Source: Bacteroidota bacterium
GTDB taxonomy: Bacteria; Bacteroidota; Bacteroidia; Palsa-948
Reading direction: 5' to 3'
NCBI GenBank assembly: GCA_016213405.1
Contig: JACRAM010000071.1
Location: 1 to 64,000 of the forward strand
Length of the DNA: 64,000 nt
Shown: one piece after another, positions 1 to 64,000 of the stretch
Position numbering within the stretch: the first letter of the stretch is position 1
Layout of the letters: each line of letters begins with the position of its first letter
Notes under the pieces: model-generated
What the model was told of the DNA's origin: nothing
The model's database searches: none
The model's input: the letters and a program-made list of their open reading frames with translations, nothing else
Made by a program: the position numbers and the translations under genes

Positions 1-65
1 ACACTCCGATACATTGTGATGCCAGTACCATATCTCCTCGCTCGTGTCTACCATGAAGTAAACAT
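1..65 (-). pseudogene. possible decayed 5' end of a small ORF, cut by the window edge
   Basis: On the minus strand an ATG at 63-65 opens a frame that stops after five codons (MFTSW). Another frame of the same stretch reads RYGTGIT, which faintly resembles the second half of a GIY-YIG nuclease motif (YYxGxT). It directly follows the double hairpin at 72-118. I infer a decayed, repeat-associated fragment. The identification with GIY-YIG is weak, because the fragment is short and continues outside the window. Confidence 0.25.
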
Positions 66-71
66 ACTCTT

Positions 72-118
72 TTGCGCTTCGCGCAACGGCATTTCATCCC
101 TGTGGCAAGACCACAGGG
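72..118. repeat. double hairpin element downstream of murF
   Basis: Two perfect inverted repeats lie 11 bases apart: TTGCGC-ttc-GCGCAA (72-86) and CCCTGTGG-caaga-CCACAGGG (98-118). They lie after the murF stop. Neither is followed by a clear T-run on the minus strand, so they look more like a dispersed palindromic repeat than a standard terminator. Confidence 0.55.
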
Positions 119-135
119 AGTTCATGCCGGGGTCA

Positions 136-1458
136 TTAAAGAAATTCTACAATCTTCTCGAGTTTTATTCCGCGCGAACCTTTTATCAGGATTAGGGAAG
201 AAACCCCTCCCTTTCCCTCCCCGAAGGGGAGGGTTTTTATTTTTGAAACAAGCTCATCTGAATTTTTAAAGAGGAAAAGGTTAGAAAAAGAAATTTTTAA
301 TTTTGACATCGCTTTAGAAAATCTTTCTCCAACCATGATTACATTCTGAAATTTCTTCTCATAAATCAATTTTAAAATATTTTTGTGCTCTTGTATTTCA
401 TATTCACCAAGTTCGAGCATATCACCAAGTATCAGCCACTTGTTTTCTTCTTTCATCTCATAAAAATTTTCAATGGCAGCACGCATGCTGGAGGGGTTTG
501 CGTTATACGCATCAAGAATAAGTGTGTTATTGTTTGTTCTTACAACTTGTGAGCGATTATTGGAAGGAGTGTATGTTTCAAGCGCCTCTTTAATTTTTTT
601 ATTATCTATTCCGAAATACTTGCCTACACAAATCGCAGCTGCAACATTTTCAAAATTGTATTTGCCAATGAGCCGAGATGAAATTATTTCATTTTCATAT
701 TCTATTTTTAGAAATGGATTCGAATCTATACACTGACATGTACAAAAATCTTTTTGTAAAATTCCGTAAGTTATTTTTTCTATTCCTTTTGATTCTGACA
801 TTAATAATTCATTCTCAGAATTGATAAATAACTTTCCGTTTTTTGTTCCGACAAAATCATACATTTCTGTTTTTGCTTTCACAATGTTTTCAAAACTTCC
901 GAACTCGCCAATGTGCGCCTTTCCGATATTGGTAATTATTCCGTAATCGGGCTGGGCTATTTCACAAAGCATTGCAATTTCTCCTATGTGATTCGCGCCA
1001 ATTTCAATCACTGCAATTTCAATGTCAGGGGTAATAGAAAGAAGTGTCAGCGGTACTCCGATATGATTGTTAAGATTTCCGGAAGTGGCAAGAACTTTAT
1101 ACTTCTCTGATAAAATACTTTTGATTAATTCTTTAGTTGTGGTCTTTCCATTGCTACCTGTGATGGCGATGAATGGAATTTTTAATTGAGTGCGGTGATA
1201 TTTTGCAAGTTCCTGCAAAGTCAAAAGGCAATCCTTTACTAAAATATAATTGCCATTATTGAAATACTTTGTTTCATCATCAATAACAGCATAACTGCAT
1301 CCCTGCTGAAGAGCTGATTCAGCAAAATTGTTCCCGTTAAAATTCCCTCCTCTCAATGCAAAAAAAACAGAACCTACAGGTATTTTCCTGCTGTCAGTCG
1401 TAATATGAGAATTTGTTTTGAAACGAGAATAAATTTCTTGTATGGAGGGAAATTTCAT
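136..1458 (-). CDS. murF: UDP-N-acetylmuramoyl-tripeptide--D-alanyl-D-alanine ligase (MurF)
   Basis: Cytoplasmic ATP-dependent Mur ligase that adds D-Ala-D-Ala to UDP-MurNAc-tripeptide, the last cytoplasmic step of the peptidoglycan precursor pathway. About 440 residues, normal for the family. The P-loop ITGSNGKTTT is at residues 99-108, followed by the central Mur ligase domain and a C-terminal domain with LDAYNANP and LGDMLELG. I place the start at MKFPSIQE; the frame is open 12 codons further upstream, but those overlap the gldJ terminator region. Near the C-terminus (residues about 410-419) the sequence LPFGEGKGG is encoded by a copy of the G/C-rich palindromic repeat found across this window, inserted in frame before the conserved ILIKGSRG. 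A murF-gldJ-porU-porV order is, as I recall, also seen in flavobacteria. Confidence 0.96.
   Translation of the reverse strand: MKFPSIQEIYSRFKTNSHITTDSRKIPVGSVFFALRGGNFNGNNFAESALQQGCSYAVIDDETKYFNNGNYILVKDCLLTLQELAKYHRTQLKIPFIAITGSNGKTTTKELIKSILSEKYKVLATSGNLNNHIGVPLTLLSITPDIEIAVIEIGANHIGEIAMLCEIAQPDYGIITNIGKAHIGEFGSFENIVKAKTEMYDFVGTKNGKLFINSENELLMSESKGIEKITYGILQKDFCTCQCIDSNPFLKIEYENEIISSRLIGKYNFENVAAAICVGKYFGIDNKKIKEALETYTPSNNRSQVVRTNNNTLILDAYNANPSSMRAAIENFYEMKEENKWLILGDMLELGEYEIQEHKNILKLIYEKKFQNVIMVGERFSKAMSKLKISFSNLFLFKNSDELVSKIKTLPFGEGKGGVSSLILIKGSRGIKLEKIVEFL
193..234 (-). repeat. G/C-rich palindromic element inside murF
   Basis: The core TCCCCGAAGGGGA (218-230) with flanking CCCTCCC/GGGAGGG matches the element seen at several other sites here. 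It is read through in frame as LPFGEGKGG near the C-terminus of MurF, between two conserved segments. Confidence 0.7.
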
Positions 1459-1478
1459 TTGCTGTAAAAGTACGGAAA

Positions 1479-1512
1479 CAAAAAATCCCGTCACTAAATG
1501 TGGCGGGATTTC
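1479..1512 (-). terminator. hairpin terminator after gldJ
   Basis: Read on the minus strand, an AATCCCGCCAC stem pairs with the downstream GACGGGATT (with an internal imperfection) and is followed by TTTTTTG. It lies between the gldJ stop and the murF start, which suggests that the two genes are not one simple operon. Confidence 0.75.
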
Positions 1513-1530
1513 CTGATATGCTATTTAAAA

Positions 1531-3114
1531 TTATCTTTTCTTACTGCTGCCCATTCCCTGAGGACTTCCTATACGTGCCATTGAACAACGAAAGCCAAGC
1601 CATGCGAAATCCTGGCGCTGATCCAGAAATCTGCGTGTGCCGGGAACCATCCAATAGGCTCTGTCCTTCCAAGAAGCTCCTTTATACACATGTGCTTTAT
1701 TATTGACAAGCGACATTTGATATTGTTCTTTTGGGTTTTGGTCAGGAAATTTAGTTTTATCAACCGGATACTGATACATTTCAAAATTTGCTTCTCTGTC
1801 TGTAGCGGGAGGGTCTCCATCATACATAATACTTGATTGGTGGTCGCCATCATGATAATTAATATTATCAGCGTACTTATAATTTCTGCGCTCATCAAGG
1901 TGGTCTTCCTTTTCCTTAATATCCACATTGCGCATTTTTACAAGACCAGGTCGGCTTATTAAATTGCTATCTGCATCATAAAGAAGCGAGTCGCCCTGGT
2001 CAACCATAGTGCCGTCTTCATCCTTTATTGCTGTTTGAAAAACATTGCCACGGAATGGTCGGAAATCATCCATATCCATATAAGTAAGAGGGCGGTATAC
2101 GTCCATCACCCATTCGCTTACGTTGCCTGCCATGTTATATAATCCGTAATCATTGGGCCAATAAGAATAAACAGGAGCTGTAATATCGGCTGCGTCATTT
2201 AAACGACCGGCAATACCCATGTAATCGCCACCTGTTATTACAAAATTTCCCATGAAGTCACCAATAAATTTATCGTTAGGATTACGCACTGCGTGACCAT
2301 TCCATGGATATAAACGTCTTTCCAAAATTCGTCCTTCTATAGTATTTCCAATCAATCCGTATGCAGCAAATTCCCACTCAGCTTCGGTGGGAAGGCGGTA
2401 CTTAGGTAAAAGAATTCCATCTTCCATGCGAACTTTTCTTTCTGTTCCATCGGGACGAGGGATTAATTGTTTTACAACACCTTCATATTTTCCGGCAAAG
2501 TAAGCATCGGTATTAAAGTTGTTAGCCAAACTTTGACCAAGATCCCAATCAAGAATTCCTTCGCGGATGAGGATGTACTCATTTACACGATCAGTTCGCC
2601 ATACGCAGAAATCGCTTGCCTGAAGCCAGTTTACACCCACAACGGGATAATCGCGGTAGGACGGGTGGCGAAGATAATAATCAACATATGGTTCATTGAA
2701 AGCAAGTCGTGAACGCCAAACGAGCGTATCAGGAAGAGCTCTTTTATAAATCTCAAAAAAGGTTTCATCTCCGGCATAAATCCTGCTCAGCCAATGAAGA
2801 TATTCGAGATAATCAAGGTTTCGGATTTCTGTTTCATCAATGTAAAATGAAGAAACGGTTACTCTTTTTGGAATTGTGTTCCAGTCGTAATTGACATCCT
2901 GTTCAACACGCCCCATGGTAAATGTTCCGCCTTCAACAAGCACTAAACCTGGCCCGGTTTCCTGCTCTACATAAGGAAGAACTTCGAACCCGCCATTGGC
3001 GGCATCGTTGTAATTCCATCCTGTAATAGGTGAGGTTTCTTTGCCGCACGAAGCAAGAAAAACAACACTGCTTGTTAAAAGTGCTACACCTGTAATCTTG
3101 ATAAGTGTTTTCAT
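1531..3114 (-). CDS. gldJ: gliding motility / type IX secretion lipoprotein GldJ
   Basis: Outer-membrane-associated lipoprotein of the Bacteroidota gliding and type IX secretion machinery. The 527-residue product has a lipoprotein signal peptide with lipobox LASC (acylated Cys23), then a formylglycine-generating-enzyme/sulfatase-modifying fold from about residue 50 to the end, shown by VEGGTFTMG, LPTEAEWEFAAYG, NMAGNVSEWVMDVY and GFRCSMARIG. GldJ belongs to this fold family but is structural rather than enzymatic, from work on Flavobacterium. It sits next to murF and, across a PorP/SprF gene, porU and porV, as expected for the T9SS neighbourhood. No truncation seen. Confidence 0.95.
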   Translation of the reverse strand: MKTLIKITGVALLTSSVVFLASCGKETSPITGWNYNDAANGGFEVLPYVEQETGPGLVLVEGGTFTMGRVEQDVNYDWNTIPKRVTVSSFYIDETEIRNLDYLEYLHWLSRIYAGDETFFEIYKRALPDTLVWRSRLAFNEPYVDYYLRHPSYRDYPVVGVNWLQASDFCVWRTDRVNEYILIREGILDWDLGQSLANNFNTDAYFAGKYEGVVKQLIPRPDGTERKVRMEDGILLPKYRLPTEAEWEFAAYGLIGNTIEGRILERRLYPWNGHAVRNPNDKFIGDFMGNFVITGGDYMGIAGRLNDAADITAPVYSYWPNDYGLYNMAGNVSEWVMDVYRPLTYMDMDDFRPFRGNVFQTAIKDEDGTMVDQGDSLLYDADSNLISRPGLVKMRNVDIKEKEDHLDERRNYKYADNINYHDGDHQSSIMYDGDPPATDREANFEMYQYPVDKTKFPDQNPKEQYQMSLVNNKAHVYKGASWKDRAYWMVPGTRRFLDQRQDFAWLGFRCSMARIGSPQGMGSSKKR

Positions 3115-3190
3115 ATTTTTATTTTTTTATTTACTTTCTAATTATATTATTAACTACTAACGTAAGAGTTCTAAAAATATTTTATATGAA

Positions 3191-4150
3191 TTAAAAGGAA
3201 GGGCAACTTACTGTTCTGAACTTTTTATGTCTTGGTCTGCATTTGAAAAGCAACTGGAAAGATATTTCGTGAGAACCAGCTGTTACAATTCCTAATTTAG
3301 AAACAGTGATGTCATAACTATATCCCATTTTAACAGGGTCTTGCTGAAAACCAACAAGGGCAACAACAGCATCTTCATTTCTGTACCATAAACCTCCGAC
3401 AATAGGACCTTTGGTGAGGTAAAGTCCCAGGTTTAATTCTCTGAAATCCTGCTGCTGCTGATAAATAATATTGGGAGAAATATTTGACTGACCATATCTT
3501 CCATCAAGAGGAATTACAGCGCCTGCGTGACCGGTGAATTTCATTGGCAGGGGACTATTTGAATAAAGAAAAGCTTCGTCTGGTTCTGCCAGATGAAAAA
3601 CTGCAAAACCTGCGTAAAATCTTTTACTGAAACCAAGCACTCCAGCAGAAAAATCGGGATAGGAAACTACCTCCTGATTCTTGGTTTCATTTGTATTATA
3701 GATGAACCCATATTTGGGATCAATCTGGTCGCCAAAAGTAAGTTTTGACCAATCCAGTTTTTTCTGACCGTAAGTTGCCTGAAATCCAAACGCCATAGAA
3801 AATTCACGGGTAACAGCAAGTTGGTAGGCATACATTCCGCTGAAGCGTGTAATGCCCATGGTTCCCATACCCGCCTTGTCATTTAAAAAATGAATTCCCA
3901 ATCCTCCGGATACAGCCTCAACCCGTGTATCAAATGAAAAACTGGTAGTAACAAAAGTTCCTGTAATATTCGGCCATTGGTTGCGATAATTGAAAATAAT
4001 TCTGGGACAACGATGACTTCCAGCAAAAGCGGGATTCAAATATATAGGATTTGCATAGAATTGGGTAAAGTGAGGATCCTGTGCTTTGATTTCATTCTTA
4101 AAAGAAAAACAAGAAACCAAAAGAAAAAGAGCAGAAAGTAATTTCTTCAT
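3191..4150 (-). CDS. PorP/SprF family type IX secretion outer membrane protein
   Basis: About 319 residues with an N-terminal signal peptide ending near EIKAQ, then the family signature DPHFTQFYANPIYLNPAFAG, followed by alternating beta-barrel-like segments. PorP/SprF proteins are outer membrane proteins associated with the type IX secretion apparatus, and many paralogues act with single secreted adhesins. I chose the start MKKLLS (4150); an ATG three codons upstream (4159) is the alternative. The gene is divergent from porU, and a well-formed promoter (TTTG, 19-bp spacer, TACCTTTG on the minus strand) lies at 4294-4324. Its position between gldJ and porU differs from the flavobacterial order I know. 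Confidence 0.92.
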   Translation of the reverse strand: MKKLLSALFLLVSCFSFKNEIKAQDPHFTQFYANPIYLNPAFAGSHRCPRIIFNYRNQWPNITGTFVTTSFSFDTRVEAVSGGLGIHFLNDKAGMGTMGITRFSGMYAYQLAVTREFSMAFGFQATYGQKKLDWSKLTFGDQIDPKYGFIYNTNETKNQEVVSYPDFSAGVLGFSKRFYAGFAVFHLAEPDEAFLYSNSPLPMKFTGHAGAVIPLDGRYGQSNISPNIIYQQQQDFRELNLGLYLTKGPIVGGLWYRNEDAVVALVGFQQDPVKMGYSYDITVSKLGIVTAGSHEISFQLLFKCRPRHKKFRTVSCPSF

Positions 4151-4293
4151 TGAGTGCATAAAGTTTATTTTCCCTATAACAAGCTAAAAGTCAAATAATT
4201 TTATAAAAACAAAAATAATTACAAAATATTAATATCATTCCTCCGTTAGCGACATGCAACCTAATTACTACATTTCTAATCTTATCTGAACTA

Positions 4294-4324
4294 CAAAGGT
4301 ACTAATAATATTGAAAAAGGCAAA
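4294..4324 (-). promoter_or_regulatory. Bacteroidota-type promoter for the PorP/SprF gene
   Basis: On the minus strand a TTTG (-33, at 4321-4324), a 19-bp spacer and TACCTTTG (-7, at 4294-4301) match the Bacteroidota primary sigma consensus TTTG-N19-TAnnTTTG. It lies about 145 bp upstream of the start codon, leaving a long leader. Confidence 0.65.
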
Positions 4325-4375
4325 TTTGAATAAATAGAATTAACCTTTATCCTTAAACTTATAAAAAATATATTA

Positions 4376-4383
4376 TACCTTTG
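4376..4383 (+). promoter_or_regulatory. -7 element (TACCTTTG) of the porU promoter
   Basis: The octamer matches TAnnTTTG exactly and lies 14 bp before the porU start codon. The -33 region at the expected distance reads TTAA, so only the -7 half is convincing. Confidence 0.55.
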
Positions 4384-4397
4384 ATTATATCGTTTTT

Positions 4398-7300
4398 ATG
4401 AAAAATAGAGCTTATTTATTATTTTTTGCTATTTTTTCAATGATTGTATCTTTTGCCCAAAGCAATAGGATTGCTTCATTAAATCAACCCAAACCTGAAA
4501 AAATAATTTCATGGCAAAAGTTAGTTACAGATGAAGTGCCGGGACTTGGCAAACAATCTTTTCTTACTTTCCAAAATGCGCAATATGATTTAATCAATCA
4601 TTTTTTCCCTATTTATTCTGAACGGGTTGCTCTTCCTTATTATACGGTTTCTGCTGATTCCAAAATTTATAATGAAATATATCAGTTGTTAAGTGATTCG
4701 GAGAAAACGGTCGTTACCAGTTACGATAGTCAAAAGAAAAACTTTATTTCTGACGGAATAAATCCTGTTGTAACAATTTCTTTGTATAGAAAGAAACCTT
4801 ATGCTTACATTCAGTTTATTCCGATAAGAAAAAATAAAACAACCGGCAATTTCGAAAAGCTTGTTTCATTTTCTCTGCAGGTAATTCCAGATAACAGTCC
4901 CAATACAATAATTAATTCTTCTTCTCAAAAAACGTATGCTTCAAACTCTGTTCTGGCAAATGGAAAATGGTATAAAGTCGCACTTTCTGCAGATGGAATT
5001 TATAAAATGGATTATTCCTTTCTGAAGAATTTAGGATTAGATGCTAATTCAATAAATCCTCAAAACATCCGCATTTATGGAAATGGAGGAGGGCAATTAC
5101 CTTTTGCCAACTCAGGATTTCGATATGATGATTTACAGGAAAACGCTATATATGTTTCCGGGCAGGGAGACAGCAAATTTGACTCTACGGATTATATTTT
5201 ATTCTATGGTCAGTCACAGCACCGATGGAAATATAACAGCACCGATAATAAATTCCATCACAATCTAAATGTTTATTCTGACACAACTTATTATTTTATT
5301 ACAGCAGATTCAGGAATCGGAAAAAGAATTACAACACAAAATTCATTAACAACTCCTCCCACAGACACCGTTACAAGTTTTGACGATTATCAGTTTCACG
5401 AACTGGAAACCAATAATCTTCTGAAATCAGGCAGGCAATGGTTCGGAGAAACGTTTGACATTCTTACTTCTTTCAACTTCACCTTTAGTTTTGCAAATAT
5501 TGAAACCTCGTCAAAAGCTTATGTGAAAGTTGAATGTGCGGCAAGGCGCGATTCACCTGGCACTGATTTTTTATGGAGCACTGCAAACGCTTCTTCTTCT
5601 TTTAATGTAATGGGCGTTGCAACTTCAAACATTACTTCCACCTATTATAAAACAAACTCGGACACGCTTAATTTTTATCCTTCTTTATCCGGTACTATTC
5701 CTGTCACCGTTTCAAAAACAACTCCTTCTCCAGCCATTGGCTGGCTGAATTACATTGAAGTGAATGTAAGAAGACAACTTACAATGAATGGCAGTCAGAT
5801 GATTTTCAGAGATGTTAATTCATCAGACACAGGAAATGTTTCTCAATTCATTGTTTCAAACGCCAGTTCTGCCTTACAGATTTGGGAGGTTACAGATCCG
5901 ATAAATACAAAACTTCAGCAAATAAATTTTTCCGGCAACTCTCTTGATTTTACATTGGCTACAGACACACTCAGAGAATTTATCGCTTTCAACGGGCAAT
6001 CCTTCCTTATTCCAAAGCCACACGGAGAAGTTCTCAATCAGGATTTGCACGCCATGGGACAAAGCGATTTGATTATTGTTACCAATCCGCTTTTTATTGA
6101 CCAGGCAAATGCACTTGCCAATTTGCACCGAACACAGGACAGCATGACGGTTTCCGTAGCCACCACCGAGCAGACGTATAATGAGTTTTCTTCCGGTACA
6201 CAGGATGTTTGCGCTATTCGCGATTTTGTGAAAATGTTTTACGATCGCGCTGCGGATTCCACCCAACTTCCAAAGTATCTTCTCTTATTTGGAAGAGGCT
6301 CCTATAATTTGAAAACCACTATCAATAATACCAATTATGTTCCTGCTTATGAATCTCTTCTTTCTAATGACCCGACTGCATCTTATACTTCTGATGATTT
6401 TTATGGAATGCTGGATAATAATGAAGGCAACTGGGATTCCCCAACTGAACCCGATATGCTCGACATTGGCGTGGGGCGCCTGCCTGTAAAATCTGTGAGC
6501 GAAGCTGAACTTGTTGTGAATAAAATTATTAAATACACCAGCGTTCCCGGTTCTATTGAAACAGGAAATTCCTGTTCAACCGATGTATGTTACGGGTTGG
6601 GCGATTGGATAAATGTTATCACGTTTTGTGCAGATGATGAAGATAACTCAGACCACCTCAAACAGGCCGACCAGATTGCAGAAAAAATCAGGAACACTCA
6701 TAAAAATTACAACATTGATAAGATTTATCTGGACGCTTATCAACAGGTATCCACTCCGGGTGGCGAACGGTATCCTGATGCAACCGCGGCACTCAATCGA
6801 AGAATGGAAAGAGGATGTTTGATTGTCAACTATACCGGTCACGGGGGAGAACTCGGTTGGGCGCATGAACGGTTTCTTGAGGTTTATCATATCAATTCAT
6901 GGACAAACCAGTGCAAACTTCCTTTGTTTTTCACAGCCACCTGCGAATTCAGCCGTTGGGATAATCCGGAATTAATTTCTGCAGGAGAATTAACATTATT
7001 AAATCCCATCGGTGGAAGCATTGGGCTGATGTCAACCACGCGCGTGGTTTATTCAGGTCCCAACTTTACACTCAACGATAATTTTTACAACTATACTTTT
7101 AATCCTCTTCCAAATGGCGAAATGCCTCATCTCGGAGATTTGCATTTGCTTACAAAAAACAGCATGCCACCAACAGCAATCAATCAGCGCAATTTTTCTT
7201 TGCTTGCCGACCCGGCTCTTTCGCTCAACTATCCGGACTATTCTGTTGCCACCACAGACATAAATGACTCTCTGGTTAATGTATTAAAACTCGATACCGC

Positions 7301-8318
7301 CAGAGCCCTGAGCAAAGTATCTGTTAAAGGAGAGGTGCGCGATATGAACGGAAATCTTCTTACCAATTTCAATGGAATAATTTATCCTACTGTTTTTGAT
7401 AAAGCCAGAAAAATCACTACTCTGTCAAATGACCCCACAAGTCCGCCAAAAACTTTTTACCTCCAGAAAAATATTCTCTTCAAAGGAAAGGCAAGCGTTA
7501 CAAACGGAAAGTTTTCATTCTCCTTCATCGTTCCGAAAGATATTGCTTATAATTTTGATAAAGGAAGAATCAGTTATTACTCGCACAACGGATATCAGGA
7601 TGCCAGCGGATATTTTGAAGACTTCATTATAGGCGGAACAGATTCAACCGCACCGCAGGATTATGCAGGCCCTGACATAAAACTTTATATGAACAATGAA
7701 AAATTTGCCTACGGAGGAATTACAGATGCCAATCCTAAAATTTATGCCTTGGTAAGCGATTCAAACGGAATCAACACCGCAGGAATAAGCATCGGTCATG
7801 ACATTACAGCCGTGCTCGATGGAAACACCGTTCAGCCCATTGTGCTGAATGACTATTATGAATCTGAACTAAACAATTATAAAAAAGGAACGGTACGCTA
7901 TCCGCTGAAAGATCTTGCTGAAGGAAATCATAATCTTACCGTAAAGGTTTGGGATGTTTACAATAACTCCTCTTCCACATCCACAGAATTTGTAGTGGCT
8001 TCCTCTGCCGAACTCGCACTTAAGCATGTATTGAACTATCCGAATCCCTTCACCACAAAAACTTCTTTTTACTTTGAACATAACAAATGCTGCACAAACA
8101 TGGATGTGCAGATTCAGATATTTACCGTATCAGGCAAACTCATTAAAAGCATTTATCAGCTTATAAATATGGATGGCTACCGTTCTTCACCCATTGAATG
8201 GGATGGCACCGATGATTATGGCGATAAAATAGGGCGCGGAGTGTATGTTTACCGCCTGCGCGTTAAAGCTTCGGGCGAAACTGCCGAGCAGTTTGAAAAG
8301 TTGGTCATTCTTAAATAA
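4398..8318 (+). CDS. porU: type IX secretion sortase PorU (gingipain-like C25 peptidase)
   Basis: Surface-exposed cysteine peptidase of the T9SS that removes C-terminal signal domains from cargo and attaches the cargo to lipopolysaccharide, working with PorV. The 1,306-residue product has a signal peptide (cleavage near SFAQS), a beta-rich N-terminal region, and a peptidase C25 domain. The catalytic pair is visible as GHGGELGW (His815) and TATCEF (Cys849). The C-terminal 90 residues read as a FlgD/T9SS-type Ig fold ending GVYVYRLRV...EKLVILK, which in PorU is kept. Divergent from the PorP/SprF gene; porV lies downstream beyond a tandem array and a small HTH gene. Confidence 0.95.
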   Translation: MKNRAYLLFFAIFSMIVSFAQSNRIASLNQPKPEKIISWQKLVTDEVPGLGKQSFLTFQNAQYDLINHFFPIYSERVALPYYTVSADSKIYNEIYQLLSDSEKTVVTSYDSQKKNFISDGINPVVTISLYRKKPYAYIQFIPIRKNKTTGNFEKLVSFSLQVIPDNSPNTIINSSSQKTYASNSVLANGKWYKVALSADGIYKMDYSFLKNLGLDANSINPQNIRIYGNGGGQLPFANSGFRYDDLQENAIYVSGQGDSKFDSTDYILFYGQSQHRWKYNSTDNKFHHNLNVYSDTTYYFITADSGIGKRITTQNSLTTPPTDTVTSFDDYQFHELETNNLLKSGRQWFGETFDILTSFNFTFSFANIETSSKAYVKVECAARRDSPGTDFLWSTANASSSFNVMGVATSNITSTYYKTNSDTLNFYPSLSGTIPVTVSKTTPSPAIGWLNYIEVNVRRQLTMNGSQMIFRDVNSSDTGNVSQFIVSNASSALQIWEVTDPINTKLQQINFSGNSLDFTLATDTLREFIAFNGQSFLIPKPHGEVLNQDLHAMGQSDLIIVTNPLFIDQANALANLHRTQDSMTVSVATTEQTYNEFSSGTQDVCAIRDFVKMFYDRAADSTQLPKYLLLFGRGSYNLKTTINNTNYVPAYESLLSNDPTASYTSDDFYGMLDNNEGNWDSPTEPDMLDIGVGRLPVKSVSEAELVVNKIIKYTSVPGSIETGNSCSTDVCYGLGDWINVITFCADDEDNSDHLKQADQIAEKIRNTHKNYNIDKIYLDAYQQVSTPGGERYPDATAALNRRMERGCLIVNYTGHGGELGWAHERFLEVYHINSWTNQCKLPLFFTATCEFSRWDNPELISAGELTLLNPIGGSIGLMSTTRVVYSGPNFTLNDNFYNYTFNPLPNGEMPHLGDLHLLTKNSMPPTAINQRNFSLLADPALSLNYPDYSVATTDINDSLVNVLKLDTARALSKVSVKGEVRDMNGNLLTNFNGIIYPTVFDKARKITTLSNDPTSPPKTFYLQKNILFKGKASVTNGKFSFSFIVPKDIAYNFDKGRISYYSHNGYQDASGYFEDFIIGGTDSTAPQDYAGPDIKLYMNNEKFAYGGITDANPKIYALVSDSNGINTAGISIGHDITAVLDGNTVQPIVLNDYYESELNNYKKGTVRYPLKDLAEGNHNLTVKVWDVYNNSSSTSTEFVVASSAELALKHVLNYPNPFTTKTSFYFEHNKCCTNMDVQIQIFTVSGKLIKSIYQLINMDGYRSSPIEWDGTDDYGDKIGRGVYVYRLRVKASGETAEQFEKLVILK

Positions 8319-8330
8319 ATTTCAATAATT

Positions 8331-8538
8331 GATATATATATTTAAAACAATTATATGAGAACTTAAAATACTGATATGGATATTTGAAGTCCTGATACAC
8401 ATATTTGAAATACTTATACGGGGACTTGGAATATTGATGCGTGAACTTGAAATATTGATACGAGAACTTTAGATACTGATACGGAAACTTGAAATACTGA
8501 TACGAAAACTTTATATATTGATACGGCAGTTTGAAACT
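8331..8538. repeat. 21-bp tandem array, 9 full copies plus a 19-bp partial
   Basis: It starts 12 bp after the porU stop. Unit boundaries fall at 8331, 8352, 8373, 8394, 8415, 8436, 8457, 8478, 8499 and 8520: exactly 21 bp each with no indels. The consensus is approximately GATACGNGAACTTGAAATAC(T). The left copies are more diverged than the right ones. The array ends 7 bp before the -7 box of the HTH gene, so the last copy covers the expected -33 region. Not CRISPR: the units are contiguous, with no spacers. Confidence 0.95.
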
Positions 8539-8544
8539 TTTATC

Positions 8545-8552
8545 TAATTTTG
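8545..8552 (+). promoter_or_regulatory. -7 element (TAATTTTG) of the HTH gene
   Basis: This matches TAnnTTTG and lies 20 bp upstream of the ATG at 8573. The matching -33 position falls inside the last repeat unit of the 21-bp array, so a protein bound to the array could block or help polymerase here. Confidence 0.45.
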
Positions 8553-8572
8553 CCTATCTCAAAACAAAATCT

Positions 8573-8905
8573 ATGCTGAAATTAGACATACACACACTCT
8601 GCCGCCTGCACAACCAGCCTAATGCGCGCGCTTACCTCAATAAAAGTGGCTTTTCCTATTGGGTTTCGCACAAATTTGCCAAAAACAAAACCAATTCCAT
8701 TTCGCTTCATGATTTAGAACTGCTGTGCAAAGTATTCAAGTGCACTCCCAACGATTTATTTGAATGGATTCCAGATGCTCAGGAAAAAGATACCCCCGAT
8801 AACCCGCTGTCTAAACTTAAAAAATCAAAAGTTGAAATAAACCTCAACCAGATTCCTTTGGAACATCTGAAAGAAATAGCCAAACTCATCAGAGAGAAAA
8901 AGTAA
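8573..8905 (+). CDS. small Cro/C1-type HTH DNA-binding protein
   Basis: 110 residues. The N-terminal 65 residues fit an XRE-like helix-turn-helix: LHNQPNARAYLNKSGFS, then SISLHDLELLCKVFKCTPND and LFEW, the usual end of this fold. The C-terminal third is charged (KLKKSKVEINLNQ) and helical, perhaps for dimerisation. I start at ATG 8573 because it follows a TAnnTTTG box; the TTG at 8531 lies inside the repeat array. It interrupts the usual porU-porV adjacency. The 21-bp array directly upstream makes it a candidate regulator acting on its own promoter, which is inference. Confidence 0.8.
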   Translation: MLKLDIHTLCRLHNQPNARAYLNKSGFSYWVSHKFAKNKTNSISLHDLELLCKVFKCTPNDLFEWIPDAQEKDTPDNPLSKLKKSKVEINLNQIPLEHLKEIAKLIREKK

Positions 8906-8986
8906 CGAATTTATAATGGAACAAATTCAGAACTCCTTGTTCCTTCTCAAACCTGACTACTTTCGCTATACCATACAATAAAATAA

Positions 8987-8994
8987 TATCTTTG
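8987..8994 (+). promoter_or_regulatory. -7 element (TATCTTTG) of the porV promoter
   Basis: A consensus TAnnTTTG with a TTTC about 21 bp upstream as a weak -33. Its position shows that the upstream TTG at 8992 is not the porV start, since that codon overlaps the promoter. Confidence 0.6.
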
Positions 8995-9027
8995 GCGTTC
9001 TTTTCGCAACAATATATATTATCCCTG

Positions 9028-10236
9028 ATGAAAATAATCAAAACCCGTCAGATTCTTCCTCTTCTGTTTATTTCTGTTGCGGGAAGCATTTCTATTCCTG
9101 AAAAAACCTTTGCTCAGCAGTTAACCACCGACCAGCTTCTTGGGCAACTGAACACCATTACCACCGCTGTTCCTTTCCTTCTTATTGCTCCTGATTCGCG
9201 AGCTGGCGCCATGGGCGATGCTGGCGTTGCTTCTTCACCTGATGCAAACTCCATGCACTGGAATCCATCCAAGTATGCGTTTGTAAAAAAACAAACCGGC
9301 ATTTCCATTTCTTATACTCCCTGGCTCAGGGCGCTTGTTCCCGATATAAACCTTGCTTATCTTTCCGGATATTATAAAATGAAAAAGAACGGAACTGTTG
9401 CCGCTTCGCTCCGTTATTTTTCTCTTGGAGATATTACGTTCACGGATATTGTCGGAAACACAATCGGCCAGTTTCGCCCAAATGAATTTGCAGTTGATAT
9501 GGGTTATGGCACAAAATTAGGCAACCATTTTTCAGGAGGCGGTGCCATCCGATATATTCATTCGAATCTTACCGGAAACATTACTGTTCAAAATTCGGCA
9601 ACACATTCAGGAAATTCTGTTGCTGCCGATGTTTCAGGATATTATCAGGGCGATGAAAAAGAAATCAGCGGAAAGCAATCCATCTGGCGCTTTGGAGCTA
9701 ACATCTCCAACATAGGAGCAAAAATTTCTTACAGCGATCAGGGCGAAAAAGATTTCATCCCCATCAATATGAAACTTGGCTCTTCGCTTCACATGCAGTT
9801 GGATGATTACAACGAAGTTTCTTTTCTGCTTGACATTAATAAACTTCTGGTGCCTACACCAGACAGTACTGGAGATTCTCAAAGCAAATCTGTTGTGAGT
9901 GGCATGATCGGCTCATTCAGCGATGCTCCTGCGGGTTTCAAAGAGGAATTGCGTGAAATAAATATTGGCGGAGGATTTGAATACTGGTATGCGAAACAGT
10001 TTGCCCTGCGCGCAGGATATTTTAATGAGCCCTCCACAAAAGGCGGAAGAAAATTTATTACACTCGGGCTTGGAGTGAAGTACACCGTGTTTGGTCTTGA
10101 CTTTGCGTATCTCATCCCTACCGAACAGCGCCATCCGCTTCAGAACACACTTCGATTTACTCTTTTGTTCGACTTTGATTCCTTTAAAGATAAAGACGCT
10201 TCGCCAGGAAGCGGAGATGCCGACAGAAAAAATTAA
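9028..10236 (+). CDS. porV: type IX secretion outer membrane protein PorV (LptO)
   Basis: FadL-like outer membrane barrel that shuttles T9SS cargo from the translocon to PorU. 402 residues from MKIIKTRQ, with a signal peptide ending near TFAQQ. The family signature follows: TAVPFLLIAPDSRAGAMGD and NSMHWNPSKYAF, then repeated beta strands and a C-terminal LRFTLLFDFDSF. The start is placed at 9028 because the TATCTTTG box at 8987-8994 covers the longer TTG start. A short Lys/Asp-rich tail (DKDASPGSGDADRKN) follows the last strand. It is separated from porU by the array and HTH gene, and followed 27 bp later by ispF. Confidence 0.95.
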   Translation: MKIIKTRQILPLLFISVAGSISIPEKTFAQQLTTDQLLGQLNTITTAVPFLLIAPDSRAGAMGDAGVASSPDANSMHWNPSKYAFVKKQTGISISYTPWLRALVPDINLAYLSGYYKMKKNGTVAASLRYFSLGDITFTDIVGNTIGQFRPNEFAVDMGYGTKLGNHFSGGGAIRYIHSNLTGNITVQNSATHSGNSVAADVSGYYQGDEKEISGKQSIWRFGANISNIGAKISYSDQGEKDFIPINMKLGSSLHMQLDDYNEVSFLLDINKLLVPTPDSTGDSQSKSVVSGMIGSFSDAPAGFKEELREINIGGGFEYWYAKQFALRAGYFNEPSTKGGRKFITLGLGVKYTVFGLDFAYLIPTEQRHPLQNTLRFTLLFDFDSFKDKDASPGSGDADRKN

Positions 10237-10263
10237 TAAAGAACTGATGAAGCAATTCTTTGT

Positions 10264-10743
10264 ATGAAGATACGCGTTGGTTTCGGTTATGATGTGCACC
10301 CGCTGAAAGAAGGAAATGATTTCTGGCTCGGAGGAATAAAAATTCCGCATACAAAAGGAGCAGTCGGACATTCAGATGCCGACACATTGATTCATGCCAT
10401 TTGCGATTCGCTGCTAGGCGCTGCCAATCTGGGCGACATCGGCACGCATTTTCCAAACACTTCGGATGAATTCAAAAATATTGACAGCAAAATACTTTTG
10501 AAAAAAGTTGTTGCGCTCCTGAAAAAAGAAGGATACGAAATCGGAAATGTAGATTGCACGCTTTGCCTTGAAACGCCCAAGATAATGCCCTACGTTCCCG
10601 ATATGAAAAAAATTCTTGCGGAGACGATGAAAATGCCTCTCAAGAATATTTCCATCAAAGCCACCACTACTGAAAAGCTCGGGTTTGTTGGACGTGAAGA
10701 AGGTGTTTGCGCCTATGCCGTTTGCCTGCTGATGGGTTATTGA
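10264..10743 (+). CDS. ispF: 2-C-methyl-D-erythritol 2,4-cyclodiphosphate synthase
   Basis: Converts CDP-ME 2-phosphate to MEcPP in the non-mevalonate isoprenoid pathway. dxs, the first enzyme of the same pathway, is also in this window at 27735-29660. 159 residues, normal length. The metal ligands are visible in GYDVHPL (Asp8, His10) and the following GHSDADTLIHAICD; the C-terminal TTTEKLGF/GREEG substrate loop is intact. It starts 27 bp after porV and may be co-transcribed. A G/C-rich repeat pair follows the stop. Confidence 0.96.
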   Translation: MKIRVGFGYDVHPLKEGNDFWLGGIKIPHTKGAVGHSDADTLIHAICDSLLGAANLGDIGTHFPNTSDEFKNIDSKILLKKVVALLKKEGYEIGNVDCTLCLETPKIMPYVPDMKKILAETMKMPLKNISIKATTTEKLGFVGREEGVCAYAVCLLMGY

Positions 10744-10744
10744 A

Positions 10745-10863
10745 AGCCCATCCCCAACCCTTCCCAAAGGACAACCGTAGGTTGCTAGCGTAGCGCTGAG
10801 AAATAGTAATTTTACATTCACAAATTCCTCTCCCCTTGGGGGAGAGTTAGAGAGGGGCTTTTT
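10745..10863. repeat. two G/C-rich palindromic repeats in the ispF-DUF4286 gap
   Basis: AAGCCCATCCCCAACCC at 10743-10760 is followed by a degenerate stretch. A second copy at 10829-10861 has the core CTCTCCCCTTGGGGGAGAG and ends GAGGGGCTTTTTATG, which runs directly into the start codon at 10864. The repeat therefore forms the 5' untranslated region of the next gene. Confidence 0.7.
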
Positions 10864-11160
10864 ATGTATATCTATAATGTAACGGTTACGATTGAATCTG
10901 ACATCCATGATGCATGGCTGAAGTGGATGAAAGAAGTCCATGTGCCTGATGTGATGCGTACAGGATTTTTTGTTGAGAATAAAATCTGTAAACTGATAAC
11001 TGAAGGATCAGAAATCACGTATGCAATTCAATACACGTTCCGCAAGATGGATGATTTGAATGCCTATCAACACACCCACGCTCCGCGATTACAGAAAGAA
11101 CACGCTGAAAAATTCAAAGACAAGTTCGCCTCCTTCCGAACCATTCTTGAAATCATCTGA
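10864..11160 (+). CDS. DUF4286 family protein
   Basis: 98 residues of unknown function with the ferredoxin-like alpha/beta pattern typical of the family: IYNVTVTIESDIHDAWLKWM, then HVPDVMRTGFF and a C-terminal APRLQKEHAEKFKDKFASF. The Bacteroidota DUF4286 genes I know often sit by rsmA. Here the stop TGA overlaps the rsmA start by one base (TGATG), a sign of translational coupling. The start codon lies immediately at the end of a palindromic repeat, so the natural ribosome-binding region is repeat-derived. Confidence 0.88.
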   Translation: MYIYNVTVTIESDIHDAWLKWMKEVHVPDVMRTGFFVENKICKLITEGSEITYAIQYTFRKMDDLNAYQHTHAPRLQKEHAEKFKDKFASFRTILEII

Positions 11161-11975
11161 TGTCGAATATTGTTTCTCCCAAAAAGCATCTCGGACAACA
11201 TTTTCTAAGGGATGAGAACATCGCTAAAAAAATTGTCAGCTCACTTTCCAGAAAAGATGATTATAAAACTGTCGTAGAAGTTGGTGCGGGCACAGGCGTT
11301 CTGACAAAATATCTTCTGCAGGAAAAAGATTTTGAAACGTATGTTGTTGAAGTTGACAGAGAGTCAATTGCATTCCTTAAAAAAAACTTTCCTCAATCAG
11401 AAGGAAGAATAATTGAAAAGGATTTTTTAGACTTTATGCCTGAGTGGCTTCCATCAACCATCAACCCCGTTGGAAATATTTCCTACGGGGTCAACCATCA
11501 GCCATTAGCCATCATTGGGAATTTCCCATACAACATTTCCTCACAGATTCTTTTCAAAGTGCTGGAATATAAAAATCAGATTCCTGAAGTGGTGGGAATG
11601 TTTCAGAAAGAAGTAGCAGAACGAATCGCCTCACCGCCAGGAAATAAAACGTATGGAATCCTCAGTGTGCTGATGCAGGCGTTTTACAAAATTGAATTCC
11701 TGTTTACAGTAAACCCGCAGGTATTCAATCCTCCACCCAAAGTAAAATCGGCTGTTATTCGTCTGACAAGAAATGATGTGAAGAAATTAGATTGCGATGA
11801 AGAATTATTTTTTCAGGTAGTAAAAGCAGGATTCAATCAGCGAAGAAAAACTTTGCGAAATGCAGTCGGTGCAAAGTTTAATGTGAAAAATTTGGAATCA
11901 GAACTCCTGAACAAACGAGCCGAACAACTTTCAGTAAATGATTTTGTAGCTCTGACTCAACTAATTTCTACTTAA
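11160..11975 (+). CDS. rsmA: 16S rRNA A1518/A1519 dimethyltransferase (RsmA/KsgA)
   Basis: SAM-dependent enzyme that dimethylates two adjacent adenines in the 3' end of 16S rRNA during small-subunit maturation. 271 residues. SAM motif I is VVEVGAGTGVL (about residues 38-48) and the catalytic NFPY motif is at 121-124. KSAVIRL and NQRRKTLRNA mark the C-terminal domain. Just before NFPY, residues about 97-118 (from WLPSTINP to VNHQP) are not part of the family. They are encoded by repeat DNA (11451-11516) containing a palindrome at 11464-11491 nested in CCATCAACC-type repeats. The frame is intact, so the protein may still be active with a longer loop. It converges with and overlaps the next gene by 8 bp. 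Confidence 0.95.
   Translation: MSNIVSPKKHLGQHFLRDENIAKKIVSSLSRKDDYKTVVEVGAGTGVLTKYLLQEKDFETYVVEVDRESIAFLKKNFPQSEGRIIEKDFLDFMPEWLPSTINPVGNISYGVNHQPLAIIGNFPYNISSQILFKVLEYKNQIPEVVGMFQKEVAERIASPPGNKTYGILSVLMQAFYKIEFLFTVNPQVFNPPPKVKSAVIRLTRNDVKKLDCDEELFFQVVKAGFNQRRKTLRNAVGAKFNVKNLESELLNKRAEQLSVNDFVALTQLIST
11451..11516. repeat. nested repeat insertion inside rsmA
   Basis: An outer repeat of CCATCAACCATCAACC / CAACCATCAGCCATTAGCC flanks an inner near-perfect palindrome at 11464-11491 (ACCCCGT, then GGAAATATTTCC, then ACGGGGT). The inner palindrome resembles the intergenic one at 16697-16736. The whole block encodes about 22 extra residues in frame. Confidence 0.8.
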
Positions 11976-12429
11976 GAGAGCCTATGCTATCCAGTTCCTG
12001 CGGGCTCAAACTCGGAGGCATAATATTGTTCTTGATTTTATATACCACCAGTTCAGCGGCTTTGTGCGCCTGTTCTTTTGTATGAAAACCTCGCATTCCA
12101 TTGATAGCCGGAATATGCGGCTGGTGATTATACACTGCATCATAGATTAAGATGTTGTAGCCGAATCCCGTAAGTTTAGGATCTTGCTTCACCGTATCAT
12201 TATTGAAAACCTGTATGTCAATCTTCGCGTTCTTGTAAGGGTTGTCTGCAGGTTTTTTATTTTTCTGCGCTTCCTGCATTTCCTTCATTTCTTTTTCTTC
12301 CATTGACATGGGATTTTCTGACTTGGCTTCAGAAACAGAATCTTTGGTCTCTTTATTGGCTTCCTCTTTGCCGTTGCTGCATGAAAACAGGAAGAGGATT
12401 GCAGGGAGAAAAATAAAATATTTTTTCAT
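11968..12429 (-). CDS. DUF4907-type lipoprotein
   Basis: 153 residues from MKKYFIFLP. Signal peptide with lipobox LFSC followed by a Lys/Glu-rich linker (about 60 residues). The C-terminal domain GFGYNILIYDAVYNHQPHIP...GFHTKEQAHKAAELVVYKI resembles DUF4907, a small domain of unknown function in Bacteroidota. The frame extends further upstream without a credible signal sequence, so I use the internal start. Convergent with rsmA, with an 8-bp overlap of the 3' ends. Confidence 0.8.
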   Translation of the reverse strand: MKKYFIFLPAILFLFSCSNGKEEANKETKDSVSEAKSENPMSMEEKEMKEMQEAQKNKKPADNPYKNAKIDIQVFNNDTVKQDPKLTGFGYNILIYDAVYNHQPHIPAINGMRGFHTKEQAHKAAELVVYKIKNNIMPPSLSPQELDSIGSLK

Positions 12430-12461
12430 ATAAAGATTGTTAGTGAGCGAATATACAATTT

Positions 12462-12860
12462 CTATTTTTTCTTGCCGAAGTATTCTTTCATAGGATTCCA
12501 GTAATATTCTTTCCATCCCTTAATGATTGCTTGATGATCGGATTCCGGAACTCCGGAATGGGTGAACACCAGACGTGTTCCTCCTTTAATTTTACTGAAC
12601 CGAAAAGTTGCTTTTGCGAAATGTCCCTTTTCCCAATTCTGCGCATGCCACGACTGAACAATTTTTTCCCCCGGCTTCAATTCAAGATTCACGCCTCCGT
12701 GATAACCGTCATAAGCATAATATTTTCCACCTACATTTTTACTGATGACTGCTTTTGCTCCAGTAAATGTGCTGTGTTTCTTTGAATCCATCAATGCATC
12801 GTATACTTCTTGTGGCGACACATTAAAAGCAACTGTTTGTTTTATTGTTTTTGTTTTCAT
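12462..12860 (-). CDS. SRPBCC (AHSA1/START-like) domain protein
   Basis: 132 residues spanning one ligand-binding helix-grip fold: FNVSPQEVYDALMDSKKHS at the start, GGKYYAYDGYHGGVNLELKPGEKIVQSW in the middle, and a C-terminal helix GWKEYYWNPMKEYF. These small cytosolic proteins bind hydrophobic ligands or act as co-chaperones; the substrate cannot be told from sequence. It lies 32 bp upstream of the DUF4907 lipoprotein on the same strand, so the two may be co-transcribed. Confidence 0.88.
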   Translation of the reverse strand: MKTKTIKQTVAFNVSPQEVYDALMDSKKHSTFTGAKAVISKNVGGKYYAYDGYHGGVNLELKPGEKIVQSWHAQNWEKGHFAKATFRFSKIKGGTRLVFTHSGVPESDHQAIIKGWKEYYWNPMKEYFGKKK

Positions 12861-12943
12861 TTTTTTAGATTACACAGATTAATAATTCATAATTACACCG
12901 ATTTCATCTTTCGTATTTTTCGTTCGGTTTTGCTTTTCGAGAT

Positions 12944-13711
12944 TTACCAACTTCCTCCTGCTCCTCCGCCTCCAAAACTTCCTCCGCCAAATCCTCCAAA
13001 ACCACCGCTGCTTCCGCCACCAAAACCTCCGCCTCCAAAACTTCCCCAGCCACCGCCATAATAAGTTCTTCCTCCGCTTGTGATGGTATGTCCGCGGGAA
13101 TTTTTGAATACAAAAACGAAAAGCAATATTAAAATAAATACGCCAATAAAAAACCACGGTAAGCTTTGCTGATTATTTTTTTGATAATCCTGATAATTAA
13201 ATTCTTTTTTCGCCAGAGAAATCAAAACATCTGTGGCGGCATCAAGACCGTTATAAAAGTTTCCGTTTTTAAATTGCGGAATAATTTCATTTTCCACAAT
13301 TCGTTTTGCTGTGGCGTCAGGAACAACTCCTTCGAGCCCGTAACCGGAAGCAATGTAGGCATCGCGCTGCCCCGAACCTCCGGTTGGTTTAATCATTATC
13401 ACAATTCCATTATCAAACTTTCCCTGCCCCACTCCCCATTGTTCACCGAGGCGCGTACAAAATTCATTCGGGTCATATCCGCACAAATCATCTACAATCA
13501 CAATCACAATCTGGTTGGAAGTTTCTTTACTGAATTGGACGAGCTTATTTTCCAGCATCTGTTCTTCATCAGCAGAAAGAAAATCAGGAAACTCTTGCGA
13601 AAGATTATTGACAAGCCGGGGCGGTGACGGTTTGGAAGGAATGCAATTGTCAGAAGCAAAACTAAAAGAAGCCAGAAGCCAGAAGCCGGAAGCCAGAATA
13701 AGTTTTTTCAT
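12944..13711 (-). CDS. TPM domain membrane protein with Gly-rich tail
   Basis: 255 residues. Signal peptide MKKLILASGFWLLASFSFA, then a TPM domain (about residues 35-175) with ELGEQWGVGQGKFDNGIVI and AYIASGYGLEGVVPDA. One membrane segment (WFFIGVFILILLFVFVF) follows, then a tail of GGGSFGG-type repeats ending GAGGSW. This is the usual layout of YgcG-like proteins found with LemA. The coding DNA of the signal peptide is a GCCAGAAGCC repeat. It overlaps the upstream TPM gene by 4 bp, so the two are translationally coupled. Confidence 0.92.
   Translation of the reverse strand: MKKLILASGFWLLASFSFASDNCIPSKPSPPRLVNNLSQEFPDFLSADEEQMLENKLVQFSKETSNQIVIVIVDDLCGYDPNEFCTRLGEQWGVGQGKFDNGIVIMIKPTGGSGQRDAYIASGYGLEGVVPDATAKRIVENEIIPQFKNGNFYNGLDAATDVLISLAKKEFNYQDYQKNNQQSLPWFFIGVFILILLFVFVFKNSRGHTITSGGRTYYGGGWGSFGGGGFGGGSSGGFGGFGGGSFGGGGAGGSW
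13652..13700. repeat. GCCAGAAGCC-type repeat encoding a signal peptide
   Basis: AGAAGCCAGAAGCCAGAAGC and a diverged continuation are read on the minus strand as LASGFWLLASF, the hydrophobic core of the signal peptide of the TPM protein. The same repeat reappears at 48746-48778 inside the acyltransferase gene, again encoding a hydrophobic segment. Confidence 0.75.
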
Positions 13712-14151
13712 TGCTTACCGAAGGTTACTTCATTTGAAAGCTCATCTTTATCGGTTTCGGAATGAGGAAAATATTTTTTCAACTCAGCTCCTGTCATCAT
13801 AATTCCTTCGCAAAGCCCTTCGGTGAATCTTTTCTGCCTGAACTGTTCCAGCATTTTATCTCTTACTGAATCCCAGAATCCTTCAGGAACATTTTTGTGA
13901 ATGCCTTCATCTCCTATCACGGCAAATTTTTTATCCTTGAGTGCGAGATAAAACAAAACACCGTTTCGCAAAAGGGTTTTATGCATGCCAAGTTTATGAA
14001 AGGCAAGCGTGGCACACTCCACTTCTTCGCCTTTGCACCGTCTTTCAATGTGCACGCGGATTTCTCCTGAAGTGTTTTCTTCAGCTGATTTAATAGCAGA
14101 TTCTATCTGCTTCACCTGATCAGCTGAGAAAAAGTTTTTGGAAGAGAACAT
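13708..14151 (-). CDS. TPM domain protein, soluble form
   Basis: 147 residues, one TPM domain: QVKQIESAIKSAEENTSGEI at the start, then HIERRC, NGVLFYLALKDKKFAVIGDEGIH, and the C-terminal SVRDKMLEQFRQKRFTEGLCEGI helix. No signal peptide or membrane segment is visible. It lies between lemA and the membrane TPM gene and overlaps the latter by 4 bp. LemA-TPM-TPM sets are common in Bacteroidota; their function in the envelope is not settled. Confidence 0.9.
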   Translation of the reverse strand: MFSSKNFFSADQVKQIESAIKSAEENTSGEIRVHIERRCKGEEVECATLAFHKLGMHKTLLRNGVLFYLALKDKKFAVIGDEGIHKNVPEGFWDSVRDKMLEQFRQKRFTEGLCEGIMMTGAELKKYFPHSETDKDELSNEVTFGKQ

Positions 14152-14165
14152 TTTTTATTTTGTAT

Positions 14166-14262
14166 CGTCATTGCGAGAAGAAAAATGTCCAGTGGACATT
14201 TTGACAAGCAATCTTTCTGTGAGATTGCTTCCAACTTCGTTTCACTCGTTGTCGCAATGACG
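14166..14262. repeat. CGTCATTGCGA palindromic element between lemA and the TPM gene
   Basis: A 97-bp element with perfect 11-bp ends CGTCATTGCGA/TCGCAATGACG, an inner inverted repeat AAGCAATCT/AGATTGCTT (14206-14230) and a separate 21-bp palindrome (AAAATGTCCA-G-TGGACATTTT, 14182-14202) inserted in the left arm. This type of CATTGCGAG element is, as I recall, widespread in bacterial genomes. Here it sits inside a probable operon transcript and would fold strongly. Confidence 0.9.
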
Positions 14263-14267
14263 TATAA

Positions 14268-14876
14268 TTATTTTGTATCAAACTTTACCGTTGGCGCTTT
14301 CTCCGCTCCTGCATCCGATTCAAAGTAGGCACGTTTTGCTATGCCGAACATTCCGGCCCAAAGGTTTTTTGGAAAGGTGCGGATGTAGGTGTTCAATTCC
14401 TGAGCTGATTCATTGAATCTCATTCGCTCGGTAGCAATTCTGTTTTCTGTTCCTTCCAATTGAGATTGGAGTTCTAAAAAGTTTTGGTTGGCTTTTAAAT
14501 CAGGATATTGTTCAGCCACCACAAGCAACCTTGAAATTGCAGAGCCGAGATTGTTCTGCGCCTGCTGGAAATTTTTTATGCTTGCTTCATCTAAATGGCT
14601 GGGATCAATTTTTACTTGTCCTACACTTGCGCGCGCTTCGGTCACCGCCACAATGGTTGACTTTTCAAAGTTTGCATACCCCTGAACGGTATTCACCAGA
14701 TTCGGAATCAAATCCAATCTGCGCTGGTATTGATTTTCCACCTGCTGCCAGTTGGCAGTTACGGCTTCATCCATGGTGACCATTGAATTATACGAGCCGC
14801 ATCCTGAGAATCCGATCAACAAGATGATAAACAGGAATCCGCCCCAGACTAAAAATTTTCGCATTTGTGGTGTCAT
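14268..14876 (-). CDS. lemA: LemA family protein
   Basis: 202 residues. The N-terminal membrane anchor (FLVWGGFLFIILLIGFSGCG) could also be read as a lipoprotein signal (FSGC). The LemA coiled-coil domain follows: VTANWQQVENQYQRRLDLIPNL, then NLVNTVQGYANFEKSTI and ERMRFNESAQELNTYIRTFP, ending with the conserved WAGMFGIAKRAYFES. LemA proteins are membrane-anchored helical proteins found with TPM proteins. Upstream, an 8-bp repeat (14887-14930) ends about 10 bp before the start codon. Confidence 0.94.
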   Translation of the reverse strand: MTPQMRKFLVWGGFLFIILLIGFSGCGSYNSMVTMDEAVTANWQQVENQYQRRLDLIPNLVNTVQGYANFEKSTIVAVTEARASVGQVKIDPSHLDEASIKNFQQAQNNLGSAISRLLVVAEQYPDLKANQNFLELQSQLEGTENRIATERMRFNESAQELNTYIRTFPKNLWAGMFGIAKRAYFESDAGAEKAPTVKFDTK

Positions 14877-14886
14877 TGGAAAAAAG

Positions 14887-14930
14887 TTATTGAGTTGTTG
14901 AGTGATTGAGTGATTGAGTTATTGAATTGG
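14887..14930. repeat. 8-bp microsatellite-like repeat upstream of lemA
   Basis: Repeats of TTGAGTGA and its variants (TTGAGTTG, TTGAGTTA, TTGAATTG) cover about 44 bp directly before the lemA start codon on the opposite strand. The copy number could change by slippage and alter the leader length. Confidence 0.75.
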
Positions 14931-14965
14931 AAAGCGAAGGTAAATAAATTTAGGAATGAGATTTT

Positions 14966-15205
14966 TTAACCAACTGCTTCAACTAAACGAATTTCAGGAA
15001 CAGCATTTCTTATCGCTTCTTCAATTCCTGCCTTCATGGTGATGTGGCTGATGGAGCAACCCTTGCAGGCGCCCAGCAATCTTACTCTTACAATATTATC
15101 GTCCGTAACTTCCACTAATGAAATATCTCCTCCATCTGCTTTAAGAAAAGGACGAACCTGTTCAAGAGCGTTTTCTATTTTAGAAATTGTTGCTGAATCT
15201 TTCAT
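14966..15205 (-). CDS. NifU C-terminal domain protein (Fe-S scaffold type)
   Basis: 79 residues, a stand-alone NifU-like C-terminal domain: IENALEQVRPFLKADGGDISLVEV, then VRLLGACKGC with the CxxC cluster-binding pair at Cys47 and Cys50. These small proteins bind or carry Fe-S clusters and deliver them to target apoproteins. It lies directly downstream of an Mrp-type ATPase on the same strand (52-bp gap), a common functional pairing. The gap consists largely of ATTCGTA-type repeat placed 5 bp before the start codon. Confidence 0.93.
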   Translation of the reverse strand: MKDSATISKIENALEQVRPFLKADGGDISLVEVTDDNIVRVRLLGACKGCSISHITMKAGIEEAIRNAVPEIRLVEAVG

Positions 15206-15245
15206 GGTTACGAATAACGAATCTTTACGAATGTACTAATCTTTG
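15206..15245 (-). repeat. ATTCGTA-type repeat in the leader of the NifU-like gene
   Basis: On the minus strand TTAGTACATTCGTAAAG and ATTCGTTATTCGTAACC precede the ATG directly. The same motif type lies before three other start codons in this window (25772, 33463 and 43512). Confidence 0.65.
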
Positions 15246-15257
15246 CATTTCCTCCAT

Positions 15258-16349
15258 CTAAACCTTAACCTCAACCTCTTTTTTATTCGCATTCGCAATG
15301 GCAACCTGCTGTACGGTTTTATGCACCATTTCCATTAATGCAATTGACTGTGGCGTGTTCTCCTGAAGAATGGCAGGTCTTCCGGCATCGCCCGATTCGC
15401 GGATGCTTTGCACGAGAGGAATCTGCCCCAAAAGCGGAACACCGATTTCTTCCGCAAGATTTTTTGCTCCGTCTTTTCCGAAGATGTAATACTTATTGTT
15501 TGGCAATTCCGCGGGAGTGAAATACGCCATGTTCTCCACCATGCCCAGCACCGGAACATTTATCTTATCCATTCTGAACATGGAAACCGCTTTGCGCGCA
15601 TCGGCAAGCGCAACATTTTGCGGAGTGCTTACGATGACCGCACCGGTGACCGGAACCTGCGCAACAAATGAAAGATGAATGTCGCCAGTGCCGGGAGGCA
15701 GATCAACAACCATATAATCCAGCTCTCCCCACTCCGCGTCAGAAAATAATTGAATGAGCGCGCGCGATGCCATGGGTCCGCGCCAGGGCACCGCTTGCCC
15801 GGCACCTGCAAAAAATCCGAGGGAAAGAAGTTTCACTCCGTAGCTTTCCACAGGCATCATTTTATTTGCTCCGTTCACCTCTGCCATCTTTGGTTTTTCA
15901 TTCAGCATATCAAACATGATGGTTTGAGAGGGACCGTAAATATCCGCGTCCACCAATCCCACTTTCGCTCCCATCTTCACCAATCCCACCGCAAGATTTG
16001 CCGCTATGGTGGATTTTCCCACCCCGCCTTTACCGGAAGCAACCGCAATTACATTTTTCACCTGCGGAAGCAGCACGCGGTCATCCACCCTGCGGGAAGA
16101 AGTATCTGCATCCATCTTCACTTTTACGATGGCTTCTTTATCCACAAAATGAATTATCGCATTCACGCAGGCGCGCTGAATCATATCTTTCATGGGGCAG
16201 GCAGGCGTGGTGAGCATCACGGTGAACGAAACATTTTTGCCGTCCACCACCACATCGCGCACCATGCCGAGCGTTACGATGTCCTTTTTCAAATCCGGAT
16301 CGTCCACATTGCGGAGGGCGTCTAAAACTTTTTCTTGTGTAATATTCAT
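15258..16349 (-). CDS. Mrp/NBP35 family P-loop ATPase, Fe-S cluster carrier
   Basis: 363 residues. N-terminal MIP18 (DUF59) domain (about residues 5-80) with TTPACPMKDMI, then a deviant Walker A GKGGVGKST at 106-114 and LVDADIYGPSQ, MVVDLPPGTGD. Acts as an ATP-dependent carrier of Fe-S clusters in the cytoplasm. The CxxC that bridges clusters in many Mrp proteins is absent: the corresponding stretch reads ENMAYFTPAELPNNKYYIFG. This agrees, as I recall, with other Bacteroidota members. The small CxxC-bearing NifU-like gene follows it. Confidence 0.94.
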   Translation of the reverse strand: MNITQEKVLDALRNVDDPDLKKDIVTLGMVRDVVVDGKNVSFTVMLTTPACPMKDMIQRACVNAIIHFVDKEAIVKVKMDADTSSRRVDDRVLLPQVKNVIAVASGKGGVGKSTIAANLAVGLVKMGAKVGLVDADIYGPSQTIMFDMLNEKPKMAEVNGANKMMPVESYGVKLLSLGFFAGAGQAVPWRGPMASRALIQLFSDAEWGELDYMVVDLPPGTGDIHLSFVAQVPVTGAVIVSTPQNVALADARKAVSMFRMDKINVPVLGMVENMAYFTPAELPNNKYYIFGKDGAKNLAEEIGVPLLGQIPLVQSIRESGDAGRPAILQENTPQSIALMEMVHKTVQQVAIANANKKEVEVKV

Positions 16350-16370
16350 AATAATAAAGATACGAAAGTT

Positions 16371-16425
16371 GCCCCAACCCTAAAGGGAGCAAGTATATTT
16401 TTCTCCCTTTAGGGACGGGGTATCT
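16371..16425. repeat. CTCCCTTTAGGG-type palindromic repeat upstream of mrp
   Basis: GCCCCAACCCTAAAGGGAG (16373-16391) faces TTCTCCCTTTAGGGACGGGG (16401-16420), making a long imperfect hairpin with arms of about 18 bp. The same TAAAGGGAG/CTCCCTTTA pair recurs at 62318-62412. Confidence 0.7.
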
Positions 16426-16427
16426 TC

Positions 16428-16676
16428 TCACTCCGCCCTTTTCACCGCCCAGCCGCTTTTATCGGGAAGCCGTCCGTAATCGTATTTCACGTGCGGATAT
16501 TTTTTCATAATGTGCCGGCAAATTCGTCCGGGTGTTTTGCCCAGATTCCACTCTTCCCGGCTGATGAGCAAGCCCTCGCCTTTTTTCAGTCCGATAATAG
16601 CCATGTAAAATGGCGATGCTTTTCCTTTGCCCAAGTGCGGAGTTTCAGAAAATTCTTCTGAAGTAAGTTTTTTCAT
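16428..16676 (-). CDS. uncharacterised 82-residue protein
   Basis: I do not recognise the family. It is basic and soluble: MKKLTSEEFSETPHLGKGKA, then YMAIIGLKKGEGLLISREEW, RICRHIMKKYPHVKYDYGRL, ending GWAVKRAE. The alternation of short beta and helical stretches and a Lys/Arg surface would suit a small nucleic-acid-binding or phage-like accessory protein, but this is a guess. Its start region faces an unusual upstream stretch: a 40-bp palindrome (16697-16736) followed by a 21-bp tandem array. Confidence 0.7.
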   Translation of the reverse strand: MKKLTSEEFSETPHLGKGKASPFYMAIIGLKKGEGLLISREEWNLGKTPGRICRHIMKKYPHVKYDYGRLPDKSGWAVKRAE

Positions 16677-16696
16677 TTTTCAAAAAATAGAGGTGA

Positions 16697-16736
16697 ACCC
16701 CGTAGGATTTTCCAAATGGAAAATATCCATCGGGGT
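16697..16736. repeat. ACCCCGTAGGA palindromic repeat
   Basis: ACCCCGTAGGATTTTCC pairs with GGAAAATATCCATCGGGGT around AAAT. It resembles the palindrome nested in rsmA (11464-11491): same CCCCGT/ACGGGG ends and A/T-rich GGAAA...TTTCC middle. Confidence 0.75.
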
Positions 16737-16742
16737 AAATAA

Positions 16743-16880
16743 GGAGAATCATAACTAACAAAAGGTAAATCATAACTCATAAAAGATAAATCATAACTAA
16801 CATAAAGACAATTATAACCTATAAAAGGTAAATCATAACCACCAAAAGAACAATCATAACTTATAAAAGGTGAATCATAC
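16743..16880. repeat. second 21-bp tandem array, 6 full copies plus a 12-bp partial
   Basis: Unit boundaries at 16743, 16764, 16785, 16806, 16827, 16848 and 16869; exact 21-bp period, no indels. The consensus is approximately GGTAAATCATAACTNATAAA(A). A part copy may precede it at 16733-16742. It lies upstream of the 82-residue gene (minus strand) and behind a terminator. The period equals that of the array at 8331-8538, although the unit sequences differ. Confidence 0.93.
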
Positions 16881-16892
16881 TATTGTTTCTGA

Positions 16893-16919
16893 CAAAAAAA
16901 ATCCACCTGAAGTGGATTC
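16893..16919 (-). terminator. hairpin terminator after the 167-residue gene
   Basis: Read on the minus strand, AATCCAC-ttcag-GTGGATT is followed by TTTTTTT, a canonical intrinsic terminator for the gene at 16943-17446. Confidence 0.85.
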
Positions 16920-16942
16920 TTTTTGTTTTTGAAGTTTTTCTT

Positions 16943-17446
16943 TTACGGTATGGGTACTGGCACCGGTGGCGGGAGCGGACCATCGTTTCCCTGCCCTGCA
17001 AACAGAGGCGCCAAATCATCTACCACTGCATCTGAGCCGGGCACCTGGTTAACAGAGGCATCGTTGGCGGTGTTGTAAAGTGCGCGAGTCCATACGTATG
17101 CTTCGCTGCCTGCCACCTGCTGTGTGTCCTTAAAAATTTCCAGCACCTGCAACAGCTGCCCGATGAAGGGTTCCATCTGGTCAAAGAAAGTTAAATCGTT
17201 GGATGCCTCCGCCTGCGTGCCGGCAAAACCGCTGACCAGACCGGGGTTGGCAGGACCATGATTTTTGATTGCCCGCTGCACATACGGATAGCGTGTGTTG
17301 TTGATGTTTTGCAGCGAGGTGCGTTCCTCCTTTGTGAGGTTGAACTGCACAGGCATGTTTGCCGGATTTTTCAGCGCGGTGATGGCTGCCTGAATGGCAG
17401 TTACCTGCGCGGCTGTGAGTGTGATGTTGATTTTTGAAAATGGCAT
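16943..17446 (-). CDS. uncharacterised 167-residue protein with Pro-rich C-terminus
   Basis: I do not recognise a named family. From MPFSKINITL it has a helical segment LTAAQVTAIQAAITALK, then KNPANMPVQFNLTKEERTSL, a middle region RYPYVQRAIKNHGPANPG, and a tail ending PLPPPVPVPIP. No signal peptide. A longer reading to 17518 exists but starts with an unlikely Cys/His-rich stretch. The base composition is visibly more G/C-rich than its neighbours, which might reflect transfer. A terminator follows it. Confidence 0.7.
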   Translation of the reverse strand: MPFSKINITLTAAQVTAIQAAITALKNPANMPVQFNLTKEERTSLQNINNTRYPYVQRAIKNHGPANPGLVSGFAGTQAEASNDLTFFDQMEPFIGQLLQVLEIFKDTQQVAGSEAYVWTRALYNTANDASVNQVPGSDAVVDDLAPLFAGQGNDGPLPPPVPVPIP

Positions 17447-17563
17447 AGATTTAATTTGTGAATTTGAAAATGTGCTGATGTGCCAGTGAAATTCATGGGC
17501 ACATTCGCATATCTGCACATTTGCTCATTCTGGTTATTGTTATTTATTGATACTTGTTTTTTT

Positions 17564-17770
17564 TCAACCATAGAACCTGAAAAGCTTCGGATGGGCAATG
17601 ATAATTTTTTCAGTTTCATTATTTATTTCATTTTTTACAATCGAAACAAACCGATCTTCAGTAATCTTATATTTTTTTCGGATTTCATATCTTCTCATAC
17701 CTGAATTAAAATCTTTAATTATTTTTTGTTCTTTTTTAGCGGAAAGTTCTTTCAAATTTTTTTTCTTCAT
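17564..17770 (-). CDS. small homeodomain-like HTH protein, intact copy
   Basis: 68 residues, strongly basic. The segment EQKIIKDFNSGMRRYEIRKKYKITEDRFVSIV has the spacing of a resolvase/homeodomain-like helix-turn-helix, with the turn at NSGMRR and a recognition helix near KITEDRF. The C-terminus HPKLFRFYG is shared with a second copy directly upstream (17809-18023). The shared region extends into 3' flanking DNA, so the pair is a tandem duplication. Function unknown; DNA binding is inference. Confidence 0.65.
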   Translation of the reverse strand: MKKKNLKELSAKKEQKIIKDFNSGMRRYEIRKKYKITEDRFVSIVKNEINNETEKIIIAHPKLFRFYG

Positions 17771-17808
17771 AAAAGTGTTTCCTCTTTTTTATTTATGCTT
17801 GTTTTTTG

Positions 17809-18023
17809 TCAACCATTGAACCCGAAAAGTCTTGGATGCGCATGCATTATTTTTTCTACTTCTTTTAATGAATAATTCCGGACAATAACTACAAACTGAC
17901 AATCATTGATTTTATATTTTTTCTTAATTTCTTTTTTTTCATTCCGGAATTATAATCATATATAATCTCCTGTTCTTGTTTTGATGAAACTTGTTTCTTT
18001 AATTTTGTTTTTTTTATTTTCAT
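17809..18023 (-). pseudogene. frameshifted tandem copy of the small HTH gene
   Basis: From ATG at 18021-18023 the product reads MKIKKTKLKK...IIYDYNSGMKKKK and stops after 44 codons. Adding one A to the A8 run (T8 at 17932-17939 on the plus strand) restores a 71-residue reading with EIKKKYKINDCQFVVIV and HPRLFGFNG, aligning without gaps to the intact copy from the HTH segment to the end. It is therefore a one-base frameshift in a homopolymer. It may be a pseudogene, a slippage switch or a sequencing error. Confidence 0.75.
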
Positions 18024-18321
18024 AGCTGTTCCGATTTTCATTTTCTCCGCTGGAATTACTTCTTAAGGAATTTATTTACTGATAATTAGTAACTGTTTAA
18101 ATTTCTAAAATAGAACGCTGAGGACGCTGGTTAAACTGATTTTCACGGATTTTATCTGCGTTTATCTGTAAAATCTGCGTCATCTGTATTCCATCTTTCT
18201 TCATAAAAACATTTCAAAATAAAATTTAAACAGTTACTTAAAATGAGCTGATAAAATCATATTATACATCTTTAATCTGAATAATGTCTAATGGGTAAAA
18301 TCAATTGTTGAAACCTTCATT
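18024..18321. other. intergenic stretch of about 300 bp
   Basis: No gene seen. It holds the MITE-like element at 18089-18237; the remaining flanks are A/T-rich without recognisable signals. Confidence 0.6.
18089..18237. mobile_element. MITE-like element with 16-bp terminal inverted repeats
   Basis: The perfect ends GTAACTGTTTAAATTT (18089-18104) and AAATTTAAACAGTTAC (18222-18237) enclose 117 bp. The interior carries repeated ACGGATTTTATCTGCG / TTTATCTGTAAAATCTGCG text, similar to a low-complexity repeat I know from other Bacteroidota. No coding capacity. No convincing target-site duplication: the flanks read ATTA and TTAA. Confidence 0.75.
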
Positions 18322-20292
18322 TTAATTTTTTATAAGTTTTAAATTTTGAATATTCTCGCCATCAATGATTCTAAGTATGTACATGCCGTTACTAAAATCA
18401 TGAAGGTCTATTTTATTTCCGGTATCGACTTTTATTTTTATTGCTTTGAGAATTTTTCCTTCCACACTTAGAATTCGTACCTGATAATTTTCTGATTTAG
18501 CGCAACTGAGAATAAAGTTTCCGGATGTTTCATCATTGTAAACAAAACAAGGATTACCTGCCAGGTTATTTTTAACAGCAATGATTGGTGAATAATTATA
18601 ATCACCATTATAGTCAACTTGTTTAAGGCGGTAGTAATTTATTCCGGAATAAGGATATTCATCAATGAAAGAATAATTCAGAAGTTGATTAGTGTTTCCG
18701 TGTCCGGCAACTCTTCCGATTTTTTCAAACGCTTTTCCATCAACACTGTTTTCCACATCAAAATAATCATTGTTGATTTCTGAGGCTGTGCTCCATTGTA
18801 ATAACACTTCTTCTCCGCGTTGTTCTCCTGTAAAAGAAAGGAGTTCAACGGGAGAAGGAATAAGAGCGCACAAATTTCCAAGTATTGAAACAGTAGTGCC
18901 GCTTTTGGTTACAGCAATGTCAGGTTTTCCGTCTCCGTCAAAATCATCTATGCCAATAAAGTAAGCATATCCTGATGCTACATCCACTCTTGCTGCAAAT
19001 GAAATGGTTCCGGGCACACTGGTGTTTCTGAATATGCTTGTGCTGTTGAGAGAAGAATTACCAACAGCAATGTCTGGTTTGCCGTCTCCATCCAAATCTC
19101 CAAAATCAAGACCATAATGTGTGAATGCTCCCCCAAGTGTAGCAAAATCCTGGCGCACAGCTAAGGTAATGGCTCCCGGTGTGCTGGTGTTCCGATAAAC
19201 TGCAAGGGTGGAGGCATCCCTGGTCACTGTTGCAATGTCAGCTTTGCCATCACCATCCAAGTCCCCTATATGTATGAAATAAGGAACCGTGCCCGGTGAA
19301 AAATCCTGTCTTGCAGCAAATGAAATAGTGCCGGGCGTGCTGGTGTTTCTGAAAATTGAAAGCGTATTGCTGGTAAAAGCGGTTATCACCACATCTGGTT
19401 TACTGTCTCCGTCTAGATCACCAACATCAATTTTATGAGGTTGAGTTGTTGTTGCAAAACTGACACCAGCAGCAAAAGAAATTATTCCAGGACCAGTGCT
19501 TGTATTCCTTAATACCCATACACAGTTGCCGGACCAATGTACTGAAACGAGATCCGGTTTACCGTCTTTATCAATATCAATTATTTTGTTACCATTTCCT
19601 TGTCCGGATGAGGCAGAAAAATCCTGCCTTGCGGCAAAAGAAATACTTCCGGGAGTACTGGTGTTTCTGTAAACTGAAACAAAAGCACCACCACCATTTC
19701 CACCGAGAGCAACATCGGGTTTACCGTCACCGTCAAAATCGCCTATTGAAACTTCATTTGGCTGTCCGGCTGCAGCCCATGGAAAAGTAACTTTCGGTGC
19801 GAACGAAATACTTCCGGGCGTGCTGGTGTTTCTTGTTACAGTAAATGTGTTGTTAAAATAATCTGCAATCACAAGATCAGCTTTACCGTCTCCATCCATA
19901 TCGCAGGTTTCGACATTATGCGAGCCACCCTGAACACTGATTGCGGCAGCAAAGCTTGGCGTACTGCTGCAACTGGTAGCCATATTAAATGGTTGTGCGG
20001 AATAGGCGGTTAAATATGTGTTGAGGTTTGTAACAGTAATATATTGGAAATTGGCGCCTGAAGGTACGGTAACTGTAAGTGAGATTGCTGTTGCGGCAGA
20101 TACAGTTGCCATGGTAGCGCCAAAGAATACTATGTTACTGGCGGGAGTAGTGTTAAAACCGGTTCCGGTTATGGTAACGGTTGTGCCCACAGGACCTGAA
20201 GTTGGCGAAAAGGAAGTGATGGTCTGGGCATTAGAAAAGTTTGGCAACAGGCAAATTACCACAAGCAGGTTAGAGTAAATTGTTTTTTTCAT
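18322..20292 (-). CDS. secreted FG-GAP/VCBS repeat protein with type IX sorting domain
   Basis: About 656 residues from MKKTIYSNL. Signal peptide ending near SNAQT, then an IPT/TIG domain (SFSPTSGPVGTTVTITGTGF), then seven FG-GAP-type repeats with Ca-binding cores such as DMDGDGKADL, DFDGDGKPDV and DLDGDGKPDI, which probably form a beta-propeller. The last 80 residues (from about FVYNDETSGN to IQNLKLIKN) have the strand pattern of a T9SS type A sorting domain, including NGMYILRI. It is a likely cargo of the PorU/PorV system encoded in this same window. A longer start (20337) adds residues before the signal peptide and is less likely. Confidence 0.88.
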   Translation of the reverse strand: MKKTIYSNLLVVICLLPNFSNAQTITSFSPTSGPVGTTVTITGTGFNTTPASNIVFFGATMATVSAATAISLTVTVPSGANFQYITVTNLNTYLTAYSAQPFNMATSCSSTPSFAAAISVQGGSHNVETCDMDGDGKADLVIADYFNNTFTVTRNTSTPGSISFAPKVTFPWAAAGQPNEVSIGDFDGDGKPDVALGGNGGGAFVSVYRNTSTPGSISFAARQDFSASSGQGNGNKIIDIDKDGKPDLVSVHWSGNCVWVLRNTSTGPGIISFAAGVSFATTTQPHKIDVGDLDGDSKPDVVITAFTSNTLSIFRNTSTPGTISFAARQDFSPGTVPYFIHIGDLDGDGKADIATVTRDASTLAVYRNTSTPGAITLAVRQDFATLGGAFTHYGLDFGDLDGDGKPDIAVGNSSLNSTSIFRNTSVPGTISFAARVDVASGYAYFIGIDDFDGDGKPDIAVTKSGTTVSILGNLCALIPSPVELLSFTGEQRGEEVLLQWSTASEINNDYFDVENSVDGKAFEKIGRVAGHGNTNQLLNYSFIDEYPYSGINYYRLKQVDYNGDYNYSPIIAVKNNLAGNPCFVYNDETSGNFILSCAKSENYQVRILSVEGKILKAIKIKVDTGNKIDLHDFSNGMYILRIIDGENIQNLKLIKN

Positions 20293-20548
20293 ATTAGACA
20301 AACCTTTTTCAAAATCCATTGATAATTTTCCTGTCATGGGACCACATAAAATTTTCTATACTCATTTGGTAAATGTCCTCATACCTCCTTGTATGAACAA
20401 CTCAAAAAAAGTTTATCTTTAGGAATTGATATGGCAACATAATATAGTCATAAAATTTATTCAAAATTTTAAAATCAATTTTTCATAGGTAGAATTACGT
20501 TTGCTTGTATATTTTGATTCATTCACCTTATAAAATCCTTAGTAATCA

Positions 20549-22069
20549 ATGAAACCAACTAAAGATCTTTTTGACCTTATAAAATCACTTACTAAAACTG
20601 AGAAAGCGTATTTCAAAAAGTATTCCTGCCTGCATGTTCGCGGAGAACAGAATAAATATATACTGCTCTTTGATGCAATTGAAAAACAAAAGATATATGA
20701 TGAAGTAGAATTGCTGCGTAAATTCAGCGGCTATGATTTTGTGCGCCAATTTTCTGTAGCTAAAAATTATCTCTACCACCAGATCCTTAATGCGCTGCGT
20801 TCATATCACCACAGCATTCATTCGGAGGTAAATGAATTAGTATATGATGCGGAAATACTTTTTGAAAAGGAGTTGTTTAACCAATCATTTAAAGCGCTCA
20901 ATAAAGCCAAACAAATTGCAAAAGAAAATCATTTACATGGAGAATTAATTAGAATTTATCAAAACTGGGAGTGGAATTTTGCACGGAACAAACATGATAT
21001 GAATTGGATGAAAAATGTTATGCAAGAAGAAGGAGAACAATTGAATCTGTTGCAAAATCAAAAAACCTATCGTGAACTGTTCTTTAAATTTTCTGACTAT
21101 GTTACTTCTTTGGGTGCCATAAGAGACCGCAAACAGTTGAAACCACTTGAAAAAATCATTCACAATAAAGCGTTCAGTAATATCTCATTCGCTAAAACCA
21201 TTAATGCTAAAATAGGTTTTCTTGAATGTCATCAACTATATCATCTTATTAAAGGAGAAAATAAGGAAAGTCTCAGGTTTACAAGTGAACTAATAAAATT
21301 TCAGGAGTTATTTCCTGCAAAAATAAAACACAACCCAATTTCCTATATTACTTCCCTGCACAATGCATTGACGGTATGTATAATCGCCAGCCAATACAAA
21401 GAGATGCCAATATTTTTGTCAAAACTTGAAAGACTCTCTAGCGAAATAAAACTGCTTCCGCACAAAGCATCATGGTTTTATGTATATCATGATGGTTTGC
21501 TGCACTATTATAATCTTACAGGAAGATTCGTTTCTGCCATTGAAAAGATTCCATCAATCCTCCATGAACTGGAATCCAGCTATTTCATGTTGAAGGATTG
21601 GGACAAAACATCTCTTTTTTCGGATATAGCTTTTTCTTATTTTGGCGTAGAAGATTTCAAGAAATGTATTCATTGGCTTAATCGTATTCGCGATAAATTT
21701 CCAGCCAGCACACCACCCGATTATGAAAGTTTTTTCCGACTTTTTTATCTCCTTGTTCATTATGAAGCGGGAAACTTCAACCTGCTTCCCTACTTGATTC
21801 AGTCTGCATACCGATTTCTTCTGAAAAAACAACAACTCTATAAATTTGAAACCATTATGATTCATTTTTTCCGCAACGAATTACCAAAAACGAATACGAA
21901 AAAAGAAATTATTATTGCATTTCATAAACTGAATGTAAAAATTATTCCTCTTGCAAAAGATGCTTTTGAGAAAAATGCATTTATCTACTTTAATTACATC
22001 AGTTGGCTCGAAAGCAAAATTACGAACCGCCCGTTTGCGGAGGTGGTGAGGGAGAAAGCGAATAAATAA
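20549..22069 (+). CDS. uncharacterised conserved helical protein
   Basis: 506 residues, all-helical, rich in Lys, Phe, Tyr and Leu. The N-terminus DLFDLIKSLTKTEKAYFKKY matches a family I have seen only in Bacteroidota without a named function. The middle and C-terminus contain paired helices (QSFKALNKAKQIAKEN; EDFKKCIHWLNRIRDKFPAS) like degenerate TPR units, so it could be a scaffold. No signal peptide or membrane segment. It stands alone between the secreted protein gene (divergent) and tag (convergent, 3-bp gap). Confidence 0.75.
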   Translation: MKPTKDLFDLIKSLTKTEKAYFKKYSCLHVRGEQNKYILLFDAIEKQKIYDEVELLRKFSGYDFVRQFSVAKNYLYHQILNALRSYHHSIHSEVNELVYDAEILFEKELFNQSFKALNKAKQIAKENHLHGELIRIYQNWEWNFARNKHDMNWMKNVMQEEGEQLNLLQNQKTYRELFFKFSDYVTSLGAIRDRKQLKPLEKIIHNKAFSNISFAKTINAKIGFLECHQLYHLIKGENKESLRFTSELIKFQELFPAKIKHNPISYITSLHNALTVCIIASQYKEMPIFLSKLERLSSEIKLLPHKASWFYVYHDGLLHYYNLTGRFVSAIEKIPSILHELESSYFMLKDWDKTSLFSDIAFSYFGVEDFKKCIHWLNRIRDKFPASTPPDYESFFRLFYLLVHYEAGNFNLLPYLIQSAYRFLLKKQQLYKFETIMIHFFRNELPKTNTKKEIIIAFHKLNVKIIPLAKDAFEKNAFIYFNYISWLESKITNRPFAEVVREKANK

Positions 22070-22072
22070 ATT

Positions 22073-22636
22073 TTACTTGTTTTTGCATTCGCATCCAACC
22101 AAATGGTCGTCCACCATTCCCACCGCCTGCATAAAGGCATAGCAAATGGTTGAACCGCGGAATTTAAAACCCCGCTTGCCCATGTCTTCGCTCATTTTAT
22201 CGCTGATAGAAGTTTTTGCGGGAAGGTCTTTCAGGGTTTTCGGTTTGTTAATGATGGATGTATGATTCACAAAACCCCACACGTAATTATCAAATGAGCC
22301 AAACTCTTTTTGCAGCAGCAAAAAACATTTTGCATTATTGATGGCGGCTGCAACCTTCAACCGGTTGCGGATGATGCCGGCATCTTTCAGCAGGGAAGCC
22401 ACTTTCTTCTTGTCGAACTTTGAAACTTTTTTCGCGTCAAACCTGGCAAACGCCATGCGGAAGTTCTCGCGCTTGTGCAAAACCGTCCTCCAGCTCAGTC
22501 CGGCCTGGAACGATTCAAGAATGAGAAACTCAAAAAGTTTATTATCATCGTGCAATGGCTTCCCCCATTCTTCATCATGATATTTTATCATGAGCGGATC
22601 GTTGGATGGCCAAGGGCAGCGGTTTGCTGTTTTCAT
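22073..22636 (-). CDS. tag: DNA-3-methyladenine glycosylase I (Tag)
   Basis: Base-excision repair enzyme that removes 3-methyladenine from alkylated DNA. 187 residues, normal length. RCPWPSNDPLMIKYHDEEWGKP opens the family, with His20 and C-terminal DHLVGCEC supplying the zinc-site ligands; SFQAGLSWRTVL and the FVNHTSIINKP region belong to the helix-hairpin-helix core. Located 9 bp downstream of a TPR-like gene on the same strand. Confidence 0.95.
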   Translation of the reverse strand: MKTANRCPWPSNDPLMIKYHDEEWGKPLHDDNKLFEFLILESFQAGLSWRTVLHKRENFRMAFARFDAKKVSKFDKKKVASLLKDAGIIRNRLKVAAAINNAKCFLLLQKEFGSFDNYVWGFVNHTSIINKPKTLKDLPAKTSISDKMSEDMGKRGFKFRGSTICYAFMQAVGMVDDHLVGCECKNK

Positions 22637-22645
22637 AAAACAAAA

Positions 22646-23599
22646 TTAGTTTTTAGATTCTTCGGAGGAATGTTTTTTATAGTATTCTTCCAGATCCTTT
22701 TGTGCGAGGGATATAAAATGTTTTCGCTGAAGTTCAGTAAGTTCTTTATTCGCCAAACTGGATTGATAAAGCAGTTTATATTGTTTCATGGCAAGTTCTT
22801 TTTTATTGTCCTGCAAGAGGAGTCGAAATAAATAATACCGGTAAAGAAGATTCTGGGGATAACGGCTGCTGAGTTTTTCCGCATACGCTTCGGAAAGTGT
22901 GTAATTGACATCTCCCTCGCCATAAATAATCATCAGGAAATACTGTCCTTCAGTTTGAATAATATTATCTGATGATTCGCTGCATTTAGCAAGCAACTTA
23001 ATGCCCAGCGTTTTATCGGCAGAGGGAAGCATCAATAAGAAAGGAATAAGAGGCGGGTATTTTTTCCTGGCGGCAATCATATTGTAACTGTACAAGCCGG
23101 TGGTGAGATTGAATGGCTCATAAAACTGTTCCTTGCCAAAGGACGCAAACAGATATTTGCCGCATTTATTAATGAATGAAAAGGCTTTAAAATAATTATC
23201 TCCCAAAAGCTCCAGCCGAGCCATGTAAGAATATACATTAATGTAATTAAACAAATCTTCATAGCTCAGTTCGTTTTTCTTTTTTTTATCCAGCATGGAT
23301 TCAACGGTGGTGAGCGCTGACATGAATTGCTTCCGGTTAGCTGCGTTATCTTCGCCTGACCGGATTTTCCACCAGCAGGAATTTGCAATCAGCAAATAGA
23401 TTTTTCTTTCTTCAGGGTATTTCTTTTTCAACTCATCAGCCAAAGAATCTGCTTTACTAAATTTAAAATTGTAGATATTTTCAAAACCAAGGGCAATGGA
23501 TTTTCCTAATTCAGAAGTGTCGGCAGGTGAAACGGGAGCGCCAAAACTTCTCTCAAAGGAGAAAAGAAAAAGAAAACATATGATAATGTATTTGCTCAT
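22646..23599 (-). CDS. secreted TPR-like protein of unknown function
   Basis: 317 residues with a signal peptide (MSKYIIICFLFLFSF, cleavage near SFG) followed by helical repeats: ENIYNFKFSKADSLADELKK, FSFINKCGKYLF and the C-terminal ELTELQRKHFISLAQKDLEEYYKKHS. YNMIAARKKYPPLIPFLLMLPSADK is a hydrophobic central stretch. Probably periplasmic. No catalytic motif seen. The stop lies 9 bp before the tag start, so the two may share a transcript. Confidence 0.75.
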   Translation of the reverse strand: MSKYIIICFLFLFSFERSFGAPVSPADTSELGKSIALGFENIYNFKFSKADSLADELKKKYPEERKIYLLIANSCWWKIRSGEDNAANRKQFMSALTTVESMLDKKKKNELSYEDLFNYINVYSYMARLELLGDNYFKAFSFINKCGKYLFASFGKEQFYEPFNLTTGLYSYNMIAARKKYPPLIPFLLMLPSADKTLGIKLLAKCSESSDNIIQTEGQYFLMIIYGEGDVNYTLSEAYAEKLSSRYPQNLLYRYYLFRLLLQDNKKELAMKQYKLLYQSSLANKELTELQRKHFISLAQKDLEEYYKKHSSEESKN

Positions 23600-23669
23600 C
23601 GGAGAGATGCAAAAGTATATTATTTCTCCTGCGTGATTCTCCCATCGGGATAGATAAATAATTACCTTT

Positions 23670-24413
23670 ATGTTTCAAAAAATGGCAGTAAAAAAACATA
23701 TGAAGAAAGTCGTTGTATCGGTGGCTTCCCTGTGCATGCTGCTCATGTTCGCTTCATTCCTTATGTACGCTCCCATTCAGCGCATCAGCATGAACCTTGT
23801 TTCAAAAGCGCTTCAAAACGGAAAATCAATCACTACGCAGGCAGAAGTTTATTACCGCGTTTCGGGCGGACTGCTTGTAACGCACATCACTGCGCCAGTG
23901 GAATATTTAGTGATAACAAATGATAAAGGAGAATTTAAAATGTACGACATAAAAGAAAACACTGTGTCGCAAATGCAGGCGGCTGATTTCAGCAGCGAGA
24001 ACAGTTTTGTTCACGATTTTCTGAACGGCAACACAAACGACATGGGCTTGCGGAGCATCGGCTTCCAGCTTAAGAGCACAAAAATGGAAGAGAATATGGT
24101 TATCACCGATTGGATTCCGCCCGTAAATCTTTTATCTAAGATGAGCCATGTAGAACTTGTGCATGAAGGATATTCTCCCATCTACATGGCTTTCTACGGA
24201 AAAAAAGAAAAACTTCTTTCAAAAATATTTTATTACAACTATCAGAAGGCGGGAGACCTCAGCATTCCCAACACCATCACAGAATTTCAATACCTGCCAA
24301 ACGGAGATTCAACCATCACCAAAAGAATTTATTCCGACATAAAACTGAATGAACAAGTGGATGAAAAATGGCTTAACTACAAAATACCAGATAATGCGAA
24401 GATTGTTAAGTAA
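23670..24413 (+). CDS. LolA-like periplasmic protein
   Basis: About 247 residues (alternative starts MAVKK or MKKVVV shorten it by 4 or 10). An N-terminal membrane segment VVVSVASLCMLLMFASFLM is followed by a beta-rich domain: ITTQAEVYYRVSGGLLVTHIT, EYLVITNDKGEFKMYDI, and SIPNTITEFQYLPNGDSTITKRIYSDI. The repeated long strands resemble LolA/outer-membrane-lipoprotein-sorting folds. I infer an envelope lipid or lipoprotein role, but no LolA signature is decisive. The last 20 bp overlap yidD. Confidence 0.65.
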   Translation: MFQKMAVKKHMKKVVVSVASLCMLLMFASFLMYAPIQRISMNLVSKALQNGKSITTQAEVYYRVSGGLLVTHITAPVEYLVITNDKGEFKMYDIKENTVSQMQAADFSSENSFVHDFLNGNTNDMGLRSIGFQLKSTKMEENMVITDWIPPVNLLSKMSHVELVHEGYSPIYMAFYGKKEKLLSKIFYYNYQKAGDLSIPNTITEFQYLPNGDSTITKRIYSDIKLNEQVDEKWLNYKIPDNAKIVK

Positions 24414-24852
24414 ACAGTTTGTCGTTTGTAGTTTCTGGTTTGTGGTGAGCAGCCCTCTACTTGCCCAGCCGAAACTGAGCGACAAAGATTTACTGCTGAA
24501 ACAAAATTTTTACGAACAGAAATTTGAAACTAAACGAAAAGTTTCTTTTCTGCTTGCAAGAAAAAAAAAACCTATCATACGTTACAACCCTGTCAGTCTG
24601 ACTTTTGGGGGATTGCTTTTTGTCTATCAAAAATTTCTTTCAGCCCAGATCTCTAACAATTGTCCCTATAACCCCAGTTGCTCCGGATTCAGTAAAAACT
24701 CTATTCTCAGGTACGGATTCGTCAAAGGAATCGCACTTTCTGCCGACCGCCTTACCCGCTGCAATAATCTTGCTGCACATGATATTTCTTTTCTTGATTT
24801 TAAAGATGGAAAAATTGAAGACAATCCTGAAAAATACAGATTGAAGAAATGA
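24394..24852 (+). CDS. yidD: YidD family membrane protein insertion efficiency factor
   Basis: 152 residues from MRRLLSKQF, longer than the usual 70-90. The YidD core is PVSLTFGGLLFVYQKFLSAQ, YNPSCSGFSKNSILRYG (the conserved CxxSCS-type block) and GIALSADRLTRCN. The extra N-terminus is a signal-peptide-like segment (FVVCSFWFVVSSPLLAQP) coded by GTTTGT-type repeat, followed by a basic stretch. YidD assists insertion of inner-membrane proteins. It overlaps the LolA-like gene by 20 bp and the following TPR gene by 4 bp, so these form a tightly packed set. Confidence 0.88.
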   Translation: MRRLLSKQFVVCSFWFVVSSPLLAQPKLSDKDLLLKQNFYEQKFETKRKVSFLLARKKKPIIRYNPVSLTFGGLLFVYQKFLSAQISNNCPYNPSCSGFSKNSILRYGFVKGIALSADRLTRCNNLAAHDISFLDFKDGKIEDNPEKYRLKK

Positions 24853-25736
24853 AATTATGTATTAAGTATTTAGGATTTAGGATTTGTGTATTTGTCTTTT
24901 GTTTTTTGCCCTCTCTCTTCTGCCCTGCTCAACAGTATTCTGTTTCGGAAGATCTTCGCTTTGCTCAATATCTTATTGATAACAACCAATACCATGATGC
25001 AATTTATATTCTGAAAAAGCAAGCTGTTCAAAACATAATTCCTGCAAATGCAGACAGCATCAATTACTATATCGGATGGAGCTACTATAACCTTAAAATT
25101 CTTGATTCGTCAGCATTTTATTTCAGCAAAGTGAATTCAAAACCATTTTATCAGAAGTCGGCTTTCTATAATGCATTTGACCAATCCTATTTGAAAAAAA
25201 CTGGTGATGCAAAAAATTCGTTAAGCAGCATCCGCATTGAAAATGATTCGTCTCTTACAAAACTCCGCAATCTCCAATATGCAGGAATTGCTTTGCTTGA
25301 ACGTGATTATCAGCAATACGAAGATTGTTCAAAGAATTTTTCATACAATTATTTTCCGCTTTCATCCGAAGAAAAAAACTTTTCGGATTATTATTTCCGT
25401 TTAAAAAAAATTAAAAAAAAATCTCCATTGCTTGCAGGAGTGATGTCAGCGGTGCTTCCTGGATCCGGAAAATTTTATGCCGGATATAAAGGACAAGGGC
25501 TGGCAGCGCTGATGACCGTTGGAGTTCTTGGCATTTCAGCAGCAGAAAGCTATTACAGGATGGGATATAAAAGCCCACACTTTATCACGTTGGGAAGTTT
25601 GTTTACCATTTTTTATGTAGGAAATATCTGGGGAAGCGCGGTGAGCGTAAAACTTGCTCGAGAACACCAATTACATGAACTCGATGATGAAATATTATTT
25701 GACATGCATATTCCTCTTCGCAGGATTTTTAATTAA
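24849..25736 (+). CDS. TPR protein with C-terminal membrane hairpin, copy 1
   Basis: 295 residues. Signal peptide coded by repetitive DNA (GFRICVFVFCFLPSLFCPAQ), a short TPR-like N-terminal half (AQYLIDNNQYHDAIYILKKQ; YYIGWSYYNLKILDSSAFYF), then a Gly-rich hydrophobic part from about residue 197: LLAGVMSAVLPGSGKFYAGY and LAALMTVGVLGISAAESYY. It pairs with the next gene, which shows the same layout (PGLGQLYAGY). Function unknown; the yidD link suggests an envelope role. Confidence 0.75.
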   Translation: MKLCIKYLGFRICVFVFCFLPSLFCPAQQYSVSEDLRFAQYLIDNNQYHDAIYILKKQAVQNIIPANADSINYYIGWSYYNLKILDSSAFYFSKVNSKPFYQKSAFYNAFDQSYLKKTGDAKNSLSSIRIENDSSLTKLRNLQYAGIALLERDYQQYEDCSKNFSYNYFPLSSEEKNFSDYYFRLKKIKKKSPLLAGVMSAVLPGSGKFYAGYKGQGLAALMTVGVLGISAAESYYRMGYKSPHFITLGSLFTIFYVGNIWGSAVSVKLAREHQLHELDDEILFDMHIPLRRIFN

Positions 25737-25771
25737 TCAGCGTCCCGCCAAGTCGGGATGAAACAAAAAAC

Positions 25772-25798
25772 GGATTTGTACGAACATACGAACTACGA
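25772..25798. repeat. ATTCGTA-type repeat before the second TPR gene
   Basis: TTTGTACGAACATACGAACT lies directly upstream of the ATG at 25799, in antisense orientation relative to the other copies (15206, 33463, 43512). Confidence 0.6.
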
Positions 25799-26686
25799 AT
25801 GAAAAAAATATACTTCAAAATATTTTCTACCTGTTGCTTTTTATTTTTTTCCTGTGCCCTCTCCTTGGGAGAGGGAGGGAGAGAGGCAGCCGATAGTTTA
25901 TTCCTTGCCGGCAATTACTATCCTGCCGCGGTGGAATACGAACGCGCTGCATTCTTGTCCTTAAATAATTCCACCCGCACATTTGCTCTTCTGAAAAAAT
26001 CAGAATGTTTTTTGCAGATGGGAAATTATGCTGATGCTGAAAAAATTACTGGGCGGATTATCTATACTGATTTAAGCGACACGCTGATTGCAAAAGCTCG
26101 CTATCAAAATGCTCTCTGCGCATACCTTTCAGGTAATTTCGCCAATGCTGAAAATCATCTGTTACAGATGAACTCCTTCATTAAAGACAGCTCTCTCACA
26201 AAAAATTCTTTGCCTTTGTATGCGCTTGTCCTGAATGAACTCCAGCGCTGGCCCGAAGCAAAAGAAAAAATTCTCCAATCAATTAATTTGTCGGAAATAA
26301 ATTCTGCAGAAAAAGATTCTCTCAGAAAAAAAATAAATGAGCTGTATGTTTCGAAAAATTATCCGCATTTGAAAAATCTTTTGAAGGCGCAGAAGATGTC
26401 TGCCTTTCTTCCCGGACTGGGACAATTGTACGCAGGATATTTCTGGGAAGGTGCCGCAAGCGCTTTTCTGAACACCGCTTCGCTTGGATTGATGATTTAT
26501 TTAGTCTATCCCCCGATGCAACTTTATTTTACCTCTGCAACCGTAGGAACCGCTGTGTTTTCCAAATTTTATCTGGGAGGCTCCAACCGTCTGGAATATT
26601 TAGTTGGAAAGAAAAATTATAAACTCTTAAGAGGGTACAACAACGATTTAAAAAATGCCATTGTAAAAATTGAAAATGAAAAATAA
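25799..26686 (+). CDS. TPR protein with C-terminal membrane hairpin, copy 2
   Basis: 295 residues, a paralogue in layout of the gene before it: signal peptide (YFKIFSTCCFLFFSCA), TPR-like pairs (GNYYPAAVEYERAAFLSLNN; QMGNYADAEKITGRIIY; GNFANAENHLLQMNSF), then SAFLPGLGQLYAGYFWEGAA and LNTASLGLMIYLVY. Just after the signal peptide the sequence LSLGEGGREAA is encoded by the G/C-rich palindromic repeat (25858-25885). The PGxGxxYAGY motif is reminiscent of glycine-zipper or TM2-like membrane segments. Confidence 0.77.
   Translation: MKKIYFKIFSTCCFLFFSCALSLGEGGREAADSLFLAGNYYPAAVEYERAAFLSLNNSTRTFALLKKSECFLQMGNYADAEKITGRIIYTDLSDTLIAKARYQNALCAYLSGNFANAENHLLQMNSFIKDSSLTKNSLPLYALVLNELQRWPEAKEKILQSINLSEINSAEKDSLRKKINELYVSKNYPHLKNLLKAQKMSAFLPGLGQLYAGYFWEGAASAFLNTASLGLMIYLVYPPMQLYFTSATVGTAVFSKFYLGGSNRLEYLVGKKNYKLLRGYNNDLKNAIVKIENEK
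25858..25885. repeat. G/C-rich palindromic element inside the second TPR gene
   Basis: CCCTCTCCTTGGGAGAGGG with a trailing AGGGAGAGAGG is read in frame as LSLGEGGRE, between the signal peptide and the mature N-terminus. Confidence 0.7.
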
Positions 26687-26705
26687 AAAAATACGTGAGA
26701 TACAA

Positions 26706-27146
26706 TCACCACATGATGAACTTGGAGTTGTTGACGTATTTTGAACCGCTGTCATCCAGCAGCAAATTAATACCGTCAATCAGCAGAACAAATCCGCATC
26801 CGCTTATCGTTATGCAATAAAGGCTGAATATTTTAAAATCATTACCACCGGTTCCAAGTATGAATCGGTGAATAGGAACCAGCCACCCAATGCCCATTAC
26901 CCATGATGCCAGCGCAACAATTCCGGCAATCGTTTGCGTATCATCGCCCCGGCTAATGTTATCAGAGGGTAATTTTGAAAAATTAATTTCGTATAAATCT
27001 GCTTTAACAGAAGCGCTTACATCCTCTGATGTTGCAAACAATTTATCTATTGCAGCGTCATCAATTTTATAAGAAGCCGAATTCGCCAGCGAGAAATAAT
27101 TTCCTGCAAACAGCAGGAAAATAAAAAACGTTATTTCTTTCTTCAT
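26706..27146 (-). CDS. TM2 domain protein, copy 1
   Basis: 146 residues from MKKEITFFIF. Signal peptide, then the short segment YKIDDAAIDKLFATSEDVS, then a TM2-like region with two hydrophobic segments (IAGIVALASWVMGIGWLVPI; FSLYCITISGCGFVLLI) and DGINLLL. The same prefix motif (YKVNDAAVDQLFAQSQDVS) appears in the next gene, so the two are paralogues. Inner-membrane location is inferred. Function unknown. Confidence 0.8.
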   Translation of the reverse strand: MKKEITFFIFLLFAGNYFSLANSASYKIDDAAIDKLFATSEDVSASVKADLYEINFSKLPSDNISRGDDTQTIAGIVALASWVMGIGWLVPIHRFILGTGGNDFKIFSLYCITISGCGFVLLIDGINLLLDDSGSKYVNNSKFIMW

Positions 27147-27161
27147 GATATAGTATTGAAT

Positions 27162-27202
27162 AGCAAAAAAAAATCCCTTCAACCATTTGGCAAAAGGGAT
27201 TC
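27162..27202 (-). terminator. hairpin terminator after TM2 copy 2
   Basis: On the minus strand AATCCCTT-loop-AAGGGATT is followed by TTTTTTTTT. It lies between the two TM2 genes and separates their transcripts. Confidence 0.85.
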
Positions 27203-27220
27203 TAATTTAGTGTAGTTTTA

Positions 27221-27643
27221 TTACGCCCACACAAACCATTTGTCGCTTCCTTTGTACTTGCTCAGCGCGGAATTACCTTTAAACAACACCCAGCAAAAAT
27301 CACCTAAGTTGGCAACTCCTCCTGCAACGGGGATACAGAAATATTTCCACCACAAACTTCCCAAATCGCTTCCCATGTATTTTCTGTGAATTGCAATGAA
27401 TCCGCAGAAAAAACTTCTGAGAAGGAAGCCTCCCACTGTCTGTCCGCCACCAACAACCTGTGTTGAGGGCTGATTTAAATTCACTAATGTCATATCTCCA
27501 TCAGCAAGTGCTGAAGAAACATCCTGCGATTGAGCGAAGAGTTGGTCAACCGCTGCATCGTTCACTTTGTACTTTTCACCGTTACCGGCAAAAGAAAACA
27601 ACGTGATTCCGAAAAAACCTAATGCGAATAATAGTTTTTTCAT
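27221..27643 (-). CDS. TM2 domain protein, copy 2
   Basis: 140 residues. Signal peptide (LLFALGFFGITLFSFAGN), the motif YKVNDAAVDQLFAQSQDVS, and a TM2-like domain (GGFLLRSFFCGFIAIHRKYMG; YFCIPVAGGVANLGDFCWVLF). Paralogue of the gene at 26706-27146, sharing about 19 residues of the prefix motif in near-identical form. A promoter is at 27690-27719. Function unknown. Confidence 0.8.
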   Translation of the reverse strand: MKKLLFALGFFGITLFSFAGNGEKYKVNDAAVDQLFAQSQDVSSALADGDMTLVNLNQPSTQVVGGGQTVGGFLLRSFFCGFIAIHRKYMGSDLGSLWWKYFCIPVAGGVANLGDFCWVLFKGNSALSKYKGSDKWFVWA

Positions 27644-27689
27644 ATTAGTTGGTTTTAATTATTAATGTTTGTATTTGATTTTCTTATGA

Positions 27690-27719
27690 CAAATGTAAAT
27701 AAATATTGATATGTGCAAC
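27690..27719 (-). promoter_or_regulatory. Bacteroidota-type promoter for TM2 copy 2
   Basis: On the minus strand a GTTG (-33, 27716-27719), an 18-bp spacer and TACATTTG (-7, 27690-27697) fit the consensus. It lies about 45 bp upstream of the start codon. Confidence 0.5.
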
Positions 27720-27734
27720 ATGATATAAAAAGAA

Positions 27735-29660
27735 TTATCCCGCCATCGCTTTCTTAATACCTACTAGCTCCACAGCAGTTTTTACAATTGCGTTCATATC
27801 GTATTCGCATTCGGCATAAAGTTCTTTCTGCTCACCGTGCTCAATAACTTTATCGGGAATGCCGAGGCGTTTCACCTGTGCGCTGTAATTATTTTCCGCC
27901 ATGAACTCCAGCACCGCGCTTCCCATTCCGCCAATGATGCAACCGTCTTCCACCGTAATTATTTTTTCATGTTTGCTGAACACTTCGTGCAGGAGTTCTT
28001 CATCCAGTGGTTTTACAAATCTTAAATCATAATGTGCGGCATCAATGCCTTGTCTTTCTAATTCAGCGCAGGCGGTAACGGCAAAGTTACCTACTGTTCC
28101 TATAGTGAGAATTGCCACATCTTCACCGTCTTTTATTTTTCTTCCTGTGCCGACTTCGATTTTTGAAAAGGGGGTTTCCCATTCCGGCAGTACTCCGTTT
28201 CCCCTCGGATAACGAATAGAGAAAGGAAGTTTCACTTCATCCAATTGTGCGGTGTACATTAAGTTTCTTAATTCCACTTCATTCATCGGAGCGCTCACAA
28301 TCATGTTCGGAATCAAGCGGAAGTACGCAAGGTCATACGCTCCGTGATGCGTGGGACCGTCAGCGCCCGCAACTCCTCCCCTATCCAGACAAAAAATAAC
28401 TTTCAGTTTTTGAATCGCCACATCGTGAATCACCTGGTCGTATGCACGCTGCATGAAAGAGGAATAAATATTACAGAATGGAACCAGTCCCTGAGAAGCA
28501 AGACCTGCAGAAAAAGTCACTGCATGCTGTTCGGCAATTCCCACATCAAAGGCGCGGTCGGGCATTGCCTTCATCATAATGTTGAGCGAAGAACCTGAAG
28601 GCATTGCAGGCGTGATTCCTACAATCTTCGGATTTTTTTCCGCGAGTTCCACCATCGTATGCCCGAATACATCCTGGTATCTCGGGGGCTGAGGCGAAGT
28701 GGATGTTGATTTTATAATTTCTCCTGTTTCTTTATTAAACAATCCCGGTGCGTGCCACACGGTAGGATTTCCTTCTTCAGAAAATTTATATCCTTTTCCT
28801 TTTTGTGTGAGCGCGTGAAGAATTTTTGGACCGGGAATATCTTTTAAGTCACGTAGAATTTTTACAAGACGAATCACATCATGTCCGTCAATCGGGCCGA
28901 AGTAGCGGAACTTCAGCGCTTCAAATAAATTACTTTGCTTGAGAAGAAAAGATTTTGTGGAACTGTCAATTTTTGAAACGATATCCTGAACGCTGTGTCC
29001 GAAGTTGCTGAGTTTGCCAAGCAATTGCCATATCTCATCCTTGAATTTATTGTACGTGTGCGAAGTGGTGATGTCGGTGAGATATTCTTTCATCGCTCCC
29101 ACATTCGGGTCAATGCTCATGCAATTATCATTGAGGATGACGAGCAGATCGGCATTTTCTGAGCCTGCATTGTTCAGTCCTTCAAACGCAAGCCCAGCGG
29201 TTATGGCTCCATCGCCAATTACAGCAATAACTTTTTTATTTTCCTTATTATGCCGGTTCGCCACAGCCATTCCCAGCCCAGCGGAAACAGAAGTGGAAGA
29301 ATGTCCTACGCCAAACGTATCGTATTCACTTTCGCTTCTTTTCGGAAATCCGCTGATGCCTTTGTAAATCCGATTGGTATGAAAAAATTTTCTTCTTCCC
29401 GTGAGGATTTTATGTCCGTATGCCTGATGTCCAACATCCCAGATAAGTTGGTCATCGGGCGTATTGAAAACATAATGAACGGCAACCGTAAGTTCTACCA
29501 CTCCGAGCGAAGCGCCAAAGTGCCCGCCTTTTTCTGAAACCACATCAATAATGAATTGACGAAGCTCTTTGCAAAGCTGCGGCAATTCTTCTTCTTTCAG
29601 CTTGCGAAGGTCTGAAGGATAATTTATTTTTTCTAAAAGCGGACCGGCTGGATAGGGCAT
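27735..29660 (-). CDS. dxs: 1-deoxy-D-xylulose-5-phosphate synthase
   Basis: Thiamine-diphosphate enzyme condensing pyruvate and glyceraldehyde 3-phosphate; first step of the MEP isoprenoid pathway (ispF is also in this window). 641 residues, normal. GDGAITAGLAFEGLNNAG is the TPP-binding motif and HTYNKFKDEIW and GGVAGADGPTHHGAYDLAYF are family blocks; IEDGCI-type C-terminal transketolase domain seen as VEDGCIIGGMGSAVLEF. It directly follows a small TPR gene with a 1-bp gap. Confidence 0.97.
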   Translation of the reverse strand: MPYPAGPLLEKINYPSDLRKLKEEELPQLCKELRQFIIDVVSEKGGHFGASLGVVELTVAVHYVFNTPDDQLIWDVGHQAYGHKILTGRRKFFHTNRIYKGISGFPKRSESEYDTFGVGHSSTSVSAGLGMAVANRHNKENKKVIAVIGDGAITAGLAFEGLNNAGSENADLLVILNDNCMSIDPNVGAMKEYLTDITTSHTYNKFKDEIWQLLGKLSNFGHSVQDIVSKIDSSTKSFLLKQSNLFEALKFRYFGPIDGHDVIRLVKILRDLKDIPGPKILHALTQKGKGYKFSEEGNPTVWHAPGLFNKETGEIIKSTSTSPQPPRYQDVFGHTMVELAEKNPKIVGITPAMPSGSSLNIMMKAMPDRAFDVGIAEQHAVTFSAGLASQGLVPFCNIYSSFMQRAYDQVIHDVAIQKLKVIFCLDRGGVAGADGPTHHGAYDLAYFRLIPNMIVSAPMNEVELRNLMYTAQLDEVKLPFSIRYPRGNGVLPEWETPFSKIEVGTGRKIKDGEDVAILTIGTVGNFAVTACAELERQGIDAAHYDLRFVKPLDEELLHEVFSKHEKIITVEDGCIIGGMGSAVLEFMAENNYSAQVKRLGIPDKVIEHGEQKELYAECEYDMNAIVKTAVELVGIKKAMAG

Positions 29661-29661
29661 T

Positions 29662-30057
29662 TTATTTTTTCAGAGATTCAAGTTCTTGTTTGTATCGGTC
29701 AGATTTTTCAAATTCATTCATTGCAAAATAAGAACCTTGCAGAGCGGTAAGAATTTTTTCATTTTTCGAATTTATTGAATATGCTTTTTCAAGAAAAGGC
29801 AGTGCGGTTTTTAACTCTGTAATTGCATCTTCCTGAATTTTATTCACTGTTTCATCTTTCCCAGTTTCAGCTTTATTGATAATATCAACTGCTTTATTAT
29901 AAAATGCTATCCCTTGTTTGTAATTTGAATAGAACTCTTTATTGCTGCCATCTTCTTTAAGTGGAATGGATTCAAACTTAAATTTTCCAGCGTTGTCATC
30001 TTGCGCATATAATGCAAATGGAAGACAAACAAAAATTGAGAATAAAATCTTTTTCAT
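29662..30057 (-). CDS. small secreted TPR-like protein
   Basis: 131 residues. Signal peptide (ILFSIFVCLPFALYAQ), then one or two TPR-like helices: NYKQGIAFYNKAVDIINKAE and ALPFLEKAYSINSKNEKI...FEKSDRYKQELESLK. Probably periplasmic. It precedes dxs by 1 bp on the same strand, so the two are likely co-transcribed, though no functional link to isoprenoid synthesis is evident. Confidence 0.8.
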   Translation of the reverse strand: MKKILFSIFVCLPFALYAQDDNAGKFKFESIPLKEDGSNKEFYSNYKQGIAFYNKAVDIINKAETGKDETVNKIQEDAITELKTALPFLEKAYSINSKNEKILTALQGSYFAMNEFEKSDRYKQELESLKK

Positions 30058-30178
30058 CTTTTTTCTTATTAGTTAATGTACGCAAATTTAATCATTATTC
30101 GCTATTGAGAATGCCTGTTCCAACGGAGACAAGATTGGAATATTTTCAAAGTTTTTACCTTTAACGAAAATTAACAAC

Positions 30179-30577
30179 ATGAAAACTCTTCTCACTCTCT
30201 GCTTTCTGCTGGCATCTTTCCCTTTTTCCTTCAGCCAGAATTATCAATCGCTCGATACAGTAAAAACGTATGGCGATTACGAAAATATTTACCTGCGCAA
30301 ACTCAATTCTGATTCGCTCGTAAGTAGTTTTATCATCTTCATCAAGAAAGAAGTGAAAGCTCATAAACACGTTACGCATTCGGAACACGTTTATATTTTG
30401 GATGGCGAAGGCGAAATGATGTTAGGAGATAAAATCATGAAAGTGAAAAAAGGCGATATGATTTTCATTCCGAAAGGAACGGTTCACTCGCTGAAAGTGA
30501 CTTCCACAACTCCTATGAAAGTTCTGTCTGTTCAAGCACCCATGTTTGACGGCAAAGACAGAGTAGTGGTGGAATAA
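30179..30577 (+). CDS. secreted cupin-domain protein
   Basis: 132 residues. Signal peptide (LLTLCFLLASFPFSFSQ), then a single conserved cupin barrel: KAHKHVTHSEHVYILDGEGEM with His and Glu metal ligands, and GDMIFIPKGTVHSLKV with the second His. Metal binding is likely; substrate unknown. A near-consensus -7 box TACCTTTA lies at 30156-30163. Divergent from the small TPR gene. Confidence 0.85.
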   Translation: MKTLLTLCFLLASFPFSFSQNYQSLDTVKTYGDYENIYLRKLNSDSLVSSFIIFIKKEVKAHKHVTHSEHVYILDGEGEMMLGDKIMKVKKGDMIFIPKGTVHSLKVTSTTPMKVLSVQAPMFDGKDRVVVE

Positions 30578-30662
30578 CGTGCCCCAGACCTAAAGGAGAG
30601 AAGAAAATACGTTTTATCATCTTTTAAGGGAATAAGGGTTGAAAATATTTTTCTCTAAACCC

Positions 30663-30693
30663 TTTGATTTATTCAATAATAATTTCACCTTTG
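30663..30693 (+). promoter_or_regulatory. promoter of ilvE
   Basis: TTTG (30663-30666), a 19-bp spacer and CACCTTTG (30686-30693; one mismatch to TAnnTTTG) fit the Bacteroidota consensus. They lie inside the extended reading frame, which argues for the ATG at 30717 as the ilvE start. Confidence 0.55.
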
Positions 30694-30716
30694 TCATCCT
30701 TAAAAAACCAAACTTT

Positions 30717-31787
30717 ATGATTGCAACCGACACTATGCACATTGATGTAAGAAAAACAAAACAGTCCCGCTTATCAGAAGTAGACTGGAAAAAACTTGGT
30801 TTTGGAAATATCTTCTCTGACCATATGTTCATTTCTGAATTTGCCGGTGGTCAATGGAAAAATCCGAGAATACAACCTTACGGAAATTTTGCAATAAGCC
30901 CTGCCCTATCGGCATTGCATTACGGGCAATCCATCTTTGAAGGCATGAAAGCATACCGCTATGCAAATGGCGACATCTACATGTTCCGTCCGCTGGAAAA
31001 TTACAAACGCTTTAATGTTTCTGCCGATCGAATGGCAATGGCTGCTGTTCCGGAAGAACTTTTCATGGAAGGATTAACACAGCTTATCCGCCTTGATTCA
31101 AACTGGGTTCCGAAAGAGGAAGGGCACTCTCTTTACATCCGTCCGCTTCTTTTCGCTACTGAAGAACATATCGGAGTGAAGATTTCTGACACGTACAGCT
31201 TCATCATCATGACCTCTCCTGTTGGTATGTATTATTCCCAGCCGATTAAAGTTCTGATTGAAACAAAATATACAAGAGCCGTTCCCGGAGGAGTAGGTTT
31301 CGCAAAAACAGCAGGTAACTACGGTCGCTCACATTTTCCTACCCGACTGGCTATGCAAAAAGGTTACAACCAATTAATCTGGACAGACGGTTACGAGCAC
31401 AAATACCTAGAGGAATCAGGAACCATGAATTTAATGTGTGTGATAAATGATACACTGGTAACTCCTGAATTAACCGATACTATTCTTGCCGGCATTACCC
31501 GCAACAGTGTAATCCATATTGCAAAAGATTTAGGAATCAAAGTAGAAGAGCGTAAAATCACGGTTAATGAACTGGTGGAGGGTCATAAGAAAGGCAACCT
31601 TCAGGAACTTTTCGGAGTGGGAACAGCAGCTACCATTGCGCCCATTTGCTTATTCGGATATAACGGAAAGGATTTTGAACTGCCTCCGGTTCATGAAAAG
31701 AATTTTGGCAGCAGACTCAAAAAAGAATTAGACAACATACGCACCGGCAAATCTGCCGATAAGCATGGATGGATGTATAAGGTGTAA
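30717..31787 (+). CDS. ilvE: branched-chain amino acid aminotransferase
   Basis: PLP enzyme that interconverts branched-chain 2-oxo acids with leucine, isoleucine and valine. 356 residues from MIATDTMHID, the usual size for the group II type. The PLP lysine is in VGFAKTAGNYGRS, with YLEESGTMNLMCV downstream and GTAATIAPICLFGY near the C-terminus. An upstream frame extension to 30639 overlaps the predicted promoter and is rejected. A terminator follows the gene, so it is probably monocistronic. Confidence 0.95.
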   Translation: MIATDTMHIDVRKTKQSRLSEVDWKKLGFGNIFSDHMFISEFAGGQWKNPRIQPYGNFAISPALSALHYGQSIFEGMKAYRYANGDIYMFRPLENYKRFNVSADRMAMAAVPEELFMEGLTQLIRLDSNWVPKEEGHSLYIRPLLFATEEHIGVKISDTYSFIIMTSPVGMYYSQPIKVLIETKYTRAVPGGVGFAKTAGNYGRSHFPTRLAMQKGYNQLIWTDGYEHKYLEESGTMNLMCVINDTLVTPELTDTILAGITRNSVIHIAKDLGIKVEERKITVNELVEGHKKGNLQELFGVGTAATIAPICLFGYNGKDFELPPVHEKNFGSRLKKELDNIRTGKSADKHGWMYKV

Positions 31788-31810
31788 AGCCCATTCTACA
31801 TCCCCAATAG

Positions 31811-31840
31811 AATGCAGGGAATTTTTCTCTGCATTTTTTA
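31811..31840 (+). terminator. hairpin terminator after ilvE
   Basis: AATGCAGGGAA pairs with TTCTCTGCATT (one G-T pair) and is followed by TTTTT, about 25 bp after the ilvE stop. Confidence 0.8.
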
Positions 31841-31884
31841 TTTCTCCTTCTTCTTTGGAGCGGACAGGGGTGAGGTAATTTTTT

Positions 31885-31892
31885 TATCTTTG
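31885..31892 (+). promoter_or_regulatory. -7 element (TATCTTTG) of the guaB promoter
   Basis: Exact TAnnTTTG match 23 bp before the guaB start codon. I see no clear -33 at the expected distance. Confidence 0.5.
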
Positions 31893-31911
31893 TGCGCATA
31901 TATTCCTATAA

Positions 31912-33380
<1,469 letters not shown>

Positions 33381-33381
<1 letters not shown>

Positions 33382-33463
33382 TGTCATTTCGACCAAAGGG
33401 AGAAATCTCATAATAGTATGTAATAAGGTTAAGGGGATTCCTCACATGCGTTCGGAATGACAA
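33381..33463. repeat. GTCATTTCGACC-type palindromic element
   Basis: TGTCATTTCGACCAAAGGGA...GAAATCTC on the left and GGATTCCTCACATGCGTTCGG...AATGACA on the right form an imperfect inverted repeat with TGTCATT/AATGACA ends. It resembles a dispersed element I know from many Bacteroidota genomes. It joins directly to an ATTCGTA-type repeat. Confidence 0.75.
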
Positions 33464-33482
33464 TTCGTATATTCGTAATCCT
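33463..33482 (+). repeat. ATTCGTA-type repeat before the fumarylacetoacetase gene
   Basis: AATTCGTATATTCGTAATCC lies immediately before the ATG at 33483, in the same orientation as at 15206 and 43512. Confidence 0.6.
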
Positions 33483-34778
33483 ATGGCAAAACAAAATTTA
33501 AAATCATGGATTCCTGTTGAAGAGAACAGCGACTTCCCTATACAAAATCTTCCTTTTGGAATTTTCTCTCCGCCAAAAGAAGTAATTGCAAAACATGATA
33601 AAGCAAAAGATATTTTACCCCGCATTGGCGTTGCGATAGGAGAGTATGTGCTGGACCTTCTTGAACTGAAAAAAACAGGTGTGTTCAACGCGCTGAAATT
33701 TGATACGAATGTTTTCGCGAAATCCTCTCTGAACGATTTTATTGCGCTCGGAAAGAAAACCACGAGTGCGGTTCGCGAAAGGATATCAAAACTGCTTGAA
33801 GAAAGAAATCCCGAACTGCGGGATGATGAAAAAACAAAAGCTAAAGTTCTTCACAAAATGAGTGAAGTGGAAATGTTGTTACCTGTCGAAATTGGCGACT
33901 ACACTGATTTTTATTCAAGCATGGAGCATGCGAAAAATGTCGGAACGATGTTCCGCGATCCAGCGAATGCAATTTTACCAAACTGGAAACATCTGCCTGT
34001 TGGCTATCACGGAAGAGCATCATCTATCGTTGTCAGCGGAACAGATTTCCACCGACCGAAGGGACAAATAAAACCTGCGGATTCCGAAACTCCCATCTTC
34101 TCGCCCACTCGTTCACTTGATTTTGAACTTGAGATGGCTTTCATCATCGGAAAAGAAACAAAACTCGGAGAAAGTATTTCTACAAAAGATGCTGAAGATT
34201 ATATTTTCGGAATGGTTCTGCTTAACGACTGGAGCGCGCGTGATATTCAGCAATGGGAATATGTTCCGCTTGGTCCCTTTCTCGGAAAAAATTTCTGCTC
34301 TTCCATTTCTCCCTGGGTGGTAACAATGGATGCATTGGAAAACTTTCGCGTTGCAGGGCCAAAACAAGAACCGAAAGTTCTTCCTTATTTAGAGTATGAA
34401 GGAAACAAACATTACGATATTAATCTTGAAGTTCTTCTCCAAACCCCGAACTCCGAACCCCAAACTATTTCCAAATCCAATTTCAAATACATGTACTGGA
34501 ATATGGCTCAGCAACTCGCGCATCACACCGTAAACGGATGCAACATAAAAATTGGCGACCTGATGGCAAGCGGCACTATCAGCGGTGCAACTCCTGATTC
34601 GTACGGGAGCCTGCTTGAACTCACATGGAAAGGAACCAAGCCAATAAAACTTTCTGACGGCACGGAAAGAAAATTCATAAACGATAATGATACGGTTATC
34701 GTGCGCGGATTTTCCGAGAAAGATGGAGTGAGAATTGGATTTGGAGAAGTGAAAGGAAAAGTTTTACCAGCAAAATGA
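33483..34778 (+). CDS. fahA: fumarylacetoacetase
   Basis: Hydrolyses fumarylacetoacetate to fumarate and acetoacetate, the last step of tyrosine degradation. 431 residues, typical. LEMAFIIGKETKLGE and LLNDWSARDIQQWEYVPLGPF carry the metal and active-site residues, and SNFKYMYWNMAQQLAHHTVNG is the family signature. A short segment before it (LLQTPNSEPQTIS) is encoded by CCGAACTCCGAACCCC-type repetitive DNA. The 3' end overlaps the next gene by 4 bp (ATGA). Confidence 0.95.
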   Translation: MAKQNLKSWIPVEENSDFPIQNLPFGIFSPPKEVIAKHDKAKDILPRIGVAIGEYVLDLLELKKTGVFNALKFDTNVFAKSSLNDFIALGKKTTSAVRERISKLLEERNPELRDDEKTKAKVLHKMSEVEMLLPVEIGDYTDFYSSMEHAKNVGTMFRDPANAILPNWKHLPVGYHGRASSIVVSGTDFHRPKGQIKPADSETPIFSPTRSLDFELEMAFIIGKETKLGESISTKDAEDYIFGMVLLNDWSARDIQQWEYVPLGPFLGKNFCSSISPWVVTMDALENFRVAGPKQEPKVLPYLEYEGNKHYDINLEVLLQTPNSEPQTISKSNFKYMYWNMAQQLAHHTVNGCNIKIGDLMASGTISGATPDSYGSLLELTWKGTKPIKLSDGTERKFINDNDTVIVRGFSEKDGVRIGFGEVKGKVLPAK

Positions 34779-35536
34779 AAATCACTTTTCTCGGCACCGG
34801 CACCTCTCAAGGCGTTCCCATCATCGGGTGCAAATGCAGGGTTTGCGATTCGCTTAATCCGAAAGACAAACGCTTGCGTTCATCGGTAATGATTGAAGTT
34901 AATAAGAAAAGATTTGTGATTGATACAGGTCCTGATTTCCGCCAGCAGATGATTAGAGAAAGAGTGGACAGAATTGACGCAGTCATTTACACGCACGAAC
35001 ACCGCGACCATGTGGCGGGGTTGGATGATTTACGCGCATTCAATTATATCATGAAAAAGAAAATGGATTTGTATGCAAGCGAACTAACACAACAGGCAAT
35101 CCACGAACAGTTTGGCTATGTATTCAATGAAAAAAAATATCCCGGCATTCCCGAAGTGAATTTTCACACCATAGAAAATAAATCCTTCACGATTGAAGGT
35201 GTTGAATTCATTCCCATTCTTGTAAAACACATGCATTTGGATGTGCTGGGTTTTCGAGTAGGAAATTTCACATACATTACCGATGCAAATTTTATATCTG
35301 AAAAAGAGAAGAAGAAAATTTACGGCTCAGAAATCCTCGTGCTGAACGCTCTGAGAAAAGAAAAACATATTTCTCATTTCAATCTTGAAGAAGCGATAAA
35401 ACTTGCCCAAGAATTAAATTGCAAAAGAACTTTCTTGGTTCACATCAGCCATCAAATGGGGTTGCATGAAGAAGTGGAAGATGAGTTGCCGGAGAATATT
35501 CATTTGGCGTTTGATGGGCTGCATATTAATATGTAA
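34775..35536 (+). CDS. PhnP-like MBL-fold metallohydrolase
   Basis: 253 residues. The N-terminal GTGTSQGVPIIGCKCRVC bears the Cys pair seen in PhnP-like proteins, and YTHEHRDHVAGLDDLR is the HxHxDH zinc motif. FLVHISHQMG near the C-terminus is a further metal-ligand block. In this family substrates are cyclic phosphodiesters or other phosphoesters; the actual substrate is unknown. Overlaps the fumarylacetoacetase gene by 4 bp, suggesting translational coupling, but no shared pathway is evident. Confidence 0.9.
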   Translation: MKITFLGTGTSQGVPIIGCKCRVCDSLNPKDKRLRSSVMIEVNKKRFVIDTGPDFRQQMIRERVDRIDAVIYTHEHRDHVAGLDDLRAFNYIMKKKMDLYASELTQQAIHEQFGYVFNEKKYPGIPEVNFHTIENKSFTIEGVEFIPILVKHMHLDVLGFRVGNFTYITDANFISEKEKKKIYGSEILVLNALRKEKHISHFNLEEAIKLAQELNCKRTFLVHISHQMGLHEEVEDELPENIHLAFDGLHINM

Positions 35537-35587
35537 GATGTAACATGGCAGATGGCAGATGGAAACAGCCGCTGCAACTGCTGCTGC

Positions 35588-36925
35588 CTACTTTTTTTGT
35601 CTTGGGTCCAGTGCATCCGTCAGCGCTTCTCCAATCAAATTAAAAATTGTAACGGTAAGAAAAATCGCTGTTCCGGGGAGGATAGCGAGCCACCATGCTG
35701 AAGGTGTCTGCCGCGCTTCAGCAAGCAATGAACCCCATGTAACCGTTTCAGGAGAAACGCCCACGCCTAAAAAAGAAAGCGTTGATTCAATTAAGATGGC
35801 AGCTGCAATGCCGAAAGCAATGGTGATGAGCACGGGAGAAAGTGCGTTGGGAATTGCGTGGCGGAGAATCACTCTTCCTTCTGAATAACCGAGCGCGTGT
35901 GCGGCTTCAATATATTCCAATGAACGAATGCGAAGCATCTCAGCGCGAATGAAACGGGCAATGGTTGGCCAGGAAGTAAGTCCGATGATGGTCATCACAA
36001 TGTAAATGGAAGGATGAGATACGATAGCAGAAATGGAAATGATGAGAAACAAAGTGGGAACTGAAACCATTATTTCAATGAATCTGGAAAGAATAATATC
36101 AACAGGAATAAAAATTTTCTTTTTGAGAAACGGGATAAACTTAAATGGAATAGCGAGAATATTTCCGACAAGCATTGTTACTGCCATGATGAAAACAGAA
36201 AACAATATCTGCAGGAAGAATTTTCCGAAAGAAACGGAAAGCGCATCGGTGATTTCATAGGAGCGGGCGATGAATGCCCAGAAAATGGCGAGAAAGAAAA
36301 ACAAAACATTCATTACAACACCTGCTCTTGAAATTTTTAACCTTTCATCTCCGAAATATCCGGCAAGCGCTCCAATCAAAATTCCGAAGAGCGAAGCGAT
36401 ACCCATGGAAACCAATCCGACAGTGAGCGCAGTTCTTGTTCCGTGAATCATTCCTGATAACACATCTCTTCCCAGTTCATCCGTGCCAAGCCAGTGCCTC
36501 CAACGCAGCGATGCGACATGCTGTTCTCCGAAAGGGGAAACTGAATGCACATTATTCCTATCCATGTTTTGCGGAAGATACGGAATGGGAGGGAAAACTT
36601 TCCAGTCATAATTCAGATGGTTCCATTCTATGTTTTGAAACTCTTTTTGCCATTGTGCCATTCCTAAATCAACAGCATACGAACGGAAGACAGGAAAATA
36701 AATGTTGCCTTCGTATTTTGCAATAAGTGGTTTTTCATTCGCAAGAATATCCGCCAGCAGGGAAATGAGAATAAAAAAATAAAGAAAGCGAAGTGAAAAA
36801 ACTCCAAGACGGTTGTGAGTGAATTGTTTTTTAATGTTGCTCCAGAAATTTCCGGAGGAAGAAATGTCAGGAATTCTTTTGGAGCGAAAGAGCGGATTAA
36901 CTATGAATTGAAAAACCTTTCGCAT
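35588..36925 (-). CDS. ABC transporter permease, OppC/DppC type
   Basis: 445 residues, longer than the usual 280-320. N-terminal membrane segment, then a periplasmic insertion (about residues 60-170, from EKPLIAKYEGNIYFP to GEQHVASLRWRHWLG) and the permease domain with GTDELGRDVLSGMIHGTRTAL and the EAA-type loop EYIEAAHALGYSEGRVILRHA. Family members import peptides, nickel or other small compounds. No OppB, ATPase or binding protein lies nearby. Its start overlaps the flippase stop by 1 base (TAATG on the minus strand). Confidence 0.93.
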   Translation of the reverse strand: MRKVFQFIVNPLFRSKRIPDISSSGNFWSNIKKQFTHNRLGVFSLRFLYFFILISLLADILANEKPLIAKYEGNIYFPVFRSYAVDLGMAQWQKEFQNIEWNHLNYDWKVFPPIPYLPQNMDRNNVHSVSPFGEQHVASLRWRHWLGTDELGRDVLSGMIHGTRTALTVGLVSMGIASLFGILIGALAGYFGDERLKISRAGVVMNVLFFFLAIFWAFIARSYEITDALSVSFGKFFLQILFSVFIMAVTMLVGNILAIPFKFIPFLKKKIFIPVDIILSRFIEIMVSVPTLFLIISISAIVSHPSIYIVMTIIGLTSWPTIARFIRAEMLRIRSLEYIEAAHALGYSEGRVILRHAIPNALSPVLITIAFGIAAAILIESTLSFLGVGVSPETVTWGSLLAEARQTPSAWWLAILPGTAIFLTVTIFNLIGEALTDALDPRQKK

Positions 36926-38385
36926 TATCCATATTTCATAATTCTGACCATGGATTTTATGCTGACCAGGCGGATGGCAAACGCCCATGCACCGCAACCC
37001 GCCACCATGACAATAAAATTCACCATCCAGCGATGATTTTCAGACAACAAGCCGTGATGAATCTTCAGCGAGAAATAATTTATCAGAATCACTCCTGTGA
37101 TAAATACAATCAGTGTAAGTATAAGCCGGTAATTGATTCTGAATTTGAAAACACTTTGCGCGATGATAATCTGAATAAGGGCAGTGAGAAATTGCGTTGT
37201 CAAACTTGAAACGGCAGAGCCGGCTGCCTGGAACTTTGGAATCAGAAATAAATTCATGGCAACATTAATCAGTATGCCGCTTGCCGCCATGAGGTTGAGT
37301 TCGCGGAGGTTTCCGTTTGCGGTGAGGAGCGTTCCGAAAATATAGGAAGTAGAGATAGCAACAAAGCAGGACATGAGGATAGGAAAAATAACGGATGCTG
37401 ATTCAATGTGCTCTTTATAGAGCAATGACATTAATTCTGTTGAATAAAACCAGCAGCCCACGGCAACAACAATTCCCGGGGTGATGAGAAGAATAAATGC
37501 TGTTTTCACCAGCGCTTCAACAGGTTCCTTCAACTTCAACATGCGTGAAAAAATCGGAAGCAATAATCCGGCAAAAAGAAAGGCAATCATGTTTGCTGCA
37601 TCTAAAAGCCGGTATCCCTGGGCGTAAATGCCTGCCTGTTCGGCTCCGTTGGGAAGCATGCGCTCTACCATTACGGTATCGAGGCGGTTGTAGCATGCCA
37701 TGAGCATCATCAGCACAGCAAAGGGAAAACTTTTTTTCAGTATCATCATGGCAAAGGCGCGTGTGAGTTTGAATTTTGCGAACTGTGCCTTGCGGAATAC
37801 AATAATAAAAGCTATGACAGCGGTGATTGAATAGGAAATGGTTTGAGCGTAAACATAATCCATGATGTCGAGTTCTCTATCCAGTATGTGTCCCCAGAGC
37901 AATAGGCAGCTAATCGTAATGAGAATGACTCTGTCAAGAACCGACACAATGCTATCTACCCAGAAAAGAAGAAGCCCTGCAATGTTTGAGCGCAGGTAGG
38001 CAATAAATGAAATGAGAAACTGGTTGAAGCCGAGCAGGAGCATGAGTTTCATGAGGCGGTAGTCGTATTGAATGACAAGCCCAACGATGAATGCAAGCAA
38101 AATGTAAAGGAGGGCTAACAGCAGTTTCAGGACAACAAGAGAAGAGAAGTGTTTTGTAAGGAGGTGATTGTTCTGGGCAATGTTTTTATTGTTGAAGTTG
38201 GTGATGCCGAAATCGAGAATGATGTTGAGGACGAATGAAAAGTTGAAAAGGGCGAAATAGAGTCCGAAGTTTTCGGCATGGACGGTATTTTGCCAGTTGA
38301 CATCAATGAAGAGTACGTGAAAAGGCTTGATGAGCAGGTTGAGGAGGAGAAGAAAGGCGAGGTTGGTGACGAATTTTTTCTGCAT
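36925..38385 (-). CDS. polysaccharide flippase (Wzx/MATE-like, oligosaccharide export)
   Basis: 486 residues with 12-14 hydrophobic segments: FHVLFIDVNWQNTVHAENFG, IVGLVIQYDYRLMKLMLLLG, FAVLMMLMACYNRLDTVMVER, GIYAQGYRLLDAANMIAFLF. The pattern and the YNRLDT/GIYAQGYRL blocks match the polysaccharide-biosynthesis export (Wzx) family in the inner membrane. The substrate, probably lipid-linked glycan, cannot be told. A methyltransferase gene lies just upstream, and the ABC permease overlaps the stop by 1 base. Confidence 0.88.
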   Translation of the reverse strand: MQKKFVTNLAFLLLLNLLIKPFHVLFIDVNWQNTVHAENFGLYFALFNFSFVLNIILDFGITNFNNKNIAQNNHLLTKHFSSLVVLKLLLALLYILLAFIVGLVIQYDYRLMKLMLLLGFNQFLISFIAYLRSNIAGLLLFWVDSIVSVLDRVILITISCLLLWGHILDRELDIMDYVYAQTISYSITAVIAFIIVFRKAQFAKFKLTRAFAMMILKKSFPFAVLMMLMACYNRLDTVMVERMLPNGAEQAGIYAQGYRLLDAANMIAFLFAGLLLPIFSRMLKLKEPVEALVKTAFILLITPGIVVAVGCWFYSTELMSLLYKEHIESASVIFPILMSCFVAISTSYIFGTLLTANGNLRELNLMAASGILINVAMNLFLIPKFQAAGSAVSSLTTQFLTALIQIIIAQSVFKFRINYRLILTLIVFITGVILINYFSLKIHHGLLSENHRWMVNFIVMVAGCGAWAFAIRLVSIKSMVRIMKYG

Positions 38386-38397
38386 GAAATTCTCTTA

Positions 38398-39033
38398 TTA
38401 CTTTCTGGCGCAAACATACTCAGCAAATCCGTAATAATCCCAATAAACTCCTGCGCGGACGTATCCTTTTGTTATGGATTGATAAATTATTTTGAAGGGC
38501 ATGAGGATGATATTGATAAGTTGCTTTCTGATTCCGGCAGATAAAATACTCATTTGGTTTTGTACAAGAATTTCACTCACTTCCTTCACTGAGAAAATCC
38601 GGCAATGGGTGGGGTCGTCATAAAAATTAAGTGTTTCGGGTTTGGAAGGAAAGTTTACGCTTCGCTCTGATGGAAATTCGAGATAGATGATTCCGCCTTT
38701 TTTGAGTTTAGGGATTAAGCCGGCAATTACTTTATCGCCATTGTGGAGGTGTTCGATTACGTGGCTCATCACTATCAGGTGGTAGTTATTTTCGGGGATG
38801 ATACCGAATTCGAGTTTGGTTAAATCCATTTCGATGAATTCGTCCATTGCGTTGAAATCGGATTGATCGTTGTTATAACTTTTAGAAATATCTATTGCTG
38901 TGTAATGGCATTTGGGGAGCCATTGTTTTGTGATGGTGGGAGAGTGGCTGCCTGCTCCGACATCGAGAATATTTATATCCTCTTTCGTCAGATACTTTTC
39001 GGCTAATTTTATTTTGAAGGGTTTAACAAGCAT
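38398..39033 (-). CDS. class I SAM-dependent methyltransferase
   Basis: 211 residues. Motif I is INILDVGAGSHSPTI, motif II around HYTAIDISKSY, then YHLIVMSHVIEHLHNGDKVI and PKLKKGGIIYLEFPSE. Substrate unknown. It sits 12 bp upstream of the flippase on the same strand, so a role in cell-surface glycan or lipid modification is possible. No membrane anchor seen. Confidence 0.88.
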   Translation of the reverse strand: MLVKPFKIKLAEKYLTKEDINILDVGAGSHSPTITKQWLPKCHYTAIDISKSYNNDQSDFNAMDEFIEMDLTKLEFGIIPENNYHLIVMSHVIEHLHNGDKVIAGLIPKLKKGGIIYLEFPSERSVNFPSKPETLNFYDDPTHCRIFSVKEVSEILVQNQMSILSAGIRKQLINIILMPFKIIYQSITKGYVRAGVYWDYYGFAEYVCARK

Positions 39034-39055
39034 ACATTTAATGAAAGCAGCGCAG

Positions 39056-41638
39056 TTACTTTATTATCAGAAATTCCACTCTGCGATTTTTCTGTTTGCC
39101 TTCTTCTGTATCATTTGTTGCAATGGGTTTGGACGGTCCGAACCATTTGAGAACAATGCGGTCTGAGGCGATTCCTTTTTTGCTTACGAGGTATTTTTTA
39201 ACTGCCTCTACGCGTTTTTCAGAAAGTTTCATATTAAACTGCATGGATGCTACATTATCGGTATGCCCTGAAAGTTTCAATCTCCATTCGGAATTTTGCT
39301 GCAGCAGTTCAGCGAGCAAATCAAGCCCGTCCATAGAGGAAGGGCGGATAGCGTCTTTTCCGAAATCAAACTCGAGTGATTCCATTGCCTTCTGCACTTT
39401 TTCCGCTTCGGCTTTCTTGAGTTGAATCTGGGTATCGGGAATATCAAGTTTGCCGATTTTGTTTTCATCGGCCGATAATTGTTCGAAATGGAAATATCCG
39501 TCAACTCCTCTGCGGGCAACACGAATAATTTTTCCTAACGTAACGCTCACTTCATTGACTATAAGCACATCGTAGGATTCAAGTTTGAGCAGCGCCAACT
39601 CATCAGAAGGGAGTTGTATAAAATTAAACTTGCCTTCTTTGTCAATAATTGCAGTGGCTATGATATTTCCTTGTTTGTCGAGTAAATGAAGTCTGGCGAG
39701 GGGGCATCCATCATTTTCTTTTGGTCCGGGTTTATCGGGGCAGCGGTCTTCTTTATCGGTGATGCCGTCAAAATCTTTATCGGGGCAACCGAAGAGTTCT
39801 ACGGTTCCGGAATCATCGGGGCATAAATCATTCTTATCAATAATTCTGTCGAAGTCCCTATCGGGGCAGCCGTTGTATTCAGCCAAGCCCGCATCGTCAG
39901 GACAAGAATCGCGTTTATCGGTAATTTTATCTCCGTCTTTATCGGGGCATCCGTTGAGTTCTGCAAGACCGGCAACATCCGGGCATGAATCGTTTTTGTC
40001 TATGATTTTATCTCCATCGCGGTCTGGACATCCGTTGAACTCAGGCAAACCTGGATCATCGGGGCACTCATCAATATTATCGGGAATGTGATCCAAATCT
40101 CTGTCAGGACAGCCGGCAAATTCCCATGTGCCGGGCACATCTTTGCATTTGTCTTTTTTATTGGAAACGTGGTCTTTGTCCTTGTCTTTCGGTTTTCTAT
40201 ACATGATTGGAATCTTCAGCAGGAAATGAAAATCGGCACTGAAAATATCCCGGTTTCCGAGAAAAGGCGCAAGATTATTTGTACCAATGATTAGTGGACC
40301 GAGACGGGCAGATAAACCCAAATGCAAATTACGGTATGCGTTAAACGAAAGAGGCATAAACACGCCAAACCATTTCCAATCCCATCGGGGAGTAATGCTG
40401 AAGGCGGTGATTTCATGAACTTTGTCTTTGTTCTTCGAAAACTTAAATGCGTAATAGGCGGTGAAGTTTGCGTAAACGTTTTTCCAGATATTATAATCCA
40501 CTTGTGCGCTGAGAGCGGTGGGCAGATTCATTTTGAAATCTGCAATTGCTTCTGTTTGTTGAAAACGGGATTTAAGTATGCTGTCGATGTTAACCATTGG
40601 CGCTTTGGAAGTATCCATTTTTAAGGTGTCAATCCACCAGTTCTGAACATCGGCAGTGAAATCGCCAATGGTGGATTTTTCAAACTTGATGCTTCCTATG
40701 TCAAGAATGGAAAATCCTGCGCGGAGTTTGTACTTATTCGCATAGCGCATGTCTAATCCTGTTTTGCCATCCATGTCATAGCGGAATTTTTCCCTATCCG
40801 GCCTCCACTCATACACTGCTCCCAAATCAAAGCCAAAGGATGGCTTTGAGCCGAACTGATATTTAACCATATTGTCAGCAAGGGAAAAAGAATTGGAGTG
40901 CCCGTAATTAACACCTGTATTGTAAACAGAAAGGGTGCTGTCGCTCTCAAAATTGTAATCAAAATTATTTATGTACACGTACGAAGCCCAAAGTCCCTGT
41001 AAAAATTTCACACGCGCTCCTGCCTTAATGAATTTATCTCCATCATCTTTAAGCACGCGCGCATACGTTGCTCCGTATTCAATCCATGTCATCATATCAA
41101 TACTCACTCGCTCATTTTGAAAACGCTGCTTATAATTCAAACTGTCCCCGAGCGCTTCATACAACTGGTGAGCGAGGGGCTGGTCAATGCCGTCAATGTT
41201 CAGAAAAGTTCTTTCTCTTACATTGAGTGCAATGGCGTGTTTGGGAGAAAGAGTAATCATGAACGAGGGAAGAACAAGTTGCTGTCCGAGGAAAACAGAT
41301 TTGCGGTCGGAATTTATTCTCTCGGTGAGATATTTTTCTTTTTTGAATTCGCTTGAGTCTCCCGAAAGAAGATATTTGCGCCCATCTTTATTCAGACCAA
41401 TGTAATTATTCGCAATGTTAAAACTGAAACCGACCAGCGTCATGTCAAACTTGTAACGGCTGTCGGCAATGGTGGCAGGATTCAAATCTATTCCGCTCAC
41501 ACCCGCGTAGTTGCTATTGGAATAGCCGAGAAAATCCTGAGAGAAAAGATGCCCACCCCCAACCCCTCCCATTAGGAGGGGAAAGCAAAAGCAAAGCAGG
41601 TTAATTGGCTTGAAAATTTTCAACAAAAAACTTTTCAC
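39056..41638 (-). CDS. DUF5723 beta-barrel, thrombospondin type 3 repeats and OmpA domain
   Basis: 860 residues. The signal peptide (residues about 1-34) contains the repeat-coded FPLLMGGVGGG. A DUF5723-like outer-membrane part follows (to about 490). Next come six TSP3-type Ca-binding repeats of the type CPDRDGDKIIDKNDSCPD, then a beta-sandwich spacer. The C-terminal OmpA peptidoglycan-binding domain reads LKLSGHTDNVASMQFNMKLS and KNRRVEFLII. It is likely an outer membrane protein with a link to peptidoglycan. It follows rnhB in the minus-strand run. Confidence 0.9.
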   Translation of the reverse strand: MKSFLLKIFKPINLLCFCFPLLMGGVGGGHLFSQDFLGYSNSNYAGVSGIDLNPATIADSRYKFDMTLVGFSFNIANNYIGLNKDGRKYLLSGDSSEFKKEKYLTERINSDRKSVFLGQQLVLPSFMITLSPKHAIALNVRERTFLNIDGIDQPLAHQLYEALGDSLNYKQRFQNERVSIDMMTWIEYGATYARVLKDDGDKFIKAGARVKFLQGLWASYVYINNFDYNFESDSTLSVYNTGVNYGHSNSFSLADNMVKYQFGSKPSFGFDLGAVYEWRPDREKFRYDMDGKTGLDMRYANKYKLRAGFSILDIGSIKFEKSTIGDFTADVQNWWIDTLKMDTSKAPMVNIDSILKSRFQQTEAIADFKMNLPTALSAQVDYNIWKNVYANFTAYYAFKFSKNKDKVHEITAFSITPRWDWKWFGVFMPLSFNAYRNLHLGLSARLGPLIIGTNNLAPFLGNRDIFSADFHFLLKIPIMYRKPKDKDKDHVSNKKDKCKDVPGTWEFAGCPDRDLDHIPDNIDECPDDPGLPEFNGCPDRDGDKIIDKNDSCPDVAGLAELNGCPDKDGDKITDKRDSCPDDAGLAEYNGCPDRDFDRIIDKNDLCPDDSGTVELFGCPDKDFDGITDKEDRCPDKPGPKENDGCPLARLHLLDKQGNIIATAIIDKEGKFNFIQLPSDELALLKLESYDVLIVNEVSVTLGKIIRVARRGVDGYFHFEQLSADENKIGKLDIPDTQIQLKKAEAEKVQKAMESLEFDFGKDAIRPSSMDGLDLLAELLQQNSEWRLKLSGHTDNVASMQFNMKLSEKRVEAVKKYLVSKKGIASDRIVLKWFGPSKPIATNDTEEGKQKNRRVEFLIIK
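41553..41582. repeat. G/C-rich palindromic element in the signal peptide of the OmpA/TSP3 gene
   Basis: The core CCCCTCCCATTAGGAGGGG is read on the minus strand in frame as FPLLMGGVGGG, inside the hydrophobic core of the signal sequence. Confidence 0.72.
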
Positions 41639-41661
41639 AAAGATAACATTTTAGTTTTTCA

Positions 41662-41698
41662 AAGCTCTTTCCCCAATGGGGAAGGTTGGGATGGGGCT
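41662..41698. repeat. G/C-rich palindromic element between rnhB and the OmpA/TSP3 gene
   Basis: TCTTTCCCCAATGGGGAAG with a trailing GGTTGGGATGGGGC in the short gap after the rnhB stop. Intergenic copy of the same family. Confidence 0.75.
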
Positions 41699-42379
41699 TT
41701 AGAAATCCAGTTCATATTGGGAGGGCAGGAGCGTAAAACTTTTTCTGTGATGCTCGGTTGCTCCAAATTGCTCTATGGCGAAACGGTGCGCGCGGGTAGC
41801 ATAGCCCTTATTCTGATTCCAGATGTAGTTCGGAAATTTTTCATGCAGCTCATTCATGTAATCATCACGATAGGTTTTGGCAAGAATGGAAGCGCAGGCA
41901 ATGGAAAGATATTTTCCGTCACCCTCAATGATGCACTGATGAGCAATTTTTTTTCCGGATGTGGAATTATATTTTGTGAAGCGGTTGCCGTCAATCAAAA
42001 GAAGTTCGGGTTCAAACTCAAGTTTCGCAATGGCGCGGTGCATGGCAAGAAAAGAAGCGTTGAGAATATTTATTTCGTCAATTTCTTCCACGCTCACCTT
42101 TTCAACAACATAGGACAAAGCAATTTTTTCAATGATGGGGCGAAGTTCCATCCTGACTTCATGTGTAAGTTTTTTGGAATCATTAACTTTTTCAAGAAAA
42201 GTCCAAGCCCCTCTTCCGTCTCCCCGAAGGGGAGAAACTCCCTTCCCTTCGGGAAGGGATAGGGATGGGCTTTTTGGTAATATCACAGCAGCAGCAAATA
42301 CAGGACCAGCAAGGCAACCTCTTCCTGCTTCATCGCAACCGGCTTCTAAAAGTGATTTATCGAAATAGGGTTTGAGCAT
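41699..42379 (-). CDS. rnhB: ribonuclease HII with repeat-derived insertion
   Basis: Removes RNA from RNA-DNA hybrids, in particular single ribonucleotides. 226 residues. [21 protein letters not shown] (residues 12-32) carries the first catalytic Asp-Glu pair; LLIDGNRF and [16 protein letters not shown] supply the other acidic residues. Residues 35-59 ([20 protein letters not shown], and on to RGAWT) are not part of the family. They come from two fused copies of the G/C-rich palindromic element (42206-42276) between ILP and [11 protein letters not shown]. The frame is open and the catalytic residues are kept. Confidence 0.95.
42206..42276. repeat. double G/C-rich palindromic element inside rnhB
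   Basis: Two cores, TCTCCCCGAAGGGGAGA and CTTCCCTTCGGGAAG, side by side, together adding about 24 residues in frame. Confidence 0.85.
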
Positions 42380-42385
42380 TTATTT

Positions 42386-43516
42386 TTACGAAAGTACTTT
42401 TTCCATACAACTCCAAAGTTTCTCCGCTGTTTTATTCCAGGAAAAATTTTCTCTTTGTTTTCTTCCGTTTGTTATCAGTTGATTGCGTACTGATTCATCT
42501 TTATAAATTTTCATCATTCCGTTTTTTATTGAATCAACTGAAAAGGGATCAACCAACAGTCCCGCATTTCCTGCGACTTCGGGCATGGAGGTTACATTTG
42601 AAGTTATCACAGGCACATCGCAATACATGGCTTCCGCAATAGGAATTCCAAAACCTTCAAAGTAGGGAACAAAAACCAGTGCAAACGCAGAAGCCATCAC
42701 ATCTTTCAAATCATTTGTGCCTAATCTTCCTGTGAAAATAACATCGCTCTTAAACTTCATGGAAGAATAAACATTTTCTATTTCGCTTGTCATAAATAGT
42801 TTTTCTCCAACAACAAGCAATTTCATTTCTGATGTTTCTGTTTTTTTGAATTCATCGAATGCCTTAAGCAAACGTGCAATGTTTTTGCGTGGAGAAAGAG
42901 CGCCTACAAAAAGAAAATAGGAAGCCCCTCCTAAATCCTCCCCATTGGGTAGGACTTTCAATCCGCTAGATTCAGAAACGGGTTTGAATGCTTCATTCGC
43001 TCCATCATACACCACATCAATTTTCTCAGGAGAGACCTTGTAGAGTTTTGATATATCCCGTTTTGAATATTCCGAAACGGTGGCAATGCGGTCTGCTTTC
43101 TTCGCGTACTTTGGAAAATATATTTTAAAAAACTTTCTTGCTAGTAAGGGAATATCCTGAGGATAATATTCAAAATTCAAATCGTGAATAACAGGAATTT
43201 GTTTCAGCGAAGAACTCAATGAAAGAAAACCATCAGGAGAAAGAAATAAATCCGGCTCGTGCTTGTGAAAGATTTTGGGGATTGATTGCTCAAACCACCA
43301 ATACCAGAGAAAAGGATGGCGCGCTTGAGGGCTAATTACTATCGGTAAAATATTATCTGAAAAAATAAATTCTTCGGAGAAAGGGCGATCAAACAGAAAA
43401 AGAAATTTATGTTCCGGATGATTTTTTGTAATCCGCTTCAGCGATTCATAGGTGAACCAGCCGATACCTTCGAGCTTGTCTTTGAGTAAGAGGCGGGTGT
43501 TAACTGCGATGATCAT
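42386..43516 (-). CDS. GT4-type glycosyltransferase
   Basis: 376 residues, two-domain GT-B fold. KTAEKLW at the C-terminus and the E-x7-E motif in YFEGFGIPIAEAMYCDVPVI with PEVAGNAGLLVDP are family blocks; SPRKNIARLLKAFDEFK precedes them. Residues about 183-198 (KVLPNGEDLGGASY) come from the G/C-rich palindromic element (42922-42966) at the boundary between the two domains. It probably transfers a hexose to a surface glycan. A repetitive leader (43512-43600) precedes the start. Confidence 0.92.
   Translation of the reverse strand: MIIAVNTRLLLKDKLEGIGWFTYESLKRITKNHPEHKFLFLFDRPFSEEFIFSDNILPIVISPQARHPFLWYWWFEQSIPKIFHKHEPDLFLSPDGFLSLSSSLKQIPVIHDLNFEYYPQDIPLLARKFFKIYFPKYAKKADRIATVSEYSKRDISKLYKVSPEKIDVVYDGANEAFKPVSESSGLKVLPNGEDLGGASYFLFVGALSPRKNIARLLKAFDEFKKTETSEMKLLVVGEKLFMTSEIENVYSSMKFKSDVIFTGRLGTNDLKDVMASAFALVFVPYFEGFGIPIAEAMYCDVPVITSNVTSMPEVAGNAGLLVDPFSVDSIKNGMMKIYKDESVRNQLITNGRKQRENFSWNKTAEKLWSCMEKVLS
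42922..42966. repeat. G/C-rich palindromic element inside the glycosyltransferase
   Basis: AAGCCCCTCCTAAATCCTCC and CCATTGGGTAGGACTTT are read on the minus strand as VLPNGEDLGGAS, the same frame as the copy in murF. Confidence 0.75.
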
Positions 43517-43600
43517 CTACAAATACGAATTTTTGCGAATGTACGAATTACGAAAAGATTGTATTCCTTCGCAAATTCGTATTTATCCGCATTCGCTGAT
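43512..43600 (-). repeat. ATTCGTA-type repeat between hemB and the glycosyltransferase gene
   Basis: ACGAATTTTTGCGAATGTACG at the left and TTCGCAAATTCGTATTTATC at the right surround a short unique part. The left arm touches the start codon of the glycosyltransferase (43516). Confidence 0.7.
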
Positions 43601-43602
43601 AT

Positions 43603-44571
43603 CTACAGCCATTTTTTCTCCATAATATCCCTTGTGTGATACGAAATAATAATATCCGCTCCAGCGCGCGCGAAAGCGTGCATATTTTCCATCACAATTT
43701 TCTGTTCGTCAATCCATCCGTTTTTAGCAGCTGCTTTCACCATGGAATATTCTCCGGAAACATTATAGCAAGCAACGGGCAATAATGTATTTGCACGCAA
43801 ATTTGAAATCACATCCATGTAAGCCATCGCGGGTTTTACCATTAATATGTCTGCGCCTTCCTGTTCATCGAGCAATGCTTCTTTCAAAGCTTCGCGCCCG
43901 TTACGAAAATCCATCTGGTAAGTCTTTCTATCGCCCTTTTGCGGAGCCGAATCTGCCGCTTCGCGGAACGGACCATAATAAGAGGAAGAAAATTTTATCG
44001 CGTAAGACATGATAGCGGTGTTCTCTGATTTTTTTTCATCCAGTAAATTTCTGATCGCTCCTACTCTGCCGTCCATCATATCCGAAGGCGCAACCATATC
44101 TGCACCTGCCTGCGCATGAGCCAGCGCCATTTTCGCCAAAACTTCCACCGAAGAATCATTATGCACATAATCATTGTGCAGAATTCCGCAATGCCCGTGT
44201 GTGGTGTAAGCACACACGCAAACATCCGTAATCACGTACAAATCATCTCCGAATTTTTTCTTCAGTTCTTTCACGGCTTTCACTACAACAGAATTATTGC
44301 TGAACGATGAGCTCGCGTCTTTTGTTTTTTCCTCTCCAACACCGAACAGTAAAATTTTATTTACTCCAAGTTTTAATCCTTTCTCTGCATCTTTTAATAA
44401 TTCATCAACAGAAAAATGATTTATGCCCGGCATCGCATTAATCTTGTGGACGATTTTTTTTCCGGGAACAATAAAATACGGATAGATGAACATGTCCTTG
44501 CACAATCTCGTTTCTGCAATCATCTCGCGGATGATTGGGTTTTTACGGAGTCTTCTGGGGCGTTGTATCAT
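43603..44571 (-). CDS. hemB: delta-aminolevulinic acid dehydratase (porphobilinogen synthase)
   Basis: Condenses two ALA to porphobilinogen. 322 residues. The zinc-type Cys triad is visible in DVCVCAYTTHGHCG; active-site lysines lie in YAIKFSSSYYGPFR and ADILMVKPAMAYMD. It follows hemCD (11-bp gap) and hemA on the same strand, giving the order hemA-hemCD-hemB for a heme operon. Full length. Confidence 0.97.
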   Translation of the reverse strand: MIQRPRRLRKNPIIREMIAETRLCKDMFIYPYFIVPGKKIVHKINAMPGINHFSVDELLKDAEKGLKLGVNKILLFGVGEEKTKDASSSFSNNSVVVKAVKELKKKFGDDLYVITDVCVCAYTTHGHCGILHNDYVHNDSSVEVLAKMALAHAQAGADMVAPSDMMDGRVGAIRNLLDEKKSENTAIMSYAIKFSSSYYGPFREAADSAPQKGDRKTYQMDFRNGREALKEALLDEQEGADILMVKPAMAYMDVISNLRANTLLPVACYNVSGEYSMVKAAAKNGWIDEQKIVMENMHAFARAGADIIISYHTRDIMEKKWL

Positions 44572-44582
44572 AGTATAAAATT

Positions 44583-46217
44583 TTATAATGACATCACTGC
44601 TTGCACTAATCCCAAATCATCAAAGGAAGCAGGTTGTTTATTTGTTTTTACTCCTTTCTTTTTCAAAGCATTTGCCGTAGCGTCTCCCATTGCAATTACT
44701 TTTTGCTCTGAGCTGATTTTATTTTTTTCGAAGAATGCCTCCACATTGCTAGGACTGGTAAAAATTAATAGTTGGCAGCCAGCAGGCGGCAAACGAGAAT
44801 CGTTGTGTTTAATAGTTTCGTAAACAACAACATCTTTTACATTTTCTTTCTTCGGCAATTGAAGCTGAATTGTTTTCATGCTCGCTTTTGCTTGAGGAAA
44901 CAAAACAGTTTTACTTCCGACAAGTGCAGAGAATTTTTTTCCTGTCATTTTCGTGTTGTCCGAATCTCCTATGAAATCAGCCCGCTTGCCAAACTTTCGG
45001 ATTTCATCTGCCGTAGATTTTCCTACAGCTCCAAACTTTGTTCCTTCCACATCCGGTTTCTGTTCAAAGAAATGTTTCACAGCATTTTTGCTGGAGAAAA
45101 ATATCCAATCTGTTTTCACAAATTTTCTCATCGCGATTTGTTTTATCTCGATTAGCGATTGCGCGAAAACTTGATATCCGTTTGCTTCCAGACAATTTTT
45201 GAAGAAATCATTCTTTCGAAAATCCCTGCTGATGAAAACAGAACAGGGTTTTATGTTTTTTATTTTCTCGACTACTTTTTCTGCCAATCCTTCTGACTTC
45301 TTCGATTGCACATAGATATATTTCGGAAACTTATCCCATGAATCTGCTTTAGCTGCACGTACTTTATAAATCGTTTCACCGTCTTCATTTTCATCTTTCT
45401 CGCAATGAACTCCCAGCGGAAGTTGACAACCGCCATCAAACAAGTTTAGAACTTTTCTTTCCACCGAAATAGTTTCTGAAACATAAGGATGATTTAATTT
45501 CTGAAGTCTTGCAAATAATTCTTTATCACTTTCACGAATCTGCAAAGCAAGAACACCTTGTGCAGGAGCAGGAATAAATTCTTTCACATCTAATTTTTCG
45601 CAATGAAATTCATTTAAATCAATTTCCAATCTTGAAATTCCGGCATTCGCAATCAGAATCGCATCGTATTTTTTATCTCTTAGTTTTTGAATTCGCGTGG
45701 GAACATTTCCCCGTAAGTCTTCCAGCTTCACATCGTTTCTCCACGCAAGCATCTGAGATTTTCTTCTTGCCGATGAAGTTCCGACAATGGCGTTTTTTTT
45801 TAGAGAAAATTTTTCCTTTTCATCTACAGAATTTTTATTTATCAGCAACAATTCGCTTGGATCTTCTCGTTCAGAAACTGCAGCAATGATTAATCCAGGA
45901 ACTAAATCGGTTGGCAAATCTTTATGCGAATGCACTGCTAAGTCAATTTCTTTTTTTAGTAAAGCGCCTTCAATTTCTTTGGTAAAAAAACCTTTGCCTT
46001 CCATTTTATCCCAGCTCAGATTTTGTTCTATGTCTCCTTTTGTTTTTATGATTTTTATTTCTGCGTCAATTTTTATTCTCTTCAATTCACTCAAAACAAA
46101 ATTCGCCTGCCAGAGAGCAAGTTCGCTGCCGCGAGAGCCGATTATTATGGAGCCCCTCTCCAACTCTCCCCCAAGGGGAGAGAGATTCTTTTTCTTTTTG
46201 CTTCTTGATTTAGGCAC
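44583..46217 (-). CDS. hemC: fused hydroxymethylbilane synthase / uroporphyrinogen-III synthase
   Basis: 544 residues. Residues about 34-310 are HemC: GSRGSELALWQANF, SHKDLPTDLVPGL, and the dipyrromethane-cofactor Cys in LFDGGCQLPLG. From about 320 (SVFISRDFRKNDFF; DWIFFSSKNAVKHFF; KDVVVYETI) it is HemD. This fusion makes hydroxymethylbilane and cyclises it. The first 33 residues (MPKSRSKKKKNLSPLGGELE) are not family sequence: residues 12-22 come from the G/C-rich palindromic element. Normal HemC would start near IIIGSRGSEL, where no ATG exists, so the repeat now supplies or lies behind the start codon. Confidence 0.93.
   Translation of the reverse strand: MPKSRSKKKKNLSPLGGELERGSIIIGSRGSELALWQANFVLSELKRIKIDAEIKIIKTKGDIEQNLSWDKMEGKGFFTKEIEGALLKKEIDLAVHSHKDLPTDLVPGLIIAAVSEREDPSELLLINKNSVDEKEKFSLKKNAIVGTSSARRKSQMLAWRNDVKLEDLRGNVPTRIQKLRDKKYDAILIANAGISRLEIDLNEFHCEKLDVKEFIPAPAQGVLALQIRESDKELFARLQKLNHPYVSETISVERKVLNLFDGGCQLPLGVHCEKDENEDGETIYKVRAAKADSWDKFPKYIYVQSKKSEGLAEKVVEKIKNIKPCSVFISRDFRKNDFFKNCLEANGYQVFAQSLIEIKQIAMRKFVKTDWIFFSSKNAVKHFFEQKPDVEGTKFGAVGKSTADEIRKFGKRADFIGDSDNTKMTGKKFSALVGSKTVLFPQAKASMKTIQLQLPKKENVKDVVVYETIKHNDSRLPPAGCQLLIFTSPSNVEAFFEKNKISSEQKVIAMGDATANALKKKGVKTNKQPASFDDLGLVQAVMSL
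46145..46184. repeat. G/C-rich palindromic element in the hemCD N-terminus
   Basis: AGCCCCTCTCCAACTCTC / CCCAAGGGGAGAGAG is read in frame as LSPLGGELERGS, directly before the conserved IIIGSRGSEL block. Confidence 0.8.
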
Positions 46218-46228
46218 GTGGAATTTGA

Positions 46229-46265
46229 ATTATTCACCTTCCCTTGGGGAAGGGTTAGGGATTGG
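46229..46265. repeat. G/C-rich palindromic element between hemA and hemCD
   Basis: CACCTTCCCTTGGGGAAGGG with TTAGGGATTGG, touching the hemA stop. Second copy within 90 bp of the one inside hemCD. Confidence 0.75.
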
Positions 46266-47489
46266 CTACTTCTCCATCATTACTTCCTTTGCCATTTTCA
46301 TTGGCATGCTGATGTATTTTTTTTCGAGGTAGGCAATCACTTTGTCGAACGTTTCTTTTGATTGAGTGTCAAGTTTTTCAATGTCTTTGAAAAATACTTC
46401 ATTCACAGCCGTGTCGTAAATTTCTTTCACTTTCTTCGGCACATCACTCATGGCAATCTCCACCCTTCTTTCTTTTAATTCCTGACGGAAGGATTCAATA
46501 TGGAAAGAAATAATTTTTTCACAAGAAGCCAATTCGTTTTCGCGTTCCTGTAAATTTTTACGGGCAATCTCCTGTAAATTATTTACTGCTATAAGATTCA
46601 CATCATAGTTTTTCAGAATCTCTTCATCCAAATCATTCGGAACTGCCAGATCAATCACCACTTTCTTGCCTTTGTCATCGCCTATAAGAGCTGTGTAGAT
46701 TTCTTTCGTGATGATGTGCTCCCTGGATCCCGTGCAGGTAACAATCACATCAAAACCATTTTTATAATTCTTCAAATCAGAAAGAGGAAAAGATTTTCCG
46801 CTGAGTTCGTTGGCAAGTTTTTCTGCGTTAGAAAGAGTTCTGTTAAATACAACAAAATTTGTGAAGCCATGTTTTTTTAAATACTTCGTCATGGTTGTGT
46901 TTGTCACTCCTGAACCGATAATCAAAAACTGCGCATCCAATTTTACATTCAATTCTTTCAACTTACGATAAGCCAGCGAAACAACAGAAACCGGATTTTT
47001 CGCAATATTTGTTTTTGTATAAACTTCTTTGGCACACTCAATGGTATTTTGAACAACTAAACGGATAACATCTCCGGTCAAACCAAACTTCCGGCATATT
47101 TCATAGGAGTTGCGCACCTGCGTGATAATTTCCCGCTCGCCTACTACCAAAGAATCAAGCGAAGAAGCAACATGGAAAAGATGTCGGAGTGCTTCTTCTC
47201 CTTCAAAAACAGAAGCTGAAGAAACAGATTTTTTGAGATGTTCAATATTTATTTCAGAATAAATGGAAAGAATAAATTTCTTCACGAAATCAGCATCAAT
47301 TTGCAGAGAAGTGCTCAGTAAAAATTCAACGCGATTGCAGGTGGAAAGGAACATCAACTCATCAACCCCCATTTTTGTTTTCAGTTCAGAAAGGCGGTTC
47401 TTCCACTCTTTCTCGTCAATATGAAATTTTCCAATATCAGAAATATCGAAATGCTTGTGCGTGACGGCTATGATTTTGAAACGATTCAT
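46266..47489 (-). CDS. hemA: glutamyl-tRNA reductase
   Basis: NADPH-dependent reduction of glutamyl-tRNA to glutamate-1-semialdehyde; first step of the C5 pathway to heme. 407 residues. Catalytic Cys in FLSTCNRVEF; SLVVGEREIITQVRNSYEIC; the NADPH domain with FLIIGSGVTNTTMTKYL; and C-terminal dimerisation helices. First gene of the hemA-hemCD-hemB run. hemL (glutamate-1-semialdehyde aminotransferase) is not in this window. Confidence 0.96.
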   Translation of the reverse strand: MNRFKIIAVTHKHFDISDIGKFHIDEKEWKNRLSELKTKMGVDELMFLSTCNRVEFLLSTSLQIDADFVKKFILSIYSEINIEHLKKSVSSASVFEGEEALRHLFHVASSLDSLVVGEREIITQVRNSYEICRKFGLTGDVIRLVVQNTIECAKEVYTKTNIAKNPVSVVSLAYRKLKELNVKLDAQFLIIGSGVTNTTMTKYLKKHGFTNFVVFNRTLSNAEKLANELSGKSFPLSDLKNYKNGFDVIVTCTGSREHIITKEIYTALIGDDKGKKVVIDLAVPNDLDEEILKNYDVNLIAVNNLQEIARKNLQERENELASCEKIISFHIESFRQELKERRVEIAMSDVPKKVKEIYDTAVNEVFFKDIEKLDTQSKETFDKVIAYLEKKYISMPMKMAKEVMMEK

Positions 47490-47570
47490 ATTTGTTATAC
47501 AAATCTCTAAAAAGAGTCAAGTTAAACTGTCATGGAATTGTCAAAAGGGATATGATATAGGTCAGGAATA

Positions 47571-48353
47571 TCAGAATCTGACCGAAATGTTTTTCTTCTT
47601 AAGAAATTTTTTCAATACGTCAATTTCAATTTCCTTAAAGTGAAAAATGCTCGCTGCAAGGGCGGCATCTGCTTTTCCTTTGGTGAAAACTTCTGCAAAA
47701 TGTTCCATGGTTCCTGCACCGCCTGAAGCAATCACAGGAATATTTACTGATTCAGAAATTATTTTTGTGAGTTCAATAGCAAATCCGTTTTTTGTTCCAT
47801 CGTGATTCATCGAAGTGAGAAGAATTTCTCCCGCTCCTCTTTGCTCGGCTTCTTTTGCCCAGAAGAATGCTTTAATGTCGGTTGGAACTTTGCCTCCGTT
47901 CAGGAAAACTTTCCAGTTTTTTCCTCCCCCTGCCTCCTCCAAAGGTGGATAAACTGCCTTAGCGTCAATTGCAACCACCACGCACTGGCTTCCAAACCTT
48001 TTTGCCAGATCAGAAATCAGGTTTGGATTTTTTACTGCGGAAGTATTGATGGAAATTTTATCCGCACCGGAATTGAGCAAAACAGAAACATCTTCAACAG
48101 ATGAAATTCCTCCGCCAACCGTGAAAGGAATATTTACATGCAATGCAATTTTTTTTACCAGTGCTGAGAGTGTTTTTCTTTTTTCATTCGTTGCGGTGAT
48201 ATCCAGAAAAACTAATTCATCCGCTCCGTTCTTTGCATAATATTCTCCCAACTCAACCGCATCGCCAGCATCACGGAGGTTTTCAAAGTTCACGCCTTTT
48301 ACGGTGCGACCATCTTTAATATCGAGGCATGGGATGATGCGTTTGGCAAGCAC
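47571..48353 (-). CDS. hisF: imidazole glycerol phosphate synthase cyclase subunit
   Basis: With HisH, turns PRFAR into imidazole glycerol phosphate and AICAR in histidine synthesis. 260 residues. Catalytic Asp11 (IPCLDIKDG) and Asp130 (VVVAIDAK) are present, as are [12 protein letters not shown] and [14 protein letters not shown]. After IDAK the sequence [15 protein letters not shown] carries about 9 extra residues, from a repeat-like segment (47927-47958). Other his genes are not in the window; it is placed between hemA and an acyltransferase gene. Confidence 0.94.
47927..47958. repeat. repeat-like insertion inside hisF
   Basis: CCTCCCCCTGCCTCCTCC / AAAGGTGG is read as PPLEEAGGG, where family members have only a short turn. 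The inverted pairing is weaker than in the other copies, so membership in the same family is tentative. Confidence 0.5.
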
Positions 48354-48362
48354 GAAAAAAAA

Positions 48363-49673
48363 TTAAAGTTTAAAGTATAATGCTAATTCGCTTACTAATT
48401 CATTTCTCATTCTGATAATTTCTTCGCGTTTTTTATTTTCAAGAGAAAAAAATCTCCATTGCCCGAAAGTTTTTTTCAGAAAAGTATAATACTTCAGCGA
48501 AAACAATCCGCTGAGCGGAAGTAGAATTATGTATGCTCCAAGTATCCACCAATTCCTGAAAATCAACGCAACAGAAAGAATTTGTATAAGATAAAAAATC
48601 AAATACAACATGGCGCTTACGTACATATTTACCGATGCATGAAATTCAACCTGCTTTACAATGCGATTGGCGGTAGCATATCCTATTTTATACGGAAGAT
48701 AATTATTAATAAGACCGAACAAATGAAAGGGGAAGCAGAGCAACAGCCAGAAGCCAGAGGCCAGAAGCCGGAAACCAGAAACTTTTTCCTTTTTCACAAC
48801 CCAATCGCGCACATGGATGTTTTCAATCTGTGCTAGATAATTTCTTACTTTCTTTCTGAAAGAATTTACTGTTTCATGGTTTTGCCTGCTCAAATTATTT
48901 ACAGCTTGAACTATTTTTTGTGTAGTGATGAATTTTTCTTTTTTAACCCCTGTAATTTGATTCCCATATATCTCTTCCATATCTGAAACAAGCTGGTCAT
49001 TTTGCACATCATCAATATGCACAACCAGTTTTGATAATTCTTTCTGAAGATGTTTTGTAAATTCATTAATCGCAATCGCTTTATCTTTTACATAAACTTC
49101 CTGGAAATCTTTCATGACAATCGGTTTTCCATAGTTAAATACTAAATCGCTCCGGAATTTTTTCGGGTTTGTGTAATTCATTCCAAGAGGAATAACTTTT
49201 AGTCCCAGTTTCCAATCTGCAGATTCCTCAGAAGCAAAAGCAATACGGGCAGTACCTTTTTTAAGTTTTCGCAACCGCCTTTCCTGTATGCAAATCCCTT
49301 CTGAAAACATGAGGATTGTTTTTTTCTGTTTTAACTTTTCAGTACTTATGCGAAATGTCTCTTCATTTTTGTGAAGGTTTTCTGCACCTTCCAACAGCCG
49401 ATAGATGGGAACCATCCCAAGTTGCCTGACAAAAATCCAATACAGGATTTTATTTTGAAACACGTCTCCGCGCGCCAGAAAATGAATCCGTTGTTTTGAA
49501 AATACCGCGATGGAACAGGGATCGCACAAAGCATTCGGATGATTGGATGCGATGATAAGCGGTTCATTCAGCGGAACATTCGTTCTTCCCAACACAAGTG
49601 GATTGCGATAAAAAATCCGTGTGGAAATACCCACAACTATTTTCAGAAAATAATACAGCATAATTGATGGCAA
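48363..49673 (-). CDS. PlsC-domain lysophospholipid acyltransferase-like protein
   Basis: 436 residues. Acyltransferase motif NHPNALCDP at residues 44-52, with His45 and Asp51 in an HX5D spacing typical of the DHAPAT/GPT2-like branch; MFSEGICIQERR is the next block (motif III region). The middle region is basic. Then come several membrane segments, one of which (KVSGFRLLASGFWLLLCFPF) is coded by GCCAGAAGCC-type repeat. It probably acylates a glycerol phosphate at the membrane. It lies 9 bp upstream of hisF. Confidence 0.88.
   Translation of the reverse strand: MPSIMLYYFLKIVVGISTRIFYRNPLVLGRTNVPLNEPLIIASNHPNALCDPCSIAVFSKQRIHFLARGDVFQNKILYWIFVRQLGMVPIYRLLEGAENLHKNEETFRISTEKLKQKKTILMFSEGICIQERRLRKLKKGTARIAFASEESADWKLGLKVIPLGMNYTNPKKFRSDLVFNYGKPIVMKDFQEVYVKDKAIAINEFTKHLQKELSKLVVHIDDVQNDQLVSDMEEIYGNQITGVKKEKFITTQKIVQAVNNLSRQNHETVNSFRKKVRNYLAQIENIHVRDWVVKKEKVSGFRLLASGFWLLLCFPFHLFGLINNYLPYKIGYATANRIVKQVEFHASVNMYVSAMLYLIFYLIQILSVALIFRNWWILGAYIILLPLSGLFSLKYYTFLKKTFGQWRFFSLENKKREEIIRMRNELVSELALYFKL
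48746..48778. repeat. GCCAGAAGCC-type repeat inside the acyltransferase gene
   Basis: GCCAGAAGCCAGAGGCCAGA and GCCGGAAACCAGA are read on the minus strand as FRLLASGFWLL, extending a hydrophobic segment. Same repeat as in the TPM protein signal peptide. Confidence 0.75.
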
Positions 49674-49692
49674 AGATAGTCACACAAAGGAA

Positions 49693-50715
49693 TCAGCTAT
49701 GTGTGCGTTGTTTGGCGCGCTTGCGGCTGGAAAAAATACTTGCGGGAACGTTTCTCGCGGTCTCGCGCTGAATTTTTTTCTGCTCGTCAATCGGAAGATG
49801 AATTATTTTCCGGCATTCATCCGAACAGCATGCTTCAAATTTTTCACGACAGGATTCGCATTGAATAAAAAGAAGATGGCATCCATCGTTCGCACAATTA
49901 TAATGCGTGTCGCAAAGTTTACTGCATTGATAACATTTTGAAATAATATCTTCAGTTATTCTTTCGCCCATACGCTCGTCAAACACAAAATTTTTTCCTT
50001 TGAATTTAGATTCAAGTCCGTTTAGTTTTACTTGTCGGGCATATTCTATGATGCCGCCATAGAGTTGGTTTACGTCTTTGAAACCATAATGCTTCAGATA
50101 AGCGCTTGCTTTCTCACAGCGGATTCCACCCGTGCAATACAATAATATTTTTTCGTTTTCTTTTCCCTGAAGAATTTCTTTTACCATTGGAAGTTCCTGG
50201 CGGAAGCTGTGCGCATCAGGACAAATGGCATTTTGAAAATGCCCGACTTCGCTTTCGTAAAAATTACGCATGTCAACAACGACAGCGTTGTTCATTTGTT
50301 TATTCCATTCTTCAGCGGAAAGATGCGTGCCAACATTGGTCACATCAAATGAGTCATCTTTCAGACCATCTGCTACAATTTTTTTTCTGACTTTAATTGT
50401 AAGTTTATAAAAGGATTTGCCGTTATCTTCAATAGCAACCTTAAAAGGAACATCTGAAAATCTTTTATCGGAATATAATTGCTTTTGAAACTTTTGGAAA
50501 TTCTCCTCCGGAATGCTCATCTGTGCATTGATGCCTTCGCGCGCGATGTAAATCCTTCCGAAGGCATTTAACACTTTCCATTTCTTCAAAAGTTCTCCAC
50601 GAAGATTTTCAACATCTTCAATAATCACGTATCGGTAAAATGAAAATGTAAACCGTTTGGAGGATTCTTCATGAAGCTGTTTCAATAATTCTTTGCGGGA
50701 AGGAAATCTTTGCAC
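49693..50715 (-). CDS. trhO: tRNA uridine(34) hydroxylase-type rhodanese (TrhO)
   Basis: 340 residues. N-terminal acylphosphatase-like domain ([32 protein letters not shown]), then a rhodanese domain with active Cys194 in [17 protein letters not shown]. The C-terminal Cys-rich part ([33 protein letters not shown]) is typical of the UPF0176 family and may bind zinc. Catalyses oxygen-dependent hydroxylation of U34 in certain tRNAs, by analogy with YceA/TrhO. Divergent from the SDR gene. Confidence 0.93.
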
Positions 50716-50794
50716 GGTTTAGAAGAGTAATATTAATGTAAATATTGCCCCTTCTCAAAGTTAAGATTTTTATACTTTAGCAACGATTCACCAT

Positions 50795-51748
50795 ATGACA
50801 TCTTCTGAAAAAATACTTGTAATCGGCTCCTCCGGTCAGATTGGAACTGAACTTACTGAAAAGTTACAGGAGATTTACGGAACAGGTAATGTGATTGCTT
50901 CAGATATAAAGAAGCCATTCAATTACAAAGGTGTTTTTGAAGAGTTAGATATTCTTGATGAAGCAAGGCTAAAGGAAGTTGTTGCCGACCACTCCATCAC
51001 ACAGGTTTATCTTCTTGCAGCCCTTCTCTCTGCCACTGCAGAAAAAAATCCGCAGTTCGCATGGAAACTGAATATGAACAGTTTATTTAATGTTCTTGAA
51101 CTAGCTAAAGAAAAAAAAATAAAAAAAATTTACTGGCCAAGTTCTATTGCTGTATTTGGACCCTCAACCCCAAAAGAAAACGTTCCTCAGTATTCGATAA
51201 TGGAACCGGCAACTGTTTACGGCATCAGCAAACTGGCAGGAGAAAGATGGTGCGAATATTATTTTAAGAAATACGGAGTTGACGTTAGAAGTTTGCGCTA
51301 TCCCGGTTTGATTAGTTATAAATCTCCTCCCGGTGGCGGAACAACCGATTATGCGGTGGACATTTTTTACCAAGCAACACTTAAGGGAAGGTACGAATGC
51401 TTTCTGTCTGAAAATAGTTACCTGCCTATGATGTATATGCCAGATGCCATTCGGGCTGCCATTGAACTTATGGAAACTGATTCATCAAATGTTGAAGTCC
51501 GCTCTTCTTATAATATTTCCGCAATGAGTTTTTCTCCAAAGGAAATCGCATCAGAAATTAAAAAACATTTTCCTGAATTCTCTATCGGCTATACTCCTGA
51601 TTTCCGCCAGAAGATTGCTGACTCATGGCCTAAAAGTATTGATGATTCGAAGGCAAGAAATGATTGGAAATGGTCTCATAAATATTCACTAAACGAAACC
51701 GTAAAAGATATGCTGGAAAATTTATCAGTTTCAATATCCAAAAAATAA
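50795..51748 (+). CDS. L-threonine 3-dehydrogenase-type SDR (NAD-dependent epimerase family)
   Basis: 317 residues. Rossmann GSSGQIGTELTE near the N-terminus, YGISK with Tyr142 and Lys146 as the catalytic pair, and RYPGLISYKSPPGGGTTDYA, a block characteristic of the UDP-galactose-epimerase-like threonine dehydrogenases. It would oxidise L-threonine to 2-amino-3-ketobutyrate; I see no KBL gene here. Start at MTSSEKILV. Divergent from trhO. Confidence 0.88.
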   Translation: MTSSEKILVIGSSGQIGTELTEKLQEIYGTGNVIASDIKKPFNYKGVFEELDILDEARLKEVVADHSITQVYLLAALLSATAEKNPQFAWKLNMNSLFNVLELAKEKKIKKIYWPSSIAVFGPSTPKENVPQYSIMEPATVYGISKLAGERWCEYYFKKYGVDVRSLRYPGLISYKSPPGGGTTDYAVDIFYQATLKGRYECFLSENSYLPMMYMPDAIRAAIELMETDSSNVEVRSSYNISAMSFSPKEIASEIKKHFPEFSIGYTPDFRQKIADSWPKSIDDSKARNDWKWSHKYSLNETVKDMLENLSVSISKK

Positions 51749-51897
51749 TATTCTTATCTTGAAAATTCGCTTAAAATAAGCGATAAAACAACCTAGCTTA
51801 TCGTCAAAAACCCAACACTCGTCTAAAAGTCATGTTTAACCCTTGTATGAACCCAAATATTGATGTACATTTACCTATAGAACATAAAGAAAATTTT

Positions 51898-52776
51898 ATG
51901 AAGCAATTTCTACTCCTGATTTTCACCTGCCAGGTTGCTCTCGCCCAATCTGTAAATAGCGACACGCTTAACCAGATTGATCCTTCTACAGGATTTAAGC
52001 AGGGTTATTGGATTGTATATAATAGCGTAAAAAAATTGCCCGCCTATCCAGCTGAAGCTAAAGTTGAAGAAGGAAAATTTACTGACAGTAAAAAAATAGG
52101 TATCTGGAAAATGTACTTTCCAAGCGGAATACTTAAAAGTGAAATCACATATACAGATAATCGACCGAAAGGATATGCGAAAATGTATTATGAGAGCGGA
52201 AAACTTCAGGAAGAAGGAAATTGGGAAAACAATAGGTGGGTTGGAGATTACAAGTCATACTATGATAATGGACAAACATTTTATAATTTCAAATATACTA
52301 ACACAGGCAAACGCGAAGGAAAGCAGGAATATTTTTATGATAATGGGCAAGTAATGATGACAGGGGAAATGAAAGACGGCAAAGAAGCTGGTATATGGGA
52401 AGAGCATTATGAAAACGGAGACTTAAGAGCAAAAAAATCATTTAATGATGGCACTTTGGATGCTGAGAATACTGAAGTGTATGCACCAAAACAACCTCTT
52501 CCTCCCAAGAAAGAAGAAGTTTCAAAAGAACCGCCTAAAATTGCTGATGCTAATACTGAAAAACCAAACGCAGCACAAAAACCATTTGATGGTAATGGAT
52601 ACTCAAAACTCTTCTTTACAGGAGGAAGAATTTCTAAAGATGGGGAGTTTAAAAATTATCGCCTGATTGACGGAAAAGATTATGTATACAATACAGATGG
52701 AATTCTAGAACGCATTGCAGTTTATAAGGCAGGAAAATATGTTGGCGATGCGCCCATAGAAGAAAAAGATAAGTAA
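51898..52776 (+). CDS. secreted YwqK/MORN-like repeat protein
   Basis: 292 residues from MKQFLLLIF, with a signal peptide ending near VALAQ. It carries about five beta-hairpin repeats: KIGIWKMYFPSGILKSEITY, PKGYAKMYYESGKLQEEGNW, RWVGDYKSYYDNGQTFYNF, REGKQEYFYDNGQVMMTGEM and EAGIWEEHYENGDLRAK. A Pro/Lys linker and one more repeat-like end follow. Such repeats appear in YwqK-type 'antitoxin' proteins, but no toxin partner is seen; a structural role in the envelope is as likely. Terminator follows. Confidence 0.85.
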   Translation: MKQFLLLIFTCQVALAQSVNSDTLNQIDPSTGFKQGYWIVYNSVKKLPAYPAEAKVEEGKFTDSKKIGIWKMYFPSGILKSEITYTDNRPKGYAKMYYESGKLQEEGNWENNRWVGDYKSYYDNGQTFYNFKYTNTGKREGKQEYFYDNGQVMMTGEMKDGKEAGIWEEHYENGDLRAKKSFNDGTLDAENTEVYAPKQPLPPKKEEVSKEPPKIADANTEKPNAAQKPFDGNGYSKLFFTGGRISKDGEFKNYRLIDGKDYVYNTDGILERIAVYKAGKYVGDAPIEEKDK

Positions 52777-52808
52777 AGGTCAGCCCTAAACCTAACTTTG
52801 ATTCTCAG

Positions 52809-52846
52809 ATTAGTCCCGGCAAGAAATTATCGGGACTAATTTTTTT
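52809..52846 (+). terminator. hairpin terminator before cysS
   Basis: ATTAGTCCCG-loop(12)-CGGGACTAAT followed by TTTTTT: a perfect 10-bp stem with a T-run, ending the YwqK-like gene transcript. Confidence 0.92.
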
Positions 52847-52866
52847 ATCTACTTTCGTCTGCAATT

Positions 52867-54342
52867 ATGGCACTTCAGCAAATAGAAATATACAACACGC
52901 TTACACGCAAGAAGGAAAAATTCACTCCTCTTAATCCGCCATTTGTCGGAATGTACGTTTGTGGACCGACCGTTTATGATTATGTGCACCTGGGAAATTG
53001 CCGAACATTCATGTCTTTCGATTTAATTTATCGTTACCTGGTTTATTCAGGATATAAAGTACGTTATGTGCGCAACATCACCGATGCAGGGCATTTAGAA
53101 GGCGACCGTGATGAGGGCGGTGATAAGTTTACCAAGATGGCAAAACTTGAACAGGTTGAGCCAATGGAAATCGTACAGAAATACACACTCGGATTTCATG
53201 AAGTGATGAGGTTGTTTAACACACGTTCGCCAAGCATTGAACCAACTGCGACTGGACATATTTCTGAGCAGATTGAAATGACAAAACAAATTATTGAATC
53301 AGGATTAGGATATGAATCGAATGGAACAGTTTATTTCGATGTAGAAAAATATTCTACGAAAAATAATTATGGAGCTCTTTCAAACAGAAAACAGGAAGAA
53401 TTGCTGGAAGGCACACGTGAGCTTGGAGGACAGGATGAAAAAAAAGGACGGCTTGATTTCGCACTCTGGATAAAAGCAAAACCCGAACACATCATGCGAT
53501 GGCCATCACCGTGGGGTTGGGGTTTTCCGGGATGGCATATTGAATGTTCAGCGATGAGCGCAAAATATTTAGGAACTACTTTCGATATTCACGGAGGAGG
53601 AATGGATCTTATAGCCACACATCACACCAATGAAATTGCTCAGTCGCAGGCATGCAATCATTGCGAACCCGTGAAATACTGGATGCACACGAATATGTTA
53701 ACTGTAAATGGAGTTCGAATGTCAAAGTCAGCTGGCAATGGATTTTTACCAATGGAACTTTTTACTGGCAATCATCGGCTTCTCACAAGAGGGTATTCTC
53801 CTATGACCGTTCGCTTTTTCATGCTGCAAACACATTATCGAAGTACGCTTGATTTTTCCAATGAAGCATTGCAGGCATCTGAAAAGGGTTTTGATAAACT
53901 GATGAATGCAATCAAAACTCTTGACACACTGAAACCATCAGATAAATCTACATCTGATATAAAAGCGCTTCAGACAAAATGTTACGAAGCAATGAACGAT
54001 GATTTTAATTCTCCTATTCTTATTGCGAATTTATTTGAAGGAGTAAGGATTATTAATTCAGTAAATGACGGCAAAGAAGAAATTTCAAAATCTGATTTGG
54101 AATTACTTAAGAAAATTTTTAATGAATTTGTTTTTGATGTGATGGGATTACAGCAGGAACAAAGCTCAACAAATAATGACGAACTGACAAAAAACCTGAT
54201 GGGTCTAATCGTTGAAATACGAAACGAAGCAAAAGCAAAAAAAGATTTCCAAACATCTGACAAACTGCGTGACGGGCTTGCCAAAAGCAAAATCATCATC
54301 AAGGATACTAAGTACGGCACTACATGGGAAAAAGAAAAATAA
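52867..54342 (+). CDS. cysS: cysteinyl-tRNA synthetase
   Basis: Charges tRNA-Cys. 491 residues, class I. HLGN (HIGH-type) at 41-44 following CGPTVYDYV, zinc-site Cys residues including ECSAMSAKYLG, and RMSKS (KMSKS-type) at 284-288. C-terminal anticodon-binding helices are present. Essential. The 3' end overlaps the M28 peptidase start by about 19 bp. Confidence 0.97.
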   Translation: MALQQIEIYNTLTRKKEKFTPLNPPFVGMYVCGPTVYDYVHLGNCRTFMSFDLIYRYLVYSGYKVRYVRNITDAGHLEGDRDEGGDKFTKMAKLEQVEPMEIVQKYTLGFHEVMRLFNTRSPSIEPTATGHISEQIEMTKQIIESGLGYESNGTVYFDVEKYSTKNNYGALSNRKQEELLEGTRELGGQDEKKGRLDFALWIKAKPEHIMRWPSPWGWGFPGWHIECSAMSAKYLGTTFDIHGGGMDLIATHHTNEIAQSQACNHCEPVKYWMHTNMLTVNGVRMSKSAGNGFLPMELFTGNHRLLTRGYSPMTVRFFMLQTHYRSTLDFSNEALQASEKGFDKLMNAIKTLDTLKPSDKSTSDIKALQTKCYEAMNDDFNSPILIANLFEGVRIINSVNDGKEEISKSDLELLKKIFNEFVFDVMGLQQEQSSTNNDELTKNLMGLIVEIRNEAKAKKDFQTSDKLRDGLAKSKIIIKDTKYGTTWEKEK

Positions 54343-55355
54343 TTTCCGTGAAACAAATTATCCGCTTTACTGCTTACTTATTATTTCTTACTTCTTGTTT
54401 CTTTTCGGCTTGTTCAGGAGATACAACTATTGACGACAACAATCACACGGATGCGAATAATAATACTTCTGTTTTTCCTCCCGCTCCGATATTTAATGAA
54501 GATTCTGCTTATGCTTTTGTGAAAGAACAAGTAGATTTTGGTCCTCGTGTTCCCGGAACTGCTTCTCATGCAAAATGCGCTGAATATCTAGTTTCAAAAC
54601 TAAAATCTTACGGATTGGAAACTCAAATCCAAAACGGAAACATTACAACATATGACGGGAAAAAATTCAACCTGAAAAATATTATCGCGTCTTACAAACC
54701 TGAAATTACAAATCGTATTTTACTTCTTTCTCACTGGGATACGCGCCCGTTTGCTGACCAGGATTCGATAAATAAAGATAAACCCGCAGACGGTGCTGAT
54801 GATGGTGCAAGCGGTGTGGGTGTGCTTTTGGAAATCGCACACCAATTCAGTATTTCAAAACCCGATGTGGGAATTGATATTCTGCTGGACGATTTGGAAG
54901 ATTATGGAAAAGAAAATGACAATGGAGAAAATACCTGGGCGCTCGGTACACAGTATTGGACGAAAAACCCTCATAAGATCGGGTATAAAGCTGAATATGG
55001 AATTCTGCTTGATATGGTTGGTGCAAAGAATGCAACATTTCCGAGAGAAGGACTTTCACGCGAATCTGCACCCTATGTTGTAAAAAAAATCTGGAACAAA
55101 GCATCACGCCTTAACTACTTAAAATATTTTGTCTTTGACGATATCCATGAGATCACCGATGACCACACTTATATTATTTCTGGTGCGAATATTCCATGCG
55201 TAGATATTGTGAACTGGGATTTTAATATTGGAAATTTTCCCTATTACCATCACCGCCACAGCGACAACATGAACATCATTGACAAAGGCACTTTGAAAGC
55301 GGTGGGGCAAACTGTTCTGGAAGTTTTGTGGGAGGAGCAAAAACCAAAACCCTGA
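54324..55355 (+). CDS. M28 family peptidase / glutaminyl cyclase-like lipoprotein
   Basis: 343 residues. Lipoprotein signal (LLFLTSCFFSACSG; either Cys could be modified), then a zinc exopeptidase fold: LLLSHWDTRPFADQ with the first metal ligands, GADDGASGVGVLLEIA, LLDDLEDYG, DMVGAKNATFPREG, and YHHRHSDNMNIIDKGT. The short HWDTRP/LDDLEDYGK pattern resembles bacterial glutaminyl-peptide cyclotransferases, so it could cyclise N-terminal Gln on secreted proteins. The start may instead be the GTG at 54348. Overlaps cysS by 19 bp. Confidence 0.87.
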   Translation: MGKRKIISVKQIIRFTAYLLFLTSCFFSACSGDTTIDDNNHTDANNNTSVFPPAPIFNEDSAYAFVKEQVDFGPRVPGTASHAKCAEYLVSKLKSYGLETQIQNGNITTYDGKKFNLKNIIASYKPEITNRILLLSHWDTRPFADQDSINKDKPADGADDGASGVGVLLEIAHQFSISKPDVGIDILLDDLEDYGKENDNGENTWALGTQYWTKNPHKIGYKAEYGILLDMVGAKNATFPREGLSRESAPYVVKKIWNKASRLNYLKYFVFDDIHEITDDHTYIISGANIPCVDIVNWDFNIGNFPYYHHRHSDNMNIIDKGTLKAVGQTVLEVLWEEQKPKP

Positions 55356-57065
55356 TTACTTCATAATTTCCCTGAGAGTTTCATCCGCCTGTTTCTGATA
55401 TTTACTTTTGGAATTATTCTGAAGCGGTATCAGATTCATGCGCGCGTTCTTCGTATCATTATTTTTAATGTAGGCAAGCGATGAATACCACTGCGCGTCC
55501 TCATAGTATTTGCTGTTTTTGTTTGCAAGGATTTTGTTGAGATTCACAAGCGCTTTGTCCGTCTGACCTAAACTCATATAAGAAACCGCAGAATAAAACA
55601 ATGCTTTCTCATCATTCGGATTTTGTTTGAGCGTTTGCTCAAAATCGTTTACGGCACCACCGTAATCCTGTTTGTCATATTTAATCATTGCACTGTCAAT
55701 AGCAATTAGTCCATCTGCACTCAGAATTGTTCCGAATGTTCCACCTACTGCGACAGAATCAAGTTTTCCGTTTATTTCTGCTCCAACTTCTGTTTTTGTG
55801 GCTTTTGTTTGGGATTGTGTTTCAGGCATGGGAGCCGAAGTAGAAGTTTTCATATCATAATAACCGCTTGAAATTTTTTTCTTTGGCGATTTATCTTCTT
55901 TGCCTTTGCCTCCGGATTTTTCTTCTTTTGTTTTCTTTCCTGATTCATACGCAAGCACATCTCCTTGCCCTTCTTGAGCGCGGTTCACAGCATTGGCGTC
56001 ATTGCGTTCGCGGTCATCCATTGTTTTTTTATTGTCCTGCATAAGCGCACTTGATTTATCCTGAACAGGCTGATTAGCAGAAACCGATGAAGCTCCCGTT
56101 GCTGTTACAACTTCAGTGTTGACCGTTGTTGACTGCGGTTTTTTTGTTTCATCCGCTTTCTTGTCTTTTTCCTTCAGCGATTCAAATTCATTTTGATTTT
56201 TTGAGACTTCTTTACTTAAAAGAATGGTTTGGTCTTTTTCATCTTTAACTCCGTCTTCATCACGCGTTTGAACAGTAACTTCCGATTTGGTTGTGACATT
56301 TCCCTTAGGAGTTGTTTCTGCTTCTTTATAGCGCCAGTAATTTTTGTCTTCTTTTTCCTCGCTTTTCTTCGCAACAATCCCCTTACGAAGTTGGTCTGCA
56401 TTTTGCACAGGAACATCTTCCATCTTGTTTTCCGCCAAGCCCAAATGTTTTTCTTCAGCAATATCTTTTCCTGATTTTGCTCCTTCAACAGATGAAAAGG
56501 ATGGAGATTCCGCAGGCAACGATTTCTTTTGTGCTTCCTCTAGCGAAATATTGTTCAGCGGAGTTGGGTCCTGCGCAGTAGTAACTGGATTTTTAGAATC
56601 GGGTTCTGATTGTTCTTTTCCGGTTGTTGCCTCGTTGTCCAAATCTGCAGGAGGAGGTGAAAATTTTTCTGCAAACATTTTTTCTGCTTCTGCATTATCC
56701 ATTTCCTTCATGGACACATTGCTCTTGAAAAACCAAACGAGCCCGACAACCAGTAAGATGGAAGCCGCAACAGCCAGTTGAGTGCGGTATTGCCGGAGGA
56801 AAATTATTTTCACTTCTTTCTTTTCTTCCTTCGCGTCAATTCGTGTCTGAATTTTCTGATTGAGTTCCGAAGTGATATTAGAAATCTTTTTTTTATCATA
56901 AATCATTTGCCATCCTTCCACAGCATCTGAGCACATTTCGCAGTCAATCAAATGCTTTTCCACCTCGTGTTTTTCGGCAGAAGAAAGTTTATCAGAAATA
57001 TACTTCGTAAGCATTTCTTCTGAAAGACAATCTGTGTGTGCGAATATGTTAGTTCCCTCTTTCAC
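55356..57065 (-). CDS. anti-sigma factor with zf-HC2, one membrane segment and periplasmic TPRs
   Basis: 569 residues. N-terminal zf-HC2 type segment KHEVEKHLIDCEMC with His38, Cys42 and Cys45, which in this class binds the sigma factor. One membrane segment (about 95-113: QLAVAASILLVVGLVWFF) follows. Then a long charged, low-complexity periplasmic linker (about 130-440), and a C-terminal TPR part (NDFEQTLKQNPNDEKALFY; KALVNLNKILANK). It overlaps the sigma gene by 4 bp and is divergent from the alpha-2-macroglobulin gene. It could sense an envelope state and release the sigma factor. Confidence 0.9.
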   Translation of the reverse strand: MKEGTNIFAHTDCLSEEMLTKYISDKLSSAEKHEVEKHLIDCEMCSDAVEGWQMIYDKKKISNITSELNQKIQTRIDAKEEKKEVKIIFLRQYRTQLAVAASILLVVGLVWFFKSNVSMKEMDNAEAEKMFAEKFSPPPADLDNEATTGKEQSEPDSKNPVTTAQDPTPLNNISLEEAQKKSLPAESPSFSSVEGAKSGKDIAEEKHLGLAENKMEDVPVQNADQLRKGIVAKKSEEKEDKNYWRYKEAETTPKGNVTTKSEVTVQTRDEDGVKDEKDQTILLSKEVSKNQNEFESLKEKDKKADETKKPQSTTVNTEVVTATGASSVSANQPVQDKSSALMQDNKKTMDDRERNDANAVNRAQEGQGDVLAYESGKKTKEEKSGGKGKEDKSPKKKISSGYYDMKTSTSAPMPETQSQTKATKTEVGAEINGKLDSVAVGGTFGTILSADGLIAIDSAMIKYDKQDYGGAVNDFEQTLKQNPNDEKALFYSAVSYMSLGQTDKALVNLNKILANKNSKYYEDAQWYSSLAYIKNNDTKNARMNLIPLQNNSKSKYQKQADETLREIMK

Positions 57066-57709
57066 TTTTTATTTTTTTGCCAATTGCCTACTGATTTTGT
57101 CGTCATAAGAATTTTCAAGTTCCGTTTTCCGTTCTGTATATAACTCTTCACTTCTTTCATCGTATATCCGGTCATCTTCGCCACTTCTTCATATGATTTC
57201 TCCTGCAAATAAAAGAGTTCTATGCATATCTTTTGTCCTTCTTTCAATTCTTTAATGGCAGATTCCATCAAAGTAAGTTGTTTTTCTTTGTCTTCCCCGT
57301 TATGATGCAAACTGGATGTTAATTCCACAGGCACCCCGTCATCATTCCCGAAAGAAGTTTCATCATCCGAATGATTATCGCCAAAATCTCCGGTCAAATG
57401 CCTCGGCAGTTCAACATGAATTTTTTTACTTCGGAAATACATAAGGCAGTGATTCTTTGCCACCATGTAAAGCCAGCCCTTGAAATTTTCTACCTTATGC
57501 CTGTGCAAATCAGTCAGAATCTTTTCAAAGATCTGCATGACACCGTCCTTCGCCTCATCCTCATCTTTTAAATATTTCATACACACGCCAAACACCAGAT
57601 GCGTGTAACGCTGAAACAATTCGCCCACAATCGCATTGTCGCGTGAATCCCGAAATTTCTGAACGAGTTCGGAATCAGAGCAGTCCTTTATATTATATGA
57701 AGAAGCCAA
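57062..57709 (-). CDS. ECF-type RNA polymerase sigma factor
   Basis: 215 residues. Sigma-70 region 2: ELFQRYTHLVFGVCMKYLKD and DGVMQIFEKILTDLHRH, with the NFKGWLYMVAKNHCLMYFRS block binding the -10 DNA. A long acidic linker (about 110-150) follows, then region 4 with CIELFYLQEKSYEEVAKMTG and KSYIQNGKRNLKI. Start at 57709. The 3' end overlaps the anti-sigma gene by 4 bp. It faces a divergent alpha-2-macroglobulin gene and may control it. Confidence 0.93.
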   Translation of the reverse strand: MASSYNIKDCSDSELVQKFRDSRDNAIVGELFQRYTHLVFGVCMKYLKDEDEAKDGVMQIFEKILTDLHRHKVENFKGWLYMVAKNHCLMYFRSKKIHVELPRHLTGDFGDNHSDDETSFGNDDGVPVELTSSLHHNGEDKEKQLTLMESAIKELKEGQKICIELFYLQEKSYEEVAKMTGYTMKEVKSYIQNGKRNLKILMTTKSVGNWQKNKK

Positions 57710-57822
57710 CGGTGAATAATTCTTATGTAAATATCCAAAAAATTCCCTCTTGTTTATGGAATGCTCAAAAACCGTGCATCATGCTGTTAAATAAACCGAA
57801 ATCAACTAAAAAATCTATAACA

Positions 57823-60800
57823 ATGAAAACAAATCACACATCATCAAAATTTTCCCGAGGTGGAAAATTTTTCACAGCAATCGGAGTTTCTTCCGTAATG
57901 ATTGCATTAATGAGTTGGATGGCTCCAACCAGCTACCAGCCCACGGTTGAGAACGAATTCATCAAGGCGCTGAAGAAAAAATCAACTGAGGCGAATTCAA
58001 AAATGCCAGAAGAGCGCGTGTATCTTCAGTTCGACAAGCCGTTTTATAATCCTGGAGAAACCATTTGGTTTTCTGCGTATCTGCGCAACGGACAGAATCT
58101 AAAAGCAAGTTCGCAGAGCGATATTCTGAATGTGGAATTCATTAATCCGAAAGGAAGCGTAGAAAAAACCATTCGCCTTATTGCGAAGAACGGAAAAGCG
58201 AGCGGAGATTTTTCTTTGGGTGAAGAATCGCCAGGCGGATTATATAAAGTGAAGGCGTACACCAACTGGCAGAAAAATGATTCTTCTTTCTTTGAAAAAG
58301 AATTAACTGTTCAGGATGTTGTATTGCCTGCCATGAAAATGAAATTGGATTTTGACCGCAAGGCGTTTGGTGCGGGCGATGAAGTATCAGCAAAAATTAA
58401 AATTGAGACCAACGAGAACAAACCGCTATCTTCTTATAAAATAAAATATGTGGCACAGATTGGCGGTGAAAAAATTGTGGAAGAAGCCACCATCACCGAT
58501 TATATAGGAGAAAAACATGTGAAGTTCACACTTCCTGCGAAATTAAAAACGAATGACGGACTTCTCAATATTATGATTGATTATCAGGGACAGACCGAAT
58601 CCATTTCCCGTTCTATTCCCATTGTGCTTGGAAAAATAAATTTCTCTCTCTTCCCTGAAGGCGGAGATTTAATTCGCGGAATAGAAAGCAAAGTTGCTTT
58701 CCGTGCGCTGAATGAATTTGGAAAACCTGCTGATGTGGAAGGAATTGTATTGAACAGCAAAGGAAAAAAAGTTGCTGATTTCTCAAGTTTTCATAATGGA
58801 ATGGGCGCATTTGAAATTACTCCCGCGCTCGGAGAAAAATATACCGCAAAGATTACAAGTCCTGTTGGAATCACCGAACAATATGAATTACCTGAACCAT
58901 TAATCAGAGGTTATGTGTTGTCTGTTGAAAATGCTAACGCAAACGAAATGCTTCTGAACATCAGCACCACCGAAACCGAAGAGCTTTCTTTGGTTGGACA
59001 AGTTCGTGGAAAAATTTGTTACGCTACTGCTATTAATGCGAAAGCAGGACAAAATGAAATTCTTATTCCAGCCAGCGTTTTCCCTATGGGAGTTGCACAA
59101 TTCACACTGTTTGATTCAAAAGGAATTGAGCGCGCTGAGCGTTTGGCGTTCGTGAATAAAAATAATCAGCTGAGTGTTTCTATTTCTACGGACAAAGAAA
59201 AATATCTTCCACGCGAAAAAGTGAACATGACCATTATGGTGAAAGATGAACGCGGAATGCCTATGCCCGCTAATCTTTCTCTCAGTGTTGCAAATGATCA
59301 GTTGCTTGCTTTCGCAGATGACAAACAAGGAAATATTCTTTCCAAACTTCTTTTGGAATACGACATCAAAGATAAAATTGAAGAACCGAATTTTTATTTT
59401 GATGCGAAGGAACCTAAATCAGACAAAGCGCTTGACTATGTGATGATGACCAGCGGATGGAGAAGATTTACCTGGGAAAAAGTTATGGCGGATGAATTGC
59501 CTGCCATTACTTACACCGCAGAAAAAGCAATCGTATCCGGAACTGTGCTGGACGCTTACACAGGAAAACCCATTGCAAATGCGAAGTTGAAAATCAGCGC
59601 TGACGGTTCAACTGTTGAAACAGATGAGAACGGAAAATTCACAGTGAAAAAAATGGATCTGACAGAAGCTAAAAATCTTTTCGTGAACGCAAGCGGTTAC
59701 AATCAACAGCAATTCAATGTTTATGATTACAACCAGAATCTTGCGTACTATCTCTATCCTAATTACAACAATAATTATTACGGTACTACTTCAACAACCA
59801 CTAAATCTAAAAGTGGCGGATGGTGGGCAGTTCCGCAAAGCGCGCCAGCCGGAGGAGCAGGGAACAAACATTTAGAAGTTCAGGAAGATATGATGATGGT
59901 TGCAAATGAAATGCAGTTAGGTGCAATTGATATAGCAGAAAAAGCGCCACAAAAAGGCGAGCATTTGAAAAAAGATAAAGCACCTGTTGCTGATAAATCA
60001 AAAGTAAAGGACGAAGAAGGAAAGAAAAATCAAAACAATGAAGTAGTGGCTAAGATCGAAAAAGAAAAGAAAGGAAAGATTGCTATGGATGACGCACGCG
60101 ATCAAAAATTCCGCGCGAACGATGGAGATTTTGAAAACAATAGAAAAGTTGTAGCGCAGAATGCCGTGGTGTATTACCGCGCAAAGCAATTCTCAGCGCC
60201 TGTTTACAAGCAGGAAGAATATCCAGAACAAAGAACAGATTTCCGCTCTACGATTTACTGGAACCCAAATGTTCAGGTGGATAATTCAGGAAAAGCGGAA
60301 GTATCCTTTTACAATTCTGATGACATTACATCATTCAAAACAACTGTTGAAGGAATCGGAAATGACGGAAGCATCGGCAGAACTGAAAAAACTTTCTTCA
60401 CACAAATGCCTTTCTCCATGACAACAAAAATTCCTACAGAGGTGGTAACAGAAGATGTGATTTCCATTCCTCTTACGCTGAAAAATAATACTTCGGCTTC
60501 TGTAACAGGATTGCTGAACATTACCGCACCAAAAGGTTTGGAGTTAATCACAAACATTACACAATTGCAAACACTTCAGGCAGGAAAAGCAAAAACAATT
60601 TATTTGGAATACAGAGTGAAAGAAGAAATTTCAGAGGGAAATTTTGAAATCGCTTTCAAAGCGTGTGGAATGAAAGATGCGTTCGCACAAAATCTGAAAG
60701 TGATTCCGAAAGGATTTCCGGTCACTGCTTCTTTCTCTGGCGACAAAGGCGAATCAGAATATGAAGTGGATTTGAGAAATGTGGTGAAAGGTTCCATTAA

Positions 60801-62304
60801 AGTAAAACTGACTGCGTTTCCTTCCGTTGTAAGTGATTTGCTTACAGGCGTGGATGGAATTCTTCGCGAACCGGGTGGATGTTTTGAGCAGACTTCGATG
60901 AGCAGTTATCCGAATGCAATGGTGATGGATTATCTGAAAACATCTGACACAAAAGATGAAAAACTTCTTGCCTACGCAGGAGGAATGCTGGACAGAGGTT
61001 ACAAACGCCTCACCACTTTTGAAACTTCGCAGAAAGGTTATGAGTGGTTCGGACAAGCGCCAGGACATCAAGGTCTGACCGCATACGGACTCATGCAGTT
61101 CAACGATCTGAAAAAAGTTTACGAGGGCGTTGACCAGAAAATGATTGACCGCACTGCTGATTGGATTCTCTCGCAGAAAGACGGCAAAGGCGGGTTCAAG
61201 CGTGGTGGAAATGCGTATCACAATTTCGGAATGATAAGCGAAGATGTGATGAATGGTTACATTGTGTATGCGATGGCTGAAGCAGGATATGGAGGTGAGT
61301 TGAAAAAAGAAGCAGAAGCTTCTTACGAAACTGCGATGAAAAATAAAGATCCGTATCAGCTGGCTATGAGTGCGAACGCTCTTTACAAACTGAATGACAA
61401 AAACGCAGACAAGGTGATGGAAGAACTTTTATCTAAACAAAATAAAGACGGAAGTTTTGACGGCACTACTCACTCCATCACCTATTCAACGGGCAACTCT
61501 TTAACGATTGAAACCACTTCACTTGCCATCATGGCGATGTTGAAAGATCCGAATCGTCCTACGCAAGCGACCAACAAAGCAATCGAATCACTTGTGAAAA
61601 GCAGAAGCGGATACGGTTCATTCGGAAATACACAAGGAACAGTTCTCGCGCTGAAAGCATTGACCGAATATGCGAAAGCAAACAAGTCCACACCTGAAGA
61701 CGGAACAGTTCAATTTTATGTGGATGGAAAACAAGTTGCTGAACAATCTTATAAAGCAGGAGAGAAAGACGCAATTGTGCTGGATGGTTTGGAACAGTAT
61801 ATAAAGGAAGGAAAGCACACGCTTAAAGTGAAATACGCGAATGCAAAAAATCCTCTGCCACATTCAGTTGCTGTAAGTTGGAGCACTTCGCTTCCAAACA
61901 GCGATACAGAATGCAAAGTGGATTTGCAAACTAAATTGGCAAGCAAGTCGGCAAATCAAGGTGAAACAATTCGTCTCACTGCAGAAATAAAAAACAAAAC
62001 TTCTGATGAATTGCCAAGCCCGATTGCGATTATCGGAATTCCAGCAGGACTTTCTTTACAACCTTGGCAGTTAAAAGAAATGCAGGAGAAAAAAATGTTT
62101 GACTACTATGAAGTAATCGGAAGCAACCTCATCCTCTACTACCGCGGAATGGGTCCGAAAGAAGAAAAGGTGATCAACCTTGATCTGAAAGCGGATATCC
62201 CTGGCGAGTATGAAGCCCCTGCATCCTCTGCTTATCTCTATTACACCAATGAATACAAAACATGGGATGCCGGTGGCAAGGTAGTTGTTAAAAAGCAAGC
62301 ATAA
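57823..62304 (+). CDS. alpha-2-macroglobulin family protein with thioester motif
   Basis: 1,493 residues from MKTNHTSS, with an N-terminal membrane segment and no lipobox. Domain order: MG-type domains (about 50-560; RVYLQFDKPFYNPGETIWFS), a carboxypeptidase-regulatory-like domain (570-660; SGTVLDAYTGKPIANAK), and a low-complexity charged linker (about 690-790). An A2M domain follows (DFRSTIYWNPNV), then a thioester domain with GGCFEQTS (CxEQ; thioester Cys1020), an all-helical toroid and a C-terminal receptor-like part. Bacterial A2Ms trap proteases in the periplasm. The frame opens 60 codons upstream, over the sigma gene; I reject that start. Divergent from sigma/anti-sigma. Confidence 0.92.
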   Translation: MKTNHTSSKFSRGGKFFTAIGVSSVMIALMSWMAPTSYQPTVENEFIKALKKKSTEANSKMPEERVYLQFDKPFYNPGETIWFSAYLRNGQNLKASSQSDILNVEFINPKGSVEKTIRLIAKNGKASGDFSLGEESPGGLYKVKAYTNWQKNDSSFFEKELTVQDVVLPAMKMKLDFDRKAFGAGDEVSAKIKIETNENKPLSSYKIKYVAQIGGEKIVEEATITDYIGEKHVKFTLPAKLKTNDGLLNIMIDYQGQTESISRSIPIVLGKINFSLFPEGGDLIRGIESKVAFRALNEFGKPADVEGIVLNSKGKKVADFSSFHNGMGAFEITPALGEKYTAKITSPVGITEQYELPEPLIRGYVLSVENANANEMLLNISTTETEELSLVGQVRGKICYATAINAKAGQNEILIPASVFPMGVAQFTLFDSKGIERAERLAFVNKNNQLSVSISTDKEKYLPREKVNMTIMVKDERGMPMPANLSLSVANDQLLAFADDKQGNILSKLLLEYDIKDKIEEPNFYFDAKEPKSDKALDYVMMTSGWRRFTWEKVMADELPAITYTAEKAIVSGTVLDAYTGKPIANAKLKISADGSTVETDENGKFTVKKMDLTEAKNLFVNASGYNQQQFNVYDYNQNLAYYLYPNYNNNYYGTTSTTTKSKSGGWWAVPQSAPAGGAGNKHLEVQEDMMMVANEMQLGAIDIAEKAPQKGEHLKKDKAPVADKSKVKDEEGKKNQNNEVVAKIEKEKKGKIAMDDARDQKFRANDGDFENNRKVVAQNAVVYYRAKQFSAPVYKQEEYPEQRTDFRSTIYWNPNVQVDNSGKAEVSFYNSDDITSFKTTVEGIGNDGSIGRTEKTFFTQMPFSMTTKIPTEVVTEDVISIPLTLKNNTSASVTGLLNITAPKGLELITNITQLQTLQAGKAKTIYLEYRVKEEISEGNFEIAFKACGMKDAFAQNLKVIPKGFPVTASFSGDKGESEYEVDLRNVVKGSIKVKLTAFPSVVSDLLTGVDGILREPGGCFEQTSMSSYPNAMVMDYLKTSDTKDEKLLAYAGGMLDRGYKRLTTFETSQKGYEWFGQAPGHQGLTAYGLMQFNDLKKVYEGVDQKMIDRTADWILSQKDGKGGFKRGGNAYHNFGMISEDVMNGYIVYAMAEAGYGGELKKEAEASYETAMKNKDPYQLAMSANALYKLNDKNADKVMEELLSKQNKDGSFDGTTHSITYSTGNSLTIETTSLAIMAMLKDPNRPTQATNKAIESLVKSRSGYGSFGNTQGTVLALKALTEYAKANKSTPEDGTVQFYVDGKQVAEQSYKAGEKDAIVLDGLEQYIKEGKHTLKVKYANAKNPLPHSVAVSWSTSLPNSDTECKVDLQTKLASKSANQGETIRLTAEIKNKTSDELPSPIAIIGIPAGLSLQPWQLKEMQEKKMFDYYEVIGSNLILYYRGMGPKEEKVINLDLKADIPGEYEAPASSAYLYYTNEYKTWDAGGKVVVKKQA

Positions 62305-62309
62305 GAAAC

Positions 62310-62412
62310 CAAACCCCAACCCTGAAGGGAGTAAATACAAACTCCCTTTAGGAAATGGGAAAAAATAAAAAAACAATGAAAACACTTTTTTCTCCCTTTA
62401 GGGTCGGGGCAA
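62310..62412. repeat. pair of CTCCCTTTAGG-type repeats around the next start codon
   Basis: AACCCCAACCCTGAAGGGAG at 62312-62331 and ACTCCCTTTAGG at 62340-62351, then a second TTTCTCCCTTTAGGGTCGGG at 62388-62407. The first pair forms a hairpin upstream of the 62376 gene; the last copy is inside its coding sequence and encodes SPFRVG. Confidence 0.75.
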
Positions 62413-62894
62413 AACTTCTTCTCACCGCACTCGCACTTCCTATAGGAATCTTTGCACAGGGACCAAACACGAACATTAATCCGCCTCCGCAAATACAAAA
62501 TGTAAATTATATTAATCTAATTGATGAAAACAATAATTCACTCGGAAATGCTTCCGGAAAAATAAATGATGACATAAATCCAATTCAAACAAATATTGCG
62601 ATTCAACAACAGGCAAATCCTCCAGCGCAGGTTCAGCAACAATCATCAGGAAGTATATTCGGTTCTGAAGACAATAATCAGTCAAAAACTACCGGATGCA
62701 ATGACTGTGATGCGGTAAAGCAAGCTATTAAAGCGTCTCACGCTTCATCTGGCGGGAATTACCACAAAAAATCTTTCGGCATGAAGCGATGGTCAAGGAC
62801 TTTTTCGGGAAAGATGAACATGAAAATGAAAAAAATGTTCACGAAAAAGTACAAAGCGAAAACTTCTTACGCTCTCTGCTTCAATTGGCATTAA
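62376..62894 (+). CDS. small secreted protein with highly basic C-terminus
   Basis: 172 residues (ATG at 62376; 62355 is an alternative). Signal peptide MKTLFSPFRVGAKLLLTALA with cleavage near IFAQ; its SPFRVG is repeat-coded. The mature part is Asn/Gln-rich (NTNINPPPQIQNVNYINL; IQQQANPPAQVQQQS), then a CxxC pair in TGCNDCDAV, and a tail of Lys, Met and Arg (FSGKMNMKMKKMFTKKYKAK) ending FNWH. I do not recognise it. Its position just after the alpha-2-macroglobulin gene suggests co-expression; binding to anionic polymer is a guess. Confidence 0.7.
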   Translation: MKTLFSPFRVGAKLLLTALALPIGIFAQGPNTNINPPPQIQNVNYINLIDENNNSLGNASGKINDDINPIQTNIAIQQQANPPAQVQQQSSGSIFGSEDNNQSKTTGCNDCDAVKQAIKASHASSGGNYHKKSFGMKRWSRTFSGKMNMKMKKMFTKKYKAKTSYALCFNWH

Positions 62895-63013
62895 CATTGG
62901 CTCGTTGATAAATCTGACCACACCTTAGACCAAACGCCTGTTTATTTCGTCTAACATTGTAGATTAAACGTCCAATAAGCAAACTATTTAGGGCTGAGAG
63001 TCGTTAAGAGTAT

Positions 63014-64000
63014 ATGAAGCGATGCGTATATATATGTATAACCGCGGCTGGAATGTTTCTTTCAGAGATTTCTTCCGCCCAATCTGACCCAATTTCAAAA
63101 GACAGTTCCGCAATAATTTTTGCGGATGATCCAATCGCTTCCATGCTGGATAGCTTGTCGCGCGTGATGTATTTTGACAAATCAACGCTTGAGATAACTC
63201 CGAACAAATATCATTTCCCGATTGATTCTGTTCCTAATTATTCTGATTCGATTTACGCCATGCGCCTTGCGAAACTGGATGCTGAATCTCCGTTTGATCT
63301 GATTTATAACAACGCAGTGAGAAGTTACATTGAACTCTACGCGGTTAGAAAACGAGCCATGGTATCGCGCATGCTGGGAATGTCAAAAATGTATTTTCCT
63401 ATCATTGAAGAAATTCTTGACAGGAAAAAAATTCCGCTTGAGCTGAAATATCTTGCCATTGTTGAATCCGCCTTAAACCCCATGGCGCGCTCACGCGCTG
63501 GGGCAGTGGGCTTGTGGCAATTCATGTACGGAACAGGAAAAATGCAGGGATTGAAAATTTCTTCTTACTTAGATGAACGTTCTGATCCTTACAAATCCAC
63601 AGAAGCTGCCTGCGACTATTTACAATTTCTCTATGATATGTTTGGCGACTGGCAGATGGTACTTGCTGCCTACAATGGCGGACCCGGCACCGTGAGTAAA
63701 GCCATCAGACGCTCGGGCGGAAAAACAACGTATTGGGAAATCCGACCTTATCTTCCTAGAGAAACACAGGGATATGTTCCCGCTTTCATTGCGGTGAATT
63801 ATGTGATGACGCACTGGGAAGAACATAATTTATATCCCGCTGTTCCGAAAATTACGTATGCGGATATTGACACCGTAAATATTAAGGAAGAACTTTCTTT
63901 CCAGCAGATCGCAAAAGTGCTGAACATGTCGGTGGATGAAATCCGGTATTTAAATCCCTGCTACAAGCGCGGAACTGTTCCGCACTCAGAAGATAATTGT
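63014..64000 (+). CDS. mltD: membrane-bound lytic murein transglycosylase (MltD type), 3' end cut by the window
   Basis: At least 329 residues; no stop before the window end. Signal peptide ending near SSAQS. The SLT domain has the catalytic Glu in LKYLAIVESALNPMARS, then SRAGAVGLWQFMYGTGKM, and the NGGPGTV loop in LAAYNGGPGTVSKAI. ADIDTVNIKEELSFQQIAKV...DEIRYLNP is the start of a LysM-type peptidoglycan-binding repeat. It cleaves glycan strands in peptidoglycan. The start at 63014 is the first ATG giving a signal peptide. Confidence 0.93.
   Translation, partial: MKRCVYICITAAGMFLSEISSAQSDPISKDSSAIIFADDPIASMLDSLSRVMYFDKSTLEITPNKYHFPIDSVPNYSDSIYAMRLAKLDAESPFDLIYNNAVRSYIELYAVRKRAMVSRMLGMSKMYFPIIEEILDRKKIPLELKYLAIVESALNPMARSRAGAVGLWQFMYGTGKMQGLKISSYLDERSDPYKSTEAACDYLQFLYDMFGDWQMVLAAYNGGPGTVSKAIRRSGGKTTYWEIRPYLPRETQGYVPAFIAVNYVMTHWEEHNLYPAVPKITYADIDTVNIKEELSFQQIAKVLNMSVDEIRYLNPCYKRGTVPHSEDNC

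What the first reader, a model, noticed from the sequence alone, without database searches (positions are those of the whole stretch)
55356..62894. Sigma/anti-sigma pair divergent from an alpha-2-macroglobulin and a basic CxxC protein
A membrane anti-sigma factor with periplasmic TPRs and an unusually long charged linker, its sigma factor, a thioester (CFEQ) alpha-2-macroglobulin, a small basic secreted protein and a lytic transglycosylase lie together. Inference: an envelope-defence regulon in which the anti-sigma factor senses periplasmic attack and induces a protease trap and cell-wall remodelling. I do not know this gene set as a described system. Many bacterial A2Ms are paired with a PbpC-type protein; none is seen here.
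Basis: inference. Interest (0 to 1): 0.6.

Follow-up and report, generated by a model that had tools for sequence, protein, structure and literature searches.

The report
Sigma factor controls bacterial protease trap
A stress-type sigma factor and a thioester protease-trap protein (alpha-2-macroglobulin) sit back to back in this Bacteroidia genome, and across the class that trap gene carries the same unusual switch sequence, a switch that is also written inside the coding sequence of the sigma factor gene itself, which suggests a widespread cell-envelope response with a built-in off-switch.

Summary
The genes are as described, and the regulatory link now has independent sequence evidence. The A2M is preceded by an ECF-type promoter, TTTATGGAAT-N13-GCATC (57753-57780). 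The same element lies upstream of this A2M type in 73 of 89 Bacteroidia loci, against 0 on the antisense strand and 0 inside the genes, including genomes where the sigma factor lies elsewhere. Exact copies occur almost only in genomes that hold this sigma family (Fisher p=7e-7). A copy is also embedded, in frame, in the sigma gene, in the linker between regions 2 and 4. There the bases are conserved while the amino acids vary (whole-gene synonymous test: 26/36 sigma genes p<0.05, controls 6/115). I read it as a sigma-dependent promoter for the anti-sigma gene, that is negative feedback. Other predicted targets are envelope proteins (MuiA/DUF4139, YfbK-vWA, ExbD/TonB, SIMPL, a second A2M type). 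The small basic CxxC protein is a real A2M partner: 52/74 loci, control 1/370. The lytic transglycosylase neighbours the operon only within the genus and is not shown to be part. The protease-attack signal and trap activity are untested. Novelty lies within known kinds.

The parts
55356..57065 (-). anti-sigma factor: ZAS-like N-terminus (HLIDCEMC), one hydrophobic segment, long charged linker, periplasmic TPRs
   Evidence: Pfam TPR_19 above cut-off, zf-HC2 just below; NCBIfam anti-sigma model 1e-7, below cut-off; relatives directly follow sigma; domain counts
57062..57709 (-). ECF-type sigma factor (P0002)
   Evidence: Pfam Sigma70_r2 1e-10, r4_2 1e-9; TIGR02937 2e-23
57304..57331 (-). intragenic copy of the sigma-type promoter inside the sigma gene (CCTGTGGAATTAACATCCAGTTTGCATC), predicted to transcribe the anti-sigma gene
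   Evidence: PWM trained on A2M-upstream sites of other genera scores 13.4; homologous position in 34/38 sigma genes, DNA-level conservation
57753..57780 (+). ECF-type promoter of A2M: -35 TTTATGGAAT, 13-nt spacer, -10 GCATC
57823..62304 (+). alpha-2-macroglobulin, 1493 aa: signal sequence, MG domains, CarboxypepD_reg-like domain, low-complexity bait-like region (about residues 649-810), A2M/MG7, TED with GCFEQ thioester motif
62355..62894 (+). small secreted basic A2M partner: signal sequence, CNDCD (CxxC), K/R-rich tail, C-terminal CFNWH

Best explanation
The locus is the core of an ECF sigma-factor envelope regulon that occurs widely in Bacteroidia. At rest the membrane anti-sigma holds the sigma factor (inferred from family knowledge). 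An envelope signal, of unknown nature, releases it. RNA polymerase with this sigma then starts at TTTATGGAAT-N13-GCATC promoters (inferred from sequence). One of these drives the operon of a secreted thioester alpha-2-macroglobulin and its small basic Cys-containing partner, which I take to be a periplasmic or surface protease trap (inferred from domains). The same holoenzyme also starts at a copy of that promoter inside the sigma gene and makes extra anti-sigma, which shuts the response off (inferred). Shown here: the genes, the promoter element and its conservation, the embedded copy and DNA-level selection on it, the co-occurrence of sigma family and promoter, and the A2M-partner pairing. 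Not shown: transcription, the signal, trap activity.
For: (1) Promoter upstream of A2M in 73/89 loci at PWM score 12 or more, antisense 0/89, in-gene control 0/89; median 38 nt from the end of the -10 element to the ATG; several misses are spacer +/-1 variants. (2) Kept where sigma is not adjacent, for example L048, L049, L052. (3) Exact-pattern search of 60 relatives plus the own genome: 46 sites, reversed control 0; 22 of 31 genomes with the sigma family have sites, 1 of 23 without (genus g1 counted once), p=7e-7. (4) Embedded copy in 34/38 sigma genes: codon 0 third base T 33/34 although the residue is F/V/L/P/I/A; codon 7 third base G 32/34 (L/M/V/E/S/Q); codon 9 first base C 34/34 (L/H/P/Q); whole-gene synonymous resampling significant in 26/36 sigma genes, controls 6/115, combined p about 1e-28. 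(5) Sigma divergent from A2M in separate branches of the A2M tree. (6) Other sites mostly lie 40-120 nt before exported-protein genes of recurring families. (7) Partner in 52/74 loci. (8) GCFEQ in 84/84 A2Ms; variable disordered region at the bait position; A2M/complement fold.
Against: No expression data. In most genomes sigma and A2M are not adjacent. The window's embedded site is among the weaker ones (13.4 against a training median of 31). Some A2M relatives have no clear site (for example L053 of G047, L150, L158, and the distant L054 of G007), so control is not universal. The combined p-values treat related genomes as independent. G054 has one exact site without a close sigma. The envelope signal and protease trapping rest on analogy.
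Confidence: 0.75

Rival explanations
1. The TTTATGGAAT-N13-GCATC element is read by a different sigma factor or is an operator of a transcription factor; the P0002-type sigma only happens to co-occur.
For: Each genome has several ECF sigma factors; co-occurrence is correlative and partly phylogenetic; G054 has one site without a close P0002 relative.
Against: Two-box layout with fixed spacing, GGAAT -35 and a start codon about 38 nt downstream is typical of ECF promoters; the element is built into this very sigma gene in 34/38 cases; sigma genes lacking the internal copy can have one upstream (L062, L070); genomes with many other ECF sigmas but no close P0002 relative have almost no sites.
Confidence: 0.15
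2. The copy inside the sigma gene is not a promoter but reflects a conserved peptide (ME....LH) needed by the protein.
For: M/V-E and H are highly conserved residues, and some genes (L059, L065, L103) have no significant synonymous bias at the site.
Against: Residues at codons 0, 7 and 9 vary while the promoter bases at their third or first positions do not; synonymous test 26/36 against control 6/115; the motif was learned from A2M upstream regions only.
Confidence: 0.12
3. The neighbourhood is a chance or ancestral arrangement with no regulation: unrelated housekeeping neighbours.
For: A2M and sigma are separated in most genomes; flanking cysS, M28 peptidase and SLT genes are ordinary and conserved only in the genus.
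Against: The promoter follows A2M, not the neighbourhood; sigma is within about 7 kb of A2M in 8 of 80 loci, where a random position would give about 0.4% per genome (14 kb in about 3.5 Mb, my arithmetic).
Confidence: 0.04
4. The A2M is not a protease trap but a structural or receptor-like envelope protein that kept the thioester fold (compatible with the regulation proposed above).
For: CarboxypepD_reg-like insert; regulon companions are TonB/ExbD, plug-like and vWA proteins; one distant relative carries a TonB_C domain in the bait position.
Against: GCFEQ invariant in 84/84 and a variable, disordered, charged stretch at the bait position, both expected of a trap.
Confidence: 0.3

Closest known systems
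Corynebacterium glutamicum SigH-RshA (PMC3489674)
   Same: An ECF sigma drives its anti-sigma gene from a sigma-dependent promoter lying within the sigma coding region, proposed to shut the response off.
   Different: Different phylum, promoter (GGAA/GTT type) and regulon, and a redox-type anti-sigma; here the embedded promoter is conserved across many Bacteroidia families and copies the external regulon promoter.
YfhM-type bacterial A2M with PbpC (E. coli, Salmonella; PDB 4rtd, 4u48, 5a42)
   Same: Thioester TED domain, MG domains, exported, presumed protease trap.
   Different: No lipobox, no PbpC partner, CarboxypepD_reg-like insert, GCFEQ; profile is nearer to animal TEP1/A2M/CD109 (1e-42) than to YfhM (1e-10). 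The same genome has a separate YfhM-type A2M next to PbpC.
Flavobacterium psychrophilum SM6 ECF regulon (PMC9723704)
   Same: ECF sigma/anti-sigma pair linked to envelope and secretion genes in Bacteroidota.
   Different: SM6 has a CGT -10 box and T9SS targets; no A2M reported; not the TATGGAAT-N13-GCATC motif.
Porphyromonas gingivalis PorXY-SigP (PMC4800418)
   Same: ECF sigma controlling envelope genes in Bacteroidota.
   Different: Controlled by a two-component system, with T9SS targets.

Membership tests
ECF (group IV) sigma factors | sigma regions 2 and 4, short, no region 3 | tested here: met
   Pfam Sigma70_r2 and Sigma70_r4_2; TIGR02937; 215 aa
ECF (group IV) sigma factors | GGAA-type -35 and short -10 promoter with fixed spacing | tested here: met
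   TATGGAAT-N13-GCATC; recognition by this sigma is inferred
Class I (ZAS) membrane anti-sigma factors | H-x3-C-x2-C N-terminal domain, single TM, gene next to sigma | tested here: met
   HLIDCEMC in P0003 and 4-bp overlap with the sigma gene; zf-HC2 19.6 bits against cut-off 22.2; several relatives lack the Cys
Class I (ZAS) membrane anti-sigma factors | binds and inhibits the sigma factor | not testable with these tools
   needs two-hybrid or transcription assay
Alpha-2-macroglobulin (thioester type) | TED domain with GCxEQ thioester | tested here: met
   TED 3e-31; P-x-GCFEQ 84/84
Alpha-2-macroglobulin (thioester type) | MG domains and a fast-evolving bait region | tested here: met
   MG2 and A2M domains; column identity 0.28-0.32 at residues 651-750 against mostly 0.6-0.8 elsewhere; disordered in the model; Pfam A2M_BRD itself not matched
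Alpha-2-macroglobulin (thioester type) | traps proteases | not testable with these tools
   biochemistry needed
YfhM/PbpC-type bacterial A2M | lipobox lipoprotein paired with pbpC | tested here: not met
   no Cys in the signal region of P0001; no PbpC adjacent; PbpC lies beside the other A2M
SigH-RshA-like intragenic anti-sigma promoter | sigma-dependent promoter in the sigma coding region upstream of the anti-sigma gene | tested here: inconclusive
   sequence element and DNA-level selection found; transcription not tested

The most novel reading that the evidence does not exclude
A class-wide Bacteroidia envelope regulon in which the sigma factor carries its own target promoter inside its coding sequence as a dedicated anti-sigma feedback switch, and in which the most conserved output is a two-part protease trap: a TEP-like A2M plus an undescribed Lys-rich, Cys-bearing secreted partner that may be captured by, tether or reset the thioester.
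Probability: 0.3. Interest if true: 0.8.

Novelty: new variant of a known kind. Interest (0 to 1): 0.66.

Why it matters
It gives Bacteroidia a candidate counterpart of the proteobacterial sigma-E envelope response with a readable promoter code, so the regulon can be predicted in any genome of the class. It connects bacterial A2M, whose physiological trigger is unknown, to a specific regulator and to a partner protein that can be tested. It also offers a widely conserved case of a promoter encoded in overlap with protein sequence, where synonymous recoding can separate the two functions.

Tried and rejected
The transglycosylase, M28 peptidase and cysS as parts: conserved neighbours only in the genus and without the promoter. 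A single periplasmic sensor: TPR is replaced by TonB_C or CarboxypepD_reg-like domains in relatives. A conserved internal start making a region-4-only sigma fragment: no conserved start codon seen. A fold for the small protein: AlphaFold gave pLDDT 52, no usable model, so no fold search was run on it. The YfhM-type A2M of this genome as a target: no site, although proteins that look like that A2M type have sites in G006, G049 and G055 (Pfam checked on the G049 one). A one-mismatch pattern scan of the own genome gave 76 hits against 10 for the reversed control, but the window alone matched shuffles at two mismatches, so only PWM- and context-supported sites were used. Literature searches in the held open-access library found no report of this motif, of sigma control of A2M in Bacteroidota, or of the partner; published ECF-group tables with predicted motifs may exist and could not be read.

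Full report
Observation. The five genes are present as described. The window is contig C71 of a 3.65 Mb, 127-contig genome; genus mates are environmental (mostly groundwater) Bacteroidetes MAGs. The A2M most likely starts at ATG 57823, since the longer ORF from 57643 would run into the sigma gene. Sigma and anti-sigma overlap by 4 bp and point away from A2M with about 113 bp between.

Gene order. In relatives sigma/anti-sigma is divergent from A2M in G000, G003, G004, G006 and, in another family, G049. It lies elsewhere in G005, G011, G013, G023, G025, G032, G042 and G047. In G001 the A2M and small gene are cleanly missing between the transglycosylase and sigma. A genome scan with the A2M alignment gave 80 loci; in eight of them a close sigma relative lies within the 7 kb flanks (L080, L110, L103, L143, L145, L151, L105, L155). 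On an A2M tree the divergent arrangement occurs in one large clade and in two distant single lineages. I read this as an old arrangement that most lineages have broken up.

Promoter. Side by side, the sigma-A2M intergenic regions of distant lineages share TTATGGAAT and GCATC at fixed distance. A matrix from 56 A2M-upstream sites, window genus excluded, shows T-T-T-A-T-G-G-A-A-T, 13 nt, then G-C-A-T-C-T. Scored on the upstream 520 nt of 89 A2M loci it gives 73 sites at 12 bits or more in the sense direction, 0 in antisense and 0 in an in-gene control, with a median of 38 nt from the end of the -10 element to ATG. The sites were partly used for training, so the zero controls and the held-out window genus (18.6-26 bits) are the fair part. 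G005, whose sigma gene is elsewhere, keeps the element with a 12-nt spacer.

Which sigma. The exact pattern TTTATGGAATN13GCATC occurs 46 times in the 60 relatives plus the window's own genome, and the reversed pattern 0 times. Sorting the genomes by presence of a close P0002-type sigma gives 22/31 with sites against 1/23 without (genus g1 counted once), p=7e-7. Relatedness is not corrected for. Genomes with many other ECF sigmas but no close P0002 relative have essentially no sites.

The embedded copy. Scanning sigma loci with the A2M-derived matrix, strong sites repeatedly fell inside the sigma gene, in the sense direction, in the linker between regions 2 and 4. In 34 of 38 genes collected it is at the homologous place and always in the same frame. 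The bases of the motif are constant where the residues are not: third base T in codon 0 in 33/34 with F, V, L, P, I, A and others; third base G in codon 7 in 32/34 with L, M, V, E, S, Q; first base C in codon 9 in 34/34 with L, H, P, Q; neighbouring third positions are mixed. Resampling synonymous codons over whole genes with local codon usage, 26 of 36 sigma genes have a significantly better best site than expected, against 6 of 115 other genes of similar size. Two sigma genes without the internal copy have a site upstream: L062 60 nt before sigma, L070 before the preceding gene. The simplest reading is a sigma-dependent promoter for the anti-sigma gene that follows. A precedent exists: PrshA within sigH of C. 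glutamicum, proposed to shut down the response (PMC3489674).

Regulon. Genes about 40-120 nt downstream of intergenic sites recur as DUF4139/DUF4140 (MuiA-like) in five loci (L061, L064, L193, L196, L210), CarboxypepD_reg-vWA/YfbK-like in four (L077, L185, L194, L200), ExbD in three (L053, L187, L192), DUF4349 in two (L198, L207), stand-alone SQHop/TED-like toroid proteins in four (L204, L211, L214, L215), the second A2M type in three (L180, L190, L206; MG2 and bait-region domains in L206), and SIMPL (L202). In the own genome the better sites precede the A2M operon, a BamB-like beta-propeller protein (C55), ARPP-1 (C108) and a T9SS-sorted protein (C113). Most targets are exported, so an envelope response is the natural reading. 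The signal is unknown: anti-sigma periplasmic parts are TPR in about half of 16 relatives, TonB_C in 4, CarboxypepD_reg-like in 1.

A2M and partner. The A2M has MG2, A2M and TED domains, GCFEQ in 84/84 relatives and a poorly conserved stretch at residues about 650-750 inside a disordered 649-810 segment of the AlphaFold model (pLDDT 66, pTM 0.47). Foldseek's best matches are animal A2M, A2ML1, CD109 and TEP1, and by sequence profile it is closer to these (1e-42) than to E. coli YfhM (1e-10). The small downstream gene is found right after A2M in 52 of 74 loci with room for it, by a criterion (basic tail, Cys near the C-terminus) that 1 of 370 other small ORFs meets; all 52 also have CxC or CxxC, which was not required. 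It is missing in the deeper A2M clades. It has no known family and no predicted fold. With its Lys/Arg-rich tail it could be a thioester target, an electrostatic tether or a stabiliser of A2M; this is speculation.

Verdict. The transglycosylase should be dropped, the partner kept, and the sensed 'periplasmic attack' left open. What appears new is the conserved promoter code, its embedded copy in the sigma gene, and the A2M partner family.

Noticed in passing
L078 (G000:C125:146500-166000), 4650-13886: The same genome has a second, YfhM-type A2M (CVEQ, 1889 aa) between a SIMPL protein and a PbpC-type penicillin-binding protein; no sigma-type promoter found there.
   Followed up: partly
L054 (G007:C20), A2M residues 764-839: A distant A2M relative carries a TonB C-terminal domain at the bait-region position (Pfam TonB_C 2e-10).
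   Followed up: partly
L204, L211, L214, L215: Four families have a stand-alone SQHop/TED-like toroid protein with a GCVFxTxFGEES...KTPEKV-like N-terminus directly downstream of the sigma-type promoter; possibly a free cousin of the thioester domain.
   Followed up: partly
L060 3146-5680: Next to sigma, divergent, lies a VIT-vWA protein ending in TonB_C (inter-alpha-trypsin-inhibitor-like domain).
   Followed up: no
L044 (G001:C10): Clean absence of the A2M and small-partner pair between the transglycosylase and sigma in a complete relative of the same genus.
   Followed up: yes
L145 about 6400-6800: Long array of CTCTGAGAAG-type repeats between sigma and A2M.
   Followed up: no
G000:C71:67330-74940 (L178 3330-10940), about 3.3 kb past the window end: 2536-aa gliding-adhesin-like protein with 21 SprB repeats and a CHU_C T9SS signal.
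   Followed up: no
L159 (G000:C105) 2030 and 6110: Two sites matching the sigma-type promoter lie near two tonB-like genes, one inside an ExbD-like gene; weak (16 and 10 bits) and not pursued.
   Followed up: no
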